From Asparagopsis taxiformis (lineage: Eukaryota; Rhodophyta; Florideophyceae; Bonnemaisoniales; Bonnemaisoniaceae), in contig JALQPE010002422.1 of assembly GCA_030407315.1 (NCBI GenBank), positions 62,001-126,000 of the forward strand: a stretch of 64,000 nucleotides of DNA. Reading direction: 5' to 3'. The translations under genes and the position numbers were made by a program. Below the pieces are notes generated by a model. That model saw only the letters and a list, made by a program, of their open reading frames with translations, was not told the DNA's origin and did not search any database. Each line of letters begins with the position of its first letter. The first letter of the stretch is position 1. Below, one piece after another: positions 1 to 64,000 of this stretch.

Positions 1-651
1 CTCGTGGTAACGTCGATCGCTTGCGTCGCGTTCGGCGGAATCGATGTGCGGCGCGCAGCGCGAATAGGCGCGAAGCTTGTGGGTTGGGTCGTCTTCGCGG
101 TCGGCGCGGCGCGGTTTCGTCGGCGTACGCGGAAGCATCGGGACGTGGTCGCCATAGCGGGTTCGCAACGCGCGCTGCGGTCCAGTGTAGATAATCTCGA
201 CTACGCGGTCGATGAAGTCGGCTCCCAAGATACATGGGACTGATAAGCGTGGCATCACCAAAAAGGTTTGGAGATGCGCTCGGGCACCTAGAAAAACGCT
301 AAGTCGCAGCGACGCGTTTGGCGCGAGGCGTCGTCCGTTCGCGTCGATAATCGCGCAGCGCAGCGTGGGTGGCGTAGCGTGGCGCTTCCAGTCGGCGCCT
401 AGTATGTTTTCGCGAATGAGGCTCGGGCCTGCGCCAGTATCAAGCACGGCGGTCACCGCGGTGGCCATGCGTTGATTATACCCGACGCGGGTCTCGAGTT
501 TGTAGTTCGCGGTAGGGGTCTGAAACAGGACCACTGTTTCGGGTGGTAACGGAGGCGGTTTTTCGCGCGGTGGTTGCGTCGTCGCGCGTCGCGTATCCGT
601 TGAGTGAGGAGGAGCCGGCCCACCCGCTACGGCTCCTCGTAGGCGTTTCCC
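1..651 (-). CDS. Ty3/gypsy-like pro-pol, N-terminal part (aspartic protease), runs off window
   Basis: An open minus-strand frame enters from the window edge and overlaps the end of the gag gene in the -1 frame. It contains a retropepsin core: the active-site motif VLDTGAGPSLI lies near 450-420, followed about 80 residues later by the typical ILGADFID motif. The family cleaves the retrotransposon polyprotein inside the virus-like particle. An ATG lies at 466-468, but the frame is open upstream of it, which fits expression by frameshifting from gag rather than independent initiation. Reverse transcriptase and the rest of pol lie outside the window. The protease identity is secure; assignment to Ty3/gypsy rests on the gag style and domain order. 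Confidence 0.8.
609..651 (-). promoter_or_regulatory. -1 programmed ribosomal frameshift signal at the gag/pro junction
   Basis: On the minus strand the heptamer GGGAAAC (651-645) lies in the gag phase required for X XXY YYZ slippage. A 6-nt spacer (644-639) follows, then a 9-bp perfect stem, GAGGAGCCG (638-630) pairing with CGGCTCCTC (617-609), around a 12-nt loop that contains the gag stop TAG (629-627). Slipping back one base enters the open protease frame. Each element matches the known architecture of retroviral -1 frameshift sites. Confidence 0.85.
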
Positions 652-2663
652 GGGTCTTCTGCAAAACGAACCGAGTGGGGCGTGAGCTGCTCGCCGTCAT
701 GCGCGTCGTATTCGCGCGTCCGATCGTTTTCGCGCTCGCGCACGCGTGCACCCTCGTTTTCGCGCGTTCGCTCGTTACCGTCGACGCGCTGTCGCTCGCT
801 CTCTTTCGCGTCGGCGTGCGCGGAGACTTCGAAGACCTGAACGTTGCGCTGCAGGTTCAGTTCTTCGGGCGTTAGGCGCGCGTGGCTATGCATTTCGCGA
901 ATCGCGGCCTGCTGCTCGGACGAGAGCAGTGGGCAATTCACCATCGGGTGCCCGAACTTCCTGCATAACAGGCATCGGAACGCTGCCGTGCGAGACGTGT
1001 CGGCCGGTGCCGTCTGCCTCACGATAGGCGGTGGGTAAGTCGCGCGCGGTATGTGCGCCGTGTACGGTCCCGCGCGTTCGTGTTCCCGGTCGTCGGTATG
1101 CGCAGTGCGTCGTGAGCGGTCGGCGGGCGAGGCGTCGCGCGAGCGCGGCGTGCGGTAATTCGACGAAGGAGTGCCAAGCGAGGTCGGACTTCGCATGGGG
1201 CTCGGAGTCGAGAACTTCCGTTCGCGCGAGGCGTGCGGTGTCGCGGCGGAGGTGGAGACGTTTGGCGATGAGAAGCCTGATGGCGGGGTGTGCCCCACGG
1301 TCAGAGCTTGCATCATCGGGGTCTCATCCTCGTCTACGTAGAGCGCAGGCGTTCGTCGCAGTAGCGGTCGCGCGCTCGTTGTCGGCGTCATCGCTCGGTG
1401 CGTGTCCCCGTGGCTCTGCGCCATAGAGACTAGCTCTCGAAAGGTGTATCGACGCGGGTCACGAGACAGCGCGTCCCGCACGAGGTGTTGCACGTAGGGG
1501 CGTAGACCATCGACGAAAATAGAGACAAGCGTTCGCTCGCTAAACGCGTCGCCGCAGCGCAGCGCTCGTCGTCGTAATCGCGTAGCGAATTGCGTTTCGG
1601 TTTCCTTCGGGTCTTGCGTTTGTTGCGCCACGTCGCGGTATGCTTGCGCAACGTCGCCTTCGCGCGCGTAGGTTAGTAAAAGCCACTGAACGGCTTCCGC
1701 GTAGCACGTAATCGAATCGACGCCCGCGCGCGCCCCTCGGAACGTTCGTCCCACGTACGTTTGGAACGTGTCGCGCGCTTCGTCGGCCAGGAAATACTTG
1801 AGAATCGGAAGCGCTGCGCCTTCGGATACGCCGGTGTCGTCGCATGCGCTCTTGAAGTACTTCAGAAACGATAGTACCGCGATTCCGTCAGTGCCCGTGA
1901 AATTCTCTCCTTGCATCGAATGGCGCACCATCTTCGCGGTGTTGGCCAGTTCGCTCGCGATTTCCCGGTTAAACGCGCGGTCCGTATTTCGCAAGCGATA
2001 CGTGCGGTACGAAAGCGCGCGCGTGAACAGCTCGTTCAACGGCTGGATCTCTACCAGCCCGGGGTGCGCGGGTCCGTCGTCGCTAATCGAGCGCGGGTGA
2101 TCATCGAATGACAGGTCCTGGCGCGCCAGTTCCAGCCATCCTTCGGGGTCCACGTCGCGCGCGTAGTTCATAGGGGTCGCGCGCGCTGCGGTCCGCGTTC
2201 GGTTTTCGCGCGTAACGACGCTCGCGCGTTCGGTATTGTGCTCCTCGCGGGAGTCCATCGTAGTGACGATTAGGTTGTGGACTTGCGCCTTCATCTGAGC
2301 CGTTAGTCCACGTGATTGGCCTTTGATAGCGCGGTCCACAGCCGCTCGTACTTCAGCCTGGAGCATGCATTGGAACGTAGGGTCGTCCACTACTTGTCGA
2401 ACCAAGCTCGGAAGCGTTGCGGACGGCGTAGCGTGCACGTCGGAAACGCGGAACTCGGCCTCGCGCTTCGTTGCGGCGCCATCGTCGGACGTTTGCGCGT
2501 CGTCGTCAATGCTCGCGAGCGCTTGCGTCGGTAGCGGCGGCCACGGAGAAGCGGTAGGGTCAGGGATGTGTGAAGCGACCAGCGCGTCGACTGCGTGCGT
2601 TTGCGACGCGACTGGCGGCGGTTCGGTCGGCGCGTTCGATCGCTCGCGCGTAGGGGGATCCAT
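627..2663 (-). CDS. gag: Retrotransposon Gag protein with CCHC zinc knuckle
   Basis: 678 residues. The middle third fits the retrotransposon gag domain, including a conserved stretch around FVDGLRPYVQHLV. A CX2CX4HX4C zinc knuckle (CLLCRKFGHPMVNC) near residue 575 would bind the element RNA. The N-terminus is Pro/Thr/Ala-rich. The C-terminus is charged, with many Arg-Glu pairs, and ends at the frameshift signal. The family forms the virus-like particle. The region is much more GC- and CpG-rich than element 1, so it is a separate insertion with its own base composition. The ATG at 2663 follows an untranslated leader with no competing long frame. Confidence 0.85.
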   Translation of the reverse strand: MDPPTRERSNAPTEPPPVASQTHAVDALVASHIPDPTASPWPPLPTQALASIDDDAQTSDDGAATKREAEFRVSDVHATPSATLPSLVRQVVDDPTFQCMLQAEVRAAVDRAIKGQSRGLTAQMKAQVHNLIVTTMDSREEHNTERASVVTRENRTRTAARATPMNYARDVDPEGWLELARQDLSFDDHPRSISDDGPAHPGLVEIQPLNELFTRALSYRTYRLRNTDRAFNREIASELANTAKMVRHSMQGENFTGTDGIAVLSFLKYFKSACDDTGVSEGAALPILKYFLADEARDTFQTYVGRTFRGARAGVDSITCYAEAVQWLLLTYAREGDVAQAYRDVAQQTQDPKETETQFATRLRRRALRCGDAFSERTLVSIFVDGLRPYVQHLVRDALSRDPRRYTFRELVSMAQSHGDTHRAMTPTTSARPLLRRTPALYVDEDETPMMQALTVGHTPPSGFSSPNVSTSAATPHASRERKFSTPSPMRSPTSLGTPSSNYRTPRSRDASPADRSRRTAHTDDREHERAGPYTAHIPRATYPPPIVRQTAPADTSRTAAFRCLLCRKFGHPMVNCPLLSSEQQAAIREMHSHARLTPEELNLQRNVQVFEVSAHADAKESERQRVDGNERTRENEGARVRERENDRTREYDAHDGEQLTPHSVRFAEDPGNAYEEP

Positions 2664-4362
2664 CGGCGCGGTCGCGTTCGATCGTCGCCTAGGGAAAAGG
2701 GAAAAAGGGATGATGGGAAGGGAGAAAGGGGAATTCGGCGCGCGTCAAAATCTCGCGTCGGCGCGTCGAAAAATTGGCAAGTAAAAAGGGAAGCGCTCCC
2801 CGAAAATTGTCTGCGTATCGGGCGCGCGTAGTAAGGGTGAGGGGGACGAGTTCGCTCGCAGGAGGGCTTCTTCCTCGCTCGGAACGCGCAAAGACGGGTC
2901 TCGATCGTCCGCGAACCCAATATTTTCGGCACCGCCGAACCCGCGTTAGGGTTGCGAACTAGCGCGCGCACGCGCTGCGTCTTCGATCGCGTCGTTCCGC
3001 GCTGCGAATCGTCGTAGTAGAGGTAGGGTAGTTATACAAACCAGAGAGGCTATAGCACCGCTTCCGGGATAGCGATACGCGCGCACGCGTCAATCGCCCT
3101 CGCTGTCGCGCACGACGAACGGATAAATGAGGAATTAGAGTAAGCGATAGGTTTGGCGTCCCGTGTTTTCCCCAAGCGGAGTTTCTGTGCTTCGCTGAGT
3201 TCGCACGTCGGTTCGCGCAATTCTAGGTCGAGAGACCAGTTGTAGGACCAGCCGGGGTGGCGATCGCTAAGGGAGTTCTAGAATTGCAGCCGTGTCAGGG
3301 CGAGGTGAACCGTAACGCGCTGGTTGAACTTGCGTTCGCGCGTCGCTCGGTCGCGCTGGCGGACGGGTGGTACAACGGCGGAACGCGCAGGGTCGATCGC
3401 AACACGGGATTCGCGGGCCGGCGCAAGCCGTGATCTCAGGGGGAGATCACCGAGTAAACTCGAGCTCAACACGATCCACGCAGGGGTCGTAAATCCCTGG
3501 CCTAGCGGTAGGCGACGCAACGCGCGGTCTCGCGGTGCGACGCAATTCGACAGTCGGTAAACGCGGCGCGCGCGCTCGTATGTCGGCGATCGTGAGCAAT
3601 CCGCACGCAACGTTGTAACGCAGTCGGTCCTCGCGACGCGCTCAACGCTTAACTCGTAGCTGCGAAAGTGCTGACTGTTTATTGGTAGGGTGCGAAGCCA
3701 TGCGACCACTAATAGCTAACTTACTTGGGACAGGCTGTCCTTGTGTGGCCGACCGGCGGCGGCCGCACGCTCGCACGCAAAAAGGGAAATATTTGGGAAA
3801 AAGACTTTCGTCATAAAAAACCCAAAAAAGGGAAATAAAGGGAAATTCGCGGAAATCGCTACACGTGGCGCGGCTCGCGGTTTCGTGGCAACGTACGCGC
3901 GCACGCGCTCGCATTGACGCTCCGTGACACGTAATCAAGGCGCCACGCGTACGCTCGCTTACTAAACTAACTCAAACGGATGCTTGCGGACTAGCGTAAA
4001 CGCGCGCGCTCGCATCGGTTCCATCGACCAACTTAAATTGCGCCACAACGTCCTGCGTAGTAGCTTCGGTGACGTTGGAGCGAGCAGGGTGCTTCGTGCC
4101 TCCACTGGAGGCTCTGGCAGAGCGAGCAGGGCGCTTCGTGCCTCCGGAAACCGGAATGGAGCGTGCTGGATGCTTCGTACCCCCCGAACCAGTGATTTCG
4201 CCTGCTGGACCGGTACTGGGCATCCGTCCCGAGCTGGCCTGGTTCGTCGCTGCGTTGAAGTTTGACGCTGCAGCAGGGGTACGAATGTCGCTAGGGCCAT
4301 CCTCCGCAGCGGGGCGCATCATCCGAGTATCCCAAGGGTAAAACGCCGCGGCGTATGCTCCA
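2664..4362. other. Gag leader and probable LTR region of the left gypsy element; boundaries not found
   Basis: GC-rich sequence upstream of gag. It should hold the 5' LTR and primer-binding site, but the partner LTR is outside the window, so ends cannot be set. Minus-strand frames here lack recognisable domains. From 4362 down to 3972 a minus-strand frame is open into the CACTA junction and carries tandem Gly-Gly-Thr-Lys-His-Pro-Ala-Arg-Ser-like repeats (DNA repeats around 4075-4200). It may be the tail of a gene cut by element 1. Confidence 0.4.
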
Positions 4363-4376
4363 CACTACGGTGTTGA
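4363..4376 (+). repeat. Left terminal inverted repeat of element 1
   Basis: CACTACGGTGTTGA, beginning with the CACTA signature. It is identical to the start of element 2 at 32805 and to the reverse complement of 29494-29507. Confidence 0.85.
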
Positions 4377-4379
4377 AAA

Positions 4380-4980
4380 GGGGGCCTCAGACAGTACTGC
4401 GAGACAGTGATTTTTACTGTCTGAGACAGTAAAAATCACTATGCGGCAAATGAAAATTAATGCCACACTTGGAGACAGTGATTTGCACTGTCTGGCAGAC
4501 AGTACGGAACACTGTCTGCAGACAGTAAAAAACACTGTCTCACAGTACTGTCTGAGGCAGTGAATGGACACAGTAAAAATTAATGATTTATTCAATAGTT
4601 GGATATGATGTAATTTACTGTACTGGGCAGTGTTGGCGGATAGTGTTTTGTATTGGCCAAGGCAACATGGCCGGATAGTGAAATACGCTGCCTGGAACAA
4701 TAGATGGAACCAACACGGTGCACTGTCCTGGGCAGTACCTGGAGACAGTGATTTTCACTGTCCTGGGCAGTACCTGTAGACAGTACTTTGTGCTGCCCTG
4801 GGCAGTACCTGTAGACAGTATTTCGTGCTGCCCTGGGCAGCACCTGTAGACAGTATTTCGTGCTGCCCTGGGCAGCACCTGTAGACAGTACTTTGTGCTG
4901 CCCTGGGCAGCACCTGGAGACAGTATTTCGTGCTGCCCTGGGCAGCACCTGGAGACAGTAAAAGTAGTGTCCTGATATAG
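4380..4980. repeat. Left subterminal repeat array of element 1
   Basis: Dozens of GACAGT/ACTGTC motifs occur in both orientations, including tandem units of about 48 bp built on 'cctgggcagcacctg'. The array is copied almost base for base at 32822-33475. In characterised CACTA elements, subterminal motifs of this kind bind an element-encoded protein and are needed for transposition; here that role is inferred. Confidence 0.8.
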
Positions 4981-4999
4981 TAAAATTCGGTGTCTGGGA

Positions 5000-6750
5000 G
5001 TGGTGGATGAGATGGAGCGTCACGCTGTCGTGGGCATCTTTCTGGGGTAGAGGAAGGCAGTAATAGCGCTATGAGGATGGGGCATGGACGGTATTCATAT
5101 GGGAATGGACAGAATAGTACGGCTAGGAATTTTTATTTCGTAGTGACTATGAGCTAGCGAGAGGTATACGCGGTAGGATAGGTAGCAATCTAAGAGGGTG
5201 CGATATGGGAAGCTTCACTCTGGATTTTTTTATTTGCGCAGGCTACATTGCGAATAAACAATCCCTATGTTAAAAATGCTACTACAACTAACACTATTCC
5301 GACGAGTAAAACTAAAACTACTAGAAAAGTCTACAAATCTATCAACTGATTGAGCTGCATGAATAAGCTAGGAAATGAAGAGAAGAAGAAAAAATGATGT
5401 AGAGAAAGGAAACAAGTTAGTGACGTTGAATTGGAGAGGGAAATTGATGGTGATTAGGAGACTAACGTACCTTAACAAATACCATTGCATCCCAAATTGA
5501 GATATGTACTCACAGGCAGAAAAGAAAAGTAGTGGAGAAGTGGTAAGAGAGAAAGATAAATGAAAGTAGAAGTGGAACACTCACCGACTGGAAACCTGAG
5601 AAAGAGAAAACGAATAGAAAACTGGGTTAGTGGCGTGAGTTGTGGAAACGTACCATCATGGTTCATATCTGTCGGAGACAAAGCAACAACTTTGGCTTTG
5701 GAAGCAGTATTGATGATCTACAACTTACGCTTTGGAAGCAGTATAGATGATCTATACTGCTTCCACAGCCGGAGTTGTTGCTTTGTTTCCGACGGATATG
5801 AAGATGGAAACAGGGATCTCCAGAATCTGTTGTTTAAGTAGCACTCTGCGGGCGGAAATGACGTGTAGGAGAACAATAGAGTGATGAATTTGAAACGGAG
5901 CGGTGCGATGGGTGGCCCAGAAAAACGATACCTAGGGTGCGAATTACGCTTTGAAGCACATGACCTGGCAGAACAGGCGCAAAATTATTGTATCTTCTAC
6001 CGCCTTCTCTAGTCTATAATGACGTCATCACTACAGAAATATAGGAAAAACACTAGCATATGGGGCCTACTGGAAAGGGGGAGGCGAGGAGTAGGAAAAA
6101 TGGCGCACTTTCCTGGACGAGGAGTCCGCGCTTCCAGTGATGATTTGGACGGTATATATCGATGACGTCATTGCATGCTCTGAGCACACTTGGCAGGCAG
6201 TCAAAGCGGGCCACGTGGATGTGGGCGGCTAGGAAACAGCAGTGTGGGAGAAATTTTATAATTTTCATGCAGTGAATCTGCATTGCAATATATAAATTTA
6301 TGCTAATTTAAGATATCACACCGAGTACGATTCAACGAGAGATTGTGCTTTCAACTTGTAAATAGGGCCGAAAATGGTAGAGTATACGAGTAGGAAGTAC
6401 GTGTATGAGAAAATCAGATTCAGTATTAGTGCCTAGAGCATCACTGCGAAATAAACGGCCGTTTTCCGGAAATGGATACATCTTGGCTGGGTTTGTGGTT
6501 AGGGAATGCGATACAAGATAGCAAAACGATGTTGAGTCCGGATGAAATAGCAATCAATGTGCATAAAGAAATGAGCATAGGGCAAAGCATTGTGGTGAAC
6601 CAGTTCATTGGATCGAATGAAAGCCTGGAAAGGTTTCGTAACGGTTAAAAGTAGTGGTACTGTATTGAGATAGTAGTCATGTCGTAGAAGTTTAGAGTTG
6701 TATTCTATGCAACAAAACTGAGCGAAGAAGAAAAGAACAAAAACATCAAG
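5000..6750. other. Non-coding left arm upstream of the transposase, with a large hairpin
   Basis: No credible gene. It is conserved as non-coding sequence in element 2 (33500-35168). A perfect-to-near-perfect inverted repeat of about 45-nt arms spans 5664-5800, with GTCGGAGACAAAGCAACAAC on the left arm and its complement-like partner on the right; the copy in element 2 is at 34175-34312. The region should contain the transposase promoter; I see no clear TATA box. Confidence 0.6.
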
Positions 6751-7071
6751 ATGGCTCCGAGACGGACTCCTATTCGAAAGAAAACCACAAGTCGTAGGAC
6801 AAAGGCGAGATTCGATTCACTCAATGTGGCCAGTCCCAGTAAACAGCTTCCTGGGAAACTGCAGGGAGAAATCCGCAGCAGTGATGCAGCCTGCATGAAC
6901 AAAGAAATCCCGAGAGGTAATGAACTACGACGTGAGTGTACCACAGATGACCTATTGGAGTCCCCAATCCCTATGGGTGACACAATAGAAGGTTGTATTG
7001 ATGTGTACAGCAACAACGATGAAGCTGGAAGTGACATCTACGTAGCATCGAGCACGCTAATGGAATCGTAA
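6751..7071 (+). CDS. Basic N-terminal ORF in frame with the transposase
   Basis: 106 residues beginning MAPRRTPIRKKTTSRRTK, a strongly basic, nuclear-localisation-like start, followed by an acidic, Ser/Asp-rich stretch. It lies in the same frame as the transposase ORF and is separated from it only by TAA at 7069-7071 and 108 open nucleotides. It may be the true N-terminus of the transposase cut off by a nonsense mutation, a small separate protein, or part of a readthrough product. No family recognised. Confidence 0.5.
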   Translation: MAPRRTPIRKKTTSRRTKARFDSLNVASPSKQLPGKLQGEIRSSDAACMNKEIPRGNELRRECTTDDLLESPIPMGDTIEGCIDVYSNNDEAGSDIYVASSTLMES

Positions 7072-7179
7072 GAAGCAACCGGACGAGGTTCTGATTCCAT
7101 TTCAACTGGAGGCCCGATAGACCGAAATGCTGGGGATGAAGCATGTGGTGATTTCAAGGCATTACTACAATGGCCTGCA

Positions 7180-10100
7180 ATGTATGGGGCTCTTCAGCTG
7201 AGTGGAACTCAAAGAATGACAAGAGCCCACTATGAAGGTACCCTGTTCGGAATGAATTTCCGCAGAGATCCAAGTGAGCACGTCCCGTCGGACTCTGTGA
7301 TGCGACAGAAGATACTACCATTCTTGAGGAAACACTGCTATGCAAAGAGCTGTGACATAGAGTTTCCGATAGACCTTCGAAAGAGCGGAGCAAGAGCTGC
7401 ACAGCGTCGAGGTGCAGTAGGAACCCGTGGAACAACAGATGACAGAGACAATTGTGGAGGAATGGCGAAAGTTCGTATTGTACTCCCAAGCACATGGGCT
7501 CTAAAAGATGTCCAGACTCGACCAATCTTTGAAGCATTCCGCAGTGATGCGAACAATCGAAGCTCGGAAGGAGAAAAATCAACCGCAGAGTGCAGCATTG
7601 AAGATTCGTTCATTGCAAAGTGCAGGAGGGGTGTTTTGAGCGACCCATTCGTTCGCACAGCAGTTGTTCCCATTGACAGCGATGGGAAAAAGGGTTTGAA
7701 GCACATTTATGTACCTGATGGAACAGCAATTCGAATCCGATGTCATCCAGGAGCTCGTCAGGTTGCCGTCATCGAAAGAGCAAAAGGGTTTAGGAAGAAT
7801 GACAGAGATGGTGGGAAACCGAAGAGGAGAAGAGTGGCGGTTACGTCGTTGTGGGAACTTCATGCTAGGACCATAGTTACCTATGAGGCTCGACACGACG
7901 GTGAGCATGATGTGCATGTCGAAAAATATCTGCAGCCGCGAATGTCACATCTATTGGAATGGGAGAGGCAGCATGCTCTGCGAGCGATATCGCAATGTGT
8001 AATCGGAGCAGGAGCCAAGGGAAAAGGAACACGAGCTGGGGACGTGATAACCGTTCTATTACCAATTGGAATGGAAGAGGGTGATATTGTTCCACACGTC
8101 GTATTGGTGAACAGGTATTTGAAAGAGCAGGTCGGAGAAGCATCCACCATGTTACTTTGCTTTTCACCGGGCGCGAGCTTTGCTGAAGCCAGAAACCCGC
8201 CCGATAGACTAGGAAGCCCCAACCATGAAGAAATTCGTGTTTCAGGGGTGTTCTCGGATGGTTTCGGAGACCACAGGTCGCAATGGCACCCAGCGTCTCC
8301 GCGAGAAGATGCACCATGTTGGGGAAAGCTGGAGGATGGTCGAAACTACTTTGTTTACCGATTTCTCCTTTACACGGATGACTTTGAACCATTCACAAGC
8401 AGGAAGGGAAGTTTTGGTGGATGCTATATGTTACCTCTCAATCTACCGCCTCGGAAAAGGGGAAGCTACCAAGCGGTTCGAGTGATTGGTTTGCCACCTC
8501 CGGGAGTGTCCACAAATTGTGTATTGCGATATATCGTTCAAGATATAGTGCGAGGAAGCACAGAGGGTTTCCCAACGAAAAATGCAGAGGGAGAAGATGT
8601 TGTGGTATTTCTAGACCCAGTGGGGAGCATTGGAGACTATCCTGCAGTTTCACATACCCTGGATGTTCTTGGACACACATCAAACTCTCCGTGCCACATC
8701 TGCAGTTTCCGCAAATATGACCTGAGCAGTACTGGTGGCACGAAGAATGCATACACTTCGGTAGTGAACGGGCAAACATCGACGCATGCCAGAAGCAAGT
8801 ATCGGAATGCATCGACACGTAAGGATGCCACAGAAACCCAGCTTCGCACTCTCGGACTGGCTGCAGAAGAAGGGGAAGATTTACCATTTCATGTCCTGAG
8901 CACTTCCTTGGAAGCAGTGCAGGAAGAAGTACCGAAGACGGAAAACGGAGTTTCAGTTGTCCCAGCAATTTTTGACCCGTACCGTTCCGCAGTGATAGCA
9001 CCTGACCATCTATTGTCTGGACTGGCACAAGATGTACTGAACGCTTGTATTTCAGCTGCCAGCCCACGAATTCGAGAGGTAGCTGAATTGCAAATTCTGG
9101 GCGCTCTGAAGAAGTTCAGGATGGGAAGGCATAACCGTTTATTTGGAACCAACAATCTGCTTTCCATGAACATGAGTGACATATTCAGTGTGCTTCTGAT
9201 AGCACCTATGGCATTCGAAAACGCAGCTCGAATGATGGATGGGAAAGGGGAAGGTCATCGTGAAAAATTTTATGGGGCCGTCAAACTAGTAGTGATGTTT
9301 CAGAAGCTGGTTTCGTGTATTAGTTTCATGCCCGTATGGTGGAAAGACGGTCCCCATGAAGTAGAGACGGCTGACGGAGAAGGTGGCAGGAATGAATACA
9401 TTCTGGGAAGAACTGTAGACTACGTGGAGACGTTGAATGAGTATTGTCGGAAAGTGAAGGGAGCAGGAGCACATTTGGACAAGCCTAATGTTCATCGTCT
9501 TGTCGAGTTTTGTGTTCATACGCTTCCTGCCTACGGCTCTGTGAAGCACGTGCAGGAGCTTATATTCGAACGGATGCATCAGCCGCTGAAGAAAGGTGTG
9601 AGAATGTCCAATCACCAAAGCGAACAGCTTTCAGCGCTGGAATTAGTTCTTGCGGATGACTGGCAGACGAGAGTGGCCATTGTTTTGCGCGAAATCGGCA
9701 TGGAGCCACAACATTGGTCCTCGTCCGAATGCTCTCAAATGGTCAACGTTCTTTCACAGGAGCTAGGGAGAGAAATAGATGTGGAAGACGAGGTAGTGAA
9801 AAACTGCTTCCAGGAACCGGTTCTCCAGCTTCTCTCCCAGCGTCGAGGAAAGATATTGTCGGCGGATGGTGAAATTGTGACGTGGAGAGGGCATGGAGGT
9901 ATATCTATTGACGAGGTCAAGGAGTACATGAATGGAAAATGTGATATGGCAGAGGGTGCTGTAGGTGTTTTCAAACGGTTCTTTACCGAAAGGTACGGAA
10001 GCGGAACAAGCGGGTGTGGAAAGTATGCCGAATGGGTGAGAAGAGTTTCTAGAAGCACTACGACAGAGTGGGGAAGGAAAACAGTGCAGAGGTCTGGCTC

Positions 10101-10554
10101 TCTAGAATCAGGAGCTATCATCCATGCTGTTTGCCCTGAACAGAGGATATGTGAGGATGGTGCAACTTCACAAGCGATTCTGTACCCGGCGTCTCGTCTC
10201 ACATCAGAGATAATGCGGGGAAGAATTAATTATGAACCGCGGTTTTTTATTGTTCTAGCGTTCTTTATCCTGAGGAACGAGAGTGCGAGAGATGAGCAAG
10301 GTACAGCTTATGGAGTTTGCCTGGGTTTGCAAAAAACTGATGAAGGAGTGTTCAAGGTCGAAGAGAGGCGACGAACAGTAATTGTGGAGATGAGTGAGGG
10401 AGTCACTGAGGTGTTTGGTATGCACTATTGCAATGGGAGTGTATGCGAATATGATGAGAACATGAGGGAGGTAAGGCACGGACCCGGACTGCTGGAGGGT
10501 GGAGAGATATATGCACTATGTAGGCGAGACGGATTTCCACCGAGGGCTGCATGA
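7180..10554 (+). CDS. CACTA/EnSpm (Tnp2-like) transposase
   Basis: 1124 residues. The order matches the Tnp2/transposase_21 family. It has a first acidic block LYTDDFEPF (about residue 405), then an LPLNLPPRKR segment and a GLPPPG turn. A second block, GDYPAV, is followed by a CxxC zinc site in SPCHICSF (about residue 505). A later His/Glu region, QELIFERMHQPLKKG, lies near residue 800. The family cuts and joins the element at its CACTA ends through an RNase H-like acidic triad; I infer the third acid lies in the last block. The N-terminal third carries basic clusters. The frame is open without disruption, so this copy could be functional unless the upstream in-frame TAA at 7069 removes an essential start. 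It is absent from element 2. Confidence 0.85.
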   Translation: MYGALQLSGTQRMTRAHYEGTLFGMNFRRDPSEHVPSDSVMRQKILPFLRKHCYAKSCDIEFPIDLRKSGARAAQRRGAVGTRGTTDDRDNCGGMAKVRIVLPSTWALKDVQTRPIFEAFRSDANNRSSEGEKSTAECSIEDSFIAKCRRGVLSDPFVRTAVVPIDSDGKKGLKHIYVPDGTAIRIRCHPGARQVAVIERAKGFRKNDRDGGKPKRRRVAVTSLWELHARTIVTYEARHDGEHDVHVEKYLQPRMSHLLEWERQHALRAISQCVIGAGAKGKGTRAGDVITVLLPIGMEEGDIVPHVVLVNRYLKEQVGEASTMLLCFSPGASFAEARNPPDRLGSPNHEEIRVSGVFSDGFGDHRSQWHPASPREDAPCWGKLEDGRNYFVYRFLLYTDDFEPFTSRKGSFGGCYMLPLNLPPRKRGSYQAVRVIGLPPPGVSTNCVLRYIVQDIVRGSTEGFPTKNAEGEDVVVFLDPVGSIGDYPAVSHTLDVLGHTSNSPCHICSFRKYDLSSTGGTKNAYTSVVNGQTSTHARSKYRNASTRKDATETQLRTLGLAAEEGEDLPFHVLSTSLEAVQEEVPKTENGVSVVPAIFDPYRSAVIAPDHLLSGLAQDVLNACISAASPRIREVAELQILGALKKFRMGRHNRLFGTNNLLSMNMSDIFSVLLIAPMAFENAARMMDGKGEGHREKFYGAVKLVVMFQKLVSCISFMPVWWKDGPHEVETADGEGGRNEYILGRTVDYVETLNEYCRKVKGAGAHLDKPNVHRLVEFCVHTLPAYGSVKHVQELIFERMHQPLKKGVRMSNHQSEQLSALELVLADDWQTRVAIVLREIGMEPQHWSSSECSQMVNVLSQELGREIDVEDEVVKNCFQEPVLQLLSQRRGKILSADGEIVTWRGHGGISIDEVKEYMNGKCDMAEGAVGVFKRFFTERYGSGTSGCGKYAEWVRRVSRSTTTEWGRKTVQRSGSLESGAIIHAVCPEQRICEDGATSQAILYPASRLTSEIMRGRINYEPRFFIVLAFFILRNESARDEQGTAYGVCLGLQKTDEGVFKVEERRRTVIVEMSEGVTEVFGMHYCNGSVCEYDENMREVRHGPGLLEGGEIYALCRRDGFPPRAA

Positions 10555-10671
10555 TTTTTAGGGAAGAATAAAATGAATAACCAGATGCATCACATATGAA
10601 TTGTACACTCTAGGGCGGTGGTGGATTGGTGCAAAGTAGTGGGGAGAGGATCTGAGAGGAGGGAGGTATGC

Positions 10672-11073
10672 TTACAGCAAAGTCATCGTTACGATGATTT
10701 TGCTGTAAGAAAACGTTTCCATTACAGTGGCCAAGAATTTTTACCGGGTAAAAAAATCGTGGCAGCTGTAATGATTTGCTTTCTTACAGCAAAGTCATCG
10801 TAACGATGACTTTGCTGTAAGGAACCGTTTCCTTGCAGTGGCCGAAGAACTTTTTACCGGGTAAAAAATCAGCAAGAAATTTTACCGGGTAAAAAAATTG
10901 TGGCCGCTGTAATGATTTGCTTTCTTACAGCAAAGTCATCGTTACGATGACTTTTCTGTAAGAAAACGTTTCATTACAGCGGCCACAATTTTTTTACCCG
11001 GTAAAGAAATCATGGCTGCTGTAATGTTTTCTTTTCTTACAGCAAAGTCATCGTAACGATGACTTTGCTGTAA
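10672..11073. repeat. Palindrome cluster 1 (four 37-bp palindromes) downstream of the transposase
   Basis: Four copies (10672, 10784, 10925, 11037) of a palindrome with 17-nt arms TTACAGCAAAGTCATCG around a 3-nt centre. The centre reads TTA in copies 1 and 3 and TAA in copies 2 and 4, so orientations alternate. Between them lie shorter dyads around TTTACCGGGTAAA and paired CATTACAG/CTGTAATG motifs. Confidence 0.85.
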
Positions 11074-11772
11074 GAAAACGTTTCATTACAGCAAATTCAT
11101 CGATAGTTAAGGTTAAGTAACCAACTTTAGGATGTCCAGAGGACCTGCTCGTTGTAAGGAATAAGGAATATTGATCAACTGACGAGGAGGAAGCATTTTG
11201 AATCGACTAGGGTAGGAACGCAATGAGATTTGGTATGCAAGAAAACTGAATCGCAGTAGTGAATAGGTAGTTGAAATGAATTCATATTGATGTTCTTTGG
11301 TGTATTGTCCATTGGAGCACATTGAAAACCATTTATATGATCACCGTTTAAATAGTCTATGAATCCTTTGCAGCCGAGTACGCCAATAGGAAGAAATTCA
11401 AGCAGTGGCCTGCACGGGAACCGGTTATTTGTGAGTAGCAAAAGTTAGTGTAGAAATGAATTTTCAGACTTGTAGGAGAGGTGGATCGTAGTAAATGTAT
11501 AAAACTCACGTAGAATCGATTGATAGGAATCAATGGTACGGAAGAAGAAGCGAGGTGGAGAGTGTGGATGAAATAGGTTGTTGGAATATGAATGATAATT
11601 GACGTGGTGAGGTAAACGGGTTCGATTGCATTATATGCGCTAGAGGTACATACTATTAGGTGTAGATTGATGGAAAGGGCTAAACGCTTTGTGGAGGTAT
11701 CAGGATCAGGTAGAGTCAGAGGTGCTGAGCGGGTGCAGCGTAAGGTTCATCAGGACTGAACGTAGGTAGGGA
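11074..11772. other. Intergenic, AT-rich; presumed promoter of the ParB-like gene
   Basis: No coding frame or repeat that I can support. It lies between palindrome cluster 1 and the ParB-like gene and should hold that gene's promoter. Confidence 0.4.
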
Positions 11773-13635
11773 ATGTCTTGTCCGGACAGTATAAGAGAGG
11801 AAGCTGAGAGACGGGAAGCGCACTCGGAGGTACCACAATTGTGGATTTCATCGTCTACACAACATTTGAACAGAGAACTGATTGAACGAACTGAGATTGC
11901 AGGGATTACAATGGGAGACAATAGTATCATGAATACTACAGCGGAGAAGAGCAATTCTCCTTCTGCTGAAGAGAAAAGCATCACTATTGCTCAGTACAGC
12001 TCTTCTAAAGTGCAAGTTGATCCTCGCAAAGTGAAATTTCCGACAGTGACCTCCCGTTTGGTGCGACCGGGTCGTGTAAACGAACTGGCCAGCATTTTCA
12101 TGGATAGAGGTTTCTCTACCACTGGAACTATGATTACAGTCTGCAAAATGGAAGATAACGAAGGAGACGAGTTTTACTGCATCGATGGCTCTCATCGCAT
12201 AGCTGCTCTGCAACTATGCCTGGAGAAGTACTCAGGAAAGAACAGGGATTCCTTGGAATTGGTTTGGGTACAACAGTTGATTGCGCAGAACGGGCGTCTA
12301 ATTTTCGATGCGCTGGAGGTTCTGAAACTGTCTCTCGAAGCCAATATACAAACTCACGATGTCGCTTCTGTGAGCATTGCCGACAATGTCTGTGCGGTCA
12401 TAGAGTTTCTCAGGTTTTCCAACCAGATGGATCTTCCTGTTGTCCGGCTTATTCCTATTCTGGAAGAAGTGAGCTATATTCTGCCGTCCGACAGGAACCG
12501 TTCGGAGAACTCGTATAGGCAGTACATCAACATTGCGAAGGGGTTCAATCGCACAGACAGCGTTGCTTTCGTGTACTGGAGCTCTATCCCTAGCGTTTAC
12601 AATGCTTTGGATAGGAACAGAGAAATCGAGGATGCAAGAACCGAGGGAAGAGATCCGGACTTTTCTCGAATTGACTCTGCCGATATGTACGGGTGCGTGC
12701 TCGATCTTGTCAATAACGCAATATTCCGCAATGGCACGGACGGACGCGGGACGCGCGATAAGGAGTGGTTCCAGTGGTTTGTGCTCGAGATGACAGCGTC
12801 GTGGACAAGGATGAGGAGGAAGAGAGGACTTGTCAGAAATATCGGAAGCGGAAGCCCGTTCACGATGCGCACTTGGCTACTGGCTCTGTTGGCCATCTAT
12901 GATATGGCAGAGGTCGTCCGCAAATGGTTGAACTCTGCAACGATGGAGGAATTCGTGCGAACGGATTTGGCAGCAGAAAACGCGAAGGAGGTCGGGGATA
13001 ATGATCATCGCATTGGAGAGCGCATTGTATTCGTCCTTGTCGACTTTCATGACGACGTGGTAGACAGTAGCAGTCTGAGAACCAAGAACGGGATGTTTAC
13101 AAACAGTTTTTACGACAAACTGGAATATGCTACCGGGACAAAGGCAATGCAGGAGACGAAAGCGGAGGAGGAGAGGGAACGGAATCGCATGACCCCCGGA
13201 GAAATAGAAAAAGCACTTGTTGATGGCGCCAAAGCAGAAGACGAAGAAGCACCTACTGCCGCAGAACAGGGAAATAATTCTACAGAGAAGGAAACTGTGG
13301 AAACTTCTGGTCCTGTTCAAGCAGAAGAAGGAGTATCTGCCGAAGCCCAAGCAGAGCAGGAAGTTTCTGCTGTTGTGGAGGAAGAACAGGAAATTACTCC
13401 AAATGTGGTGGCTGAAGAAGTGATTCCTGCTGTCGCGACGAAAGCAATAGAAGAGGCACCTCTGAGCACCCCGAAAGAAGCAGAAGACCGTCCTGCCGCA
13501 GCAAAAGAGGGAGGACAGGAACGTCCTGCCACGCGTCTTGCAGCAGTTGAGAAGAGGGAAGCAGAACGTCTTGCTGTTCTCCAAAAAGAACAGGAACGAA
13601 GCTGCCTTTATGCGTTCCTTCCAACTCGAGAATGA
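11773..13635 (+). CDS. ParB-like (ParB/sulfiredoxin-fold) protein, copy 1
   Basis: 620 residues. Residues about 75-145 fit the ParB/Srx-like domain: an R.V....V..L....GF pattern ends in YCIDGSHRIAAL, the DGxHR signature (D138-R142). Residues about 188-215 (LEANIQTHDVASVSIADN) resemble the ENLQR-type segment that opens the ParB helix-turn-helix region, followed by a helical stretch to about 470. The last 140 residues are Glu/Ala-rich low complexity. Stop and next start overlap as ATGA with the dioxygenase gene. In copy 2 the two are a single frame, so this looks like one protein split by a 1-nt shift. An alternative start is Met 47 at 11911. DNA binding is inferred, and a nuclease or CTPase role is also possible for the fold. 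Confidence 0.65.
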   Translation: MSCPDSIREEAERREAHSEVPQLWISSSTQHLNRELIERTEIAGITMGDNSIMNTTAEKSNSPSAEEKSITIAQYSSSKVQVDPRKVKFPTVTSRLVRPGRVNELASIFMDRGFSTTGTMITVCKMEDNEGDEFYCIDGSHRIAALQLCLEKYSGKNRDSLELVWVQQLIAQNGRLIFDALEVLKLSLEANIQTHDVASVSIADNVCAVIEFLRFSNQMDLPVVRLIPILEEVSYILPSDRNRSENSYRQYINIAKGFNRTDSVAFVYWSSIPSVYNALDRNREIEDARTEGRDPDFSRIDSADMYGCVLDLVNNAIFRNGTDGRGTRDKEWFQWFVLEMTASWTRMRRKRGLVRNIGSGSPFTMRTWLLALLAIYDMAEVVRKWLNSATMEEFVRTDLAAENAKEVGDNDHRIGERIVFVLVDFHDDVVDSSSLRTKNGMFTNSFYDKLEYATGTKAMQETKAEEERERNRMTPGEIEKALVDGAKAEDEEAPTAAEQGNNSTEKETVETSGPVQAEEGVSAEAQAEQEVSAVVEEEQEITPNVVAEEVIPAVATKAIEEAPLSTPKEAEDRPAAAKEGGQERPATRLAAVEKREAERLAVLQKEQERSCLYAFLPTRE

Positions 13636-14510
13636 AGTATTATATCACAGAAGAAGACATTGATACAATCCGGACGGAGATAATGGAAGCAGCTGCAGGC
13701 TACTCTACTTTGGTATGTCCCCTCGGTTCTTGTGAAAGCCAACAATACTTCAGCTACCAGAGAAGAATGATCGACGAGCTTGGTTACGTGGTGTTGCAAG
13801 ACATTTTCTCTTCTACTACAGTGGGAGCAGCTACGCACGAGTTATTCACACAGATGGCCAGCACATTCCAAGGTACTACAAGTGGCTCAAGTGCAAGTCA
13901 GAAGAACCCGTGGAAACCACTTCGACCGAAAGACAGCACTGGTGTATTCAAGACGGACCGGAAAAGCATCTGCGATGACCTTGAGCAAGAAAGCGCGCGG
14001 CAGTACAGGAACAAGCTGATTCTGGAGCTAGGTAAGGCGATTTGTGCGGAGAACCTGAAGCTCGGGTTTGGAAGAGAAGAAGCGGTGGTCTTTCCAGAAA
14101 CGGGTCTTCGTCTGATTTTGACCGCAGAAGGTAGTCAGGAGCAACTTATGCATACCGATGTTCCCGTCCGTGAGGGAACTGGAACTGGTCCTCTCAACTC
14201 GCCATCATATTTCATGATGGCTGCTGGTGCGGATGGGTTCATCATTCGTATCGCCAAGTTCAGCCATGTGTGCCTAAGTCATCCAGCGAAAGACAAGTAC
14301 CGCGTGCCAGTGACGAACGTGCGCATCCCACCGTATTCCCTGCTTGTATGCCGAACGGACGTGTATCACGGAGGAATGGGATTCGCGGAGGGTCGTTCTT
14401 CGGTGAGGTACCAGCATCCTATCCGGTCCCATCTATCACTGCGAACTTCCAGGGAGAAGTTGCTACAGCCTCCCTTCAATGTCAACTACTGGGAGCGTTT
14501 AGATATCTGA
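13632..14510 (+). CDS. Fe(II)/2-oxoglutarate-dependent dioxygenase-like protein, copy 1
   Basis: 292 residues. The double-stranded beta-helix signature is complete: HTD (H174, D176) for iron, a distal His in DVYHGGMGF (H246) and an Arg 19 residues on (R265, in HPIRSH), which in this family binds 2-oxoglutarate. Between them runs a conserved PSYFMM..GADGF segment shared with copy 2. The family oxidises or demethylates nucleic acids, proteins or small molecules; the substrate here is unknown. Fusion to a ParB-like domain in copy 2 and residence in a transposon recall the TET/JBP genes of fungal KDZ transposons, but I cannot show membership of TET/JBP. The start ATG overlaps the ParB-like stop by 4 nt. 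Confidence 0.65.
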   Translation: MKYYITEEDIDTIRTEIMEAAAGYSTLVCPLGSCESQQYFSYQRRMIDELGYVVLQDIFSSTTVGAATHELFTQMASTFQGTTSGSSASQKNPWKPLRPKDSTGVFKTDRKSICDDLEQESARQYRNKLILELGKAICAENLKLGFGREEAVVFPETGLRLILTAEGSQEQLMHTDVPVREGTGTGPLNSPSYFMMAAGADGFIIRIAKFSHVCLSHPAKDKYRVPVTNVRIPPYSLLVCRTDVYHGGMGFAEGRSSVRYQHPIRSHLSLRTSREKLLQPPFNVNYWERLDI

Positions 14511-14760
14511 TGAAATTAGTTCTTAATAGCATTCTATGGCAGGCATCAAGGCCGCCTTCAAGTAAACGATGAAAGTTAGGCTAGTACATGACGTTTGCGT
14601 ATGTAGACGGGTCAGGGGATATACAATACTCAATTTAATATGAGAAGGGAGGAAACTATGGCGGGCACTACTAGAATAGAACAAGGTAATATCGCAGTCG
14701 TCTTTGGTTGCAACATTGAGGTGAGGAAGGCTTACAGATGATGCAGTTTCGCTGGGGTGC

Positions 14761-14937
14761 TGACAGCAAAGTCATCGTTACGATGACTTTGCTGTAAGAA
14801 ATCAAATCATTACAGCGGCCACAATTTTTTACCGGGTAAAAAATTCTTGCTGATTTTTTTACCCGGTAAAATTATCTCACCACTGTAATCAAACCTTTCC
14901 TTACAGCAAAGTCATCGTAACGATGACTTTGCTGTAA
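14761..14937. repeat. Palindrome cluster 2 (two copies)
   Basis: Copies at 14761 (centre TTA) and 14901 (centre TAA), in opposite orientation, around a spacer with TTTACCGGGTAAA-type dyads. They lie 250 nt downstream of the dioxygenase stop. Confidence 0.85.
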
Positions 14938-15537
14938 GCATCCCGGTAAACGGCTTCGGCTGTAAGCGGTTGGGAGTTTCGTCCGTCTCCCACCCTGGGA
15001 AGGGTGAGAAGGGAAGTGTGGAGCCGGGAACATCGTACAACGATGGTTTGGACGACTGTTGACGGCTCTGGGGAGCACTCTGCGTCGTGCAAGCCTGGTT
15101 TGCGCTGGCTGCACTACCTGGTATTGAACGGTTCTGTGCGCAAAGTTTACTCATGAAGGAGGTAGGGTGTTGTGTACCACACCAACCATAGTTACTAAAA
15201 TTTGCAGTGTACTCTAGTGATGTAATTATTATTCTAGTTTCTAACTATACAATGATATTAAGTAAGTCAGATGTGCACAGAGCATGGTCTAAGCCTAGCA
15301 CGGTAGAGAAAGATGGAAGAAAGATGGAAGGGTAGGCATGCAGAAGTATGAAGGCAGCAGTATGTGTAGACTATGGCAGTGGTAAGAAAATATTTCATGC
15401 ACCAAAGGGTGGGCAGAGTGACATTAGAGAGGTGGTGTGTAGGGGAAAGGTAGGTGGAGATGATGAAGGAGGACAACAGAAACGAGAGCGAGGGTTGAGA
15501 CCAACGGCTTACAGATGGAGCAGTTTACCAGGGATGC

Positions 15538-15860
15538 TTACAGCAAAGTCATCGTTACGATGACTTTGCTGTAAGGAAAGGTTTCATTACAGTGGCCATG
15601 ATTTCTTTACCCGGTAAAAAAATTCCTGGCCGCTGTAATGAAACGTTTTCTTACAGCAAAGTCATCGTAACGATGACTTTGCTGACCCATGCTTTAAAAT
15701 GGCTGTAATGAAACGTTACAGCAAATCGTAACGATGACTTTGCTGTCAGGAAACAAAACATTACAGTGGCCATGATTTCTTTACCCGGTAAAAAAATCCT
15801 GGCCTCTGTAATGAAACGTTTCCTTACAGCAAAGTCATCGTAACGATGGCTTTGCTGTAA
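15538..15860. repeat. Palindrome cluster 3 (four copies, two degenerate)
   Basis: Copies at 15538, 15651 (truncated right arm), 15717 (lacks GTC in the left arm) and 15824. Outer flanks form an imperfect inverted repeat of CTTACAG...GTTTACC...GGAT, as in a foldback element. Confidence 0.8.
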
Positions 15861-16093
15861 GGATCCTTGGTAAACTGCCTGAGCTGTAATTGTCGTACAA
15901 CGAAAAGTGATGTGGAAGGTTCGGATTGGTCAACCGCTGAATATCATTACCAGGGTGTATACTAATAGGAATATGTCAGATCTCTAAGTTTCGCCTATCT
16001 TACTCAGCTTACGCAGCAAAACAGCTTGTCGTTCAGATCTTCTTCTCTCTTTCTCAATCTTTCACTCTTCGTTTGTCATCACTCACCAAAGCA

Positions 16094-19000
16094 ATGGCTC
16101 AACAATCCCCCAACGCTTTCGACCGCCAGGTGCGCTCTGCCAGCCGCCGTGACAACGATTCTCCCACTCCTTCTCCCTCTCCTTCTCCTTCTCTGGCCCC
16201 CCCTGTCCCCATGGACGTTTGCGAAGCTGCTGCAGCGCTGACCCAGCTCAGCCCAGCACCTAAGCCCGTCCCCTCCCCCCCTTCCGCTTCCGATCCCGCG
16301 GTTGTCCCGACAATCGACGCTGGCGTTCCCGCAACTCCGCTTCCGGCTCAATCTGCCGAAGCGGCGCCAGCCGTCGAGGGATCTGGTGCTCCTCTGCCTA
16401 GCTCGCCTGCTCCGGACATGATCATCGCGTCCGGCAGCGACTTGGCAGAGGATGCGGAGAAGGTCGATGATCACAACGCTCGTGACATCGTACCGAACAA
16501 GCCTCTCCGCAGCACCAGGCTGGCCTACCCTGGCACAGTGCCCATCCCGGTGGATGTGGACTACGACATAAGTCCGGAGAGCTGCCGAAACATTCCAGTC
16601 TTCATTTCCCCTCTGGATGTTTCTCCTCCGGCAGTCGTGTCCAGGGTGGTCAGGCCGCATCGCGTTGATGAGTTGAAGAAAACGTTTCTCACTCAGGGAT
16701 TTTCCGTGATTGCTTCACGCGTGTCCGTCTGCGAGGTGATTGATTCCAATGCAAAAGTACGACTGCAATACGTCGATGGATCTCACCGAGTGACCGCGTT
16801 GAAGGCCATTCTCGAGTCGGCTGGACCTGCTCCTGCGAAGGACAGTCCAGAGTGGGAGGAGTTTGTCAAGTCTGACATCTACCGTCGCTTTGGAACTATT
16901 CCAGTCGACTTTCTCCTCCCACCGACTCGGCTTGGCCGGGATGTCTTCTGCTCCGAAGAAGTACTCCCGCTTTCACGGCTGATGAACTTCCACACCCACA
17001 ATGTCAGCGAGGTAACAGTTGCTGACAATGTGTGCTCTGTGATGGAGTTCATCAATATCCACCGCCTGGGAAAGAAGAAGATCGAGCCGACCGTTCAATA
17101 CATTAAAGAACGGAAAGCGCTGAGCTGGATTCGTCCGAGACAGCTCATGCGCTACGTCTCGATCGCGCGAGGGTTCAAGACCATTGAAAGCCCTGCTTTC
17201 AAGTACTGGTCGAGCATCCCGAACAGGCCGGAGTTCGTGCAGTTCTCTTCGACCGAGGATCTGGCTGGTTGTACGGTGAACTTGTTGTTCAATGGGTCGT
17301 TCAGGAGTGCTCCGGATGTGCAGAAGTGTTTCATCCTGGAGATGACGGCGCGCTACACTTGTAGCCGTCGGTCGGCCGGGCTGAAACCGTACTCGGTTGG
17401 TACCATTGGGCAGGAATGGATTGCTGGTTTGTTGGAAATCTTCGGGTACGTGAAGGAGGTGGCCGAGTACTGGAACGTGTCGGATGTGTTGAGGATGCTG
17501 GATGGGTCAATTCCCAGCGGGGTGACCCGAGCAAGAGCTTCGACATTCGCTCGCGCGTTGTCGAAGTTCTTGCTCAGATGGTCCCCAAGAAGGGGTGCTG
17601 GGCAGACTTCCGTCCCAAGGAAGGCCCCCCCGATGGTTACAGTTACGAAAATATTTTTCCCCGTAAGAAGTCTGTCTTCGGGAAGGACGCCAGGAAAATG
17701 CTCCTGCGCGTCACTGGGTACCGCGACATGCAATGCGGAAACGCTTTCACGCGATGTACCCAGACATCCCACATGCTGCGCTCCCAGCCACATGTGGTGA
17801 TGATGCCCCCATCCCTTCCTCTTCCAATTCCTTGCCCATCCCTTCATCCTCCATTCCTTTGCCCCCACCACCTCAACTGGAATCTTCCAGCAATTCCGAG
17901 GTTGCCCCTGTTCCTGTCTCTACCCCTGCCGTGTCGGCATCCTCCCCTGCGGTGACCCCGGTCAAGCCGACTGCGCGTGGTCCCCAGGATGGCAGCGAAC
18001 GCTCTGGTCCAGTTTCCCACGCCGGGACTGGTACCCCCAACCGTCCTGTCCAAGCCGCGCAGGAGCAGGTCTCACCGGCTTCGCAGCCTGAGCCTGCGAC
18101 TCCGGCTGCCGAGCAGCACCCTGCTGCTCCGGCCCCCGCTGTCGAAGCTTCCCGTTCTGCATCTGCTAGCAGTTCGGGAAGCTCCAGCGATGACAGTTTC
18201 GTCCCTTCACCATCCGGTGGGGTTGGACAGAAGACGGTTGCGAGGATTTCGACGGAGGGCCCTACTCCCGAGAATGTGGTCGAGGGCAGCAGTGCGAAGG
18301 GCGGTGCAGATCCTGACGAAGATGTCATTGAAGTCAGTGATTCTGCACCGCCCGGAGTGGAAACTTCTGGGAGGAAAGTGATGCCCAGAAGGAGTACCCG
18401 CCTGCAAGCGAGTCGTTCCGGTCGTGGTGGAACGGCGGGTGGTGCTGTGGAGGTCGTCGAGCTGGAGAGCGCCCCCGAGGATGCGGGTGAAAACTCCATC
18501 CTCGGGAAGCGTAACTTGGAAGCCGCTTCTGCGACGCCCGAGCCTTCTACCAAAAAGAGAAGGCTCGGTGAGACTTCATCAAAGTCGTCGTCAAAGAAAT
18601 CCAAGTCGGCTTCCCGAGGTCGCTCTCGGGAGCCGGTTCTCCAGTTCGACGACGCCCAGGAGAATCCCATTCCCGACAGCATCGTCGATGAGAATGTGGC
18701 CGCCGTTCTCCCCAGCGCAATTGCGTCTGGCAGCCGGATGAAGTACTATATGGAAAGTACGACGGTGGAGACGGTTCGGGCGGAAATGAGGGCGGCAGCA
18801 TTCCAGGCAGCTGCATCGCCGGGTGCTGAGGATACGGTGGTGGACAGTACTTTGCGGTGAAGAAGGCATTGTTGGAAAACTTGGGGGTTATTGTTTTGGA
18901 AGGCCTGTTGGCATCGTCCACGGCTGGTAATGCGACGCATGAGTTGTTCGGTCACTTCGCTAGGCAGTTCCCGCTGGTTGAGGAGGTTGAAAAACCCTCC

Positions 19001-19722
19001 CAGCAGTCTGATTCTAACGATGACGACAGGGAGCCACAGGACGAGCCGCCAGCTTTCGCAAAGCCCGGCTTCGATCCTTCGCCGTGGCAGTTCATCCACA
19101 ACGTGGGTGATGCGAAGGACCGCATCGATGGTGGTCGTGGGCGCCTCTCTCTGCCGCGGCGTGAGTTGTGCGACAAGTTGGAGGAGGGGAATTTGGAGAT
19201 GTATAAGAACAAGTTGGTGGCAGAGCTTGCTCTTGGTGTTTGTGCGGAGTTCTTGAAGTTGGGAATGGAGGGTGAGGATCCTGTCTTCTTCCCGAAGACA
19301 GGATTGCGGCTGCTTCTTACAGCAGATGGGGCTGCGGACCAGGATGGGCACACGGACTTCAAGGTAGCGACGAATAGTGTTGCAGGACCTACCGAGTCTC
19401 CATCATATTTCATGATGTCGAGCGGAGCAGATGGATTCTCTATAGTAGTTGCCCCTTATAGTCATGTATGCCTGGCCAATCCGGGCGCCGATATGTGGAA
19501 GGTTCCCATTCATCTTTATGTGCCACCCTATTCCGTATTGGTTGGTCGCGGTGACCTTTACCATTACGGGGTCGGCTTCAGCGCGGAGATCTTCCTGCAG
19601 GCGAGAAGTTAGTCTATGGCCTGCCCACGCGCGGCCACATCTACTTGAAGACGGAGAAGGACGTCCTCACGGACCACATCCACACCGTCGAATATTACAA
19701 GTACGATAGGAGCAATAGATAG
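16094..19722 (+). pseudogene. ParB-like/2-oxoglutarate dioxygenase fusion, copy 2, with four frameshifts
   Basis: Homologous along its length to the two genes at 11773-14510. A Pro/Ala/Ser-rich N-terminus is followed by the ParB-like signature YVDGSHRVTAL (about 16770), the NFHTHNVSEVTVADN segment, a long Ser/Pro/Glu linker with NLS-like KKRR, then the dioxygenase (HTD near 19349, YHYGVGF near 19560, PTRGH near 19630). No stop separates linker and dioxygenase start (MKYYM at 18738), so this copy shows the fused architecture. The frame breaks near 17519, 17733, 18842 and 19600, always in the same direction. At 17519 the element 2 copy has the extra base. The breaks could be decay or single-base sequencing losses. 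Start chosen at ATG 16094. Confidence 0.7.
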
Positions 19723-20227
19723 CATATCAGAAGTATTAAAACCTATACTACTGTTCCCTGCTATAAAGTTCTGTCTTTCTCATCTCAACATTGTTACCTT
19801 AGCCCATTTTTCAGTTCTCATCTATACATCTGTCCTTCATCTCATAGTTTAGTGCTACTCAGCAGATTGCTTGCTACTTTTTAATATTAGTCTACAACGT
19901 TATATGATTTTACTAGCTAGGCCGTAGGGGGAGACTAGTTTCAACCCTTGACAACGCGCAGATTTCGACTACGAGAGCCGTCACTGTGATAAATTATTTG
20001 TAGAATTTTCGTCTATCTTCCCACCTACACTAGGCTACCTATATATATACAGGGTATAACCTGAACAGAGACCACGTGAGGTAAAATACTCCTGAGAGCT
20101 GCTCACAGCCGTACAGACCTTTGCTGAGCAATTTACCCGACTTCAAACTTCGCTTCTTACCTTTACCAGGATGAGAGAAGGACGAAACTCCCTGCTGCTT
20201 ACAGCCGAAGCCGTTTACCAGGGTTCC

Positions 20228-20516
20228 TTACAGCAAAGTCATCGTAACGATGACTTTGCTGTAAGGAACCGTTTCCTTGCAGTGGCCGAAGAATTTTTTA
20301 CCGGGTAAAAAATCAGCAAGAAATTTTACCGGGTAAAAAAATTGTGGCCGCTGTAATGATTTGCTTTCTTACAGCAAAGTCATCGTTACGATGACTTTGC
20401 TGTAAGAAAACGTTTCATTACAGCGGCCACAATTTTTTACCCGGTAAAGAAATCATGGCTGCTGTAATGATTTGTTTTCTTACAGCAAAGTCATCGTAAC
20501 GATGACTTTGCTGTCA
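20228..20516. repeat. Palindrome cluster 4 (three copies)
   Basis: Copies at 20228 (TAA), 20369 (TTA) and 20480 (TAA), with the same spacers as cluster 1. Confidence 0.85.
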
Positions 20517-21108
20517 GCACCCCGCCGGAACTGCCAAAGCTGTAAGCAGTCTGGCTTCACCCTCTCCCCCATTTCTCTACTCCGCCTTCATCATCCCAGT
20601 CTCTCTGGTGACGACTGACGCCTTTCGTTTCCCCCCTCACGCCCCCTCTCGCAATGAAATACTCGTCTATTACCACGATAGGCTACTCGTACTGCCGCCT
20701 TAATTTTCCTCTACACACACCCTCCCATCCGTCTCTTCCGTACTACGATCCTAGGCTATCCTACCTTACGATTATAGTTGTATAGTGAGTAGCTAGAGTC
20801 CTACTTATTGACGACTATAGTGCACCGGAACCGGCGCCGGTTCCCGCCCGGGCGGGTTAAATATATATTTTATGCCGTGAGGCACAGGTACCATATGGTC
20901 GCTGTGGCTCACGGCACAAGGAGTAGATTTTGCCACCAACAGCCGTCCAAACCATCCTCTCGTGATGTTCCCTACTTCACACTTCGCTTCTCACGTGAGA
21001 CAGCAGGGAGTTTCTTCCTTCTCCGATCTTGGTAAAGGTACCTTTACCAAGATGGGAGAAGGACGAAACTCCCTGCTGCTTACAGCCGAAGCCGTTTACC
21101 AGGGTTCC

Positions 21109-21145
21109 TTACAGCAAAGTCATCGTAACGATGACTTTGCTGTCA
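21109..21145. repeat. Single 37-bp palindrome 3' of the methyltransferase gene
   Basis: One copy (centre TAA), about 300 nt beyond the methyltransferase stop. The flanking GCTTACAGCCGAAGCCGTTT sequence also flanks cluster 4 (20198). Confidence 0.85.
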
Positions 21146-21450
21146 GCATCCCCGGTAAACGGCCCGCACTGTAATGGGGTGACTGCTTCTCCTACATCGC
21201 TCTGTTACTGGTGTTCTACATGCTGCGTTGCTACACAATTTCGCACTCACATCTTTCTAGTTTCTCTCCTTTTCGTATCCATAGGTATAGCAGTAGAAAA
21301 GTGGATAGTTTGCACTCCAGGCCGCAGATGCCTTCCTGCAGTCATGTCACGATTGTTGTAGTGTAGTCTATAATATCTAGCGCTCTTGGAAGATGATGCA
21401 CAGTCTATTGTCTCTGTCAATGCGTGTTTACTCAAATCTATCAAAGTAGC

Positions 21451-24400
21451 TCAGTTAGCTGGCCAATATTTTCTACCATAGTCAGCAAATATCTCCTCAT
21501 CAGCTTCAACGTCTCTGGTCAGAACGACCTTGACAGCATGGGGATTCTTGATATTTGAAGCAAAGTCCGGTTTGTCTATGGCATCGCCTTGTCGAAACTC
21601 GGCTGACTGTGTTCGACTCACCTCGGTCGCTTTCTCCGTCCCGTCAATGACCCGACAATCATTGAGGTAGCTGGTACAATTATAGACCGCTGGAACGAGC
21701 CAGACCTTCCGAACAGGTGCACCCCTCCCTATGTACGTGGTTTCCAATTCCATGTTGTAGTCCTGGAACCTCTCTCCTGTGCACCCAAATCCTTCCGGGC
21801 CGTACATCACTGATCTCTGCGGTTCTGAGTCTCGAATCTTCGCATAGAAAATCGTCCCGTTGTACCAGCCAATGACCGTCCCCTTCTTCAGTTTCTTCGC
21901 CGCGAATACGCCAAACCCACCACCTCTTACCTCCGATTGCGAAACATAGACACCGTAGAATGCGGCATCAGCAGCCAGAATCGCGTCCGGGTCTATGCTC
22001 CAAAATGAGTGCATGTCCTCGGCCGGCCACTGGTCCATAGGCACCCCGCTCAATCTGTGAAGCATAGACCCGTCCTTCTTCATTGACGCAACGAACACAA
22101 GCAGATGGTTCGGCAATGCTGTCACAGCAGGTAAACCTTCTGGTGCATCTGAGATGTGCTTCTGACGAAGCCTTGGAGCTTTTCCTGTGACCGGTACCGA
22201 CTCGTCCCCAAGAATACTCTCCACCTCACGCTGCAAGATCCCCCCATATCGCCCGGCTTTCACCTCACTGACGAAAGCATGCAGTATCCACTCCTGCGAT
22301 GCATCGTGGCACCTTTTTTCCTTCTCACACCCAATGAACCGACGATACGTACCATCCCTCAACGTCATACACGCTATGGCTGTGCTGTATGTTCCCGAGA
22401 AGAAATCCATCACGATATCGTTCTGCTTCGAAAATCGTTCCAGAAGCTCACGAAGAGTGGTCAACGCCTTCTGCTCATGGCGCAGTCGGTTGTTCTGCCC
22501 ATCGTATTGAGCTTCACCAGCCGACAACCTCGGAACGTTGTCAATCGCGTTGGTGAACCCAGGGTGCCTCGATATGTCCGGATTGTGCAACCTGTAATCC
22601 ACCATATCGTATGCAGCCATACCCTTCCCCCGCTTATACGCATGGATAACGAAATCGTGCATATTATGCAGTGTGCACGTTTTCGTCGATGGATTGGACG
22701 TAAAGCTGTGTGGTCGGCGAGATAGCACGACTGGAACACTGTCCACAATCATCTTGCCAGGCTCGGCATTTCTGATTGCATCCATCCATGCCACGAGTTG
22801 GCGCACGCTGGAATAGATTAGAGCATGACCGCCAGGCCGAAGAACTCGAACTATTTCACACGCAACACTCGCCAACTCTTCCGGCTCCAGAATATCGTAC
22901 TCCGAGTTTTCTCTGCCGCCTTCCCGCCTCGTGTTGAATGGAGGATCAGTGAGCACAAGCTGAACACTGTCCTCCAACACGCCATCTTCCAGGAAACTAA
23001 TTTTGTCCTCCACCTCTTTGGCTACATCAGTGGCGTCACAATTCACAGTGTGAATGTAACGCCCCATCACAGCTTCCAGCTTGGTGACATATTCTGGCTT
23101 GGTTTCCTTTCCGACGTCAACGAGCGGTGCTTCTGTAGGCGATACAGTGTCAACCTCCATAGCGTCATCCTCGGCCGCACCTTCTCTTGTTGCTGTTTCG
23201 CTAGCAACCGCCGCATTATCGTCCTCTCCACCACCGCGCTCCAGCCTAGCCTTCTTCCTCTGTGGCTCCAGACTATCCTCTTCTATATCCTCGCTGCCAT
23301 TGTTTGGCACTGCTGCGGATATTTCCATCTGCGCAGGTGCACCTTCAAGGATGCCAGGCTCGGGCGTATCCTCAAGACTGTGCAACTCATCCATGGTCAG
23401 AGGAAGCTTTCGTTGCTCTCGGGTTCGCAATAACCAAGCCTTCAGCCTCCTCTGACCATCCAGGGCATGAGATGTGTTCAACTTGGCTCGCATGAACGAG
23501 TTCAAGCCGAACTTGTCAGGAGTGTCGAAAAGCAAGGCTCGAAGTCTCTGCATCAGCTGACCACGCTCGGCGAAAACATTCACCTCAGTGACACATTGGC
23601 GTATCGACAGCAGGAAGGCGCTTGTCAATGATCGCAGCCTTGCATCCACAGCCACTGGAAGGTCGGCACAGAACCCGTTTTCACTGTCTACAGTTTTCGG
23701 GACAATGGTCAGGTTTTTCCGATGCTCCTCGACCGCGCAGCCATCAGACCGATTCGGGAGTGACCTGAAGCAAAGGCTCGCAGGATCGAATACTATGAAC
23801 GGCCAGCACATCGATTCAACATCTTCATACCCCAACACTCTTGCCCCGGTATCCCACGCAGCTAACACACGGTCGACAACAAATCCAAGCTGGTTGGCTT
23901 GCGCACTGGATGTTGCAATTCCAACCATTCCACCACCACCAATGGCCCCGGATGTGGCTCTGGCCCGCCTAGATGGCACACTGCCCATCTCTTTACTGCG
24001 AATAGCCAAGATACACTGGCACATCATAACCATCAGCCTCCTGAACCGCTTCTGGCTAGCCTGCAAAGAATCTTGCATGTCGGATGTAGCGCCGTCCAGA
24101 AAGTACCTGCTCGAAAGCAGTTCGCGGTTCAGTGGAGAGGACAATTCTCCGTGGGGTGTCTTGCCAAACATTTCGACGGCACGAGAACTAGTCACCCCCA
24201 CCTGTTTCGGAAACTCAACCATCCTCGGAGAATCACCCATCTCTGCATTGAGTCCCCATGCATGACAAAACATTTGCCACAGACGCAAATCAATCGTACT
24301 CGAATCTTCTGCTCGGTGATACGGCCGAAGCACAGCCAGGATAGACATGCATGAGCTGTACTGCGGTTTACCACTCAGGCTTGAAGCAATTTGGCCGCTT

Positions 24401-24927
24401 GGATCGCAGGATTTGATCCAGCCCAACACATCAGCCATCCTCACAGACGAAATATGAGCGTACTTTTCCTTTCCTTTTTGGACCCAGTACTCGTCTCTGA
24501 GATCAACGGCGATCATCAGATACTCAACAAACATCATGCGCCTTTGCAGGCCTGCAATGTCGTTGGATGTCGTTGCTCTCAAACGGTCCAGCACAACAGC
24601 AGTACTGCTGTTGGTGTCCACCACGATAGACTCTTCTCGCATAGGAATCGTAACGCCAGGAGGAAAGACGCCCTTCTCCATTCCACGTACAATTGCCATG
24701 CAGCGGTGCGCTCCATCCAATATCTCCAGAACGCCTTCTCGAAACCTGCCAGTCACGAGATGAGCTGTGTCATAACCGCTGTTGCGAATGCTCTCCATGA
24801 GCGCTTCCACATGACTTGCATCAACATCGCGAATCGATACGAATTTGCTGACTTGATTGGGGTCGATGAACACCCATCCGTCATGCTTTTCACCGTGATT
24901 GTGGAACGTTCCTTCCATGGCGAACAA
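21451..24927 (-). CDS. ParB-like / N4-N6 amino DNA methyltransferase / SET-domain fusion protein
   Basis: 1158 residues with three recognisable modules. (1) Residues about 15-120: ParB/Srx-like, with DGAHR at 71-75, then a helical region like that in the dioxygenase partner proteins. (2) Residues about 610-880: a beta-class amino methyltransferase. The catalytic DPPF (661-664) precedes the AdoMet motif DFFSGTYSTAIA (841 on), the order typical of the CcrM-like N-4/N-6 methylase family. (3) Residues about 985-1155: SET domain, with RGGGFGVFAAKKLKKGTVIG (1001 on), NCTSYLND (1083 on) and the closing FADYG. Between (1) and (2) an acidic linker carries an NLS-like QRKKARLERG. The first would methylate adenine N6 or cytosine N4 in DNA, the last lysine. 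Frame fully open, so probably intact. No copy in element 2. Alternative start Met 4. Confidence 0.85.
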   Translation of the reverse strand: MFAMEGTFHNHGEKHDGWVFIDPNQVSKFVSIRDVDASHVEALMESIRNSGYDTAHLVTGRFREGVLEILDGAHRCMAIVRGMEKGVFPPGVTIPMREESIVVDTNSSTAVVLDRLRATTSNDIAGLQRRMMFVEYLMIAVDLRDEYWVQKGKEKYAHISSVRMADVLGWIKSCDPSGQIASSLSGKPQYSSCMSILAVLRPYHRAEDSSTIDLRLWQMFCHAWGLNAEMGDSPRMVEFPKQVGVTSSRAVEMFGKTPHGELSSPLNRELLSSRYFLDGATSDMQDSLQASQKRFRRLMVMMCQCILAIRSKEMGSVPSRRARATSGAIGGGGMVGIATSSAQANQLGFVVDRVLAAWDTGARVLGYEDVESMCWPFIVFDPASLCFRSLPNRSDGCAVEEHRKNLTIVPKTVDSENGFCADLPVAVDARLRSLTSAFLLSIRQCVTEVNVFAERGQLMQRLRALLFDTPDKFGLNSFMRAKLNTSHALDGQRRLKAWLLRTREQRKLPLTMDELHSLEDTPEPGILEGAPAQMEISAAVPNNGSEDIEEDSLEPQRKKARLERGGGEDDNAAVASETATREGAAEDDAMEVDTVSPTEAPLVDVGKETKPEYVTKLEAVMGRYIHTVNCDATDVAKEVEDKISFLEDGVLEDSVQLVLTDPPFNTRREGGRENSEYDILEPEELASVACEIVRVLRPGGHALIYSSVRQLVAWMDAIRNAEPGKMIVDSVPVVLSRRPHSFTSNPSTKTCTLHNMHDFVIHAYKRGKGMAAYDMVDYRLHNPDISRHPGFTNAIDNVPRLSAGEAQYDGQNNRLRHEQKALTTLRELLERFSKQNDIVMDFFSGTYSTAIACMTLRDGTYRRFIGCEKEKRCHDASQEWILHAFVSEVKAGRYGGILQREVESILGDESVPVTGKAPRLRQKHISDAPEGLPAVTALPNHLLVFVASMKKDGSMLHRLSGVPMDQWPAEDMHSFWSIDPDAILAADAAFYGVYVSQSEVRGGGFGVFAAKKLKKGTVIGWYNGTIFYAKIRDSEPQRSVMYGPEGFGCTGERFQDYNMELETTYIGRGAPVRKVWLVPAVYNCTSYLNDCRVIDGTEKATEVSRTQSAEFRQGDAIDKPDFASNIKNPHAVKVVLTRDVEADEEIFADYGRKYWPAN

Positions 24928-25431
24928 AGGTAGAGTTTTTAAGAAAGGGATAGTTGGTTGCTGCTTGACCAGGGTGGCGCAAAGCAGAAGTTGGTTGTTT
25001 AAAACAAAGTGTCAGCGAGTGGTAGCACTTCGGTGGCTGTTTCCTTTCCACCCCTGTCCGAACCTTTACAAGATAACTACATCGACTGTTAGCTCAATAA
25101 TCAATGTAATACTAAAGTAATACTCAAAATATTTTTCCATGCAATTTATTGGGCCGCGTAACATCTCTAAGCGTATCTTTGTAGTCCAATCGTATGCATC
25201 CGACATTCACTTCTAGAACGATTATTCACATCAAATTTTATGCTGCAATCAGTTCATGGCAGACATCATCCACACTGACGTGTCAATTTTGTCAATTGTC
25301 CATTCTATTTCTACACCACCTAAACGTCTCTTCTCGACCTTTCCAATCCTCCTAGTATATACTACTCTTTAGCAGAAGGTAACGGTTAGGCTTTCACTAA
25401 TACAACAATTCTATCCCATAGCTATCCCAAC
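24928..25431. promoter_or_regulatory. Divergent promoter region between methyltransferase/SET gene and the 453-residue gene
   Basis: A 504-nt gap separates two genes transcribed away from each other. A TATA-like AGTATATACTAC lies near 25353, 75-85 nt before the plus-strand ATG. No palindrome is present here, in contrast to the gaps at gene 3' ends. Shared control of the two genes is inferred from position. Confidence 0.45.
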
Positions 25432-26793
25432 ATGCTTCCTCTCGCTCCAAACGACGTTATAGAAGTTCAATGGGAACTTCGGCCGTTTGGGAGGAAACGA
25501 AAAATTGTGTGGTGGTCTGCAATCGTCAAGGAAATTACTCAGGTCAAGACTGAAACAGACCCATTCCTCCATTCATTGCTCGAATACAAAGCTGAATATG
25601 GTTTCGACTCTACCCTTTCTCAAGTCAAGATTTCAGATCGTAACGAGCTCGTCGACAAGGATTCCGGAAGGGTTCTCCCGTGGCGAAGTGGTGAGCTTCG
25701 CAGTATGGACTCACCTGCATCCCCAGCAGAGAGAGACCCGGACTACGGCATTGACCACACTCGCCACCGCCACCGCGGCATCCTTCAAGATTGCACTGCG
25801 GATCAAATGAAGAAGACCATAGCAGAAATGCTGGCAAGATTGGAAAAGCTGGAGTCAGCTGCCAAACATCCTCTTCCCCCTCCATTCGATTCCAACAGCT
25901 CCATGACCTCCTCTGCTCTGACTGTATGTAGCATTCTGTTTCAGAAGCTTGGTGTGTACACGGACAAGCCCCTCTCCCTCCGGATGACAAAATACGAGCA
26001 CTCCAGGGGAATGCGACAAACATCGCAAGAAGAAATCAGAGTACAGGCTGACTGCTCCCTTGCTCAATTCCGCACTATTGCCATTCAATGCAAGGCGAAA
26101 GAGAATCGTGACGTTCTCTTCCAGTCGTCCTTTGAGGACATTACCTTTCCCTCTGGAAATGAGTCGGATCTTTCCATCATTTTCCCCACCTTTCAGGCAC
26201 TATGTGACTGCATAGGTACCTCGCAACACGGGTTCCAGAAAATATTGGTGAAGAGCAGGGCGGAACGCGATGGAGGCAGCTCATCGATTGTCCGAATTTT
26301 AGGAAATCTAGTCGACGTTGGTTGCTCTCATGATGCTCCTTCTTCCGCCTTTCTCGTCGGCTCATCTGCTTACGTCCTGTCCAGCCCAGACCAACGTATG
26401 ACAGTTCTCTGCAGGGACTCTTACGAGTTTGACCACGTCAACAATACATTTTTACATCCCCTATGTCTTAGCCAACTATCACAGTCTAGCATCGTGGACT
26501 CTTTCCACCTACGTGATAAGGCTACTGTTACCTATGGAGCAACGTTTTCGTTACTGTGGAGACGTATTCAGCGCCGAGCTTGTTACAGCACTTTCCAGCC
26601 TCTATCAACCGCAGAGACGTTTGGTACACTACATCTACGCTTACCTTGCTGTATTTTCAGTGGTACTACTACATGCCAGGAGCTTGAAGACATTGGCTAT
26701 GAGGCTATCTCTCGTCTTGGCTTCAATGCGGATTCAGACACTACCCACCCACCCTCTCCTCCACCTGCCACCTGCAGTCCGGAGCAAAAATGA
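25432..26793 (+). CDS. Unidentified protein with possible Tudor/chromo-barrel-like N-terminus
   Basis: 453 residues. The first 70 (NDVIEVQW..., WWSAIVKEI, LEYKAEYGF) show the spacing of aromatic and charged residues seen in small beta-barrel readers of the Tudor/agenet kind; this is a weak resemblance and unproven. A short coiled coil (about 125-145, MKKTIAEMLARLEKLES) follows, then a mixed region with no recognised motif. The gene is divergent from the methyltransferase/SET gene. A reader protein would suit a modification system, but nothing in the sequence proves it. The ATG is preceded by CCCAAC. Confidence 0.55.
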   Translation: MLPLAPNDVIEVQWELRPFGRKRKIVWWSAIVKEITQVKTETDPFLHSLLEYKAEYGFDSTLSQVKISDRNELVDKDSGRVLPWRSGELRSMDSPASPAERDPDYGIDHTRHRHRGILQDCTADQMKKTIAEMLARLEKLESAAKHPLPPPFDSNSSMTSSALTVCSILFQKLGVYTDKPLSLRMTKYEHSRGMRQTSQEEIRVQADCSLAQFRTIAIQCKAKENRDVLFQSSFEDITFPSGNESDLSIIFPTFQALCDCIGTSQHGFQKILVKSRAERDGGSSSIVRILGNLVDVGCSHDAPSSAFLVGSSAYVLSSPDQRMTVLCRDSYEFDHVNNTFLHPLCLSQLSQSSIVDSFHLRDKATVTYGATFSLLWRRIQRRACYSTFQPLSTAETFGTLHLRLPCCIFSGTTTCQELEDIGYEAISRLGFNADSDTTHPPSPPPATCSPEQK

Positions 26794-27068
26794 TAAAGCA
26801 CACCTATCCGTAGTTATCCTGTTCCTGGGTATTCCATTCTAGAGCTCCTGTGGCCATCAATTTCTAGTAAAGACGGATACCCTCGCCCCTTCCTACTTCG
26901 ACTATTCCACTACCTGTCTCTGCGCTTTTCCTTCGACTTGACACTATCGTCTGACTGGTTTCCTGATGTCTCGTATCTATCTACTTCCATCTATTACAAA
27001 ATTCAACTCAACAGAAATTTTATTTCTTCATTCTTCGTCTACTACACCGAAACTGGTTTCATCCGATA

Positions 27069-28661
27069 CTACTCCCCTTCATTCTCGATTTCATCATCGA
27101 CGAATACCTTCACATATTCTGCATCTCCTCCGTCCTCTTCCATAGACCTGAAGCTCTCCTCCAGCACTGATTCCCCCCCATCGTCTACATTCAGTTCTTC
27201 ATATCTATCACGCGATATAGTCAAAACCTCCTCATTCATGAACCGACTACTCACCCGCTCCCCGGGAAGAAGCAGTTTCACTACTTCATTGATTTCCCGG
27301 ATTTGCGCTCCTTCCACCTCTGCTCCACTTTGAAATTTCAAAATCGTTCGGAACCCGTATGCAAGTATGTAGATGAATTGCAAGGAGTATTCTGAACGTC
27401 GCAGGAACATTTTCTTATCAGAACATTGCGTGTAGGCGACTGCAAAGTTCAGTGCAACCTCTACTAAATTGATCCTCCTAGTCAAAAACCTCTTGTCCGG
27501 TTCTCCAATTATTTGAACTTCGTACTCGACTTTGAATAGCATTTCATTTCGCAACGCAATGAAGTCGCGAAGAATCTTCATATTCTTGTCATCCATTGCT
27601 GCACGCTCCGCTGCATTCATTTTCCTCTGCGCCGAGTACAGACTTGGAACTGACTCAATGTCCAGCCCACCGTCGTGCAAATGATGCTCCATGCGGACTG
27701 AGCCTTGAAACCCACTGTATAGAACGAATCCAAGATCTCGGATGAACCGGTTTCGCACATGATCTCTGGACTTGTTCATAAACCCAGTCACTGCCGTGAG
27801 TGCCGATTTCGTCACAGTGATGCCTACCTCCTTTCTGTGCAACGGCCCATTGTCACCAACCTTTCTTCGCTTCTGCTTTCGAGCGGCCCCATCACTTCCC
27901 TCGGACGTCCCATGCATTCCATCCATGCGAGCAGAGTCCGTTCCGCGAATTGTCTCCTCAATAGTCCCGGTAGTCACATACCCCCGCGCCCTCCACCGTT
28001 CGATACCTTCCGACGTTCCATTGGAGCTGGAACGGTCTCCTCCCTGTCTGAAAGAATTGTTTTCACAAGTATTCTTGATTAAAGAGGTCACAACTGGGCA
28101 GCGCAATTCAATGTGGTTCCGACCGGCAAGCGTCCTATTGAACACATACTTTCGCTCATTGCTCTGCCTGGCGAACATCAGCGTATTGATTAGCTGGCAT
28201 CCGTTTAAATGCCTATCCCTCTTATCCGCCATTGCCTTCGTGTACGTTGGAACAACAGCACACAGCACAGCACACACCATTTCGAACGTGAACGATTTCT
28301 CCGCATCCTGCGCAATGCGGAGACGTTCCCTGTCCTTCTCGGAGGCGATCTTCTTCGGATGTCCTTGTCCCTGGCTCAGAAGCCCATCGACGATGCTCTT
28401 GACCTCCTGCATATCGGTGTTTAGCATGGAGACAGTCTTGGCGACATTTCCGAGAGTCTCACGTAATTGAATGGTGCTCTTCTCGACGGCATCCATTTTA
28501 TCACTCAGGGCTTTCAGCTCTGCAGTGATGTTCGAAAAGCCCTCACGCGTTATTTCGGAAAATGCGGCGATGCTTACGGAGGTTTCGGGATTCATGTTGA
28601 ACTTGCAATTGGAGTTTGCTAAAAGGAGAAGTGGAGAAGTGCTTTGAAGGAAGGATGTCAC
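27069..28661 (-). CDS. Unidentified coiled-coil protein
   Basis: 530 residues, open throughout. Residues about 30-95 form a heptad-rich coiled coil (FSNITAELKALSDKMDAVEK and onward), so oligomerisation is likely. The middle carries a Lys/Arg cluster (KQKRRK) that could serve as a nuclear signal, and the C-terminal 60 residues are strongly acidic. No family recognised. Met 23 (codon at 28593-28595, AACATGA context) may be the real start, since the first 22 residues are hydrophobic but lie just before the coiled coil. It is the last gene before the right end, convergent with the 453-residue gene at 275 nt distance. CACTA elements often encode a second, subterminal-repeat-binding protein; that role is possible but only by analogy. 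Confidence 0.6.
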   Translation of the reverse strand: MTSFLQSTSPLLLLANSNCKFNMNPETSVSIAAFSEITREGFSNITAELKALSDKMDAVEKSTIQLRETLGNVAKTVSMLNTDMQEVKSIVDGLLSQGQGHPKKIASEKDRERLRIAQDAEKSFTFEMVCAVLCAVVPTYTKAMADKRDRHLNGCQLINTLMFARQSNERKYVFNRTLAGRNHIELRCPVVTSLIKNTCENNSFRQGGDRSSSNGTSEGIERWRARGYVTTGTIEETIRGTDSARMDGMHGTSEGSDGAARKQKRRKVGDNGPLHRKEVGITVTKSALTAVTGFMNKSRDHVRNRFIRDLGFVLYSGFQGSVRMEHHLHDGGLDIESVPSLYSAQRKMNAAERAAMDDKNMKILRDFIALRNEMLFKVEYEVQIIGEPDKRFLTRRINLVEVALNFAVAYTQCSDKKMFLRRSEYSLQFIYILAYGFRTILKFQSGAEVEGAQIREINEVVKLLLPGERVSSRFMNEEVLTISRDRYEELNVDDGGESVLEESFRSMEEDGGDAEYVKVFVDDEIENEGE

Positions 28662-29130
28662 GCTTAGTACAGCAGTGCTGTAGCAAATATCATTCCAGTG
28701 GATGCATCCATCCTGTTCTACTCTACATAATAATAATGCTTCCCAGTGCTCCGTAACGGTTATTTTTCATAATTTAGTGGTGGATGGTGCGTATTCTTTC
28801 CTTTGCCACCACCCACGTCCTGTGCATACCACACCTCGCTACCAGACTGACGTCTCCTACTCGACACTTTCAATGCAAAGATAGATAAGTATAATTTGAA
28901 ATGCTAAACTCAACATAATATAGCTACTCTGTACATTTTCTCCTTACGGTGAGACAAACGAGATATGTTCAATCTTCCCAATCTTTCATTCTACGTCCTA
29001 TTCAACATCTAGCTTCCCTGCACCCAACTATCTGTAAAGCACCATCACAATTACTATAGTCGTATACCACACACCATTCCAGTATTTACCTTCACACCAA
29101 CACTATGCACCACATTTCCTGTCAAGTCCA
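28662..29130. other. Non-coding right arm of element 1
   Basis: AT-rich, no gene. From about 29035 it matches element 2 (from about 47255). Confidence 0.6.
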
Positions 29131-29493
29131 CTCCACCAGACAGTGTTGTGAACCAATGCACGGTACTACCCGCAGACAATACAATTTGCTATCTACACTA
29201 CTGTCTACAGATTTACCCAGACAGTGCAGTAATACAATACAATGCATTGCCTCAGACAGTAAAATGTACTGTCTGCACATACTGTCTGGCGGCAACACTT
29301 CCGGACAGTAAAATTTACTGTTCTGGACAGTAAATTTTACTGTTTTTGGTACTGTCCAGATTTCGTGCCAGTTTACTGCTGCAGCAGTATTCTGAAATTT
29401 ACAGACAGTAAATTTTACTGTCTCCGCGCACTGTCTTGGCCAGACAGTAATTTTTACTGTCTCAGACAGTAAATTTACTGTCTTTTTTCATTC
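29131..29493. repeat. Right subterminal repeat array of element 1
   Basis: Many ACAGTAAAATTTACTGT-type dyads and single GACAGT/ACTGTC motifs, copied in element 2 at 47370-47728. Denser in perfect dyads than the left array. Confidence 0.8.
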
Positions 29494-29507
29494 TCAACAC
29501 CGTAGTG
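29494..29507 (-). repeat. Right terminal inverted repeat of element 1
   Basis: TCAACACCGTAGTG, the exact reverse complement of the left terminus. Confidence 0.85.
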
Positions 29508-30077
29508 CCGAAACCTCTCGATTTATACGCGCACAAAAGGTTATCGGGTGTTTCTGTTCGGAAGACTCGGAAAAGAGACGCTGCAGTGACTGCACATAAC
29601 GATAAAACGCATGTGCAGCCCGTCAATTTTGAAGTTGGTGACTATGTGCTTGTTGCACAAAGGATCATGAACAATTGTCATAAGCTAAGAGTTAAATGGC
29701 GGGGCCCTAAACGTGTTACAAGGGCTGAATCGGATTTCGTGTTTGAAGTGGAAGATCTCATCAGTAGTTCGCATGCTCTTGTACATGCTAATCGAATCAA
29801 GTTCTATGCTGAATCCTATCGTGATGTTACTGAGACTCTTTTAGATACGGTGGCACATAATAACCCTCACTTCAACACTTTCGAGGAGCTCCAGGGTTTA
29901 CGCTACAATGCTGATTTGGATCGATATGAGATTCAAGCTAAGTGGAAAGGGTTCGATAATGAGGATCCTACTTGTGAACCATTGGAAGTCATGAAAGAAG
30001 ACATTCCCGAGATGCTAGCTAGCTTCCTAAAAGGCTATCCAGATAGAGAGCTTGTCTCTCAGGCACTCGGCGCATGA
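29508..30077 (+). pseudogene. 3' end of a Ty3/gypsy pol with C-terminal chromodomain, truncated by element 1
   Basis: About 190 codons open from the CACTA junction. It contains the post-integrase basic segment (VGDYVLVAQ...HKLRVKWRGPKRV) and a chromodomain-like end (YEIQAKWKGFDNEDPTCEPL), in which the usual TWEP tryptophan is Cys. Chromodomains of this class tether integration to marked chromatin. Protease, reverse transcriptase and integrase core are missing: the frame starts exactly at the element 1 terminus, and the left flank of element 1 does not hold the missing part. Confidence 0.75.
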
Positions 30078-30101
30078 AACCGTCACTTTCGAGAGAGGAC
30101 T

Positions 30102-30206
30102 GTTGCCATCTTGAACTGCTGGTTGATGGATCTGCACACGGTTCTTTATCACATTACAGTGCAGCTGGCCTCCAGCCAGTCACGGATCTGATCTGCACAT
30201 GGTGCG
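30102..30206 (+). repeat. Probable start of the gypsy 3' LTR, split by the copia insertion
   Basis: A purine tract (CGAGAGAGGAC, 30091-30101) directly precedes TGTTGCC at 30102, as expected for a polypurine tract followed by an LTR. The remainder would resume at 51179 and run to about 51540. There is no second LTR copy in the window to confirm the ends. Confidence 0.4.
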
Positions 30207-30211
30207 TTGAG

Positions 30212-30576
30212 TGATGGGAAAAACGATTCCCGAAATTAGAATGACAAGTGTTCGGTTTTGATTGGCGCACGGTACGCCGGTGTATCGCGAATACTCGCGC
30301 TGGGTGATGATCGTGTTGATGAGGTGGTTGTTGATGGTAAAGATGGTGGTTGATCTTGCCTCGGCTCCGGAGCAAGTCGCCCTTTTATTCTAGTTCTAGC
30401 TTCGACAACTACAATCCTAGGTGGCTAGTGAATTCAAAACATAGGTAGTATAGTGTAGAAATTTCCGTCTGAGTGACTAAAAACGGAATATAGTGTTACC
30501 TACAAATTGATTCATATTGAAGCCTACCTTTTATGTAGATTGAATAGTGTGGGCTACATAGTGTAGCCTACGAACA
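30212..30576 (-). repeat. Copia 3' LTR
   Basis: 365 bp. On the minus strand it starts TGTTCGTAGG and ends CCCATCA. A polypurine tract AGAGAGGGAAG abuts it at 30577-30587, as required for plus-strand DNA priming. Confidence 0.9.
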
Positions 30577-30608
30577 CTTCCCTCTCTGGAAGTCCGAAGA
30601 CGGTTCAA

Positions 30609-31817
30609 CTAATGCTCGATCACATATTGTTCAACAGGATGAGAGATCTTGTGAGTTTCCAAGAGTTGTTTTAGAGCTTCATTGCATGCAAGTTTGGTTA
30701 GACCATCGGCAGGGTTAAACTCGGATTTGATCAAGGCAATGTTATTGATCTCTTTCTCGTTGTAGGCTTGACGTGCAGCTGCAATGTCTAACATTAGCTT
30801 TTTTTCCGTAGTGTATTTGGATCTTGTAATGACGTCGAAGAGAGCCTTAGAATCAGTTAACATGAGAAGAGGGATACTTTTGTTTAACACTTTTTCAAGA
30901 TCAAACTTGATTGCATATGCAGCGTCGAATGCGTCAGCAAAAGCGAATGTTTCAGCTGCCATAGAAGATCTAGCAATGCGTCTGGATTTATATGAAGAGT
31001 ACCTCAGAATAGCGCAATTGTTCGTGGCGTCTGAGAGTAATATTATGAATCCGATTTGGGACGAATTATCATCGTTATTGGAGAATGATGCGTCTGAGTA
31101 TGTTGTGATACGCAGTGAATCTTGATCAAGTTTTGGGAAGCGAAGAGAGCGATACTTCGTTTTCTTCAAATGTTTTATCACGCGGTAAATGTCGCGTATA
31201 TGATTTGACTGGAATGTATTCGAGGTGACGGCAGAAGATCTGGAAACGGAGAAGGCTATGTCCGGACGAGTGTTCGTTAACCAGTTCAACTTTGCTCTCG
31301 TGGATCGGAAGTCTTCGAAAGAGCAATCGGAATTAAGTAATTCAAGTCTTCCGATATATTCTGATTGCGATAAGGATTTTGAGTAATTTCCGTCTTTAAC
31401 TTGTAGTCCAGTGAAGGTAAAAGAATTTCTCTCGGGCTTTTTGGTGTCAAAGATAGAAGCGGTCATGTGTTGTGATGACTGTTCAAATTTATTCGTTTCG
31501 CAACTAATTTTGTCATCAACGTAAGATCCAGACATTCCTACGAGTTTGTTTCCGATATGTTTGAAAAACAATGAAAAATCTCCTGTAGTCTGCTTCATTC
31601 GTAAGTCTTTAACATGGTGGGAATGCAATGTTTCACACCAATAGTCACCAGCATCTGTGAGTCCATAGAGAGGGTTTATGACTTGTAGAAGTTCTCCGTG
31701 ATTCAACTCCATGATGTTTGGCTTGATGAAAACGTCACGCTTCAATTTAGATGCAGACTGTAGGTAAGCCTGTTTAATGTCGGTGGACCATATTTTGAAG
31801 CCGAATATGCTTGCCAT
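30609..31817 (-). pseudogene. Copia reverse transcriptase (part) and RNase H
   Basis: 402 codons are open. Reverse transcriptase palm motifs include STDIKQAYLQS and the catalytic YVDD; the copia RNase H follows (YSDASFSNN, SSMAAETFAFADAF, TDSKALFD). The beginning of the reverse transcriptase lies in other frames between 31818 and 32081, with at least two frame breaks and a stop near 31850, so the full polymerase cannot be read as one protein. Listed as broken for that reason; the part shown is well preserved. Confidence 0.85.
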
Positions 31818-32081
31818 GGCGAGGAGAATTCTGATTGAGGATTGTTTCAGAGTCGTCGAATTATGAACAATTGTTCTTTTTTCTTTGTCTCGATGGTGAG
31901 TACAAAACGAGAGGGTATTATATTTGCATTTTCGGGTAAATCTTCTTGGAGTACAATTTTGAAAATTCCGCGATTGATGAGTCCTTCAATTTCCTTTCTT
32001 TTCGCATCTTCAAAAAGTTTTTCGCGGGGTCCCCTTTGTTTATTATTTCAGTGAAGAAAATTTTCGACGATTCGGAGTGGT

Positions 32082-32804
32082 TTAAGGAAGGTAATAGTGC
32101 TGGTTTGACACTTGAAATGTTGTAGTGTCGGGATCCTTGCCTTTCCCCGAGGTCAACCAGCACCTGTTTCTGCCGTTGCTAATGACAATATGAGGACCTG
32201 TCCATTGTTTAAAGCGTTCTCGGTATACGTAAACCATATTTCCAGGACTGATGTCGTAGTCTGTGGAAGGAGGGGGGTTTTTGCGTAAAGCTCGATTCAA
32301 TTTTTGAGAGGAGATGATTCTCGCAAATTCATTTCTTGCCGATTTCATTGCTGTAAGGCGTTCCTGTTGTGATTTTGACTGTGCTTTGATATGTGGTAAG
32401 TTCGGTAAGGCGCCGAATACCAGAAGGGTTGGCACGAGTCCATTGGGACCTGCAGTGTCGTTCATTGCTTTTGTTGATAGCGAGAGTATGAGTTCGGGAG
32501 AGAAATCTGGGTGTTCAAGTCTGACTTTGTTGTAAATGCGTCGTAGCATAGCATGATAAGTTTCTCCATTCCCTAGTGAGTTGTGGGATTCTGTCCCTGT
32601 GTGACGAAGGTCTATGTTTGATGAATGACATGACGTTGTCCATTCTTTGGATACGAAGACTGATCCTTGGTCCGTGAGCATGCTTTCTGGGAATCCAATG
32701 TAACAGTTAGCCCATGCTTGTAGAAAAGTGTTCCAAACTGTGGTTGTGTCTTGTTTCGGGATTAACCTTTCCGCGCTGAAGTTGGTTGCAGAGTCGATTA
32801 TGTG
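32082..32804 (-). pseudogene. Copia integrase core, 3' part, cut by element 2
   Basis: Integrase catalytic core with HIIDSATNFSAERL, SMLTDQGSVF and the later acidic residue in HNSLGNGETYH (about 32600). The family inserts the cDNA into the chromosome. The 5' part of integrase is at 47743 and beyond. Element 2 is inserted within the codon series before IIDSATNF. The frame breaks again near 32100 before the reverse transcriptase. Confidence 0.8.
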
Positions 32805-33475
32805 CACTACGGTGTTGAAAAGGGGGCCTCAGACAGTACTGCGAGACAGTGATTTTTACTGTCTGAGACAGTAAAAATCACTATGCGGCAAATGAAAATT
32901 AATGCCACACTTGGAGACAGTGATTTGCACTGTCTGGCAGACAGTACGGAACACTGTCTGCAGACAGTAAAAAACACTGTCTCACAGTACTGTCTGAGGC
33001 AGTGAATGGAGACAGTAAAAATTAATGATTTATTCAATAGTTGGATATGATGTAATTTACTGTACTGGGCAGTGTTGGCGGATAGTGTTTTGTATTGGCC
33101 AAGGCAACATGGCCGGATAGTGAAATACGCTGCCTGGGACAATAGATGGAACCAACACGGTGCACTGTCCTGGGCAGTACCTGGAGACAGTGATTTTCAC
33201 TGTCCTGGGCAGTACCTGGAGACAGTGATTTTCACTGTCCTGGGCAGTACCTGGAGACAGTGATTTTCACTGTCCTGGGCAGTACCTGTAGACAGTATTT
33301 CGTGCTGCCCTGGGCAGCACCTGTAGACAGTACTTTGTGCTGCCCTGGGCAGCACCTGTAGACAGTACTTTGTGCTGCCCTGGGCAGCACCTGGAGATAG
33401 TACTTTGTGCTGTCCTGGGCAGCACCTGGAGACAGTATTTCGTGCTGCCCTGGGTAGCACCTGGAGACAGTAAAA
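32805..33475. repeat. Left terminus and subterminal repeats of element 2
   Basis: Near-identical to 4363-4975, differing mainly in the number of 'cctgggcagtacctgg' units, so the array changes by unit gain and loss. Confidence 0.85.
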
Positions 33476-34174
33476 GTAGTGTCCTGATATAGTAAAATTC
33501 GGTGTCTGGGAGTGGTGGATGAGATGGAGCGTCACGCTGTCGTGGGCATCTTTCTGGGGTAGAGGAAGGCAGTTCTAGCGCTATGAGGATGGGGCATGGA
33601 CGGTATTCATATGGGAATGGACAGAATAGTACGGCTAGGAATTTTTATTTCGTAGTGACTATGAGCTAGCGAGAGGTATACGCGGTAGGATAGGTAGCAA
33701 TCTAAGAGGGTGCGATATGGGAAGCTTCACTCTGGATTTGTTTATTTGCGCAGGCTACATTGAGAATAAACAATCCCTATGTTAAAAATGCTACTACAAC
33801 TAACACTATTCCGACGAGTAAAACTAAAACTACTAGAAAAGTCCAGAAATCTATCAACTGATTGAGCTGCATGAATAAGCTAGGAAATGAAGAGAAGAAG
33901 AAAAAATGATGTATAGAAAGGAAACAAGTTAGTGACGTTGAATTGGAGAGGGAAATTGATGGTGATTAGGAGACTAACGTACCTTAACAAATACCATTGC
34001 ATCCCAAATTGAGATATGTACTCACAGGCAGAAAAGAAAATTAGTGGAGAAGTGGTAAGAGAGAAAGATAAATGAAAGTAGAAGTGGAACACTCACCGAC
34101 TGGAAACCTGAGAAAGAGAAAACGAATAGAAAACTGGGTTAGTGGCGTGAGTTGTGGAAACGTACCATCATGGT

Positions 34175-34312
34175 TCATATCCGTCGGAGACAAAGCAACA
34201 ACTTTGGCCTTGGAAGCCGTATTGATGATCTAAAACTTACGCTTTGGAAGCAGTTTAGATGATCTATACGGCTTCCACGGCCAGGGTTGTTGCTTTGTTT
34301 CCGACGGATATG
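34175..34312. repeat. Large hairpin in the left arm of element 2
   Basis: Same inverted repeat as 5664-5800. Several arm bases differ from the other copy (GCAGTA to GCCGTA on the arm and ACGGC on its partner), changes that keep pairing. Confidence 0.7.
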
Positions 34313-35189
34313 AAGATGGAAACAGGGATTTCCAGAATCTTTCGTTTAAGTAGTACTCTACGGGCGGAAATGACGTGTAGGAGAACAATAGAGGGATGAG
34401 TTTGAAACGGAGCGGTGCGATGGGAGGCCCAGAAAAACGATACCTAGGCTGCGAATTACGCTTGGAAGCACATGATCTGGCAGAGGAGGCGCACATTATC
34501 GTATCTTCTACCGCCTTTTATTGTCTAGAATGACGTCATCACTACAGAAATATAGGAAAAACACTAGCATATGGGGCCTACAGGACAGGCGGAGGTGAAG
34601 AGTAAGAAAAATGGCGCACTTTCCTGGACGAGGAGTCCGCGCTTCCAGTGATGATGTGGATGGTATATATCGATAACGTCATTGTATGCTCCGAGTACAC
34701 TTGGCAGGCAGTCAAAGCGGGCCACGTGGATGGTGGCGGTTAGGAAACAGCAGTGTCGAAGAATTTTTATAATTTTCATGTTTCAAGCGAGCAGTGAGTC
34801 TGCATTGCAATATAAAAATGTATCCTAATTTAAGATATCACACCGAGTACGATTCAACGAGACATCGTGTTTTCACCTTGTGAATAGGGCCGAGAATATG
34901 GTAGAGTATACGAGTAGGAACTACGTGCATGAGAAAATCAGATTCAGTATTAGTGCTTAGAGCATCACTGCGTAACAAACGGAAGTGGATACGTCTTGGC
35001 CAGGATGGTGTTTAGGGAATGCGATACAAGATAGCAAAACGATATTGAGTAGGTCGAGCCCGGATGAAATAGCAATCATTGTGCATAAAGTAATGAGCAT
35101 AGGACAAATCATTGTGGTGAAACAGTTCATTGGATCGAATGAAAGCCAGGAAAGGTTTCTTAATGGTTGAATTTAGTGGCGGAGAAATA

Positions 35190-37551
35190 TAATTCTGCAC
35201 TATAGCGGAGAAGTAGCGGAAAAGAGTAAATCTCCTTCAGCAAGCGAGACATGCATCAATATTGCCCAGTATAGTTCGTCTGAAGTGCAAGTTGAACCTC
35301 GCAAAGTGAATATCAGAGGTCGTTGGCTAGTGGTTGAAGAAGTCTGCAACGATGGAGCAATTCTTGAAAACGGATTTGGCTGCAGAAAACTATTCCGAAC
35401 AGGCCAGAGTTCGTGCAGTTCTCTTCGACGGAGAATCTGGCTGGGTGTACGGTGAAATTTTTGTTCAACGGATCGTTTAGGGGTGCTCCGGACGTCCAAA
35501 ATTGTGTCAACCTCGAGATGACGGCGTACTACACTTGTAGCCGTTGGTGGGCCGGGCTGAAACCGAACTCGGTTGGTACCATTGGGCAGGAATGGATTGC
35601 TGGTTTGTTGGAAATCTTCGGGTACGTGAAGGAGGTGGCCGAGTATTGGAACGTTTCGGATGTGTTGAGGATGCTGGATGGCTCCATTCCCAGCGTGGGT
35701 GACCCGAGCAAGAGCTTCGACATTCACTCACGCGTTGTCGAAGTTTTTGCGCTGATGGTGCCCAAGAAGGGGTTCTGAGCGGACTTACATCCCAAGGAAG
35801 GCCCTCCCAATGGCTCCAAGTTTGAGAACATCTTTCCCAATCGGAAGTCTATGTTTTGAAAGGACGCCAGGAAAATGCTCCTGCGCGTAACTGGCTACCG
35901 CGACATGTAAATGCGGAAACAATTTTACGTGGTGGACCCACACATCCCACATGCTGCGCTCCCAGTCACATGTGGTCATGATTCCGCCATCCCTTCCCCT
36001 TCCCCTTCCATTTCCCTGACCATCCCTTCATCCTCCATTCCTTTGCCTTTGAAGAATCCAATTTAGGTAGTACCACCTCAATTAGATTCTTCCAGCTATT
36101 CCGAGGCTGCCTCTGTTTCTGCCACTACCCCTGTCGTGTCTGCATCGTCCGGAGTGGAAACTTCTGGGAAAGTGATGCCCAAAAGGAGTACCTGCCTGAA
36201 AGAGAGTCGTTCCGGTCGTGGTGGAACAGCGACGGCGGGTGGTGCGAGCCCTGTTCAGGTCGTCGAGCTGGAGAGCGCACCCAAGGATGCGGGTAAAAGC
36301 TCCATCCTTGGGAAGCGCAACTGGGAAACCGCTTCTGCGACGCCCGAGCCCTCTACCAAATTTGGTACTTTTAAAAGAGGAAGCTCAGTGAGACTTCATC
36401 AAAGTCGTCGTCAAAGAAATCCAAGTCGGCTTCCAGAGGACGTTCTCGGGAGCCGATTCTCCAGTTCGACGACGCCCATGAAAATCCTATTCCCGACAGT
36501 ATCGTCGATGAGAATGTGGCCGCCGTTCTCCCCAGCGCAATTGCGTCTGGTAGCCCGATGAAGTACTACATGGAAATTACGACGGTAGAGACGGTGCGGG
36601 CGGAAATAAAGGCGGCAGCATTCCTGGCAGCTGCATCGCCAGGTGCTGAGGACTCGGTGGTGGAATAGTACTTTGCGGTGAAGCGGCGTTGCTGGACAAC
36701 ATGGGGGTGGTTGTTGTGGAAGGCCTCTTGCAGTCGTCCACGGCTGGTAGCGCGACGCATGACCTCTTCAGTCACTTTTCTCGACAGTTCCAGCTGGTTG
36801 AGGAGGTTGAAAAGCCACAGAAACCCTCCCAGCAGTCTGATTCTGATTATGAAGACAGGAAACCACAGGACGAGCCCCCAGATTTCGCCAAGCCCGGTTT
36901 TGATCCTTCGCCGTGGCATTTCATCCACAACGTGGGTGCTGCGAAGGACCGCATAGATGGTGGTCGTGGGCGACTCCCCCTGCCGCGGTGTGAATTGTGC
37001 GACAAGCTGGAGGAGGGGAATTTGGATATGTACAGGAACAAGTTGGTGGCAGAGCTTGCTCTTGGTGTTTGTGCGGATTTCTTGAAGTTGGGAATGGAGG
37101 GTGAGGATCCTGTCTTTTTCCCGAAGACAGGATTACGGCTGCTTCTTAAAACAGATGGGGCTGCGGACCAGGATGGGCACACGGACTTCTGAGTATCCCA
37201 ATTTTGAGGAGTCGGACCTACCCAATCCCCATCCTATTTCATGATGTCGAGCGGATCCGATGGGTTCTTTATAGTAGCTGCACCTTATAGTCATGTATGC
37301 CTGGTCCATACGGACGTCGACATGTGGAAGGTTCCCGTTAACCACTTTTATGTGCCACCCTATTCCGTCTTAGTTGATCGCGGTGACCTTTACCATTACG
37401 GGGTCGGCTTCAGGTGAGGAGATCTTCCTGTGGGAGCAGAATTTAGTCTATGGTCTGCCCACGCGCGGCCACATCTACTTGAAGACTGAGAAGGACGTCC
37501 TCACGGACCACATCCACACCGTCGAATATTAAAAGTATGACAGGAGCAATA
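35190..37551 (+). pseudogene. Chimeric remnant of ParB-like copies 1 and 2 fused to a broken dioxygenase
   Basis: 35190-35312 matches the start of ParB-like copy 1 (11935-12030). 35330-35387 matches its later part (12920-12975). From about 35390 the sequence follows copy 2 (17218 onward) through the linker to the dioxygenase (HTD near 37180) and its end near 37550. Many stops and indels interrupt it. The junctions show internal deletions that joined the two paralogues; the ParB signature itself is gone. Not translatable as a functional protein. Confidence 0.8.
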
Positions 37552-37981
37552 GATAGCATACGAGAAGTATTAAAACCTATGCTATTGTTCCCTGCTATGA
37601 AGTTCTGTCTTTCTCATCTCAACATTATTCGCTTAGCCCACCTTTCTATTTTCATCTATACATCTGACCTTCATGTCATAGTTTAGTGCTACTAAGCCTA
37701 TTGATTGCTACATTTTTGTATTAGTCTACAACTTTACATGATTTCACTAGCTAGACCGTAGGGGGGACTAGTTTTAGACCTTGACAACCCGTGAGGTTCG
37801 ACTATAAGAGACGTTGCTGAGATAACACATGACACAGAATGCTCCTGGAAGCCACTCACAGCCGTACAAACGTTCTGCTGAGCCATGTTCCTGACTTCCC
37901 AATTCCTTGCTCACCCTTCCCTAGGTGGGAGGGGGACGGAACTCTCAGCCCCTTACAGCGGAAGCCGTTTACCGGGGATTC

Positions 37982-38281
37982 TTACAGCAAAGTCATCGTT
38001 ACGATGACCCTATAAGAAAAGGAATATGTACCCCTGATATGCTTTAGATGAACCAATGATGTACGTGATATCTCTACTGTACGCAAGAGATACTTCGCTG
38101 ATGTCCGGGAGATGAGCGTATGGACATCTCCCGTCCATCATTGGTGTATCGCTATGCGGCCATCAGCTGAAGAGCAAATGTTCCTTATCCGTACATCAGA
38201 GGAACACCACGCATGTCATAGGTACATCATGCGGCCATCTTTGGTACATCTTTAAGGCTTACTGGGTGACTTTGCTGTAAG
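37982..38281. repeat. 37-bp palindrome interrupted by a small insertion
   Basis: The left part of the palindrome (37982-38007) and its right part (38267-38281) are separated by a 259-bp element with a TGA duplication. Confidence 0.8.
38008..38266. mobile_element. 259-bp MITE-like insertion
   Basis: Starts CCCTATAAG and ends CTTACTGGG, short imperfect inverted ends. TGA is duplicated at 38005-38007 and 38267-38269. The interior has an inverted repeat (GGAGATGAGC...GACATCTCC). No coding capacity. The 3-bp duplication fits Harbinger-like or CACTA-like transposition; family not resolved. Confidence 0.7.
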
Positions 38282-38357
38282 AAAGCGTTTCCATTACAGT
38301 GGCCAAGAATTTTTTCACCGGGTAAAAAAATCATGGCAGCTGTAATGATTTATTTTC

Positions 38358-38647
38358 TTACAGCAAAGTCATCGTAACGATGACTTTGCTGTAAGGAAAC
38401 GTTTCCATTGCAGTGGCCAAAGAAATTTTACCGGGTAAAAAATCAGCAAGAATTTTTACCGGGTGAAAAATCGTGGCTGCTGTAATGATTTATTTTCTTA
38501 CAGCAAAGTCATCGTTACGATGACTTTGCTGTAAGAAAGCGTTTCAATTACAGTGGCCAAGAATTTTTTTACCGGGTAAAAAATCATGGCTGCTGTAATG
38601 ATTTATTTTCTTACAGCAAAGTCATCGTAACGATGACTTTGCTGTAA
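38358..38647. repeat. Palindrome cluster in element 2 (three copies)
   Basis: Copies at 38358, 38498 and 38611, alternating TAA, TTA, TAA, with the same TTTACCGGGTAAA spacers as in element 1. Confidence 0.85.
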
Positions 38648-39508
38648 GCATCCCTGGTAAATTGCTTCCGCTGTAAGCGGCAGGGACTTCCGTCCTTTTC
38701 CGACCTAGGGAAGGGTGAGGAAGGAATTATGAAGTCAGGAAACAGGGTATAGGAATGGTATGGACGGCTGTAGGCGGCATTAGGTAACACATTGTGTTGT
38801 TTACACCCGGTTTGAGCTGGGTGTTGTGTCTAGTATGGTTGGAGGAGTGTACGAAATTTCTACCACGTGGTCGGAAATGGTTCAATTTTCTCACGACAGA
38901 GATTCTGACTTTCGAAATTCAAACTCGTTAAAGTGGGCTGGAGTTGGTGTGAACACCTCCAGGACCTCTGGGAAGGATCTGGTAACACATGTCCTGTGAC
39001 TGCACGCGGTTATCCTCTCTGAAATCAACCATAGATTATCGGAGGGCAAAATCTACTCTTGGTGCCTTGTGGCACATTGACAATACAAAACCGTCTGTTT
39101 CCAGTTTTTATATACTTTACTCTCGAGTAGATAGGATTTCAGCTGTCCAAGTAAAGAATGGGCCATATAAATGTTTCATTTCAACACAAGCATTGTGCAA
39201 TTCAACCTCTTCCAGGTCCAAAAACTTGTCCAGAGTACACTTCCAGGCCATCGCCTGGGAGCGTACTCTGGACAATTTTTTGGACTAAGTGCACTTTCAA
39301 GTGCATGCACTTGGAGGCATCCAGTCCAAATCTACGTCGTTCCGACAAAGTTGAATTTTGGCCATGGCCGAAATTCATCATATCTGCAGTTGTGAGAATC
39401 TGATGACCAAAAATCGATGCATTCTGCCAGCCCTAATGCGCAAGCCAGAAGCTTTACGGACAGATAAAACACCTTTCTGTACTCCCCAGAGCCACTCCAG
39501 CCCTTATA

Positions 39509-39570
39509 CACTACGGTGTTGAAAAGGGGGCCTCAGACAGTACGGTGAGACAGTGCTTTTTACTGCCTCA
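39509..39570 (+). mobile_element. Relic of a third CACTA left terminus
   Basis: CACTACGGTGTTGA and the next 45 nt repeat the first bases of elements 1 and 2, then stop. It sits just after the CCCTTA of a 172-bp repeat unit. No matching right end was found, so it is a truncated nested insertion. Confidence 0.7.
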
Positions 39571-39589
39571 CTGTACAATGATCTCCAGG

Positions 39590-41780
39590 AAGTAGGATAT
39601 TCTCTAAGCCTAGCACGGGACAGAAAGATTGAAGCGTAGGCATGCAGAAGTATAGAGGCAATAGTATGTGTAGACTATGGCAGTGGTAGAAAAGTATTTC
39701 ATGCACGAAAAGGACTGGTAGAGTGGCACTAGAGAAGTGATGCTTAGCAGGAAGGGATGTGGAGATGATGAAGGAGGACAACAGACATGAGATCGAGGGT
39801 TGAGACCAACGGCTTACAGACGGAGCAGTTTACCAGGGATGTTTACAGCAAAGTCATCGTTACGATGACTTTGCTGTAAGAAAACAATTCATTACAGTAG
39901 CCATGATTTTTTTACCGGGTAAAAAATTCCTGGCCACTGTAATGAAAACGTTTTCTTACAGCAAAGTCATCGTAACGATGACTTTGCTGTAAGCATCCCT
40001 GGTAAACTGCCTCAGCTGTAAGCGGCTGGGAGCTTGGTCCCTCCCTCACCTTGGGAAGGGTGAGCAAGGAATTGTGAAGCCGTAAAACATGGCAGAGGGA
40101 TGGTTTGGACGGCTGTTAGCGGTGTTGGGGAGCACTCTGCGTCGTGCTAACCCAGTCTGGGCTGGGTGCCCTGCCTGGTACGGCGGGAGGAGTGCACAAA
40201 ATTTCAAACACAATTTCCTCAAGAGTGAAATTCTGATTGTCGAAACTCAACCTCCCTAAAATGAACTAGAGCTGGCATGAGCACCTCCAGGACGTCTGGA
40301 AAGGTACTGACAGCACATTTTCGGAGCATTGGCGCAGCTGTTCTCTCTGAGATCAAGCATAGAGTATCCGTGGCCAGATTCTATTCCTGGTGCCGTGTGG
40401 CACAGTGACCACACCAAATCGCCCTTTTTAGCAGACTGTAGATTTGAGTTACTAGGAATCTAGCTGCCTTCAATACGAACATAGTTGGTAAGTAGGCTAG
40501 CCTAGGATTGTAGGAAAATCAGGAAGGATGGGAGGGTAGGTATGCAGCAACATGAAGGGGATAGTATGAGTAGATTATGGCGGTGGTAGAGAAGGATTGC
40601 ACTCACTGAAGGGTCGGCTGGAGTGACACCGGAGTCGACATAGAAGGGAGGTTGGGATAGGCTGGGATGAAGGAAGACAAGAGACATGAGAGAGAGGGTG
40701 AAGCCAGACCGCTTACAGCTGAGGCAGTTTACCGCGGGTGCTGACAGCAAAGTCATCGTTACGATGACTTTGCTGTAAGAAAAGAAAACATTACAGCAGG
40801 CACGTTTTTTTACCCGGTAAAAAAATTCTTGGTGATTTTTTACCCGGTAAAAATTCTTCGCCTACTGTAATGTTTCCTTTTCTTACAGCAAAGTCATCGT
40901 TACGATGACTTTGCTGTAAGAAAACGTTTCATTACAGTAGCCACGATTTTTTACCCGGTAAAAAAATTCTTGGTGATTTTTTCACCCGGTAAAATCCTTC
41001 GCCCACTGTAATGTTTTCTTTTCTTACAGCAAAGTCATCGTAACGATGACTTTGCTGTAAGCATCCCTGGTAAACTGCCTCAGCTGTAAGCGGCTGGGAG
41101 CTTGGTCCCTCTCTCACTTTGGGAAGGGTGAGATAGGAATTTTGAAGTCGGGAACATTGTGGAAGGATGGTTTCGACGGCTTCGGGCGGCTTTGAAGAGC
41201 AATCTGTGTCTTGTTCACCCGGGCTGAACTACCTAAAAAGTTCAGTATTGGGAGATCAGCACGGTAAATTTCGACCACCATTTTCTCACGACAGAGATTC
41301 TGGCGGTCGAAATTCAAACTCGTTAAAATGGACTAGAGTTGGTGTGAACACCTCCAGGACCTCTGGAAAGGTACTACCTGCACATTTTCCGAGGCTACAA
41401 GAAGCCGGTCTCTCCAATATCAAGCATAGATTATCGGTGCGCAAAATCTACTCCTGGTGCTGTGTAGCACATTGACTATACAAAACCGTCCGTTTTCCGT
41501 TATAATAAACTATACTCTCAAGTAGGTAGGAATCTAGATATTCACCTTACATCGATGGTTATGAAGTAGGTTAGCCTAGGACTGAAGGACAGAAGGTAAA
41601 GGATAGGATGGTAGGCATGGGGTAAAATGAATGTGGTGGTATGAGTAGAATACGGAAGTGGTAGACAGGTATTTAATGCACAGGAGGGGCGTGTGAAGTG
41701 ACACCAGAGGCGCGGTGCGTCACAGGAAGGAAGACTGGAATGATGAAGGAGAACTAGAGGCATGAGAGATAGGTTGTTGA
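39590..41780. repeat. Tandem 0.9-1.1 kb units, each with a palindrome cluster
   Basis: Three units start near 39590, 40490 and 41560 with related left arms (CCTAG... GTAGGCATG...). Units 1 and 2 hold palindromes (39843, 39956; 40742, 40883, 41024) and right arms of about 430 nt; the third is a left arm only. The same left and right arms occur in element 1 around 14940-15535. This looks like a foldback repeat family amplified inside element 2. Confidence 0.65.
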
Positions 41781-41969
41781 GGCATGCTTCTAGCTCTATT
41801 ATATAACTACATTGCTCCTCTATAGGCTACGCAATCCATTCCAGCAGTTCTAGTTAAAAATGGACTATATGAATGTTTCATTTCAATATCAGCATTGTGC
41901 AGTTGAGCCTCTTCAAGGTCCGAAAACTTGTCCAGAGTACGCTTCCAGGCCACTTGAAGGCATCCAGAA

Positions 41970-42485
41970 CACTTGCACTTCGTTCTTGCAAAGTTCAATT
42001 TTGGCTATCACATCTCCAGTTGTGGGAGTCTGGTGACCAAAAGTCGATGCATTCTGGAATCCCTACCACGCAATTCAACAGCTTTACGGACACATAAAAC
42101 ACTTTTCCGTACTCCCTAGAGCCACTCCAGCCCTTACGGATCACTTACACTTCGTTCCGACAAAGTTCAATTTTGGCCATCACATCTTCAGTTGTGGGAA
42201 TCTGGTGACCAAAACTCGATGCATTCTGTCAGCCCTAATGCGCAAGCCAGCAGCTTTACGAACTCATAGAACACTTTTCCGTACTCCCTAGACCCACTCC
42301 AACCCTTACAGACCACTTGCACATCATTCGGACAAAGTTCCATTTTGACCATCACATCTCCAGTTGTGAGAATCTGATGACCAAAAATCGATGAATTATA
42401 CCAACCCTTCCACGCAAGCGAGAAAGCTTGAGTGCAATTAAAACAAGTTTTAGTACTCCCTAGAACCACCCCAACCGTTTCAGAC
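41970..42485. repeat. 172-bp tandem repeats (three units)
   Basis: Units start at 41970, 42142 and 42314 (for example CACTTGCACTTCGTTC), with 10-20% divergence. A further unit lies at about 39310-39508, before the CACTA relic. No coding content. Confidence 0.75.
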
Positions 42486-42596
42486 CACTTTGCAGCCTTT
42501 TTCGCGAGGTCCGAAATCGTCTCCTTCTTCTTCCCGAGTGAGAAACATCAGTCCCTCTCATATGCTTACAGAGAAGTTGGTTTACCATGGTTTCTT

Positions 42597-43074
42597 ACAG
42601 CAAAGTCATCGTAACGATGACTTTGCTGTAATGTTTTGTTTTCTTACAGCAAAGTCATCGTTACGATGACTTTGCTGTAATGTTTTGTTTTCTTACAGCA
42701 AAGTCATCGTTACGATGACTTTGCTGTAATGTTTTGTTTTCTTACAGCAAAGTCATCGTTACGATGACTTTGCTGTAATGTTTTGTTTTCTTACAGCAAA
42801 GTCATCGTTACGATGACTTTGCTGTAATGTTTTGTTTTCTTACAGCAAAGTCATCGTTACGATGACTTTGCTGTAATGTTTTGTTTTCTTACAGCAAAGT
42901 CATCGTTACGATGACTTTGCTGTAATGTTTTGTTTTCTTACAGCAAAGTCATCGTTACGATGACTTTGCTGTAATGTTTTGTTTTCTTACAGCAAAGTCA
43001 TCGTTACGATGACTTTGCTGTAATGTTTTGTTTTCTTACAGCAAAGTCATCGTTACGATGACTTTGCTGTAAGC
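42597..43074. repeat. Array of ten palindromes at exact 49-bp period
   Basis: Ten copies of the 37-bp palindrome start every 49 nt, joined by an invariant 12-nt spacer (TGTTTTGTTTTC). The first has centre TAA, the other nine TTA. A degenerate half copy follows at 43150-43173. The uniform spacer shows recent amplification. Confidence 0.9.
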
Positions 43075-43249
43075 AACCGGGGTAAACTGCCTTTGCTGTA
43101 AGAAAACTGAATAGCAGTTCCGACAGCTTGTCCTGAGAAAGCAAATCCGCCTTAACGATGACTTTGCTGTAAGAAAACACAGTAATTACAGTTCCGACAG
43201 CTTGTCCTGAAAACCCGTCCTCCCACATAAGTTTATATTCTGTTACCTA

Positions 43250-46200
43250 CCCTAGAGCTCTAATGACGTGCCCAGTCCCAAGTTTCGTACCTGGTGCTGG
43301 GCAGAATGGCTAATTAGCGTACTTCATTCTAAGGATGAAGTCGACATTCTGTCGCGTCTGCAGCCATAACATGCTGTTGGCGCCGATTACAGCGGTGATT
43401 ACACCGTTTGTGACGTAGCCATCGGCGCCGATGATTTATGCGCCGTAACACTTCAACGCGCCTACCACACACGCAATGTACTGTCATATTAGGTTTTCTC
43501 AAATCCTCGTCCGCCCACACGCTCAATTCATGCATGCATTCCCTCACCGCCTTCCACTCGCGTCACACGCACCCTTTCGCCCGTCTAAATGCCCCCTTGC
43601 CTTGACATCCCTCATATATCAACTGGTTCGACTCGCACCGCGTTGGTCCACTTAGCATGACCATAGTCGCCGCGCCCATTCTTCGACCACATTCGCCGTC
43701 CAGTCGCGCCCAATCCCAACTGCCGCACACATACATAAACGAGCTTCCCATGATCACTTCCGCCCGGGCTGTCCCAACGGGCATACGATGCCATCCATAC
43801 TCTGTCCGCAGATGAGCTCAACTCCCTTGTGCCAATCACTTGACGCCATTCGCACCTTCCACACACCCACCTCGCTGTTTCTTACTATCCTTCACACACA
43901 CCTCGCTCCTGCCCAATCACATCTTCCAGTCTGTCACACTCGGTGATGCCAATCCGTCCCAGTAACGAGGTCGCAATATCGTCGACCTCGCTATTGAGAC
44001 AATGTAAACAAAGAGGTTTTTCACCACACCCTGTGATCCATGACTTGACCAACTGAGACCGTGAGCCGGATAACGTTGAAATGTTTATTCTTGAACTGCA
44101 TCTTGAGATGTATTGAACACTTGCGCAGCAGTCCCCCATCCCTGGACAGCGAGCCAGTCGTTGCACTCGGGTGTCAATCAAGTGAATGCAGTGTGTCAAC
44201 GTGCCTTGTACAAAAACTTGGACCGGCTCTTGCGCCCCTGCCACTGCTCAAGCGTATCCAGATACTTGAGTGTGCCAGTCCAGAGTCTTAATATTCAGGT
44301 TGATGCATGTGAGCTGCCAAAATAGTCCAAATGGAACATATGACGATTTACGCCGAACAAACATGTTGTCCTGCACAGCGTTGTTCTCTAGTGTTGCGCA
44401 CTACACCATCTATCCCTTACTATCTAAACGAACAGCTTAAAAATGCTACATCTACAAGCACCAGTGGTGGACTGGGCTCGTCTGTCTTCCAAGAGTTTCC
44501 AGAATGGGATGTGGATATGGTTATGACTTCAACGACAACAGCGTGTGGTGAATGATGAGCGAAAAGTTTGTTTACTCGTTGCTTTCACTCGCAGTCTGCC
44601 CTGCGTCATGGTGCAATGCGATACAAATTGCTACTGGGAAAGAAGCTTTACAGAGTGAGGCAATGGTAAGGTGTCGGATACATACCGACGCTTCTCATAC
44701 AAAGCTATATTTGTAAAAGTCAGTAGTATACAGTGTACGTGAGCATTGCATTGCATCGCATCTAGTAAGCGCGCACACGAACGCACAAATACAGATGCAC
44801 GCACTGGCGATTGATTCACAACGAGCGCAACTAGTCCACAACAACCATTTGATTGAAGCTCTCCGGGTGATTCTAGCAGCAACGCATCTGCAATGGTTAC
44901 GACACTAAGCTGTTGGAAAGGACCTGCAAGCAAGTTTCAAACACAAGGCCACACCAGCAGCAGAAAGAAAAAGTACATTTGTAATGAAATGCCACCGATA
45001 TATTGCCTCCATCTTGGTTTCAGTGTTAGTTTGTGTAGAGCTGCCGCTGTGGTGAATAAGAGCGTTCCGTGTTTCAACAAGCGTATTAAGAAATACATAT
45101 GTGACTGTGAGCGACATGCGGTGGCATGTTGTTGCGTTACAGACGGTTAGATGATGATGTGAGGGAAGCAGCGATGCAAGAACTAGGCGCACATGTAACG
45201 CCAACAAAGATGCACACTGTGTTGCATTGAGAGTGCTGCGCGATGTTGGGGCGAGAGAGGAGGTCGACGTGGTGCAGACATCACACATCATTCCATTCAA
45301 TTATATTCCACCAATACCCGTCAGGTGTATAGAAACTGTATGATTTCTCCCCAGACTCATCTCCCATCACTCCAGTAATCCCACTATCACCATTCCCACT
45401 CACGTTTCCATGGTACTCATGTACGTCACACATAGCGTAACCCGTCATCTTCTTAGGACCAGGATTGGACAAAGCAGTGGCGTCTTGGAGTCACCGGGAC
45501 ACCATCTGAGAGGTAGGAGTCTCCCCGACTGGTACTGTGACGAATGTGAACCACATCGGGGGTCATCGTAGTTGACTGTGTAGAGCTCATCGCCATCCCC
45601 TCGCTTAGTATCGAGCATAGCTTGTGAAATTCTAGGAAGCTTACTTGAATTAGATACATTTTTCAGTCCTAATGTTTGTCCATAAAGCTAGGCTCCTCTT
45701 CGGCAGTAGGCACGAGACCGAAATGGGTGAATTGACTCGTGAGAAAGCGAGCAGACGTATCAATCTTTCCGTAACTAGTGACATCGTAATCATATCGTTG
45801 AAATAACACGTGTGAGATTAATGGTGTGACCAGTAAAGATGCATGTACAAACGGATTGCAATGACAGTTGGAAGAACTGCCGGGTCGCTCGAATAGGCCT
45901 TCCAGGCTTGCAAAAAAGTGAGAACGGCACGCGCATTACGCAACGCCGCACGGTTGAGACAGGCGGGAAGATTGACATGCAAAATGGCCAGCATAAACAG
46001 GGAGGTCTGCAGAACAACGTGGACATTTTGTGCACAAAAGCGGTGCAAAAGCTGTGTCTCGGCGTGTCGAAACTCGAGCACGACCGCCGACATGACGTGA
46101 AAAATGTGCACGTGTTCCTCAGAGAAGACGCGACGGAGGTCGAGCCACCTAGAGTCGCGCAGTGACGATCACACATTTGCCATCGCAAAGTGGCACGCGT

Positions 46201-47254
46201 GCGCGAAGAAAAAGAGCCCGGAGGTGGTGAAGGGGGAGCGCGAGCGCGAGAAGCGGGATTCAAAAGGCGTCAATGCGCTGTGCGTCATCGGTGAACATCA
46301 ACCAATCGGTTTGGAAGCGACGATGCAGCGTGGTAGCGACGAACAGAAGCGCGTGTGGCGTCGCATTGGTGTCAATCAATTGCGTGCGTATGGACTGTGC
46401 GGATTGCCAACTACGCAAGGCGATGAGATAACGATCCGCTTGCGATACTTGTTTGCCACGGTCGAGTGTGGTCAATTGACCACACTAGCATTAATGCTAC
46501 TTGCACATTGGCGAGAGTGAACTGATGATTGGTTGTCATGAATTGTGGTTGGCGGCTTGATCCATGAAATTTTTTGTTGGATATATTGTTGAAAGCGTGT
46601 GTTTTGTGGCGTGAGGCGTTTGGAAAATCTTGCAATCAGCCTTTCTGTGCGCCAGAAAAACCCATTTCCGAACAGCTGTCTCAACACACGTTCTGCTCGA
46701 CAATTGGCTGTTTCGCATACTGGCGATGTTCACATTGTCAGCATCTCTCACACATGTACAAGTCGCAGGATTCAACATGGAGACGGCACCAGAGGAGATA
46801 ACAGCTGTTTACGCTTTGGTTCACTCGGCGCATCGCGACTATGATCGCAAATAGCTCTCGAATTGAGAAAGTAATCAACTATGGAACACTCTTCCGTATC
46901 TGTTTCAGTTCCTTCACGGAAGCCTCAGTGATTAGCTCGAAAAGCTCTTTCTGCACCAATTTTGTGCATCGCTGCTCCCATTCGTGAACTCCTATTTATT
47001 CCCAACTTCCGTTCGGAAATTGAGGAATATGACGTCACATTCCTCAGCGATTGCAGGCCCTTCAGCACGATTCTAATTGTCATCGCACTAAAATCGATAG
47101 TGTCATCTCCTATCCCAACTGACATAAACATGATTCTATTCTCTATTGGCAGAATAGGCTTCACTGAGACTAGAAACCTCAATCCCATTCTAGGTCGGTC
47201 GATCTGCTATCCTCTTTCATTTATCCTCCCTCGTACTAACTTCGCTACCTACAA
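43250..47254. other. Long stretch of element 2 without a gene I can support
   Basis: No homology to element 1 and no recognisable protein motif. Opposed frames around 45790-46520 are of moderate length but show no known domain and conflict with each other. From 47255 the sequence rejoins the right arm of element 1. Confidence 0.45.
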
Positions 47255-47369
47255 ATATCTGTAAAGCTCGACCACAATTACTATCTTCGTATACCACACA
47301 CCATTACACCATTCCAATATTTACCTTCACACCAACACTATGCTCCATATTTCCTCTCAAGTCCACTCC

Positions 47370-47742
47370 ACGAGACAGTGTTGTGAACCAATACACGGTA
47401 CTACCCGCAGACAATACAATTTGCTATCTACACTACTGTCTACAGATTTACCCAGACAGTGCAGTAATACAATACAATGCACTGCCTCAGACAGTAAAAT
47501 GTACTGTCTGCACATACTGTCTGGCGGCAACACTTCCGGACAGTAAAATTTACTGTTCTGGACAGTAAATTTTACTGTTTTTGGTACTGCCCAGATTTCG
47601 TGCCAGTTTATTGCTGCAGCAGTATTCTGAAATTTCCAGACAGTAAATTTTACTGTCTCCGCGCACTGTCTTGGCCAGACAGTAATTTTTACTGTCTCAG
47701 ACAGTAAATTTACTGTCTTTTTTCATTCCCAACACCGTAGTG
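47370..47742. repeat. Right subterminal repeats and terminus of element 2
   Basis: Matches 29131-29507 almost base for base and ends CAACACCGTAGTG. Confidence 0.85.
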
Positions 47743-49379
47743 TGTAATACAGGCTTGCTGTCCAGAAACATCAGGTCTAATTTGATTTCCTGGTTGAATC
47801 TGACATTGTCGTTGTCTCTGATTTGAAAAGTGATGGCTTTCGGTGCGAAAGATTGACAAGGGTGGCAACTTTTTGTAATATCTTCGATAGGCGATTTTGT
47901 TTCGGTCGTCATTTTTTCTGGAGATGCCTTGTTCAGAAACTCATATAGCTTCTTGGAGCTGGGGTGGAACATGTGTTTATGAATTCGTGTCAACTGGGCT
48001 TTGGAGAAAAAATTCTTAAAATGTATTTTCCAAGTCATGTAGATGTGTCCGAGTTTACGTGAGAGAGGTATATTCCAACCTTCAGGGACGGATTGAAGGG
48101 AATTCTCGACGGTAAGAACGTTCCATTTGTTTTTATCCAGTGAATCGAGGCCTATTAGAAGTGGTATATCTTGAGGGATGATGTCAGTTCTAATGGTACT
48201 CAAGCCAGATGGTGTGGGAAGTATAATGTTCATCCATCCGATGGAGGAAGTGGAGTAGTTTCCAAAAGAGAACTTTGAATTTGATTTGAAGGGCTCGAAT
48301 GGTATTCCTGCTTCATTACAATAGGCACGGGCTTGGTTTACGCCAATGACCGTCTTTTCTGCTCCAGTATCAAATAATGCTCCCTTAAATGCATGGATAG
48401 AATTGTTGAGATATCGTTTGAGATTCTGAATTGGTATTTTAACATGGAAGATTTTGGATAGATAGTTCTGTTCGTGTTCAGGAATTATATCTCCAAACGG
48501 TAACGGTGCATCATTGTTCTCGTCCGATATACAGCTTGACAAGAAGTCATTGAAGGTGTCATATGCTATGTCATCCTTATTGTGTTCCTCGGTTGCTTCA
48601 TGCTCATCGTATTGTTCAGTCAGCTCGAAGAGGATTTTAGCAGCAGCTTGAACGGGATGTTCATGTTGGTTTCGGATTCTGCTGCGCACGGCGTCGTTCA
48701 TAGTCATGCGTTTCTGTTCTCGACAGTTGAATGCGTAGTGCCCCTTCTTATAACAGCGGTAGCACGTGACTTCTGATTTGTTGCGATTTTTGAAATTTGA
48801 GTTTCGGGTGTGACGCTTATGGTGCGGGTTGGCATACCTAGCACCGTAGTGAATGGAATTCATATGGTCGGCAAAGTGACTGTGGTCACTAGTGATAGAC
48901 GTATCTAAACCCTTCCTTCGCTGGGACTCTTCCCAGAGTAAAGCTGAACTAGATAGCTCGGAGTATATCTGTGCGAATGATAAGTTCTCTCCAAGAGGTC
49001 GTTTCTTAGCATTATGGGCCCACTCGAAGTTATCTACTACGTGGAGGAGTTGTTCAGTTTTGAAAACTTCACCACGTTTAGATTTTGTCCCTTGGGGGTT
49101 GAGCCGGTCTATTTCGTTGTATATGTGTCCGAGTGCTTGGACAGTTCCGCATTGTAACTTATGGACAGTTTCTTTCATCGACAGTGACGATATGATATGG
49201 TCAATCTGCTTCTGGTGAGTCGCAGTATCGAATTTGTTCGTTAGAGAATCGAATACGGAGCCTATTTGAGTGATAGCAGGGTTATCTCGGATGTGACTGG
49301 ACCAGAACGTCCAGGCCGGTCCACGTAAGGCATAATGGACAAGTTGTACTTTCTCTGATGGAGAAAAACCTTTTGTCAT
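47743..49379 (-). pseudogene. Copia gag C-part, protease and integrase N-part, cut by element 2
   Basis: About 545 codons before the insertion. Gag carries a CX2CX4HX4C knuckle (CYRCYKKGHYAFNC). Protease shows GALFDTGAEKTVIG with the downstream LLIGLDSLD. The integrase zinc-binding HH-CC module follows (HKHMFHPSS ... CHPCQSF), then the first residues of the core. The continuing frame past 47743 in element 2 is foreign. The start overlaps the preceding gag frame in the +1 phase. Confidence 0.85.
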
Positions 49380-49944
49380 GACAGTATGTCAGGTAGGCGT
49401 TTTTCGTTTCTGGGAGACTAGGATTCTCGCCAAGGATACCACTGCAGTTCTGTTTCTCTGAGAAGTGACGAGCGGTATCGTCAACCTTACGCGATATGTC
49501 CGGCGGATTATAAGTATGTTGCGGTGGTGCCGGCTCGCGATCTGTGGAAGTGACAATGACGGGCTGACTAGTGTCCTTTCGAGAATCTGAGATTAGTTGT
49601 AATGCTTCTCGCTTGAGGTCATCAGGGTACATCTTCTCTGCTATAGCTTTTGCGATCATTAGGCCTGATCGTCTCGGAATTCGGTGACCATTGCTGTCGC
49701 AGATAGCTCTTATATGGGAGAAGAGAGCTGTGTTGGGTAAGCAGTCCCTATGGAACAGGAATTGCGGGGGGAATAATTCGCAAAAGGTGGTGGCGAACTC
49801 GTCTTCAGGTGGTTCTAGTGTGATAAGGGCAGCGGCAGCTCCTGTCATCGATTTTTGTATGTCGTTGCACGTATTGAGATTTCCAAGAGCGATCCAAGTA
49901 GGATTTTCATCGTATGGGGTAGTCATTATGAACAGTTGGTACAA
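49282..49944 (-). CDS. Copia gag N-terminal ORF
   Basis: 220 codons. The useful part ends near 49385, where the gag sequence continues in the +1 frame (at MTKGFSPSEKVQLVHY). Either a programmed +1 shift or an indel links them; no known slippery site is obvious. Met 7 (MTTPYDENP) may be the true start. No metal-binding motif in this part. Confidence 0.6.
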   Translation of the reverse strand: MYQLFIMTTPYDENPTWIALGNLNTCNDIQKSMTGAAAALITLEPPEDEFATTFCELFPPQFLFHRDCLPNTALFSHIRAICDSNGHRIPRRSGLMIAKAIAEKMYPDDLKREALQLISDSRKDTSQPVIVTSTDREPAPPQHTYNPPDISRKVDDTARHFSEKQNCSGILGENPSLPETKNAYLTYCHDKRFFSIRESTTCPLCLTWTGLDVLVQSHPR

Positions 49945-50001
49945 GGGAACAATTAATTCAGATCTGTTTCAATTGATCGTATGAATTACCCTTTAATTGT
50001 A

Positions 50002-50451
50002 CTACTTATTCTCTGCTTTGCGCCTAGCGTTGCGATGCTTGTCACCAAATCGGTGGTTGTCGAAGTTGTGCACGCTGTTGAAGTCTATGTCGCAAATATC
50101 GCAGCGGAGGGTTTTTTTCTCTAGCTCGGTCTTCTCTAATTTGTTTTTGTGACCCTTAGATCCCCTATGAATAAGCAGCTGCTTGCGAGAGGTGAAGGTG
50201 CGGTAACAGAGCTTACACTTCGCTGGCTTTACAGTGCGTTTTTCGATCCTGTCCGTTGCGACGCGGTGAATGTGTCGAGATGCGCGGTCGTTCAATACCT
50301 GGAGGCCACCTGTCGAGGAAGATGCCTGATTGGCTGAGGAAGATGAAGCCCGATTGGCTGTAGAAGCGGAAGCCCGATTGGCTGGCCGGCTGCGGAGGGC
50401 CCTTTCGCGAAGGACCGCGGGGTCGTTTTCGGGCCTCTTGCAACGAGCCAC
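50002..50451 (-). CDS. Two-C2H2-zinc-finger protein encoded in the copia leader
   Basis: 149 residues between the 5' LTR and gag. An Ala/Ser-rich repeat (NRASASTANRASSSSANQAS) precedes two CX2CX12HX5H fingers (CKLCYRTFTSRKQLLIH and CDICDIDFNSVHNFDNH), the spacing of U1/matrin-type fingers that bind RNA or DNA. The basic tail ends KAENK. The ORF stop is 58 nt before the gag ATG. Copia elements do not usually carry such an ORF, so it may be a captured gene or a nucleic-acid chaperone of the element. Confidence 0.6.
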   Translation of the reverse strand: MARCKRPENDPAVLRERALRSRPANRASASTANRASSSSANQASSSTGGLQVLNDRASRHIHRVATDRIEKRTVKPAKCKLCYRTFTSRKQLLIHRGSKGHKNKLEKTELEKKTLRCDICDIDFNSVHNFDNHRFGDKHRNARRKAENK

Positions 50452-50791
50452 TGTAAGTAGGTTAGCAATCTCCTTTTTTAGAAATGTTTTTTTGATTTTT
50501 TTTCAACTTACTTTTCTTTCGATTATTTGCAGCGAGTGAAAATATACCGCAGTATACAAGAATTTGAAATTCAGGGGAAAAATGTCCACAAAGTGATATT
50601 ATCTGATAGGATAATGACCACAGGGTGAAATTAGTCCTTTGCACACGTGTAAAAATCATTTTTTCCTTTTTTGCTCTTTTCGCTTTTTTATGAGCTTCTG
50701 GCTTTTTTCTTTCTGTCTTTGCCTTTTTGCCTTTTTTTGTTTTTTTCAAATTATTTTGATTTTGGGAAAGAAGTTTCCCCGGACTTGCAAG

Positions 50792-51173
50792 TGATGGGAA
50801 AAACGATTCCCGAAATTAGAATGACAAGTGTTCGGTTTTGATTGGCGCACGGTACGCCGGTGTATCGCGAATACTCGCGCTGGGTGATGATCGTGTTGAT
50901 GAGGTGGTTGTTGATGGTAAAGATGGTGGTTGATCTTGCCTCGGCTCCGGAGCAAGTCGCCCTTTTATTCTAGTTCTAGCTTCGACAACTACAATCCTAG
51001 GTGGCTAGTGAATTCAAAACATAGGTAGTATAGTGTAGAAATTTCCGTCTGAGTGACTAAAAACGGAATATAGTGTTACCTACAAATTGATTCATATTGA
51101 AGCCTACCTTTTATGTAGATTGAATAGTGTGGGCTACATAGTGTAGCCTACGAACAAGTGTAGCCTACGAACA
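50792..51173 (-). repeat. Copia 5' LTR with a 17-bp terminal duplication
   Basis: Same 365 bp as the other LTR plus a tandem copy of AGTGTAGCCTACGAACA at 51157-51173. TTGAG follows directly, proving the extra copy belongs to the LTR. A T-rich tract (50462-50750) lies downstream in the leader. Confidence 0.9.
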
Positions 51174-51178
51174 TTGAG

Positions 51179-52875
51179 CACAGTACATTTGTGGCAAGTA
51201 TTATCTCCTCCAGGCCGCTTATGATAAGCGGGAACGTAGACAAACATTCTGTCTCCGTGGCTCACGGAGTCTTGTTATCTCCTCATTTCCCTGTTGTGCG
51301 TCAGCACCAGTCGGCACACTTCCACCCACGGCCTGGCAGCGATCTTAATTGTCTCTTCCTGCGTGCTTGTTACGATCCCATTATTGCGTTCTACTTTTTC
51401 CCTTTCTCCCTATGATTTTACCTCCATTCCGCCCCAGAATATACACTACTTTAGCTATCTTTACTTCCCTGGAAGTAAAAAGGCTAGAGCTCTAGCGACA
51501 TTCAATTTCAGCCCTACGGTTACTCAAAAGTAGTTTGTGGTGCATTAATGATTTGTGCACGCGTCTTGTCTGGTAGTGGATAGTTGGTATTCGATTCGTC
51601 TGATGAGAAATCTTCTATAGCTTTGTTAACAAGCTCAGGGATATTAGCCCCCTATCGCTATTGAGAGTCTGGTGTTGATGATTTTAATTAAATATATTGG
51701 GGCTTAATTCAAAATTTGGCGCTTCCTGAATTTCAAGCAAATTAAACCGGAAATACTGCATTGGAGAGGTTATTCCGTTTGATCTGCTTGGTGCTGTACA
51801 CACATATACGCACGACATGTTAGTATAGTTGTGAAAAGGTCCATGTGGAACGAAGCCAGAGGGTGGAATACTCTACAAGGTGGGTCGGCAAAATAGATTT
51901 GGCACGTAGCCACTTCTGTAGGACTTAACTGGCGCTTAGACGTAATGACTTAGGTAGTCGTCCAAACGTCTCGAGTAGTCGCCGGAGAGGCGGCTTCGCA
52001 CTCCTGGCCTTTGTTAACCCGAAGCGGTAAAGCGTAGTCGCACTGCCGACGACCGTCCACTGGCCTCGACTCGGTAGGTGGTAGAGCGGTTTGAATCGGA
52101 AGGATCTTGATCACCCTTAGAGGAAAATCCACCAGGGCGACACACGAGCCAACGGTGGTTAGGTCGGATCACGGAAACAGGCGGGCGTTTTAGCGGTTAG
52201 TCAACTCAGAACGGACGGCGCGACACACAGTGTATGTCGGTTCCGGGCACTCACGCTTAGACGAAACCGTTGACCTTGATCAGCCTCACACGCGTAGACG
52301 TCGTGTTGGCGTTCCGTGGCAACCCGGGGACCACGGTACGTTACGCACCCACGCCGTGATGCGGAACGGAACAATCCCTAAGACGGAAACGATTGATACG
52401 AGTGTCGTAAACGGTGCGTCACCTCCAGGGTTAACTTGGATCGGTACCTTAGAGGGGGTTTGTTACCTTTTACTCATTGGAGAAGGGTCACTACTTGTAA
52501 TTGCGTACCGGGGCCGAGCGGTCCGTCCCGAGGGCCCAATGGGGTGGGCCGCGCCGGCGGCCGCGGTGGTATTGCAATACGTGTACTACGACCAATAACC
52601 CTACACGGGGCGCTCGCCATGCTCGCATGTGCGCCCGCCAATTCTACATAATTTCGAAAATTTCCAAATTACGCAAGGAAACTGCTGGTTTCGAAACGAT
52701 AGCTACTGGCGGATGCATTGAGTGCTCGCACGTTTCAGCTCTTGTCCCACATTCCCCCTTCCCAGTCTTCGAGCCCCTGCGAGTGCACATCATCCCATAC
52801 CTGCGCACCCGGGTTGCATCGAGCGTATTCGACACACCTTTCGACTTGCGAGACTTGGGAACCACGCCTGAAAGA
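51179..52875. other. Remainder of split gypsy LTR, then leader of the gag-like ORF
   Basis: To about 51540 this continues the gypsy 3' end interrupted by copia (inferred). 51540-51800 is AT-rich without genes. From about 51900 GC rises, and the sequence reads as an LTR/leader before the large ORF. No paired LTR, so ends are unknown. Confidence 0.35.
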
Positions 52876-55617
52876 ATGTCGGAGACACGCCTTACTGACC
52901 CATGTGATCCAGCTGGTTCTCGTCCAGTGGCCTCCCAGTCTGTACCCGTTGGGGACGGCTGTGCGCCCGCGACTCTCAGGGGTGAGACTATTTCGCCGGA
53001 GCGGGAGGGGTCGCGTGCGCGATCCGCGGCCCCCTGTCAACCCGTGGAGCCGGTGGCAACAAAATCGGCTCTCCCGCCGTCCAGCAGCGTCACAACGCGA
53101 GAGGTGCTCCTTTCCTCAAAGGGTATAAGTGCGGAGGTCGACAAACCTGTGTCGAATACCCGCCTCCACGACACTCAAGAAAACCCTTGGTCGGGTGCTT
53201 TTGAGACTTCCGCCCCTGTCGACACTCGTAGTCTTGTTGGCTACGAACAAGTCGATATTCCTCCCAGTCAACCTCAGCAAGAGACCCCGCTCCCCTCTTC
53301 TCGCGTTGACAACCCCGCGAATCCGATGCCGGCGCGCCCGGTACACCGTGTGGTGACGTCCATTCGGGTCCCGAAGTCCGAAATCCCCGTGACTCGGATT
53401 ACCGGCAGGAACGAGCCGCCGACTAGAATGTGGTTGGACAATGTGGTGGCGGCTTTGTCGACTCCACCGAATGAGGACGAACTCCTTACAGAACTCCGAA
53501 ACCGGATGGCGTGCTTGGATGACGCCGCCCGTCGTCGGGTTCTCGCTCGGATGGGGGATGGGGCTCCCCCACGGGTGAGCTCAAGTCGGGGAGATGGATC
53601 ATCCGCTCCAATTTTCGCTGTTACCGATAACCGGAACTTCGCGGCGGAAAAGGTACGAAGGCTGCAAAAATTGGTGTTCGACCGGTACACCGATGCGTTC
53701 GGTCGCGACCTTCGGCGTAACCCTCCGTATTTGCCGTATGAGAGTTATCTCACTCTTTCTCCAGTGAGGCCGATACTCCGGCGTTTTGCGCATTTGGCTC
53801 GAGCGCGTGGCATGTCCTTTGCCAATGAGGTCATGCTCCGTCGGACGGAGCATGGGACCTTTCGCGCAATGATTCCCACGGAGTGTCCGGTCGACACATA
53901 TAGTGTGACTCAGCCCGGTGACGTCCCCTTCATCCGGTTCATATCATGCCTGATTACCGAATACGAGAACGGCGTCCTCGTCGATGATTACCAGGACGTG
54001 GACGTGCGGCTTTTGCCGCCTGACGCGGGGTTTTTTCCCGCGCCCTGGATGGACGGCCGTTGGCCCATAGAGTGGCAAACAGAGCAGCGGCGTACATTTC
54101 CGCATTCGCGTAGCCCAGACGCTGCACCCGGTTCGCGCGACCGGCACGTCATCATGACGTTCAAGGACGTCGAGTTCCACCAAATGTCCAGCGGGGACCG
54201 TCATAAGTTTTACGCTCCCATCCCTCAGTGGATGATGATGACCCCGGCGGAGATTACGATGCCCATGCCATTTGTGTATCGTTACGCGACTTCTCATCTT
54301 ATGTCGCCGAGCCCGCTAGCTACCGTTCTGGACAAGATGGCACGAACCGAGTGGGTGTGCCGGTATGTCACAACCTGGTTGGAGGTCATGTTGCGCTCGA
54401 GAAGAATGCACGAGATGCCCGCTGTCGTGGTCGATGGTATTCGGATGTTAGGCCTCGAGGCGCCGTTGCGCCCGTCTGGGTACGAGGCGCCTGAGTTTCC
54501 GCCGTTTATCCGCGAGCCGATAAGTGTAGTGCGCCTCACTCAACTGGTAAAGGACCACAATGGGTGGGACTGGTGTGCAACCCGGCACATTTATTTGCCT
54601 CACACATTAGGTGTTACTACGAAGTGGGTGCCCTTATATCTTGAAACGGTAGACATCCACGTCGGATCTGACTTGTTGGGGATGTCGCTTGATGTGGAAG
54701 TCCCTGTGGCACTAATGCGTGAAGCAGGTCTGACGAAGGTGGCCGAACATTTCGAGGCCGGACATTACGATCGTGCGAGTTTGCGCCATTTGATACATCG
54801 TACCAAGTGTTTGATGACTGCTCCCGACGTGGGACACAGCTTGGCTGCACAGGAACAGCTTCAAGAAGCTCAACAGTCACTGGCTACCGCTCAGACGACA
54901 ATCCGCGTCCTCAAGGGGAACGAGCATAGCGCCCGTGAGGCCAAACGAGCGGCCTTGGTGGCCAAGGCCATTGCGGAGGCTGAAATTATTGCGCTTAAGC
55001 GTCAGTTGGGGAACCATTCTCGTGAGTTGGACATGGCCCGGGAGGAGCTCACGACTTTCCGCTCCAAAGTAGTGATGAGCATGGACGTGCTGGCGAAGGT
55101 GCGATCCTTGTTACGCCATGGTTCTCGGGTCAACGAGGATTTACGCTCATTGTTAGAGGCACAATTACCCGCGGCTATGCGTAAAGGCACAGTGCGGTCT
55201 CCTTCTTCCGACCCGGAGATGCATCCTTCCCCAGCTACCTCCACACCCGCAAGGGAGGCAACAAATCTGCCTCTGAGTAGCGGTGAACGCGATCCTTCTT
55301 TGCCCACGCTGCTGGCTGACTCAACTCAGCGTCCCCTTCTGCCTGATAACAGCGGTGAGACGGATTTGAATATCCCGGATCCTCGTGCCGCGTCCGAAAA
55401 AGTAATCAACGTTGCCGAGAGCGAGCGGGACAGTTCGGACTCTCCCGTTATATCGCGTACGCGTAAGCGTTCTCGCAGTGGGGTTGAATCCAGTCCCCCA
55501 GGGCGTTCGCGCAAGCGCGGTGGTACCGTTGGTGGGACGGCGTCCCGCGGCGGTACCCCTCGTACTCGTAACTCGCGGCGCACTCCTCGCGGTGCGACGC
55601 GTAGCGGTCGTAGTTAA
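52876..55617 (+). CDS. Large gag-like ORF of a retroelement
   Basis: 913 codons from ATG 52876; the frame is open from 52501. The N-terminal third is disordered (Pro/Ser/Thr). The central part is globular (LPYESYLTLSPVRPILRRF, DYQDVDVRLLPPD). A long coiled coil follows (about 54850-55170, AAQEQLQEAQQSLATAQTTI). The C-terminus is Arg/Gly/Ser-rich and strongly basic, suited to RNA binding. Layout resembles gag of oomycete-type gypsy elements without a zinc knuckle, but I do not recognise it securely. No pol follows: at 55618 the coding sequence ends and unrelated fragments begin. Confidence 0.55.
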   Translation: MSETRLTDPCDPAGSRPVASQSVPVGDGCAPATLRGETISPEREGSRARSAAPCQPVEPVATKSALPPSSSVTTREVLLSSKGISAEVDKPVSNTRLHDTQENPWSGAFETSAPVDTRSLVGYEQVDIPPSQPQQETPLPSSRVDNPANPMPARPVHRVVTSIRVPKSEIPVTRITGRNEPPTRMWLDNVVAALSTPPNEDELLTELRNRMACLDDAARRRVLARMGDGAPPRVSSSRGDGSSAPIFAVTDNRNFAAEKVRRLQKLVFDRYTDAFGRDLRRNPPYLPYESYLTLSPVRPILRRFAHLARARGMSFANEVMLRRTEHGTFRAMIPTECPVDTYSVTQPGDVPFIRFISCLITEYENGVLVDDYQDVDVRLLPPDAGFFPAPWMDGRWPIEWQTEQRRTFPHSRSPDAAPGSRDRHVIMTFKDVEFHQMSSGDRHKFYAPIPQWMMMTPAEITMPMPFVYRYATSHLMSPSPLATVLDKMARTEWVCRYVTTWLEVMLRSRRMHEMPAVVVDGIRMLGLEAPLRPSGYEAPEFPPFIREPISVVRLTQLVKDHNGWDWCATRHIYLPHTLGVTTKWVPLYLETVDIHVGSDLLGMSLDVEVPVALMREAGLTKVAEHFEAGHYDRASLRHLIHRTKCLMTAPDVGHSLAAQEQLQEAQQSLATAQTTIRVLKGNEHSAREAKRAALVAKAIAEAEIIALKRQLGNHSRELDMAREELTTFRSKVVMSMDVLAKVRSLLRHGSRVNEDLRSLLEAQLPAAMRKGTVRSPSSDPEMHPSPATSTPAREATNLPLSSGERDPSLPTLLADSTQRPLLPDNSGETDLNIPDPRAASEKVINVAESERDSSDSPVISRTRKRSRSGVESSPPGRSRKRGGTVGGTASRGGTPRTRNSRRTPRGATRSGRS

Positions 55618-55845
55618 CTCAGGTCTTGACGTGACAGTAGTTTGCCTCTTCGTGTAAATTGACCCTTCATTTGTTTCGAGTCCTTCGTCGGAGGGGAGAC
55701 TTTACTCCCCCTTGGGTATCTTCATAATACCCTCAGGAGTTATTGAATCCAGCTGGATAAAAACCCCACGGTGTGGGGAAACCTTGATGGATTCCGTGAT
55801 TTGTTAACTCAAAGAGCGTCATTTTAACTGTGAGACCCTCTGGCG

Positions 55846-56241
55846 ATGGCGTGTGATTTGCACACACTGCATGTCTGTGAACGGTGCAGCAGCCTGTTGT
55901 CGCCAATGGCGGAGACTGCGCACGTTAGAGAAGTGCGAGAACCGGACATCTATTGCATGGTATGCAAGGACAAGTCAGATGTACCACGCGTCGCAATTCC
56001 ATATTCATTAAGGTATCTTGCTATTGAACTGGCGACTATGAACATCAGAAAAGTGTTGGCGCTTTGTGAAGTCGACCTGGTGCTGAGTTGCAGTCGTATC
56101 CATAGGTATTGGAGGCGCGAGATAAAGCCAAATATCATCACACTTTACCCCCCCTTTCGAACTCTGTTACTCGCTTTTGCGAGAAACGAGCGAGTCGAGA
56201 ACACATTACCAGATCGTTTCGTTGCCCCAGCACATTCTTGA
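55846..56241 (+). pseudogene. RPA2: C-terminal fragment of RNA polymerase I second-largest subunit
   Basis: The first 85 codons fit the last zinc-binding and clamp segment of the RPA2/Rpa135 subunit: HVCERCSSLLSP, then YCMVCKDK, then VAIPYSLRYLAIELATMNIRKVL. In the enzyme this closes around template DNA in the nucleolus. The more than 1000 upstream residues are missing, the in-frame codon series before ATG is closed by TGA, and the last 45 codons are unrelated. It is a fragment, not a gene. The family call is good; the choice of Pol I over Pol II or III rests on ELATMNI. Confidence 0.65.
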
Positions 56242-56419
56242 AAAGCAGTAATCAAATGGGTTCTTTCGTACCAACTTGAGAAGCTTCATCCGTTGGGGCA
56301 CGAGCGAGGAGTTTGTCAATGTCATCAACTTCCAGAACTTTCTTCTCTTCTGCCGTCTCATCCTTGTCATCGTCTGCCGCACTATGCGCGGTGGGAGCAC
56401 TGGCATTAGTTTCATCCGG

Positions 56420-56986
56420 CTACTCGAATTCCACCTTTCCATACCCGGCTACGCGCACAAAGCCCCTGTCGGCTGGCAGTGCCGGGTTGCCATTAATAAG
56501 CATGAACCGATTTGTGGGCGCCGGTCGCTCGAGTCGCAATATAGCAATGTCGAGCTTGCGCGTATCGTCGGTGTATTTCAGGTGATTGATGGCGAGATTA
56601 ATGCCAATGACAGTGCCGTCCACCTCAGTTTGCGAGGGGCCCAATTCCTCCACCCATGTCGTGTCAAATTCGCAATGTGCGGCGGATAGCACACATCGCG
56701 CGGAGATGAGACTGCCAGAGCGCACCGAGAAGTCGGACAAAAGCGACACAAGCATGTCGTTCAACGACCGCGACGTCGTCAGATCGCCGCCGACGATGCG
56801 AGGTGCAACGGCCCGTTGCGATGAGAGCTTGTAGTCGGCGCGAATTTGGCGTGACACCGTGGCATTGGCTTGTTGGTCAATCGGGCGTATGACGGGACAT
56901 TGCACACTCCGGCTCAGGTCCGGGATGGATGCCGCGTGAACGGCGTGGAGCAGCAGCACAGGGAAGAGTATTTGCAGGAATTTCAT
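56420..56986 (-). pseudogene. Trypsin-like secreted serine protease, truncated
   Basis: 188 codons. A signal peptide (MKFLQILFPVLLLHAVHA) and propeptide lead to RIVGG, the activation site. The catalytic His (SAAHC) and Asp (LDIAILRL) are present. The frame meets TAG at the end (about 56420) after GYGKVEFE, then stays open for about 60 acidic codons to TGA near 56240. The whole C-terminal barrel with GDSGGP is missing, so no catalytic serine. A decayed protease, or a non-catalytic homologue of the kind oomycetes secrete. Confidence 0.7.
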
Positions 56987-57310
56987 GTAGGTATGCGCGT
57001 ACGGTGAAGGACTGTTGGTTCAGCTGGGGCTGGTGTGGGATTGGTGGTTAAGTAGACCGCAGAGAAGGGATTACATTGAGGTGTATGCTGCTTGCACACA
57101 AAAACCACGTAGCATAAACGCTGGAAACCCAATGTATGTCGCATCGCAACAATGCCGTCAATAGATAGTCCGGATTCCCACTACCTCTTGTTTACCACAT
57201 CCCGCTTTGACAACTACGAAGCCATAACACCGATAGCAGTCCGTACTGCCACGGCAACAAGAGCCCACTACGGACCAATTCGCACCATGTTAGCAAAAAC
57301 GTTCGCTTCG
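56987..57310. other. Intergenic, nothing recognised
   Basis: Upstream of the trypsin-like start. No frame or repeat that I can support. Confidence 0.4.
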
Positions 57311-58463
57311 TCATCGCCTGCTTTGGACCGGAGAATCGCGGTATTGGGTTCTCAGTAAGTTATTTGCGTCAACTTCTTCTGAGAATGCTGCTAAATTATA
57401 TCGATCTTGCACTTTCTTGCCTATAAGATGAGAACCAATTCGAGCTTGTCCATCGGCTAGAGATTCATAGACATGGTGGGTGTAATCCCAATTTGCAGAC
57501 TGCACAGCTTCAACCAATCTTTCAGTCGACTCTGTCATCATTGTGTCCGCAGGTATGTCAAGGTCATCTTCACCAACTGGCTCTACTAACGTTGTTTGCA
57601 AGCGATTCCACAGCAAGAATTCCGTGGGCAGTAATCAGGGCCCAAAGAATGGCGAAGAATCCAGTCTGCGAAGTCATGCTGGATGGTAGCAGAATCAACC
57701 AAAGATAGGTGAAAATGCTTTGATGATTGGTGTAACTTTGTACGACTGGGAACCTCTTGATGTTTTTCAGCTTGCTCATAATGTAGCCGAGCATGTAGAA
57801 TCGGATATAAACTGTGACCATGAGTGGTAGTGGTACATGTGGTTGCAGATCTGAACTAATTACGCATTCTGAGTAATCTTGACTTGTTATCAAACGCTCT
57901 TCCTCGCTTTGCTTTGTACCAAGATGATCTCTCAGAAATAAGGGTACGTGCACCAAATGCGCAAATATCCTTTCCTTGTCATTCTTGAGCCACGTACTGG
58001 CTTGATATCCAGTCGTTACTTCCATAATGATCGACCTCAGTTCTTTTTCAAGCTTCGATATAAGTGCTCCGGCATTCTGGTACCTGCCCATCGCATCTGA
58101 AGCTCGGAAAGACGGAATCAAAAAGAGTGAAACCCCAATCTCAAGTAGGATACTATTGTCAATATCTACCGGACTGCACCACTCATTGCCTCCTTTGTTT
58201 CTTCAATCATTATCCTAGGCACACGAAAGACCGTAGGAGATGAATACTGCAGCGACAATCCACAGTGAGATCAAGAACTGCGAAGGCAGTGGTACTGGCG
58301 GTAACTGGTGGAAAATCTGCTTGACAGCATTCTTCATCGTCATCTGAACCGTGTGACTGTTGCCAACTGGTTGAAGTTTGCACCCAGAATTTCCTCCAAT
58401 CCAAGGTGCACTTTTCGCTACCTGTGGATACGCAAGTAGTTGATCAATTGTTATTGCGAGCAT
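57311..58463 (-). pseudogene. Bestrophin-like chloride channel remnant
   Basis: Three minus-strand frames together resemble a bestrophin: a hydrophobic N-terminal segment (about 58300-58220), then IFAHLVHVPLFLRDHL, a membrane pair around LWLILLPSSMTSQTGFFAILWALI, and the typical end VEPVGEDDLDIPAD. A 1-nt shift near 57610 separates the last two and another break lies near 58150. Bestrophins are pentameric anion channels. The resemblance is by pattern, so the family call is moderate; the breakage is plain. Confidence 0.5.
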
Positions 58464-58815
58464 GAGACGGAAACAAACTGACGTCGAATCTTTCCATTCA
58501 CTAAAACGGTGCTCTGCGAAGTGAACTTTGCAAATCCAAAGTAGACATCAACGCCGAGCTTGCGCATGTAACTCGATGCAGCATCTGCCTCGCTAATATG
58601 CGAACGAATAGTCCTCAGACGTTTCATAGTCTGTGCGGAATCAACCGACGCGGTGACATCAAACGAAATACCCGACTCTTCCAGGTGCTTTGTACTCTTA
58701 ACTGTATGCGCGAGGTTGGCGTCATGGATGGGCGATTTGGACGGCACAAAACCGGGCTTGAGACAATCACCACATAGTCGCATTGGTCGGCATGGGCGGT
58801 TGTGGCATACAACAT
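58451..58815 (-). pseudogene. Mercuric-reductase-like flavoprotein fragment
   Basis: About 100 codons match the redox-site end of the FAD domain of pyridine nucleotide-disulfide oxidoreductases: CGDCLKPGFVPSKSPIHDANLA, on to DVYFGFAKF and VLVNGK. The usual C-x4-C pair reads CLKPGF, so the second redox cysteine is Phe. The dinucleotide-binding GxGxxG start is lost (a frame change near 58784 after ADQCDYVVIV) and the NADPH and dimer domains are absent. Inactive fragment. Confidence 0.65.
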
Positions 58816-60633
58816 GTCTCAGACAGCTTGCTCGTCTGCCGCAAATCTGCTCTCAGTTTCAACACGGCATCTGGTTCATTCAGCTCGGACAGGGCGCCGC
58901 CGTACAATCTCTCCTCCGTCAATTCCGTGCACTAGTTTAGCGTACCTTCCCACGCTGGTTTCCACATTTTGAACAAATGGACGCGTCGGAGGAGCAGCAC
59001 GAAGCCCTGCTCATCGACCTGTTCGACCGTCTATCAGCCAAGCGTTTCCTCGTCATGTTCGATAATGTCGCTGATGACCGAAACAGCGTTTAAAAACTCG
59101 TGGCCAAGTTCTGCTCGCAGGTGTGCTCATTACGCACAAATCGTTTCAAAGTTCTCACACCTACCAGATCCGTTCAAGTCATTCTCAACACTATCCACGA
59201 CAAGATTGTATACGTCAGTGGGTCACGAGACCGCCAGGGAAATTCTTTGCCATTCTGCTACGATTGACATATCTGCCACTGACGATTTCTCTCCAACAAT
59301 CAGCGAAGCAATTCACGACATTATAGCCAGATGCCACTGTCTCCCACTCGCGCCTGCAGTTGCTGGAACCTCTGTTCGTCTGGCAATCACGCAGCAGCAC
59401 AAAAACACGAACAGAACTTCTGGGTGCAATAACGTTCAAGGCTGCGAAGAAACTTTGCACAACTTGGAAATGGCGTTGGACCCGATCATGATGAATTGTT
59501 CGCATCGCTCAAATCCAGCGTACAATTTCTGGCCACCAAACGCAGCAGTGCAGAAATCGCAATTGGACAAGCCGTCTCGTCGCCATGTGTACTCCCGAAG
59601 CAAATGTGGATCCCGTTGGATGATCTCGCCATAAGGTGGCATGTCGGTGACTCGCGTGCGGAGAGCATCCTCGATCTGCTTGCTGATAATAACCTTTGCT
59701 CATGCGAGTTTAGCGATGATGGCAATGCAAAAGGTTTGCGATTACACTACCTTGTGCATGAGGTTTGCACAGTTTCAGCCGTGGAGAACGAAGGCACCGT
59801 CATTGGCATGCAATGATTGTTGAAAAATATTGTCGCGAATTGGGTACAGATATGTACCAAGGACATTTGAACCTCGATTCGTTTGTCAAGACGAGAGATT
59901 TCAATAGCGCAAGATACAACTTCGTGTCCTAAACGTCTGGAATGTGAGCAACCCGTCAAACGGCGCCGATCTCGTGTATTGATTACGGAATCATCTCATG
60001 ACCAGAGTAGTTTCGCTGTTACTTGGCGAAGATGAATCCGAACTGTTCCAATTTTCACATCCCAGCGATATTATATTCGCCCGGCGAACGCAGCGACGGA
60101 TGGATATATGCAGCGATTTCAAAGAATCTTACGCTGGTTTCTTGGAAAACGTAACAGCGTAAGGAGTGTCTGCAAATGGTTCGACCTTGGTCACGCATTG
60201 TGAATCTTCTATACAAGTAAAGTTGCACCATGCAGAGGATGCATGTACAATGAGGAACCATGTGATCGCAGGGTTCAAACTGAAGACGGAAAATAGTGGC
60301 CTTCACCAAATCGCTGTGCCGGACGGTCAGGCTCTCATAGCGTACACGCTGTACTTCGAGAACTCAGCGATCTACGTCGTGGATGAACGCAACGGAGCGA
60401 CAGCTCAGCGTCTACAAATGTTGGACAATCGGTTGCAAGCAGTGAAAGCAGGCCAGGATGAGCAGTCGGCTGAGCTACTTCGTGAAACCGCAATGCGCTT
60501 CAATCATGATGGAACTTGCTTGGTTGCGAAAGTGATGAATTTCAAGACTGATCGCGTAGGGGATTTTGCATGGAGTACATTGATAGGGGGCAAAAGTCTT
60601 CAGCAGATGCAGTGCAACTCGGGACGAGTTTAG
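58780..60633 (+). pseudogene. NB-ARC (NTPase) protein remnant with possible repeat domain
   Basis: Successive broken frames show the NB-ARC order. A P-loop (GMGGCG at about 58785, then TTCLRQLARLP) is split by a frameshift at the Lys codon. Then come GIWFIQLGQG, a Walker B-like KRFLVMFDNVAD (about 59050), a GLPL-like CHCLPLAPA (about 59335) and a winged-helix-like end (PLDDLAIRWHV ... LHYLVHEVC, to about 59780). The part to 60633 may be degenerate beta-propeller repeats. NB-ARC proteins are signalling NTPases. Many stops; not functional. Confidence 0.6.
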
Positions 60634-61152
60634 AAGGTGACGGTGAAATAATGACTGCGACTCGCATAGTCTGCAGGACGTGAGGCCGCGCCACACGACA
60701 GACTCGAAACGAACGAGTAGTCTGAGATTCCGAACGAGGTGTGAACGGAAGTGAATTGGATGACGTATTGCGGTCGACGAGCGATACGGGCGTGACAGCT
60801 GCAACCGCAAAACAACGATTAAAAACAAAAGAAAAATTTGGAGTCTATCCAATCACTGACCAGTATTAAAGTGCTTCACTCTGAGCATCCAAACACAAGG
60901 GCAGGCGATGCGGAACGCGTGACACGGGGCGGATCTGGAGAGAGAAAGAGATCAATTACAGAGACACTTGATGGAGCATCTGACAGCAGTTTTCTGGCGT
61001 CGACCACCAAAATGGAGCACATCAAACTTCATTTGAATGTTTCTTCAATTCCCGGCATCGAGGAAGCAAAAGCGGAGACCTACCCGACGGTCGTAAGAAT
61101 GACTTGAAAGTGGGGCACCAGCGGTTTCTTCCTTGGCAGACGACTCTGCCTA
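60634..61152. other. Region between NB-ARC remnant and gypsy pol; probable 3' LTR side
   Basis: Should contain the 3' end of the right gypsy element. A purine run (AAGGAAGAAA on the minus strand, about 61125-61135) is a candidate polypurine tract. No LTR pair to confirm. No gene. Confidence 0.35.
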
Positions 61153-64000
61153 TTACGCTTCTTTCATCGTCGATACGAGAGAAAACCCAACTTTCCGCTT
61201 ATTCTCGCTTCGCAATTTTTGGCGCGACTTTTCTTGATTACGCTTTTTGCGGCGAAAGCGAGCCACAAATGCTGGCGGGATGCTAGCTGCGGGTTCCCAG
61301 GTATCATCAGCTTTCGTGTAACCGTACCACCGCACTTTGAACAGGGTTTCACCTTGTTCCCCCTTTCTCTCTTCCAAGAGCCTCTCTATCGGATATTCGG
61401 TTTCTGAGCGACGGCTTCCGCTGCGTCCCGTATGGGCCTTACTAATACCTTTTGTGGGCCGCGAAGTCCTCTTTTGCGACTTGCCTGTGCGAGCGCTCCG
61501 GCGCAACGGTGTGTTCTTTCGCACAATATTCCGAGGGCTTCTCCGTGCGCTGCCTTCTTCGTGTTTGTTGGCCTGCGAACGCTCGAGTTCGGAGCTTAAG
61601 TTACCCTTCGAGGTTTTGGACAATTCTTCCCCCATTGTGGTCAAAGATGGACATGTAGGGATAGGTACTTCCGCAATCTCCTTATCCATTATGGTTTCTC
61701 GTTCGGCTCGGCTGTTCACCCGCGACGCTCCCAAGGTGGTAAAATGCTGGTGATCTCCCGAGCCCATAGAAACGTCATTTGGGCCCTCCGATTTGTTCAA
61801 GCCTTTTGGGCTCAGTTCTTCGTGAGTAATGCCATTTGGGCCATTTTCGATATCCGCAGCGCTCTCCGGTTTCTTGTCCGCCTCATTCCTTGTGGGATTC
61901 GTTACCTCGTCCCTCTCAGGCTCCGTAACCTTTGCGTCTGTAAGGGGATTCGGGGCTGGCCTCACGCGGTCGGAACTGACCCGTTCCGGGATATCGTCTA
62001 TGAGAATGTCCAACGTATGACCGTTATTGGTTATCACCGGGTATGGCCCGAATGACTGGAAGTCCAATTTGTTGCGAGCGCGTCCCAGAATAGTTATCTC
62101 CTGCGAGGTTCCTTTCAGGTCTAGATACACTTGATCCCCTGCGCGTAAATTCCGATTAGGTGAGCGGACGTTTTTGTCGAAGTCCTTCTTGTAGCGTTCC
62201 TGAGCCTTGTTCAGAGAGCGATTTGCTTTTGCCAGCATAGTTCCGAAACGCCCCCTCCAGGTTTCTCTCGTCCAAGCGTTGCGGTCCTCCTCCAATTGGA
62301 GGTCCTCCACACCCAGACTCGGTGGGGCTCGCGTTAGCGTCAACTCGAAGGGAGTAGTATTTGTTGCCCGATGAACGCATCGGTTGTACGCATATGCGAG
62401 CATAGCGAGATACTCGTCCCAGTTTTTCTGATCTTCTGAAACGTAATGTCGTAACATTGATGCGAGCGTGCGGTTAAACCGCTCTACCTGCCCGTTTGTC
62501 TGCGGGTGGTAGGTAGTCGTGGTTATCGGCTTGATGTTCAGCATGCGGCACATGTCTAAAAATAGTTTAGACGTGAACTGCGGGCCGTTATCGGATAAAA
62601 TGGATTTCGGCGCTCCGTATACAAACACCCATTCCTCCACAAAGGCTTTCGCCACTAGATGAGACTTGATGGACGCCATCGGTACCAGGCGACACAACTT
62701 CGAGAATCGGTCCATTATGACAAGGACGTGTAATCTTCCCTTTGTAGTCCTAGGGAGCGGTCCTAGTATGTCAATTGCGATCTCCTCCAAGGGATATGTC
62801 GCTGGAAATAACTGCAGCGGGTTGGTATGCCGCGACAATTGGACACGGTCTCTGGCGCATGTCTCGCAACCCCTCACAGTCGCATACACTTCAACGATCA
62901 TTGACGGCCAGTAGAGGTTTTGCTTAAGGGTTTCGTACATTCGCCGAATCCCAGGGTGTCCTGCAATGGCCGAAAAATGGTAAGCCTTGAGTAAGCGAGG
63001 GCGAAGTGTTTCTGGGACCACGACTTGAACGCTTCGGGTCCTCGGGTGGGTGCGAACCAGCACCCCTTCTGTCGTCAAAGCGTATTCGGTTCGTTCTCCC
63101 CGTTCCATCCTTCCCTGGATGGTCTGGCATAGGTCGTCTCTGCTTTGCTCGACTACCCATTCGTCGCGTGAAATAGCGATTGGTAGGGCCTGTGTGAGAT
63201 TTACAAAACACGGAACGGATTCACGCAACAGTGCGGGATACATCTCTTCTCCCCATTCTTCGCTGTTGGACGCACCTGCGTCCAATTGTTCGTCGATCAG
63301 GAAGGTTGGAATCTCCTCTTCGATGGGGTACTTATCCGTTCCGGTTGTCCGTAAGCGCGAGAGTGAGTCGGGGACTACATTCTTGACGCCTGGACGGTAT
63401 TCGATGTCAAAGTCGAATTCGGCTAGGCGTAACCTCCATCGAGCGAGCCTCCCCTCTGAGGGGGTGATAGATAGGATCCACGTCAGGGCGTTGTGATCCG
63501 TTCTGACGGTGAACCTTGTCCCCTCGAGGTACGGGCGCAGTAGTGATATGGCCCAGAATACCGCCAGACACTCCTTCTCCGTTGTAGAGTATCTTCTTTG
63601 CGCGTCATTCATGGTTTTACTCCAGTAACCAACCGGGTGGAGAACCTTGTCTTCTTGCTCCTGGAGTAGCGCGCAACCCAACTGGTAATCCGAAGCATCC
63701 ACGTCGAGGGTGTAATGCATTCCCGGTTTCGGTAAACATAGTATCGGCGGGGATATTAGCGCTTCCTTCAGTGCGTTGAACGCACCTTGCTGTTCGACCG
63801 ATGGGACCCCTAGGCTAGTTGGAGCTCCCTTCTTCAGCAATTCTGTCAGCGGGGCGGCGAGTTTAGCGAAAGACTTCACGAATCTGCGATATACATTACA
63901 AGAACCCAGGAAACTTCTCAGTTGAGTCTGCGTGGTGGGGTACTCTGCCCCTTGTATCGCATTCAAGCCCTGTGACAAGACTTCTAGGCGTCCGGGTCGG
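61153..64000 (-). CDS. pol: Ty3/gypsy chromovirus pol: RT end, RNase H, integrase, chromodomain (5' end outside window)
   Basis: At least 941 codons, undisrupted. In order: the end of reverse transcriptase (SFLGSCNVYRRFV), RNase H (LDVDASDYQLG, STTEKECLAVFWA, RTDHNALTW), the integrase zinc module (HFSAIAGHPGIRR ... CETCARDR), the integrase core with D-D-E in AIDILGPL, LSDNGPQF and TNGQVERFNR, a GPY-like segment, a charged linker and a C-terminal chromodomain (about residues 862-905, TLFKVRWYGYTKADDTWEP) with its aromatic cage residues. The chromodomain targets integration to modified nucleosomes. Intact as far as seen, so possibly active. The frame starts upstream of 63978. Confidence 0.92.
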   Translation of the reverse strand, partial: RPGRLEVLSQGLNAIQGAEYPTTQTQLRSFLGSCNVYRRFVKSFAKLAAPLTELLKKGAPTSLGVPSVEQQGAFNALKEALISPPILCLPKPGMHYTLDVDASDYQLGCALLQEQEDKVLHPVGYWSKTMNDAQRRYSTTEKECLAVFWAISLLRPYLEGTRFTVRTDHNALTWILSITPSEGRLARWRLRLAEFDFDIEYRPGVKNVVPDSLSRLRTTGTDKYPIEEEIPTFLIDEQLDAGASNSEEWGEEMYPALLRESVPCFVNLTQALPIAISRDEWVVEQSRDDLCQTIQGRMERGERTEYALTTEGVLVRTHPRTRSVQVVVPETLRPRLLKAYHFSAIAGHPGIRRMYETLKQNLYWPSMIVEVYATVRGCETCARDRVQLSRHTNPLQLFPATYPLEEIAIDILGPLPRTTKGRLHVLVIMDRFSKLCRLVPMASIKSHLVAKAFVEEWVFVYGAPKSILSDNGPQFTSKLFLDMCRMLNIKPITTTTYHPQTNGQVERFNRTLASMLRHYVSEDQKNWDEYLAMLAYAYNRCVHRATNTTPFELTLTRAPPSLGVEDLQLEEDRNAWTRETWRGRFGTMLAKANRSLNKAQERYKKDFDKNVRSPNRNLRAGDQVYLDLKGTSQEITILGRARNKLDFQSFGPYPVITNNGHTLDILIDDIPERVSSDRVRPAPNPLTDAKVTEPERDEVTNPTRNEADKKPESAADIENGPNGITHEELSPKGLNKSEGPNDVSMGSGDHQHFTTLGASRVNSRAERETIMDKEIAEVPIPTCPSLTTMGEELSKTSKGNLSSELERSQANKHEEGSARRSPRNIVRKNTPLRRSARTGKSQKRTSRPTKGISKAHTGRSGSRRSETEYPIERLLEERKGEQGETLFKVRWYGYTKADDTWEPAASIPPAFVARFRRKKRNQEKSRQKLRSENKRKVGFSLVSTMKEA

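Follow-up and report, generated by a model that had tools for sequence, protein, structure and literature searches.

A CACTA-ended transposon of Asparagopsis taxiformis carries a gene joining a DNA amino-methyltransferase domain to a SET domain

In the genome of Asparagopsis taxiformis, the gene for a protein (P0001) that unites a DNA amino-methyltransferase (MTase) domain and a SET domain in one chain belongs to a CACTA-ended transposon present in many copies, a context which had been missed by an earlier note on this DNA. The element lies in the window, that is, the whole analysed stretch of 64,000 nucleotides. Both domains are conserved together in relatives of the protein, the gene is repeated at hundreds of places, and the transposon family has moved recently.

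Results and discussion

The MTase-SET protein

As the earlier note had claimed, DGAHR, DPPF, DFFSG and RGGGFGVF...FADYG all occur in one uninterrupted frame (21451-24927, minus strand), which requires no intron. The motifs and their order stand, while each residue number given for them was 3 too high (the frame starts at a TTG, and the first ATG is at 24918). Counted from the ATG, DGAHR occupies residues 68-72, DPPF 658-661 and DFFSG 838-842, whereas RGGGFGVF begins at 998 and FADYG extends up to 1148. Some 500 residues lie between the ParB-like module and the MTase.

Table 1. Features of the transposon and of the second element in the window
Feature	Position	Strand	Remarks
Whole element, CACTA-ended DNA transposon	4363..29507		25,145 bp; defined by copy boundaries and inverted ends
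Left terminal inverted repeat	4363..4376	plus	14 bp; CACTACGGTGTTGA
Left subterminal repeats GACAGTA/TACTGTC	4390..4960		12 copies
Transposase frame, CMC-like	6751..10554	plus	1267 aa; CxxC and acidic residues; 48 relatives
ParB-like (DGSHR) and putative 2OG-Fe(II) dioxygenase	11773..14510	plus	two ORFs, 11773-13635 and 13632-14510
Second ParB-like (DGSHR) and dioxygenase-like pair	16073..19612	plus	three overlapping ORFs in window copy
Palindromic repeats between converging genes	20129..21174		vary among copies
ParB - middle - MTase - SET protein P0001	21451..24918	minus	1155 aa from ATG
SET domain	21475..21918	minus	aa 1001-1148
N6_N4_Mtase domain	22294..22965	minus	aa 652-875; motif IV DPPF, motif I-like DFFSGTYST
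ParB/sulfiredoxin-like module	24469..24891	minus	aa 10-150; motif DGAHR; weak by sequence
453-aa ORF	25432..26793	plus	equal length in 3 other inspected copies; no family match
508-aa ORF	27069..28595	minus	coiled-coil-like N terminus; equal length in 3 other inspected copies
Right subterminal repeats GACAGTA/TACTGTC	29199..29482		13 copies
Right terminal inverted repeat	29494..29507	minus	14 bp; CACTACGGTGTTGA
Second, shorter member of the family, lacking the MTase-SET gene	32805..47742		nested in a Copia-type retrotransposon

The Pfam models N6_N4_Mtase (E 2.3e-16) and SET (E 4e-6) both match P0001 above their cut-offs, and PF01555 is aligned across model positions 1-220 of 221. The proposed beta class of amino-methyltransferases is borne out by the permuted order, with DPPF ahead of the motif-I-like DFFSGTYST; the last G of the motif I FxGxG is Y or F in five aligned family members. 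The nearest matches of this domain are bacterial and phage enzymes (DpnA, CcrM and MboIIA in the PDB, and phage methyltransferases), four matching phage records being about 25% identical to P0001, and the NCBIfam matches (CcrM, PRK13699 and others) are below cut-off and give no family name. Because the motif is DPPF and not the SPPY common to most bacterial N4C enzymes (PMC8885841), this residue argument makes adenine-N6 a likelier chemistry than N4-cytosine. A giant-virus or phage gene was considered and rejected: the matches at five IMG/VR loci are weak and confined to the MTase (25-40% across 58-184 residues), and none of six further query proteins (five encoded by the element, the sixth a transposase relative) has a match at those loci. 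The methyltransferase may be of bacterial origin, as the earlier note suggested. A scan of limited reach, seeded by two short peptide patterns, confirmed no relative among 102 stretches of genome_contigs; this and the assembly size of 141.5 Mb make a prokaryotic contig unlikely.

The SET domain proposed in the earlier note is recovered by profile searches, in which it matches lysine methyltransferases. The best match is EZH2 (2.6e-5), KMT5A/SETD8 and EHMT2 are also among the matches, and KMT2C, an H3K4 enzyme, is nearly equal to EZH2 (9.2e-5); the NCBIfam match LegAS4 is below cut-off and adds no family name. P0001 has the GxG and D-Y-G motifs, as GGGFGVF and FADYG, in the profile alignment to EZH2. 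The usual SET core motif, NHxCxPN, is absent in three aligned members, which have ND-C-R, ND-S-R and ND-P-R instead. In P0005 the SET match (E 0.0078) is below cut-off and the GxG and DYG residues are missing, and the SET domain can therefore decay in this family.

DGxHR-type motifs form the arginine pocket of the ParB/sulfiredoxin active site. DGAHR is found in P0001 and in the three relatives that cover the region (P0002, P0003 and P0004, thus four of four), P0005 being without it. The PHROG profile 'ParB-like partition protein' matches P0003 (6.2e-5), with no match for P0001 or P0004 at E 0.01; Pfam ParB is below detection in the N-terminus of P0001, and the sole PDB match of the N-terminal profile is sulfiredoxin at a non-significant E of 1.3. 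Motif and profile match thus point weakly, and in part, to a ParB-like N-terminal module.

The transposon, its ends and its movement

Similarity to other copies ends at 29507 (copy C390), 29509 (C1573) and 29507 (an inverted duplicate in C1569), and CACTACGGTGTTG is present at both element ends. The CACTA...TAGTG terminal inverted repeats that mark EnSpm/CACTA (CMC) elements are found at both ends of 4363-29507, and there are five exact occurrences of the terminal 13-mer in the window, against 0.07 expected (up to one mismatch). Subterminal repeat arrays are a feature of CACTA elements; here, 25 of the 28 copies of GACAGTA/TACTGTC in the element lie no more than 600 bp from an end.

EnSpm/CACTA elements characteristically duplicate 3 bp of their target site. 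The copy in C1573, with ends 24,981 bp apart, has a GGG flank on both sides. The 3-bp flanks differ at the window element (CCA/CCG) and at the C390 copy (CAT/CGA), without target duplication there, and those of the shorter element (GTG/TGT) also differ, the latter fitting a 2-bp (TG) duplication. The target site duplication of the wider CMCT group is given as 2-5 bp (PMC12730594). Transposition is presumably of the cut-and-paste type.

The transposase of the window copy has one in-frame stop, downstream of which an ORF extends over 7180-10554; among its relatives in the protein database P0006 is 99% identical at 1267 aa. Transposases of EnSpm/CACTA elements are DDE enzymes with a C(2)C motif between the second D and the last E. 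Here, residues D400, D486, C505, C508 and E797, which may have catalytic roles, do not vary between the query and 19 of the 48 relatives, an H(3-4)H pair being unplaced. The transposase has no match in Pfam, including Transposase_21 (PF02992), or in the PDB. PF02992 itself is found at 38 places elsewhere in the genome (34 over cut-off), none in the window's contig, and one of the 20 scanned transposase sequences touches Plavaka (E 0.059). We take the transposase to be TNPD-like in its general look.

The family has moved recently: the retrotransposon that harbours the shorter element has two identical 367-bp repeats, and once the element is removed with the TG duplication, 439 codons are open across the site.

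Copies in the genome

Places with the MTase motif number 433 in the genome (141.5 Mb) and places with the transposase motif 467, the reversed controls giving 0 for both. As there are 1036 left element ends against these 433 MTase places, many copies of the element appear to be without the MTase-SET gene. The pairing of the two genes was assessed on lists that contain exact matches only, with many contigs short. On contigs common to both, 37 transposase places are listed, and for 23 of these an MTase place follows on the expected side, 7-18 kb off. The same 23 have a listed partner at the expected distance among the 100 transposase places listed; a further 14 lack a partner although their contigs occur in both lists, and 63 are on contigs without a listed MTase place.

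The gene is full-length, stop-free and 99-100% identical at 40 of 40 scored places, the window's own included, these being the best-scoring 40 of 3828 candidates. Their agreement rules out that the fusion is an assembly error; the intact copies together with a 43%-identical protein with the same parts also rule out a chance or one-off assembly join, and the copy survey a single host gene.

An exon-by-exon search for C5 DNA methyltransferases (PF00145) gave no match in the genome, the control being positive in 10 of 14 genomes. Because none was detected, any DNA methylation in the host could be largely the element's own. The corresponding search of the host genome for MT-A70 gave no match, and neither did its control.

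Relatives and constraint

The architecture recurs in relatives at 43% (P0003) and 31% identity to P0001, in P0003 with the same parts across 99% of the query. P0003, P0004 and P0005 exceed the Pfam cut-off for the MTase, as do P0003 (2.2e-5) and P0004 (7.1e-5) for SET. The MTase is the best-conserved part (57% in P0003, 46% in P0004). SET comes second in P0003 (56%) and is level with ParB in P0004 (34% and 35%), compared with 37% and 20% for the middle region in P0003 and P0004 and 26% and 21% for the linker. An alignment-based protein database search gave no further family member. The transposase and the MTase-SET protein look as if they travel together in related elements, since their relatives are equally diverged (44% for the transposase in P0007, 43% for the MTase-SET protein in P0003); P0003 and P0004 themselves are not seen in a transposon context.

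Variants were scored in 20 copies, half of the best-scoring 40 and thus a sample biased towards intact proteins. With this biased sample, the gene is under constraint: 32 synonymous and 12 replacement variants were counted, against 13 and 29.5 expected. MTase and SET together have 10 synonymous and no replacement variants, compared with 22 to 12 in the rest of the gene (Fisher P 0.04); SET alone has 5 and none.

Possible roles of the protein

Our preferred reading, which we regard as evenly poised between right and wrong, is that P0001 is a transposon-encoded epigenetic writer of two chemistries that manages the epigenetic state of its own element; its activity, target and direction are what we infer. 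The ParB-like and middle regions would recruit the enzyme onto element DNA, where the MTase would place N6-methyl groups on adenines, plausibly including those of the adenine-bearing subterminal repeats, and the SET domain would methylate lysine on neighbouring histones or another chromatin protein. Both marks would fix the chromatin state of the element and so preserve its capacity for expression and transposition, and the dioxygenase-like companion proteins might oxidise or strip such marks. A more far-reaching version, held only tentatively, would make the element an autonomous transposon with its own toolkit, consisting of a single-chain writer of 6mA and histone lysine methylation and of ParB-guided dioxygenase erasers, whose host-independent state enabled a genome-wide burst.

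The opposite direction is conceivable, namely that the enzyme flags copies for silencing by DNA amino-methylation and repressive lysine methylation and so keeps the copy number tolerable, like the N4CMT/SETDB1 loop of bdelloids condensed into one protein. In that loop, an amino-MTase of bacterial type acts on transposons jointly with SETDB1 variants (PMC8885841), and the best SET match, EZH2, with KMT5A/SETD8 and EHMT2 behind it, speaks for this direction. However, KMT2C matches nearly as well, the motif is DPPF and not SPPY, and hundreds of near-identical copies do not look self-limited, so that we consider such self-limitation unlikely. We see a similarly small chance that the ParB and MTase parts nick and methylate element DNA, timing or protecting transposition according to strand or replication state, with SET as an accessory or degenerate appendix. 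The nicking ParB domain of the bacterial ParB-methylase Bce_0392 (PMC5512222), the altered SET core motif and the degraded SET of P0005 would fit, but the SET matches of P0001, P0003 and P0004 pass the Pfam cut-off, and SET lacks replacement variants among the 20 copies of the biased sample.

Transposons often carry cargo, and P0001 might be a host or viral gene that was picked up and multiplied along without use to the element, as the gene-free shorter element in the window and the excess of left ends over MTase places might suggest. The close counts of MTase and transposase motifs, the 40 stop-free copies (best-scoring only) and the shared architecture at 43% and 31% identity argue against passive carriage, which we regard as the least probable of these explanations.

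Comparison with known systems

The earlier note knew of no described protein with this order of domains. This does not apply to ParB and adenine methylase, which are already known from one bacterial protein, Bce_0392 of Bacillus cereus (PMC5512222); as for the MTase-SET combination, no transposon protein of this kind was among the matches listed in our literature searches of open-licence PMC articles. SETs in transposons and TET genes in EnSpm are known as well. What is likely to be new is that SET has been added and that the protein has entered a transposon.

Like P0001 with its ParB-like module, bacterial and phage ParB-methylases combine ParB/Srx and amino-methyltransferase in one chain, and domains of these kinds also occur in mobile-element proteins, among them the polyvalent proteins found in phages and in conjugative elements, according to PMC5512222; P0001 differs from the ParB-methylases by its long intervening region, the added SET and the CACTA-ended carrier, the phage enzymes being only distantly similar. 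The bdelloid N4CMT, a chromodomain fusion acting with SETDB1, also links a bacterial-type beta amino-MTase to chromatin lysine methylation and transposons; according to PMC8885841, however, it is encoded by the host, has SPPY and is fused to a reader domain, whereas P0001 is transposon-encoded, has DPPF and includes a writer domain in its own chain. DNA transposons with a TET/JBP dioxygenase, EnSpm/CACTA elements among them, share epigenetic enzyme genes and CAC...GTG ends with the present element, and HarbingerS and MuDR of Phytophthora carry SET and are, again, DNA transposons with epigenetic genes (Kojima 2025, PMC12730594). The accessible part of that article describes neither a DNA amino-methyltransferase nor an MTase-SET fusion for its elements, whereas the element here has MTase-SET, and its dioxygenase-like proteins have no TET/JBP match. 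Dinoflagellate and charophyte retrotransposons with cytosine-C5 DNMTs are a further case of transposable elements bearing a DNA methyltransferase, but of another enzyme class (C5) and another element class, with no SET mentioned in the accessible part of PMC5890265.

Should the enzyme prove active, it would physically link the amino-methylation of DNA to that of lysine in one chain that is carried by a selfish element and not by the host, and the transposon-borne epigenetic enzymes (SET, TET, DNMT) would extend to adenine-type methylation. An active enzyme would also provide a source of sporadic eukaryotic 6mA or 4mC beyond MT-A70 enzymes, and hundreds of natural copies for comparing mark, expression and mobility.

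Companion genes and minor observations

The first ParB-dioxygenase-like gene is a single 1040-aa ORF in copies C390 and C1569. In four sequences of the two dioxygenase-like paralogues HTD and YH, a putative metal triad, are invariant. Neither Pfam (TET/JBP included) nor the PDB gave a match for these proteins, and both companions can be called dioxygenases only weakly.

A PDB match of the P0001 linker to LINE-1 ORF1P (E 0.007) was taken as chance. For the 453-aa ORF, five of the 20 copies align with gaps, and its variants comprise 23 synonymous and 25 replacement changes, against 13.0 and 33.2 expected with 1.8 stops (P 0.0016).

Results and discussion

Domain structure and predicted chemistry

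The single open frame claimed in the earlier note is real and encodes, from its first ATG at 24918, the 1155-residue protein P0001. It had been read as a ParB-like module joined to a methyltransferase and a SET domain; Pfam supports the latter two, both over the curated cut-off (N6_N4_Mtase at residues 652–875, E 2.3e-16; SET at residues 1001–1148, E 4e-6), and has no match for the N-terminal module. This module contains a ParB-like DGAHR motif, and a ParB PHROG is matched by the relative P0003 (6.2e-5), with no such match for P0001 and the relative P0004 at E 0.01; similarity of the module to sulfiredoxin is not significant (E 1.3).

The beta class of methyltransferases is defined by motif IV preceding motif I. 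Motif I of the MTase reads FSGTY or FAGTF, the final G being replaced by an aromatic residue in 5 aligned members. By profile, the nearest solved relatives are DpnA, CcrM and MboIIA, which are adenine enzymes by name or by their known activity. The DPPF/DPPY motif points to adenine-N6; SPPY is described for most bacterial N4C enzymes (PMC8885841).

The SET profile matched 58 distinct PDB chains at E ≤0.05, nearly all of them named lysine methyltransferases and including EZH2, KMT2, KMT5A, SETD7 and EHMT2; the core of this SET domain has ND-x-R in place of NHxCxPN.

Relatives of P0001

Among 5.8 billion proteins searched, with 8000 candidates scored, four relatives were found: P0002 (99% identity), P0003 (43%, with 99% of the query covered), P0004 (31% across the alignment and 38% in the best-aligned 46%) and P0005, which has 742 aa and lacks the ParB part. 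An alignment-based protein search gave no further family member. The database's own Pfam labels place SET in P0002 and P0003 only; in our rescan SET was over the cut-off in P0003 (2.2e-5) and P0004 (7.1e-5) and under it in P0005 (0.0078), where the GxG and DYG residues are gone, and the MTase was over the cut-off in all three. The MTase is the best-conserved part, followed by SET in P0003; in P0004 SET is level with ParB. Four phage records also contain relatives; these match in the MTase alone, at about 25% identity.

Features of the window
Feature	Position	Length	Remark
Transposase frame	6751–10554	1267 aa	one stop, codon 107, in the window copy
Palindromic repeat cluster	10664–11093
First companion gene	11773–14510		DGSHR module, C-terminal 2OG-Fe(II) dioxygenase-like domain
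Palindromic repeat cluster	14730–15900
Second companion gene	16073–19612		DGSHR module, C-terminal 2OG-Fe(II) dioxygenase-like domain
Palindromic repeat cluster	20129–21174
P0001 frame	21451–24927		minus strand
Direct repeats of Copia-type retrotransposon	30210–30576 and 50790–51156	367 bp	identical 367/367
Shorter relative of element	32805–47742		within Copia-type retrotransposon
Palindromic repeat cluster	38267–41500
Palindromic repeat cluster	42588–43072

Ends and target sites of the transposon

When three other copies on contigs of the same genome were compared, similarity to the window ended at 29507 for C390 and at 29509 for C1573. The direct match of C1569 goes as far as 28689, and an inverted duplicate there extends to 29507. 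The right end of the element terminates in TAGTG, the matching left end lies at 4363, and both share 14 bp (CACTACGGTGTTGA). GACAGTA/TACTGTC motifs cluster there, 25 of the element's 28 copies lying ≤600 bp from an end, and the left end was found at 1036 places in the genome versus 0 in the control. In the C1573 copy the ends are 24,981 bp apart (5.8 kb of interior not fetched) with GGG on either flank; no clean target duplication was seen at the window copy (CCA/CCG) or the C390 copy (CAT/CGA). The right flank of the window copy (29505–30077) resembles that end of a Gypsy-like polyprotein which carries the chromodomain (Chromo, E 0.014, under cut-off), whereas the left flank (1–4362) is GC-rich (62%); given these different flanks, the two ends may stem from different events.

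The shorter relative of the element, likewise CACTA-ended, is inserted in a retrotransposon whose match to RVT_2 marks it as Copia-type. Rejoining its flanks with a 2-bp TG duplication leaves 439 codons open across the site, the other two registers having 306 and 249; removing 5 bases also preserves the frame, but the flanks there differ. The open frame thus argues for a target duplication of 2 bp, not 3, in this insertion and, together with the identical repeats, indicates that the family moved after the retrotransposon had inserted. A third left end (CACTACGGTGTTG) at 39509, within the shorter element, suggests an internal duplication or a nested remnant.

Family assignment

The transposase frame has 48 relatives; an alignment of the query with 19 of them shows no variation at D400, D486, C505, C508 and E797. 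As aligned, these residues would fit the C(2)C transposases, which have been described in EnSpm, Plavaka and kin (PMC12730594). The window transposase has no Pfam match, and Plavaka was touched at E 0.059 by one of 20 scanned transposase sequences. Transposase_21 was found at 38 places in this genome, 34 of them above the cut-off and none on the window's contig, suggesting that other, distinct CACTA-type families exist in the same genome. With C(2)C-type residues but no Pfam match in its transposase, and with Transposase_21 only elsewhere in the genome, the element is classed here as a CMC-like transposon with CACTA ends; its membership of EnSpm is unproven.

Copy number and constraint

In the window's own assembly (141.5 Mb, 3156 contigs) the MTase-SET gene is complete, 99–100% identical and without stops in all 40 scored places, the window's own included, these being the best 40 of 3828 candidate places. 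A 38-base stretch around DPPF occurs with ≤2 mismatches at 433 places versus 0 in a reversed control. The transposase motif was found at 467 places, a number near that of the MTase. Linkage was examined on listed exact places, 100 of each. On contigs in both lists the MTase lies on the right side at 7–18 kb for 23 of 37 transposase places; the other 63 are on contigs without a listed MTase place, giving 23 of 100 overall, a lower bound in view of contig ends and unlisted inexact matches. The gene appears to be missing from many element copies.

Twenty gene copies, half of the 40, contained 44 variants. Of these, 32 were synonymous, 12 were replacements and none was a stop, where the same mutation spectrum predicts 13, 29.5 and 1.5 (binomial P 4e-9), an overall ratio that is biased because the sample was drawn from the best-scoring copies. 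Less affected is the contrast between domains, with 10 synonymous versus 0 replacement variants in MTase and SET and 22 versus 12 in the rest of the gene (Fisher P 0.04). The architecture is conserved in P0003 and P0004, independently of this sample.

Known systems and host genes

The nearest known systems are bacterial ParB-methylases (PMC5512222), SET genes carried by HarbingerS and MuDR and TET/JBP carried by EnSpm (PMC12730594), the bdelloid N4CMT that works with SETDB1 (PMC8885841) and retrotransposons bearing DNMT (PMC5890265). The literature searched contained neither a DNA amino-methyltransferase-SET fusion nor an amino-methyltransferase in a CACTA-type element. The size of the genome and its retrotransposons point to a eukaryotic host. 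No C5 DNA methyltransferase was detected in this genome (PF00145, exons searched singly), the control being positive in 10 of 14 genomes; MT-A70 gave no match in the genome, nor in its control. The mechanism proposed for the MTase-SET protein is plausible and testable.

Companion genes and repeats

HTD and YH residues are invariant in the C-terminal domain of the companions and resemble those of 2OG-Fe(II) dioxygenases, an assignment with no backing in Pfam or PDB for either gene. The first companion is a single 1040-aa frame in C390 and C1569 and is split in the window. The ParB-dioxygenase-like genes could provide an eraser beside the candidate MTase writer in the same element. The remaining genes of the element are one 453-aa and one 508-aa ORF.

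The palindromic clusters have in part the core CTTACAGCAAAGTCATCGTTACGATGACTTTGCTGTAAG, and several are positioned past gene ends. The cluster at 20129 differs among copies, and that at 42588 has a repeat period of 49 bp.
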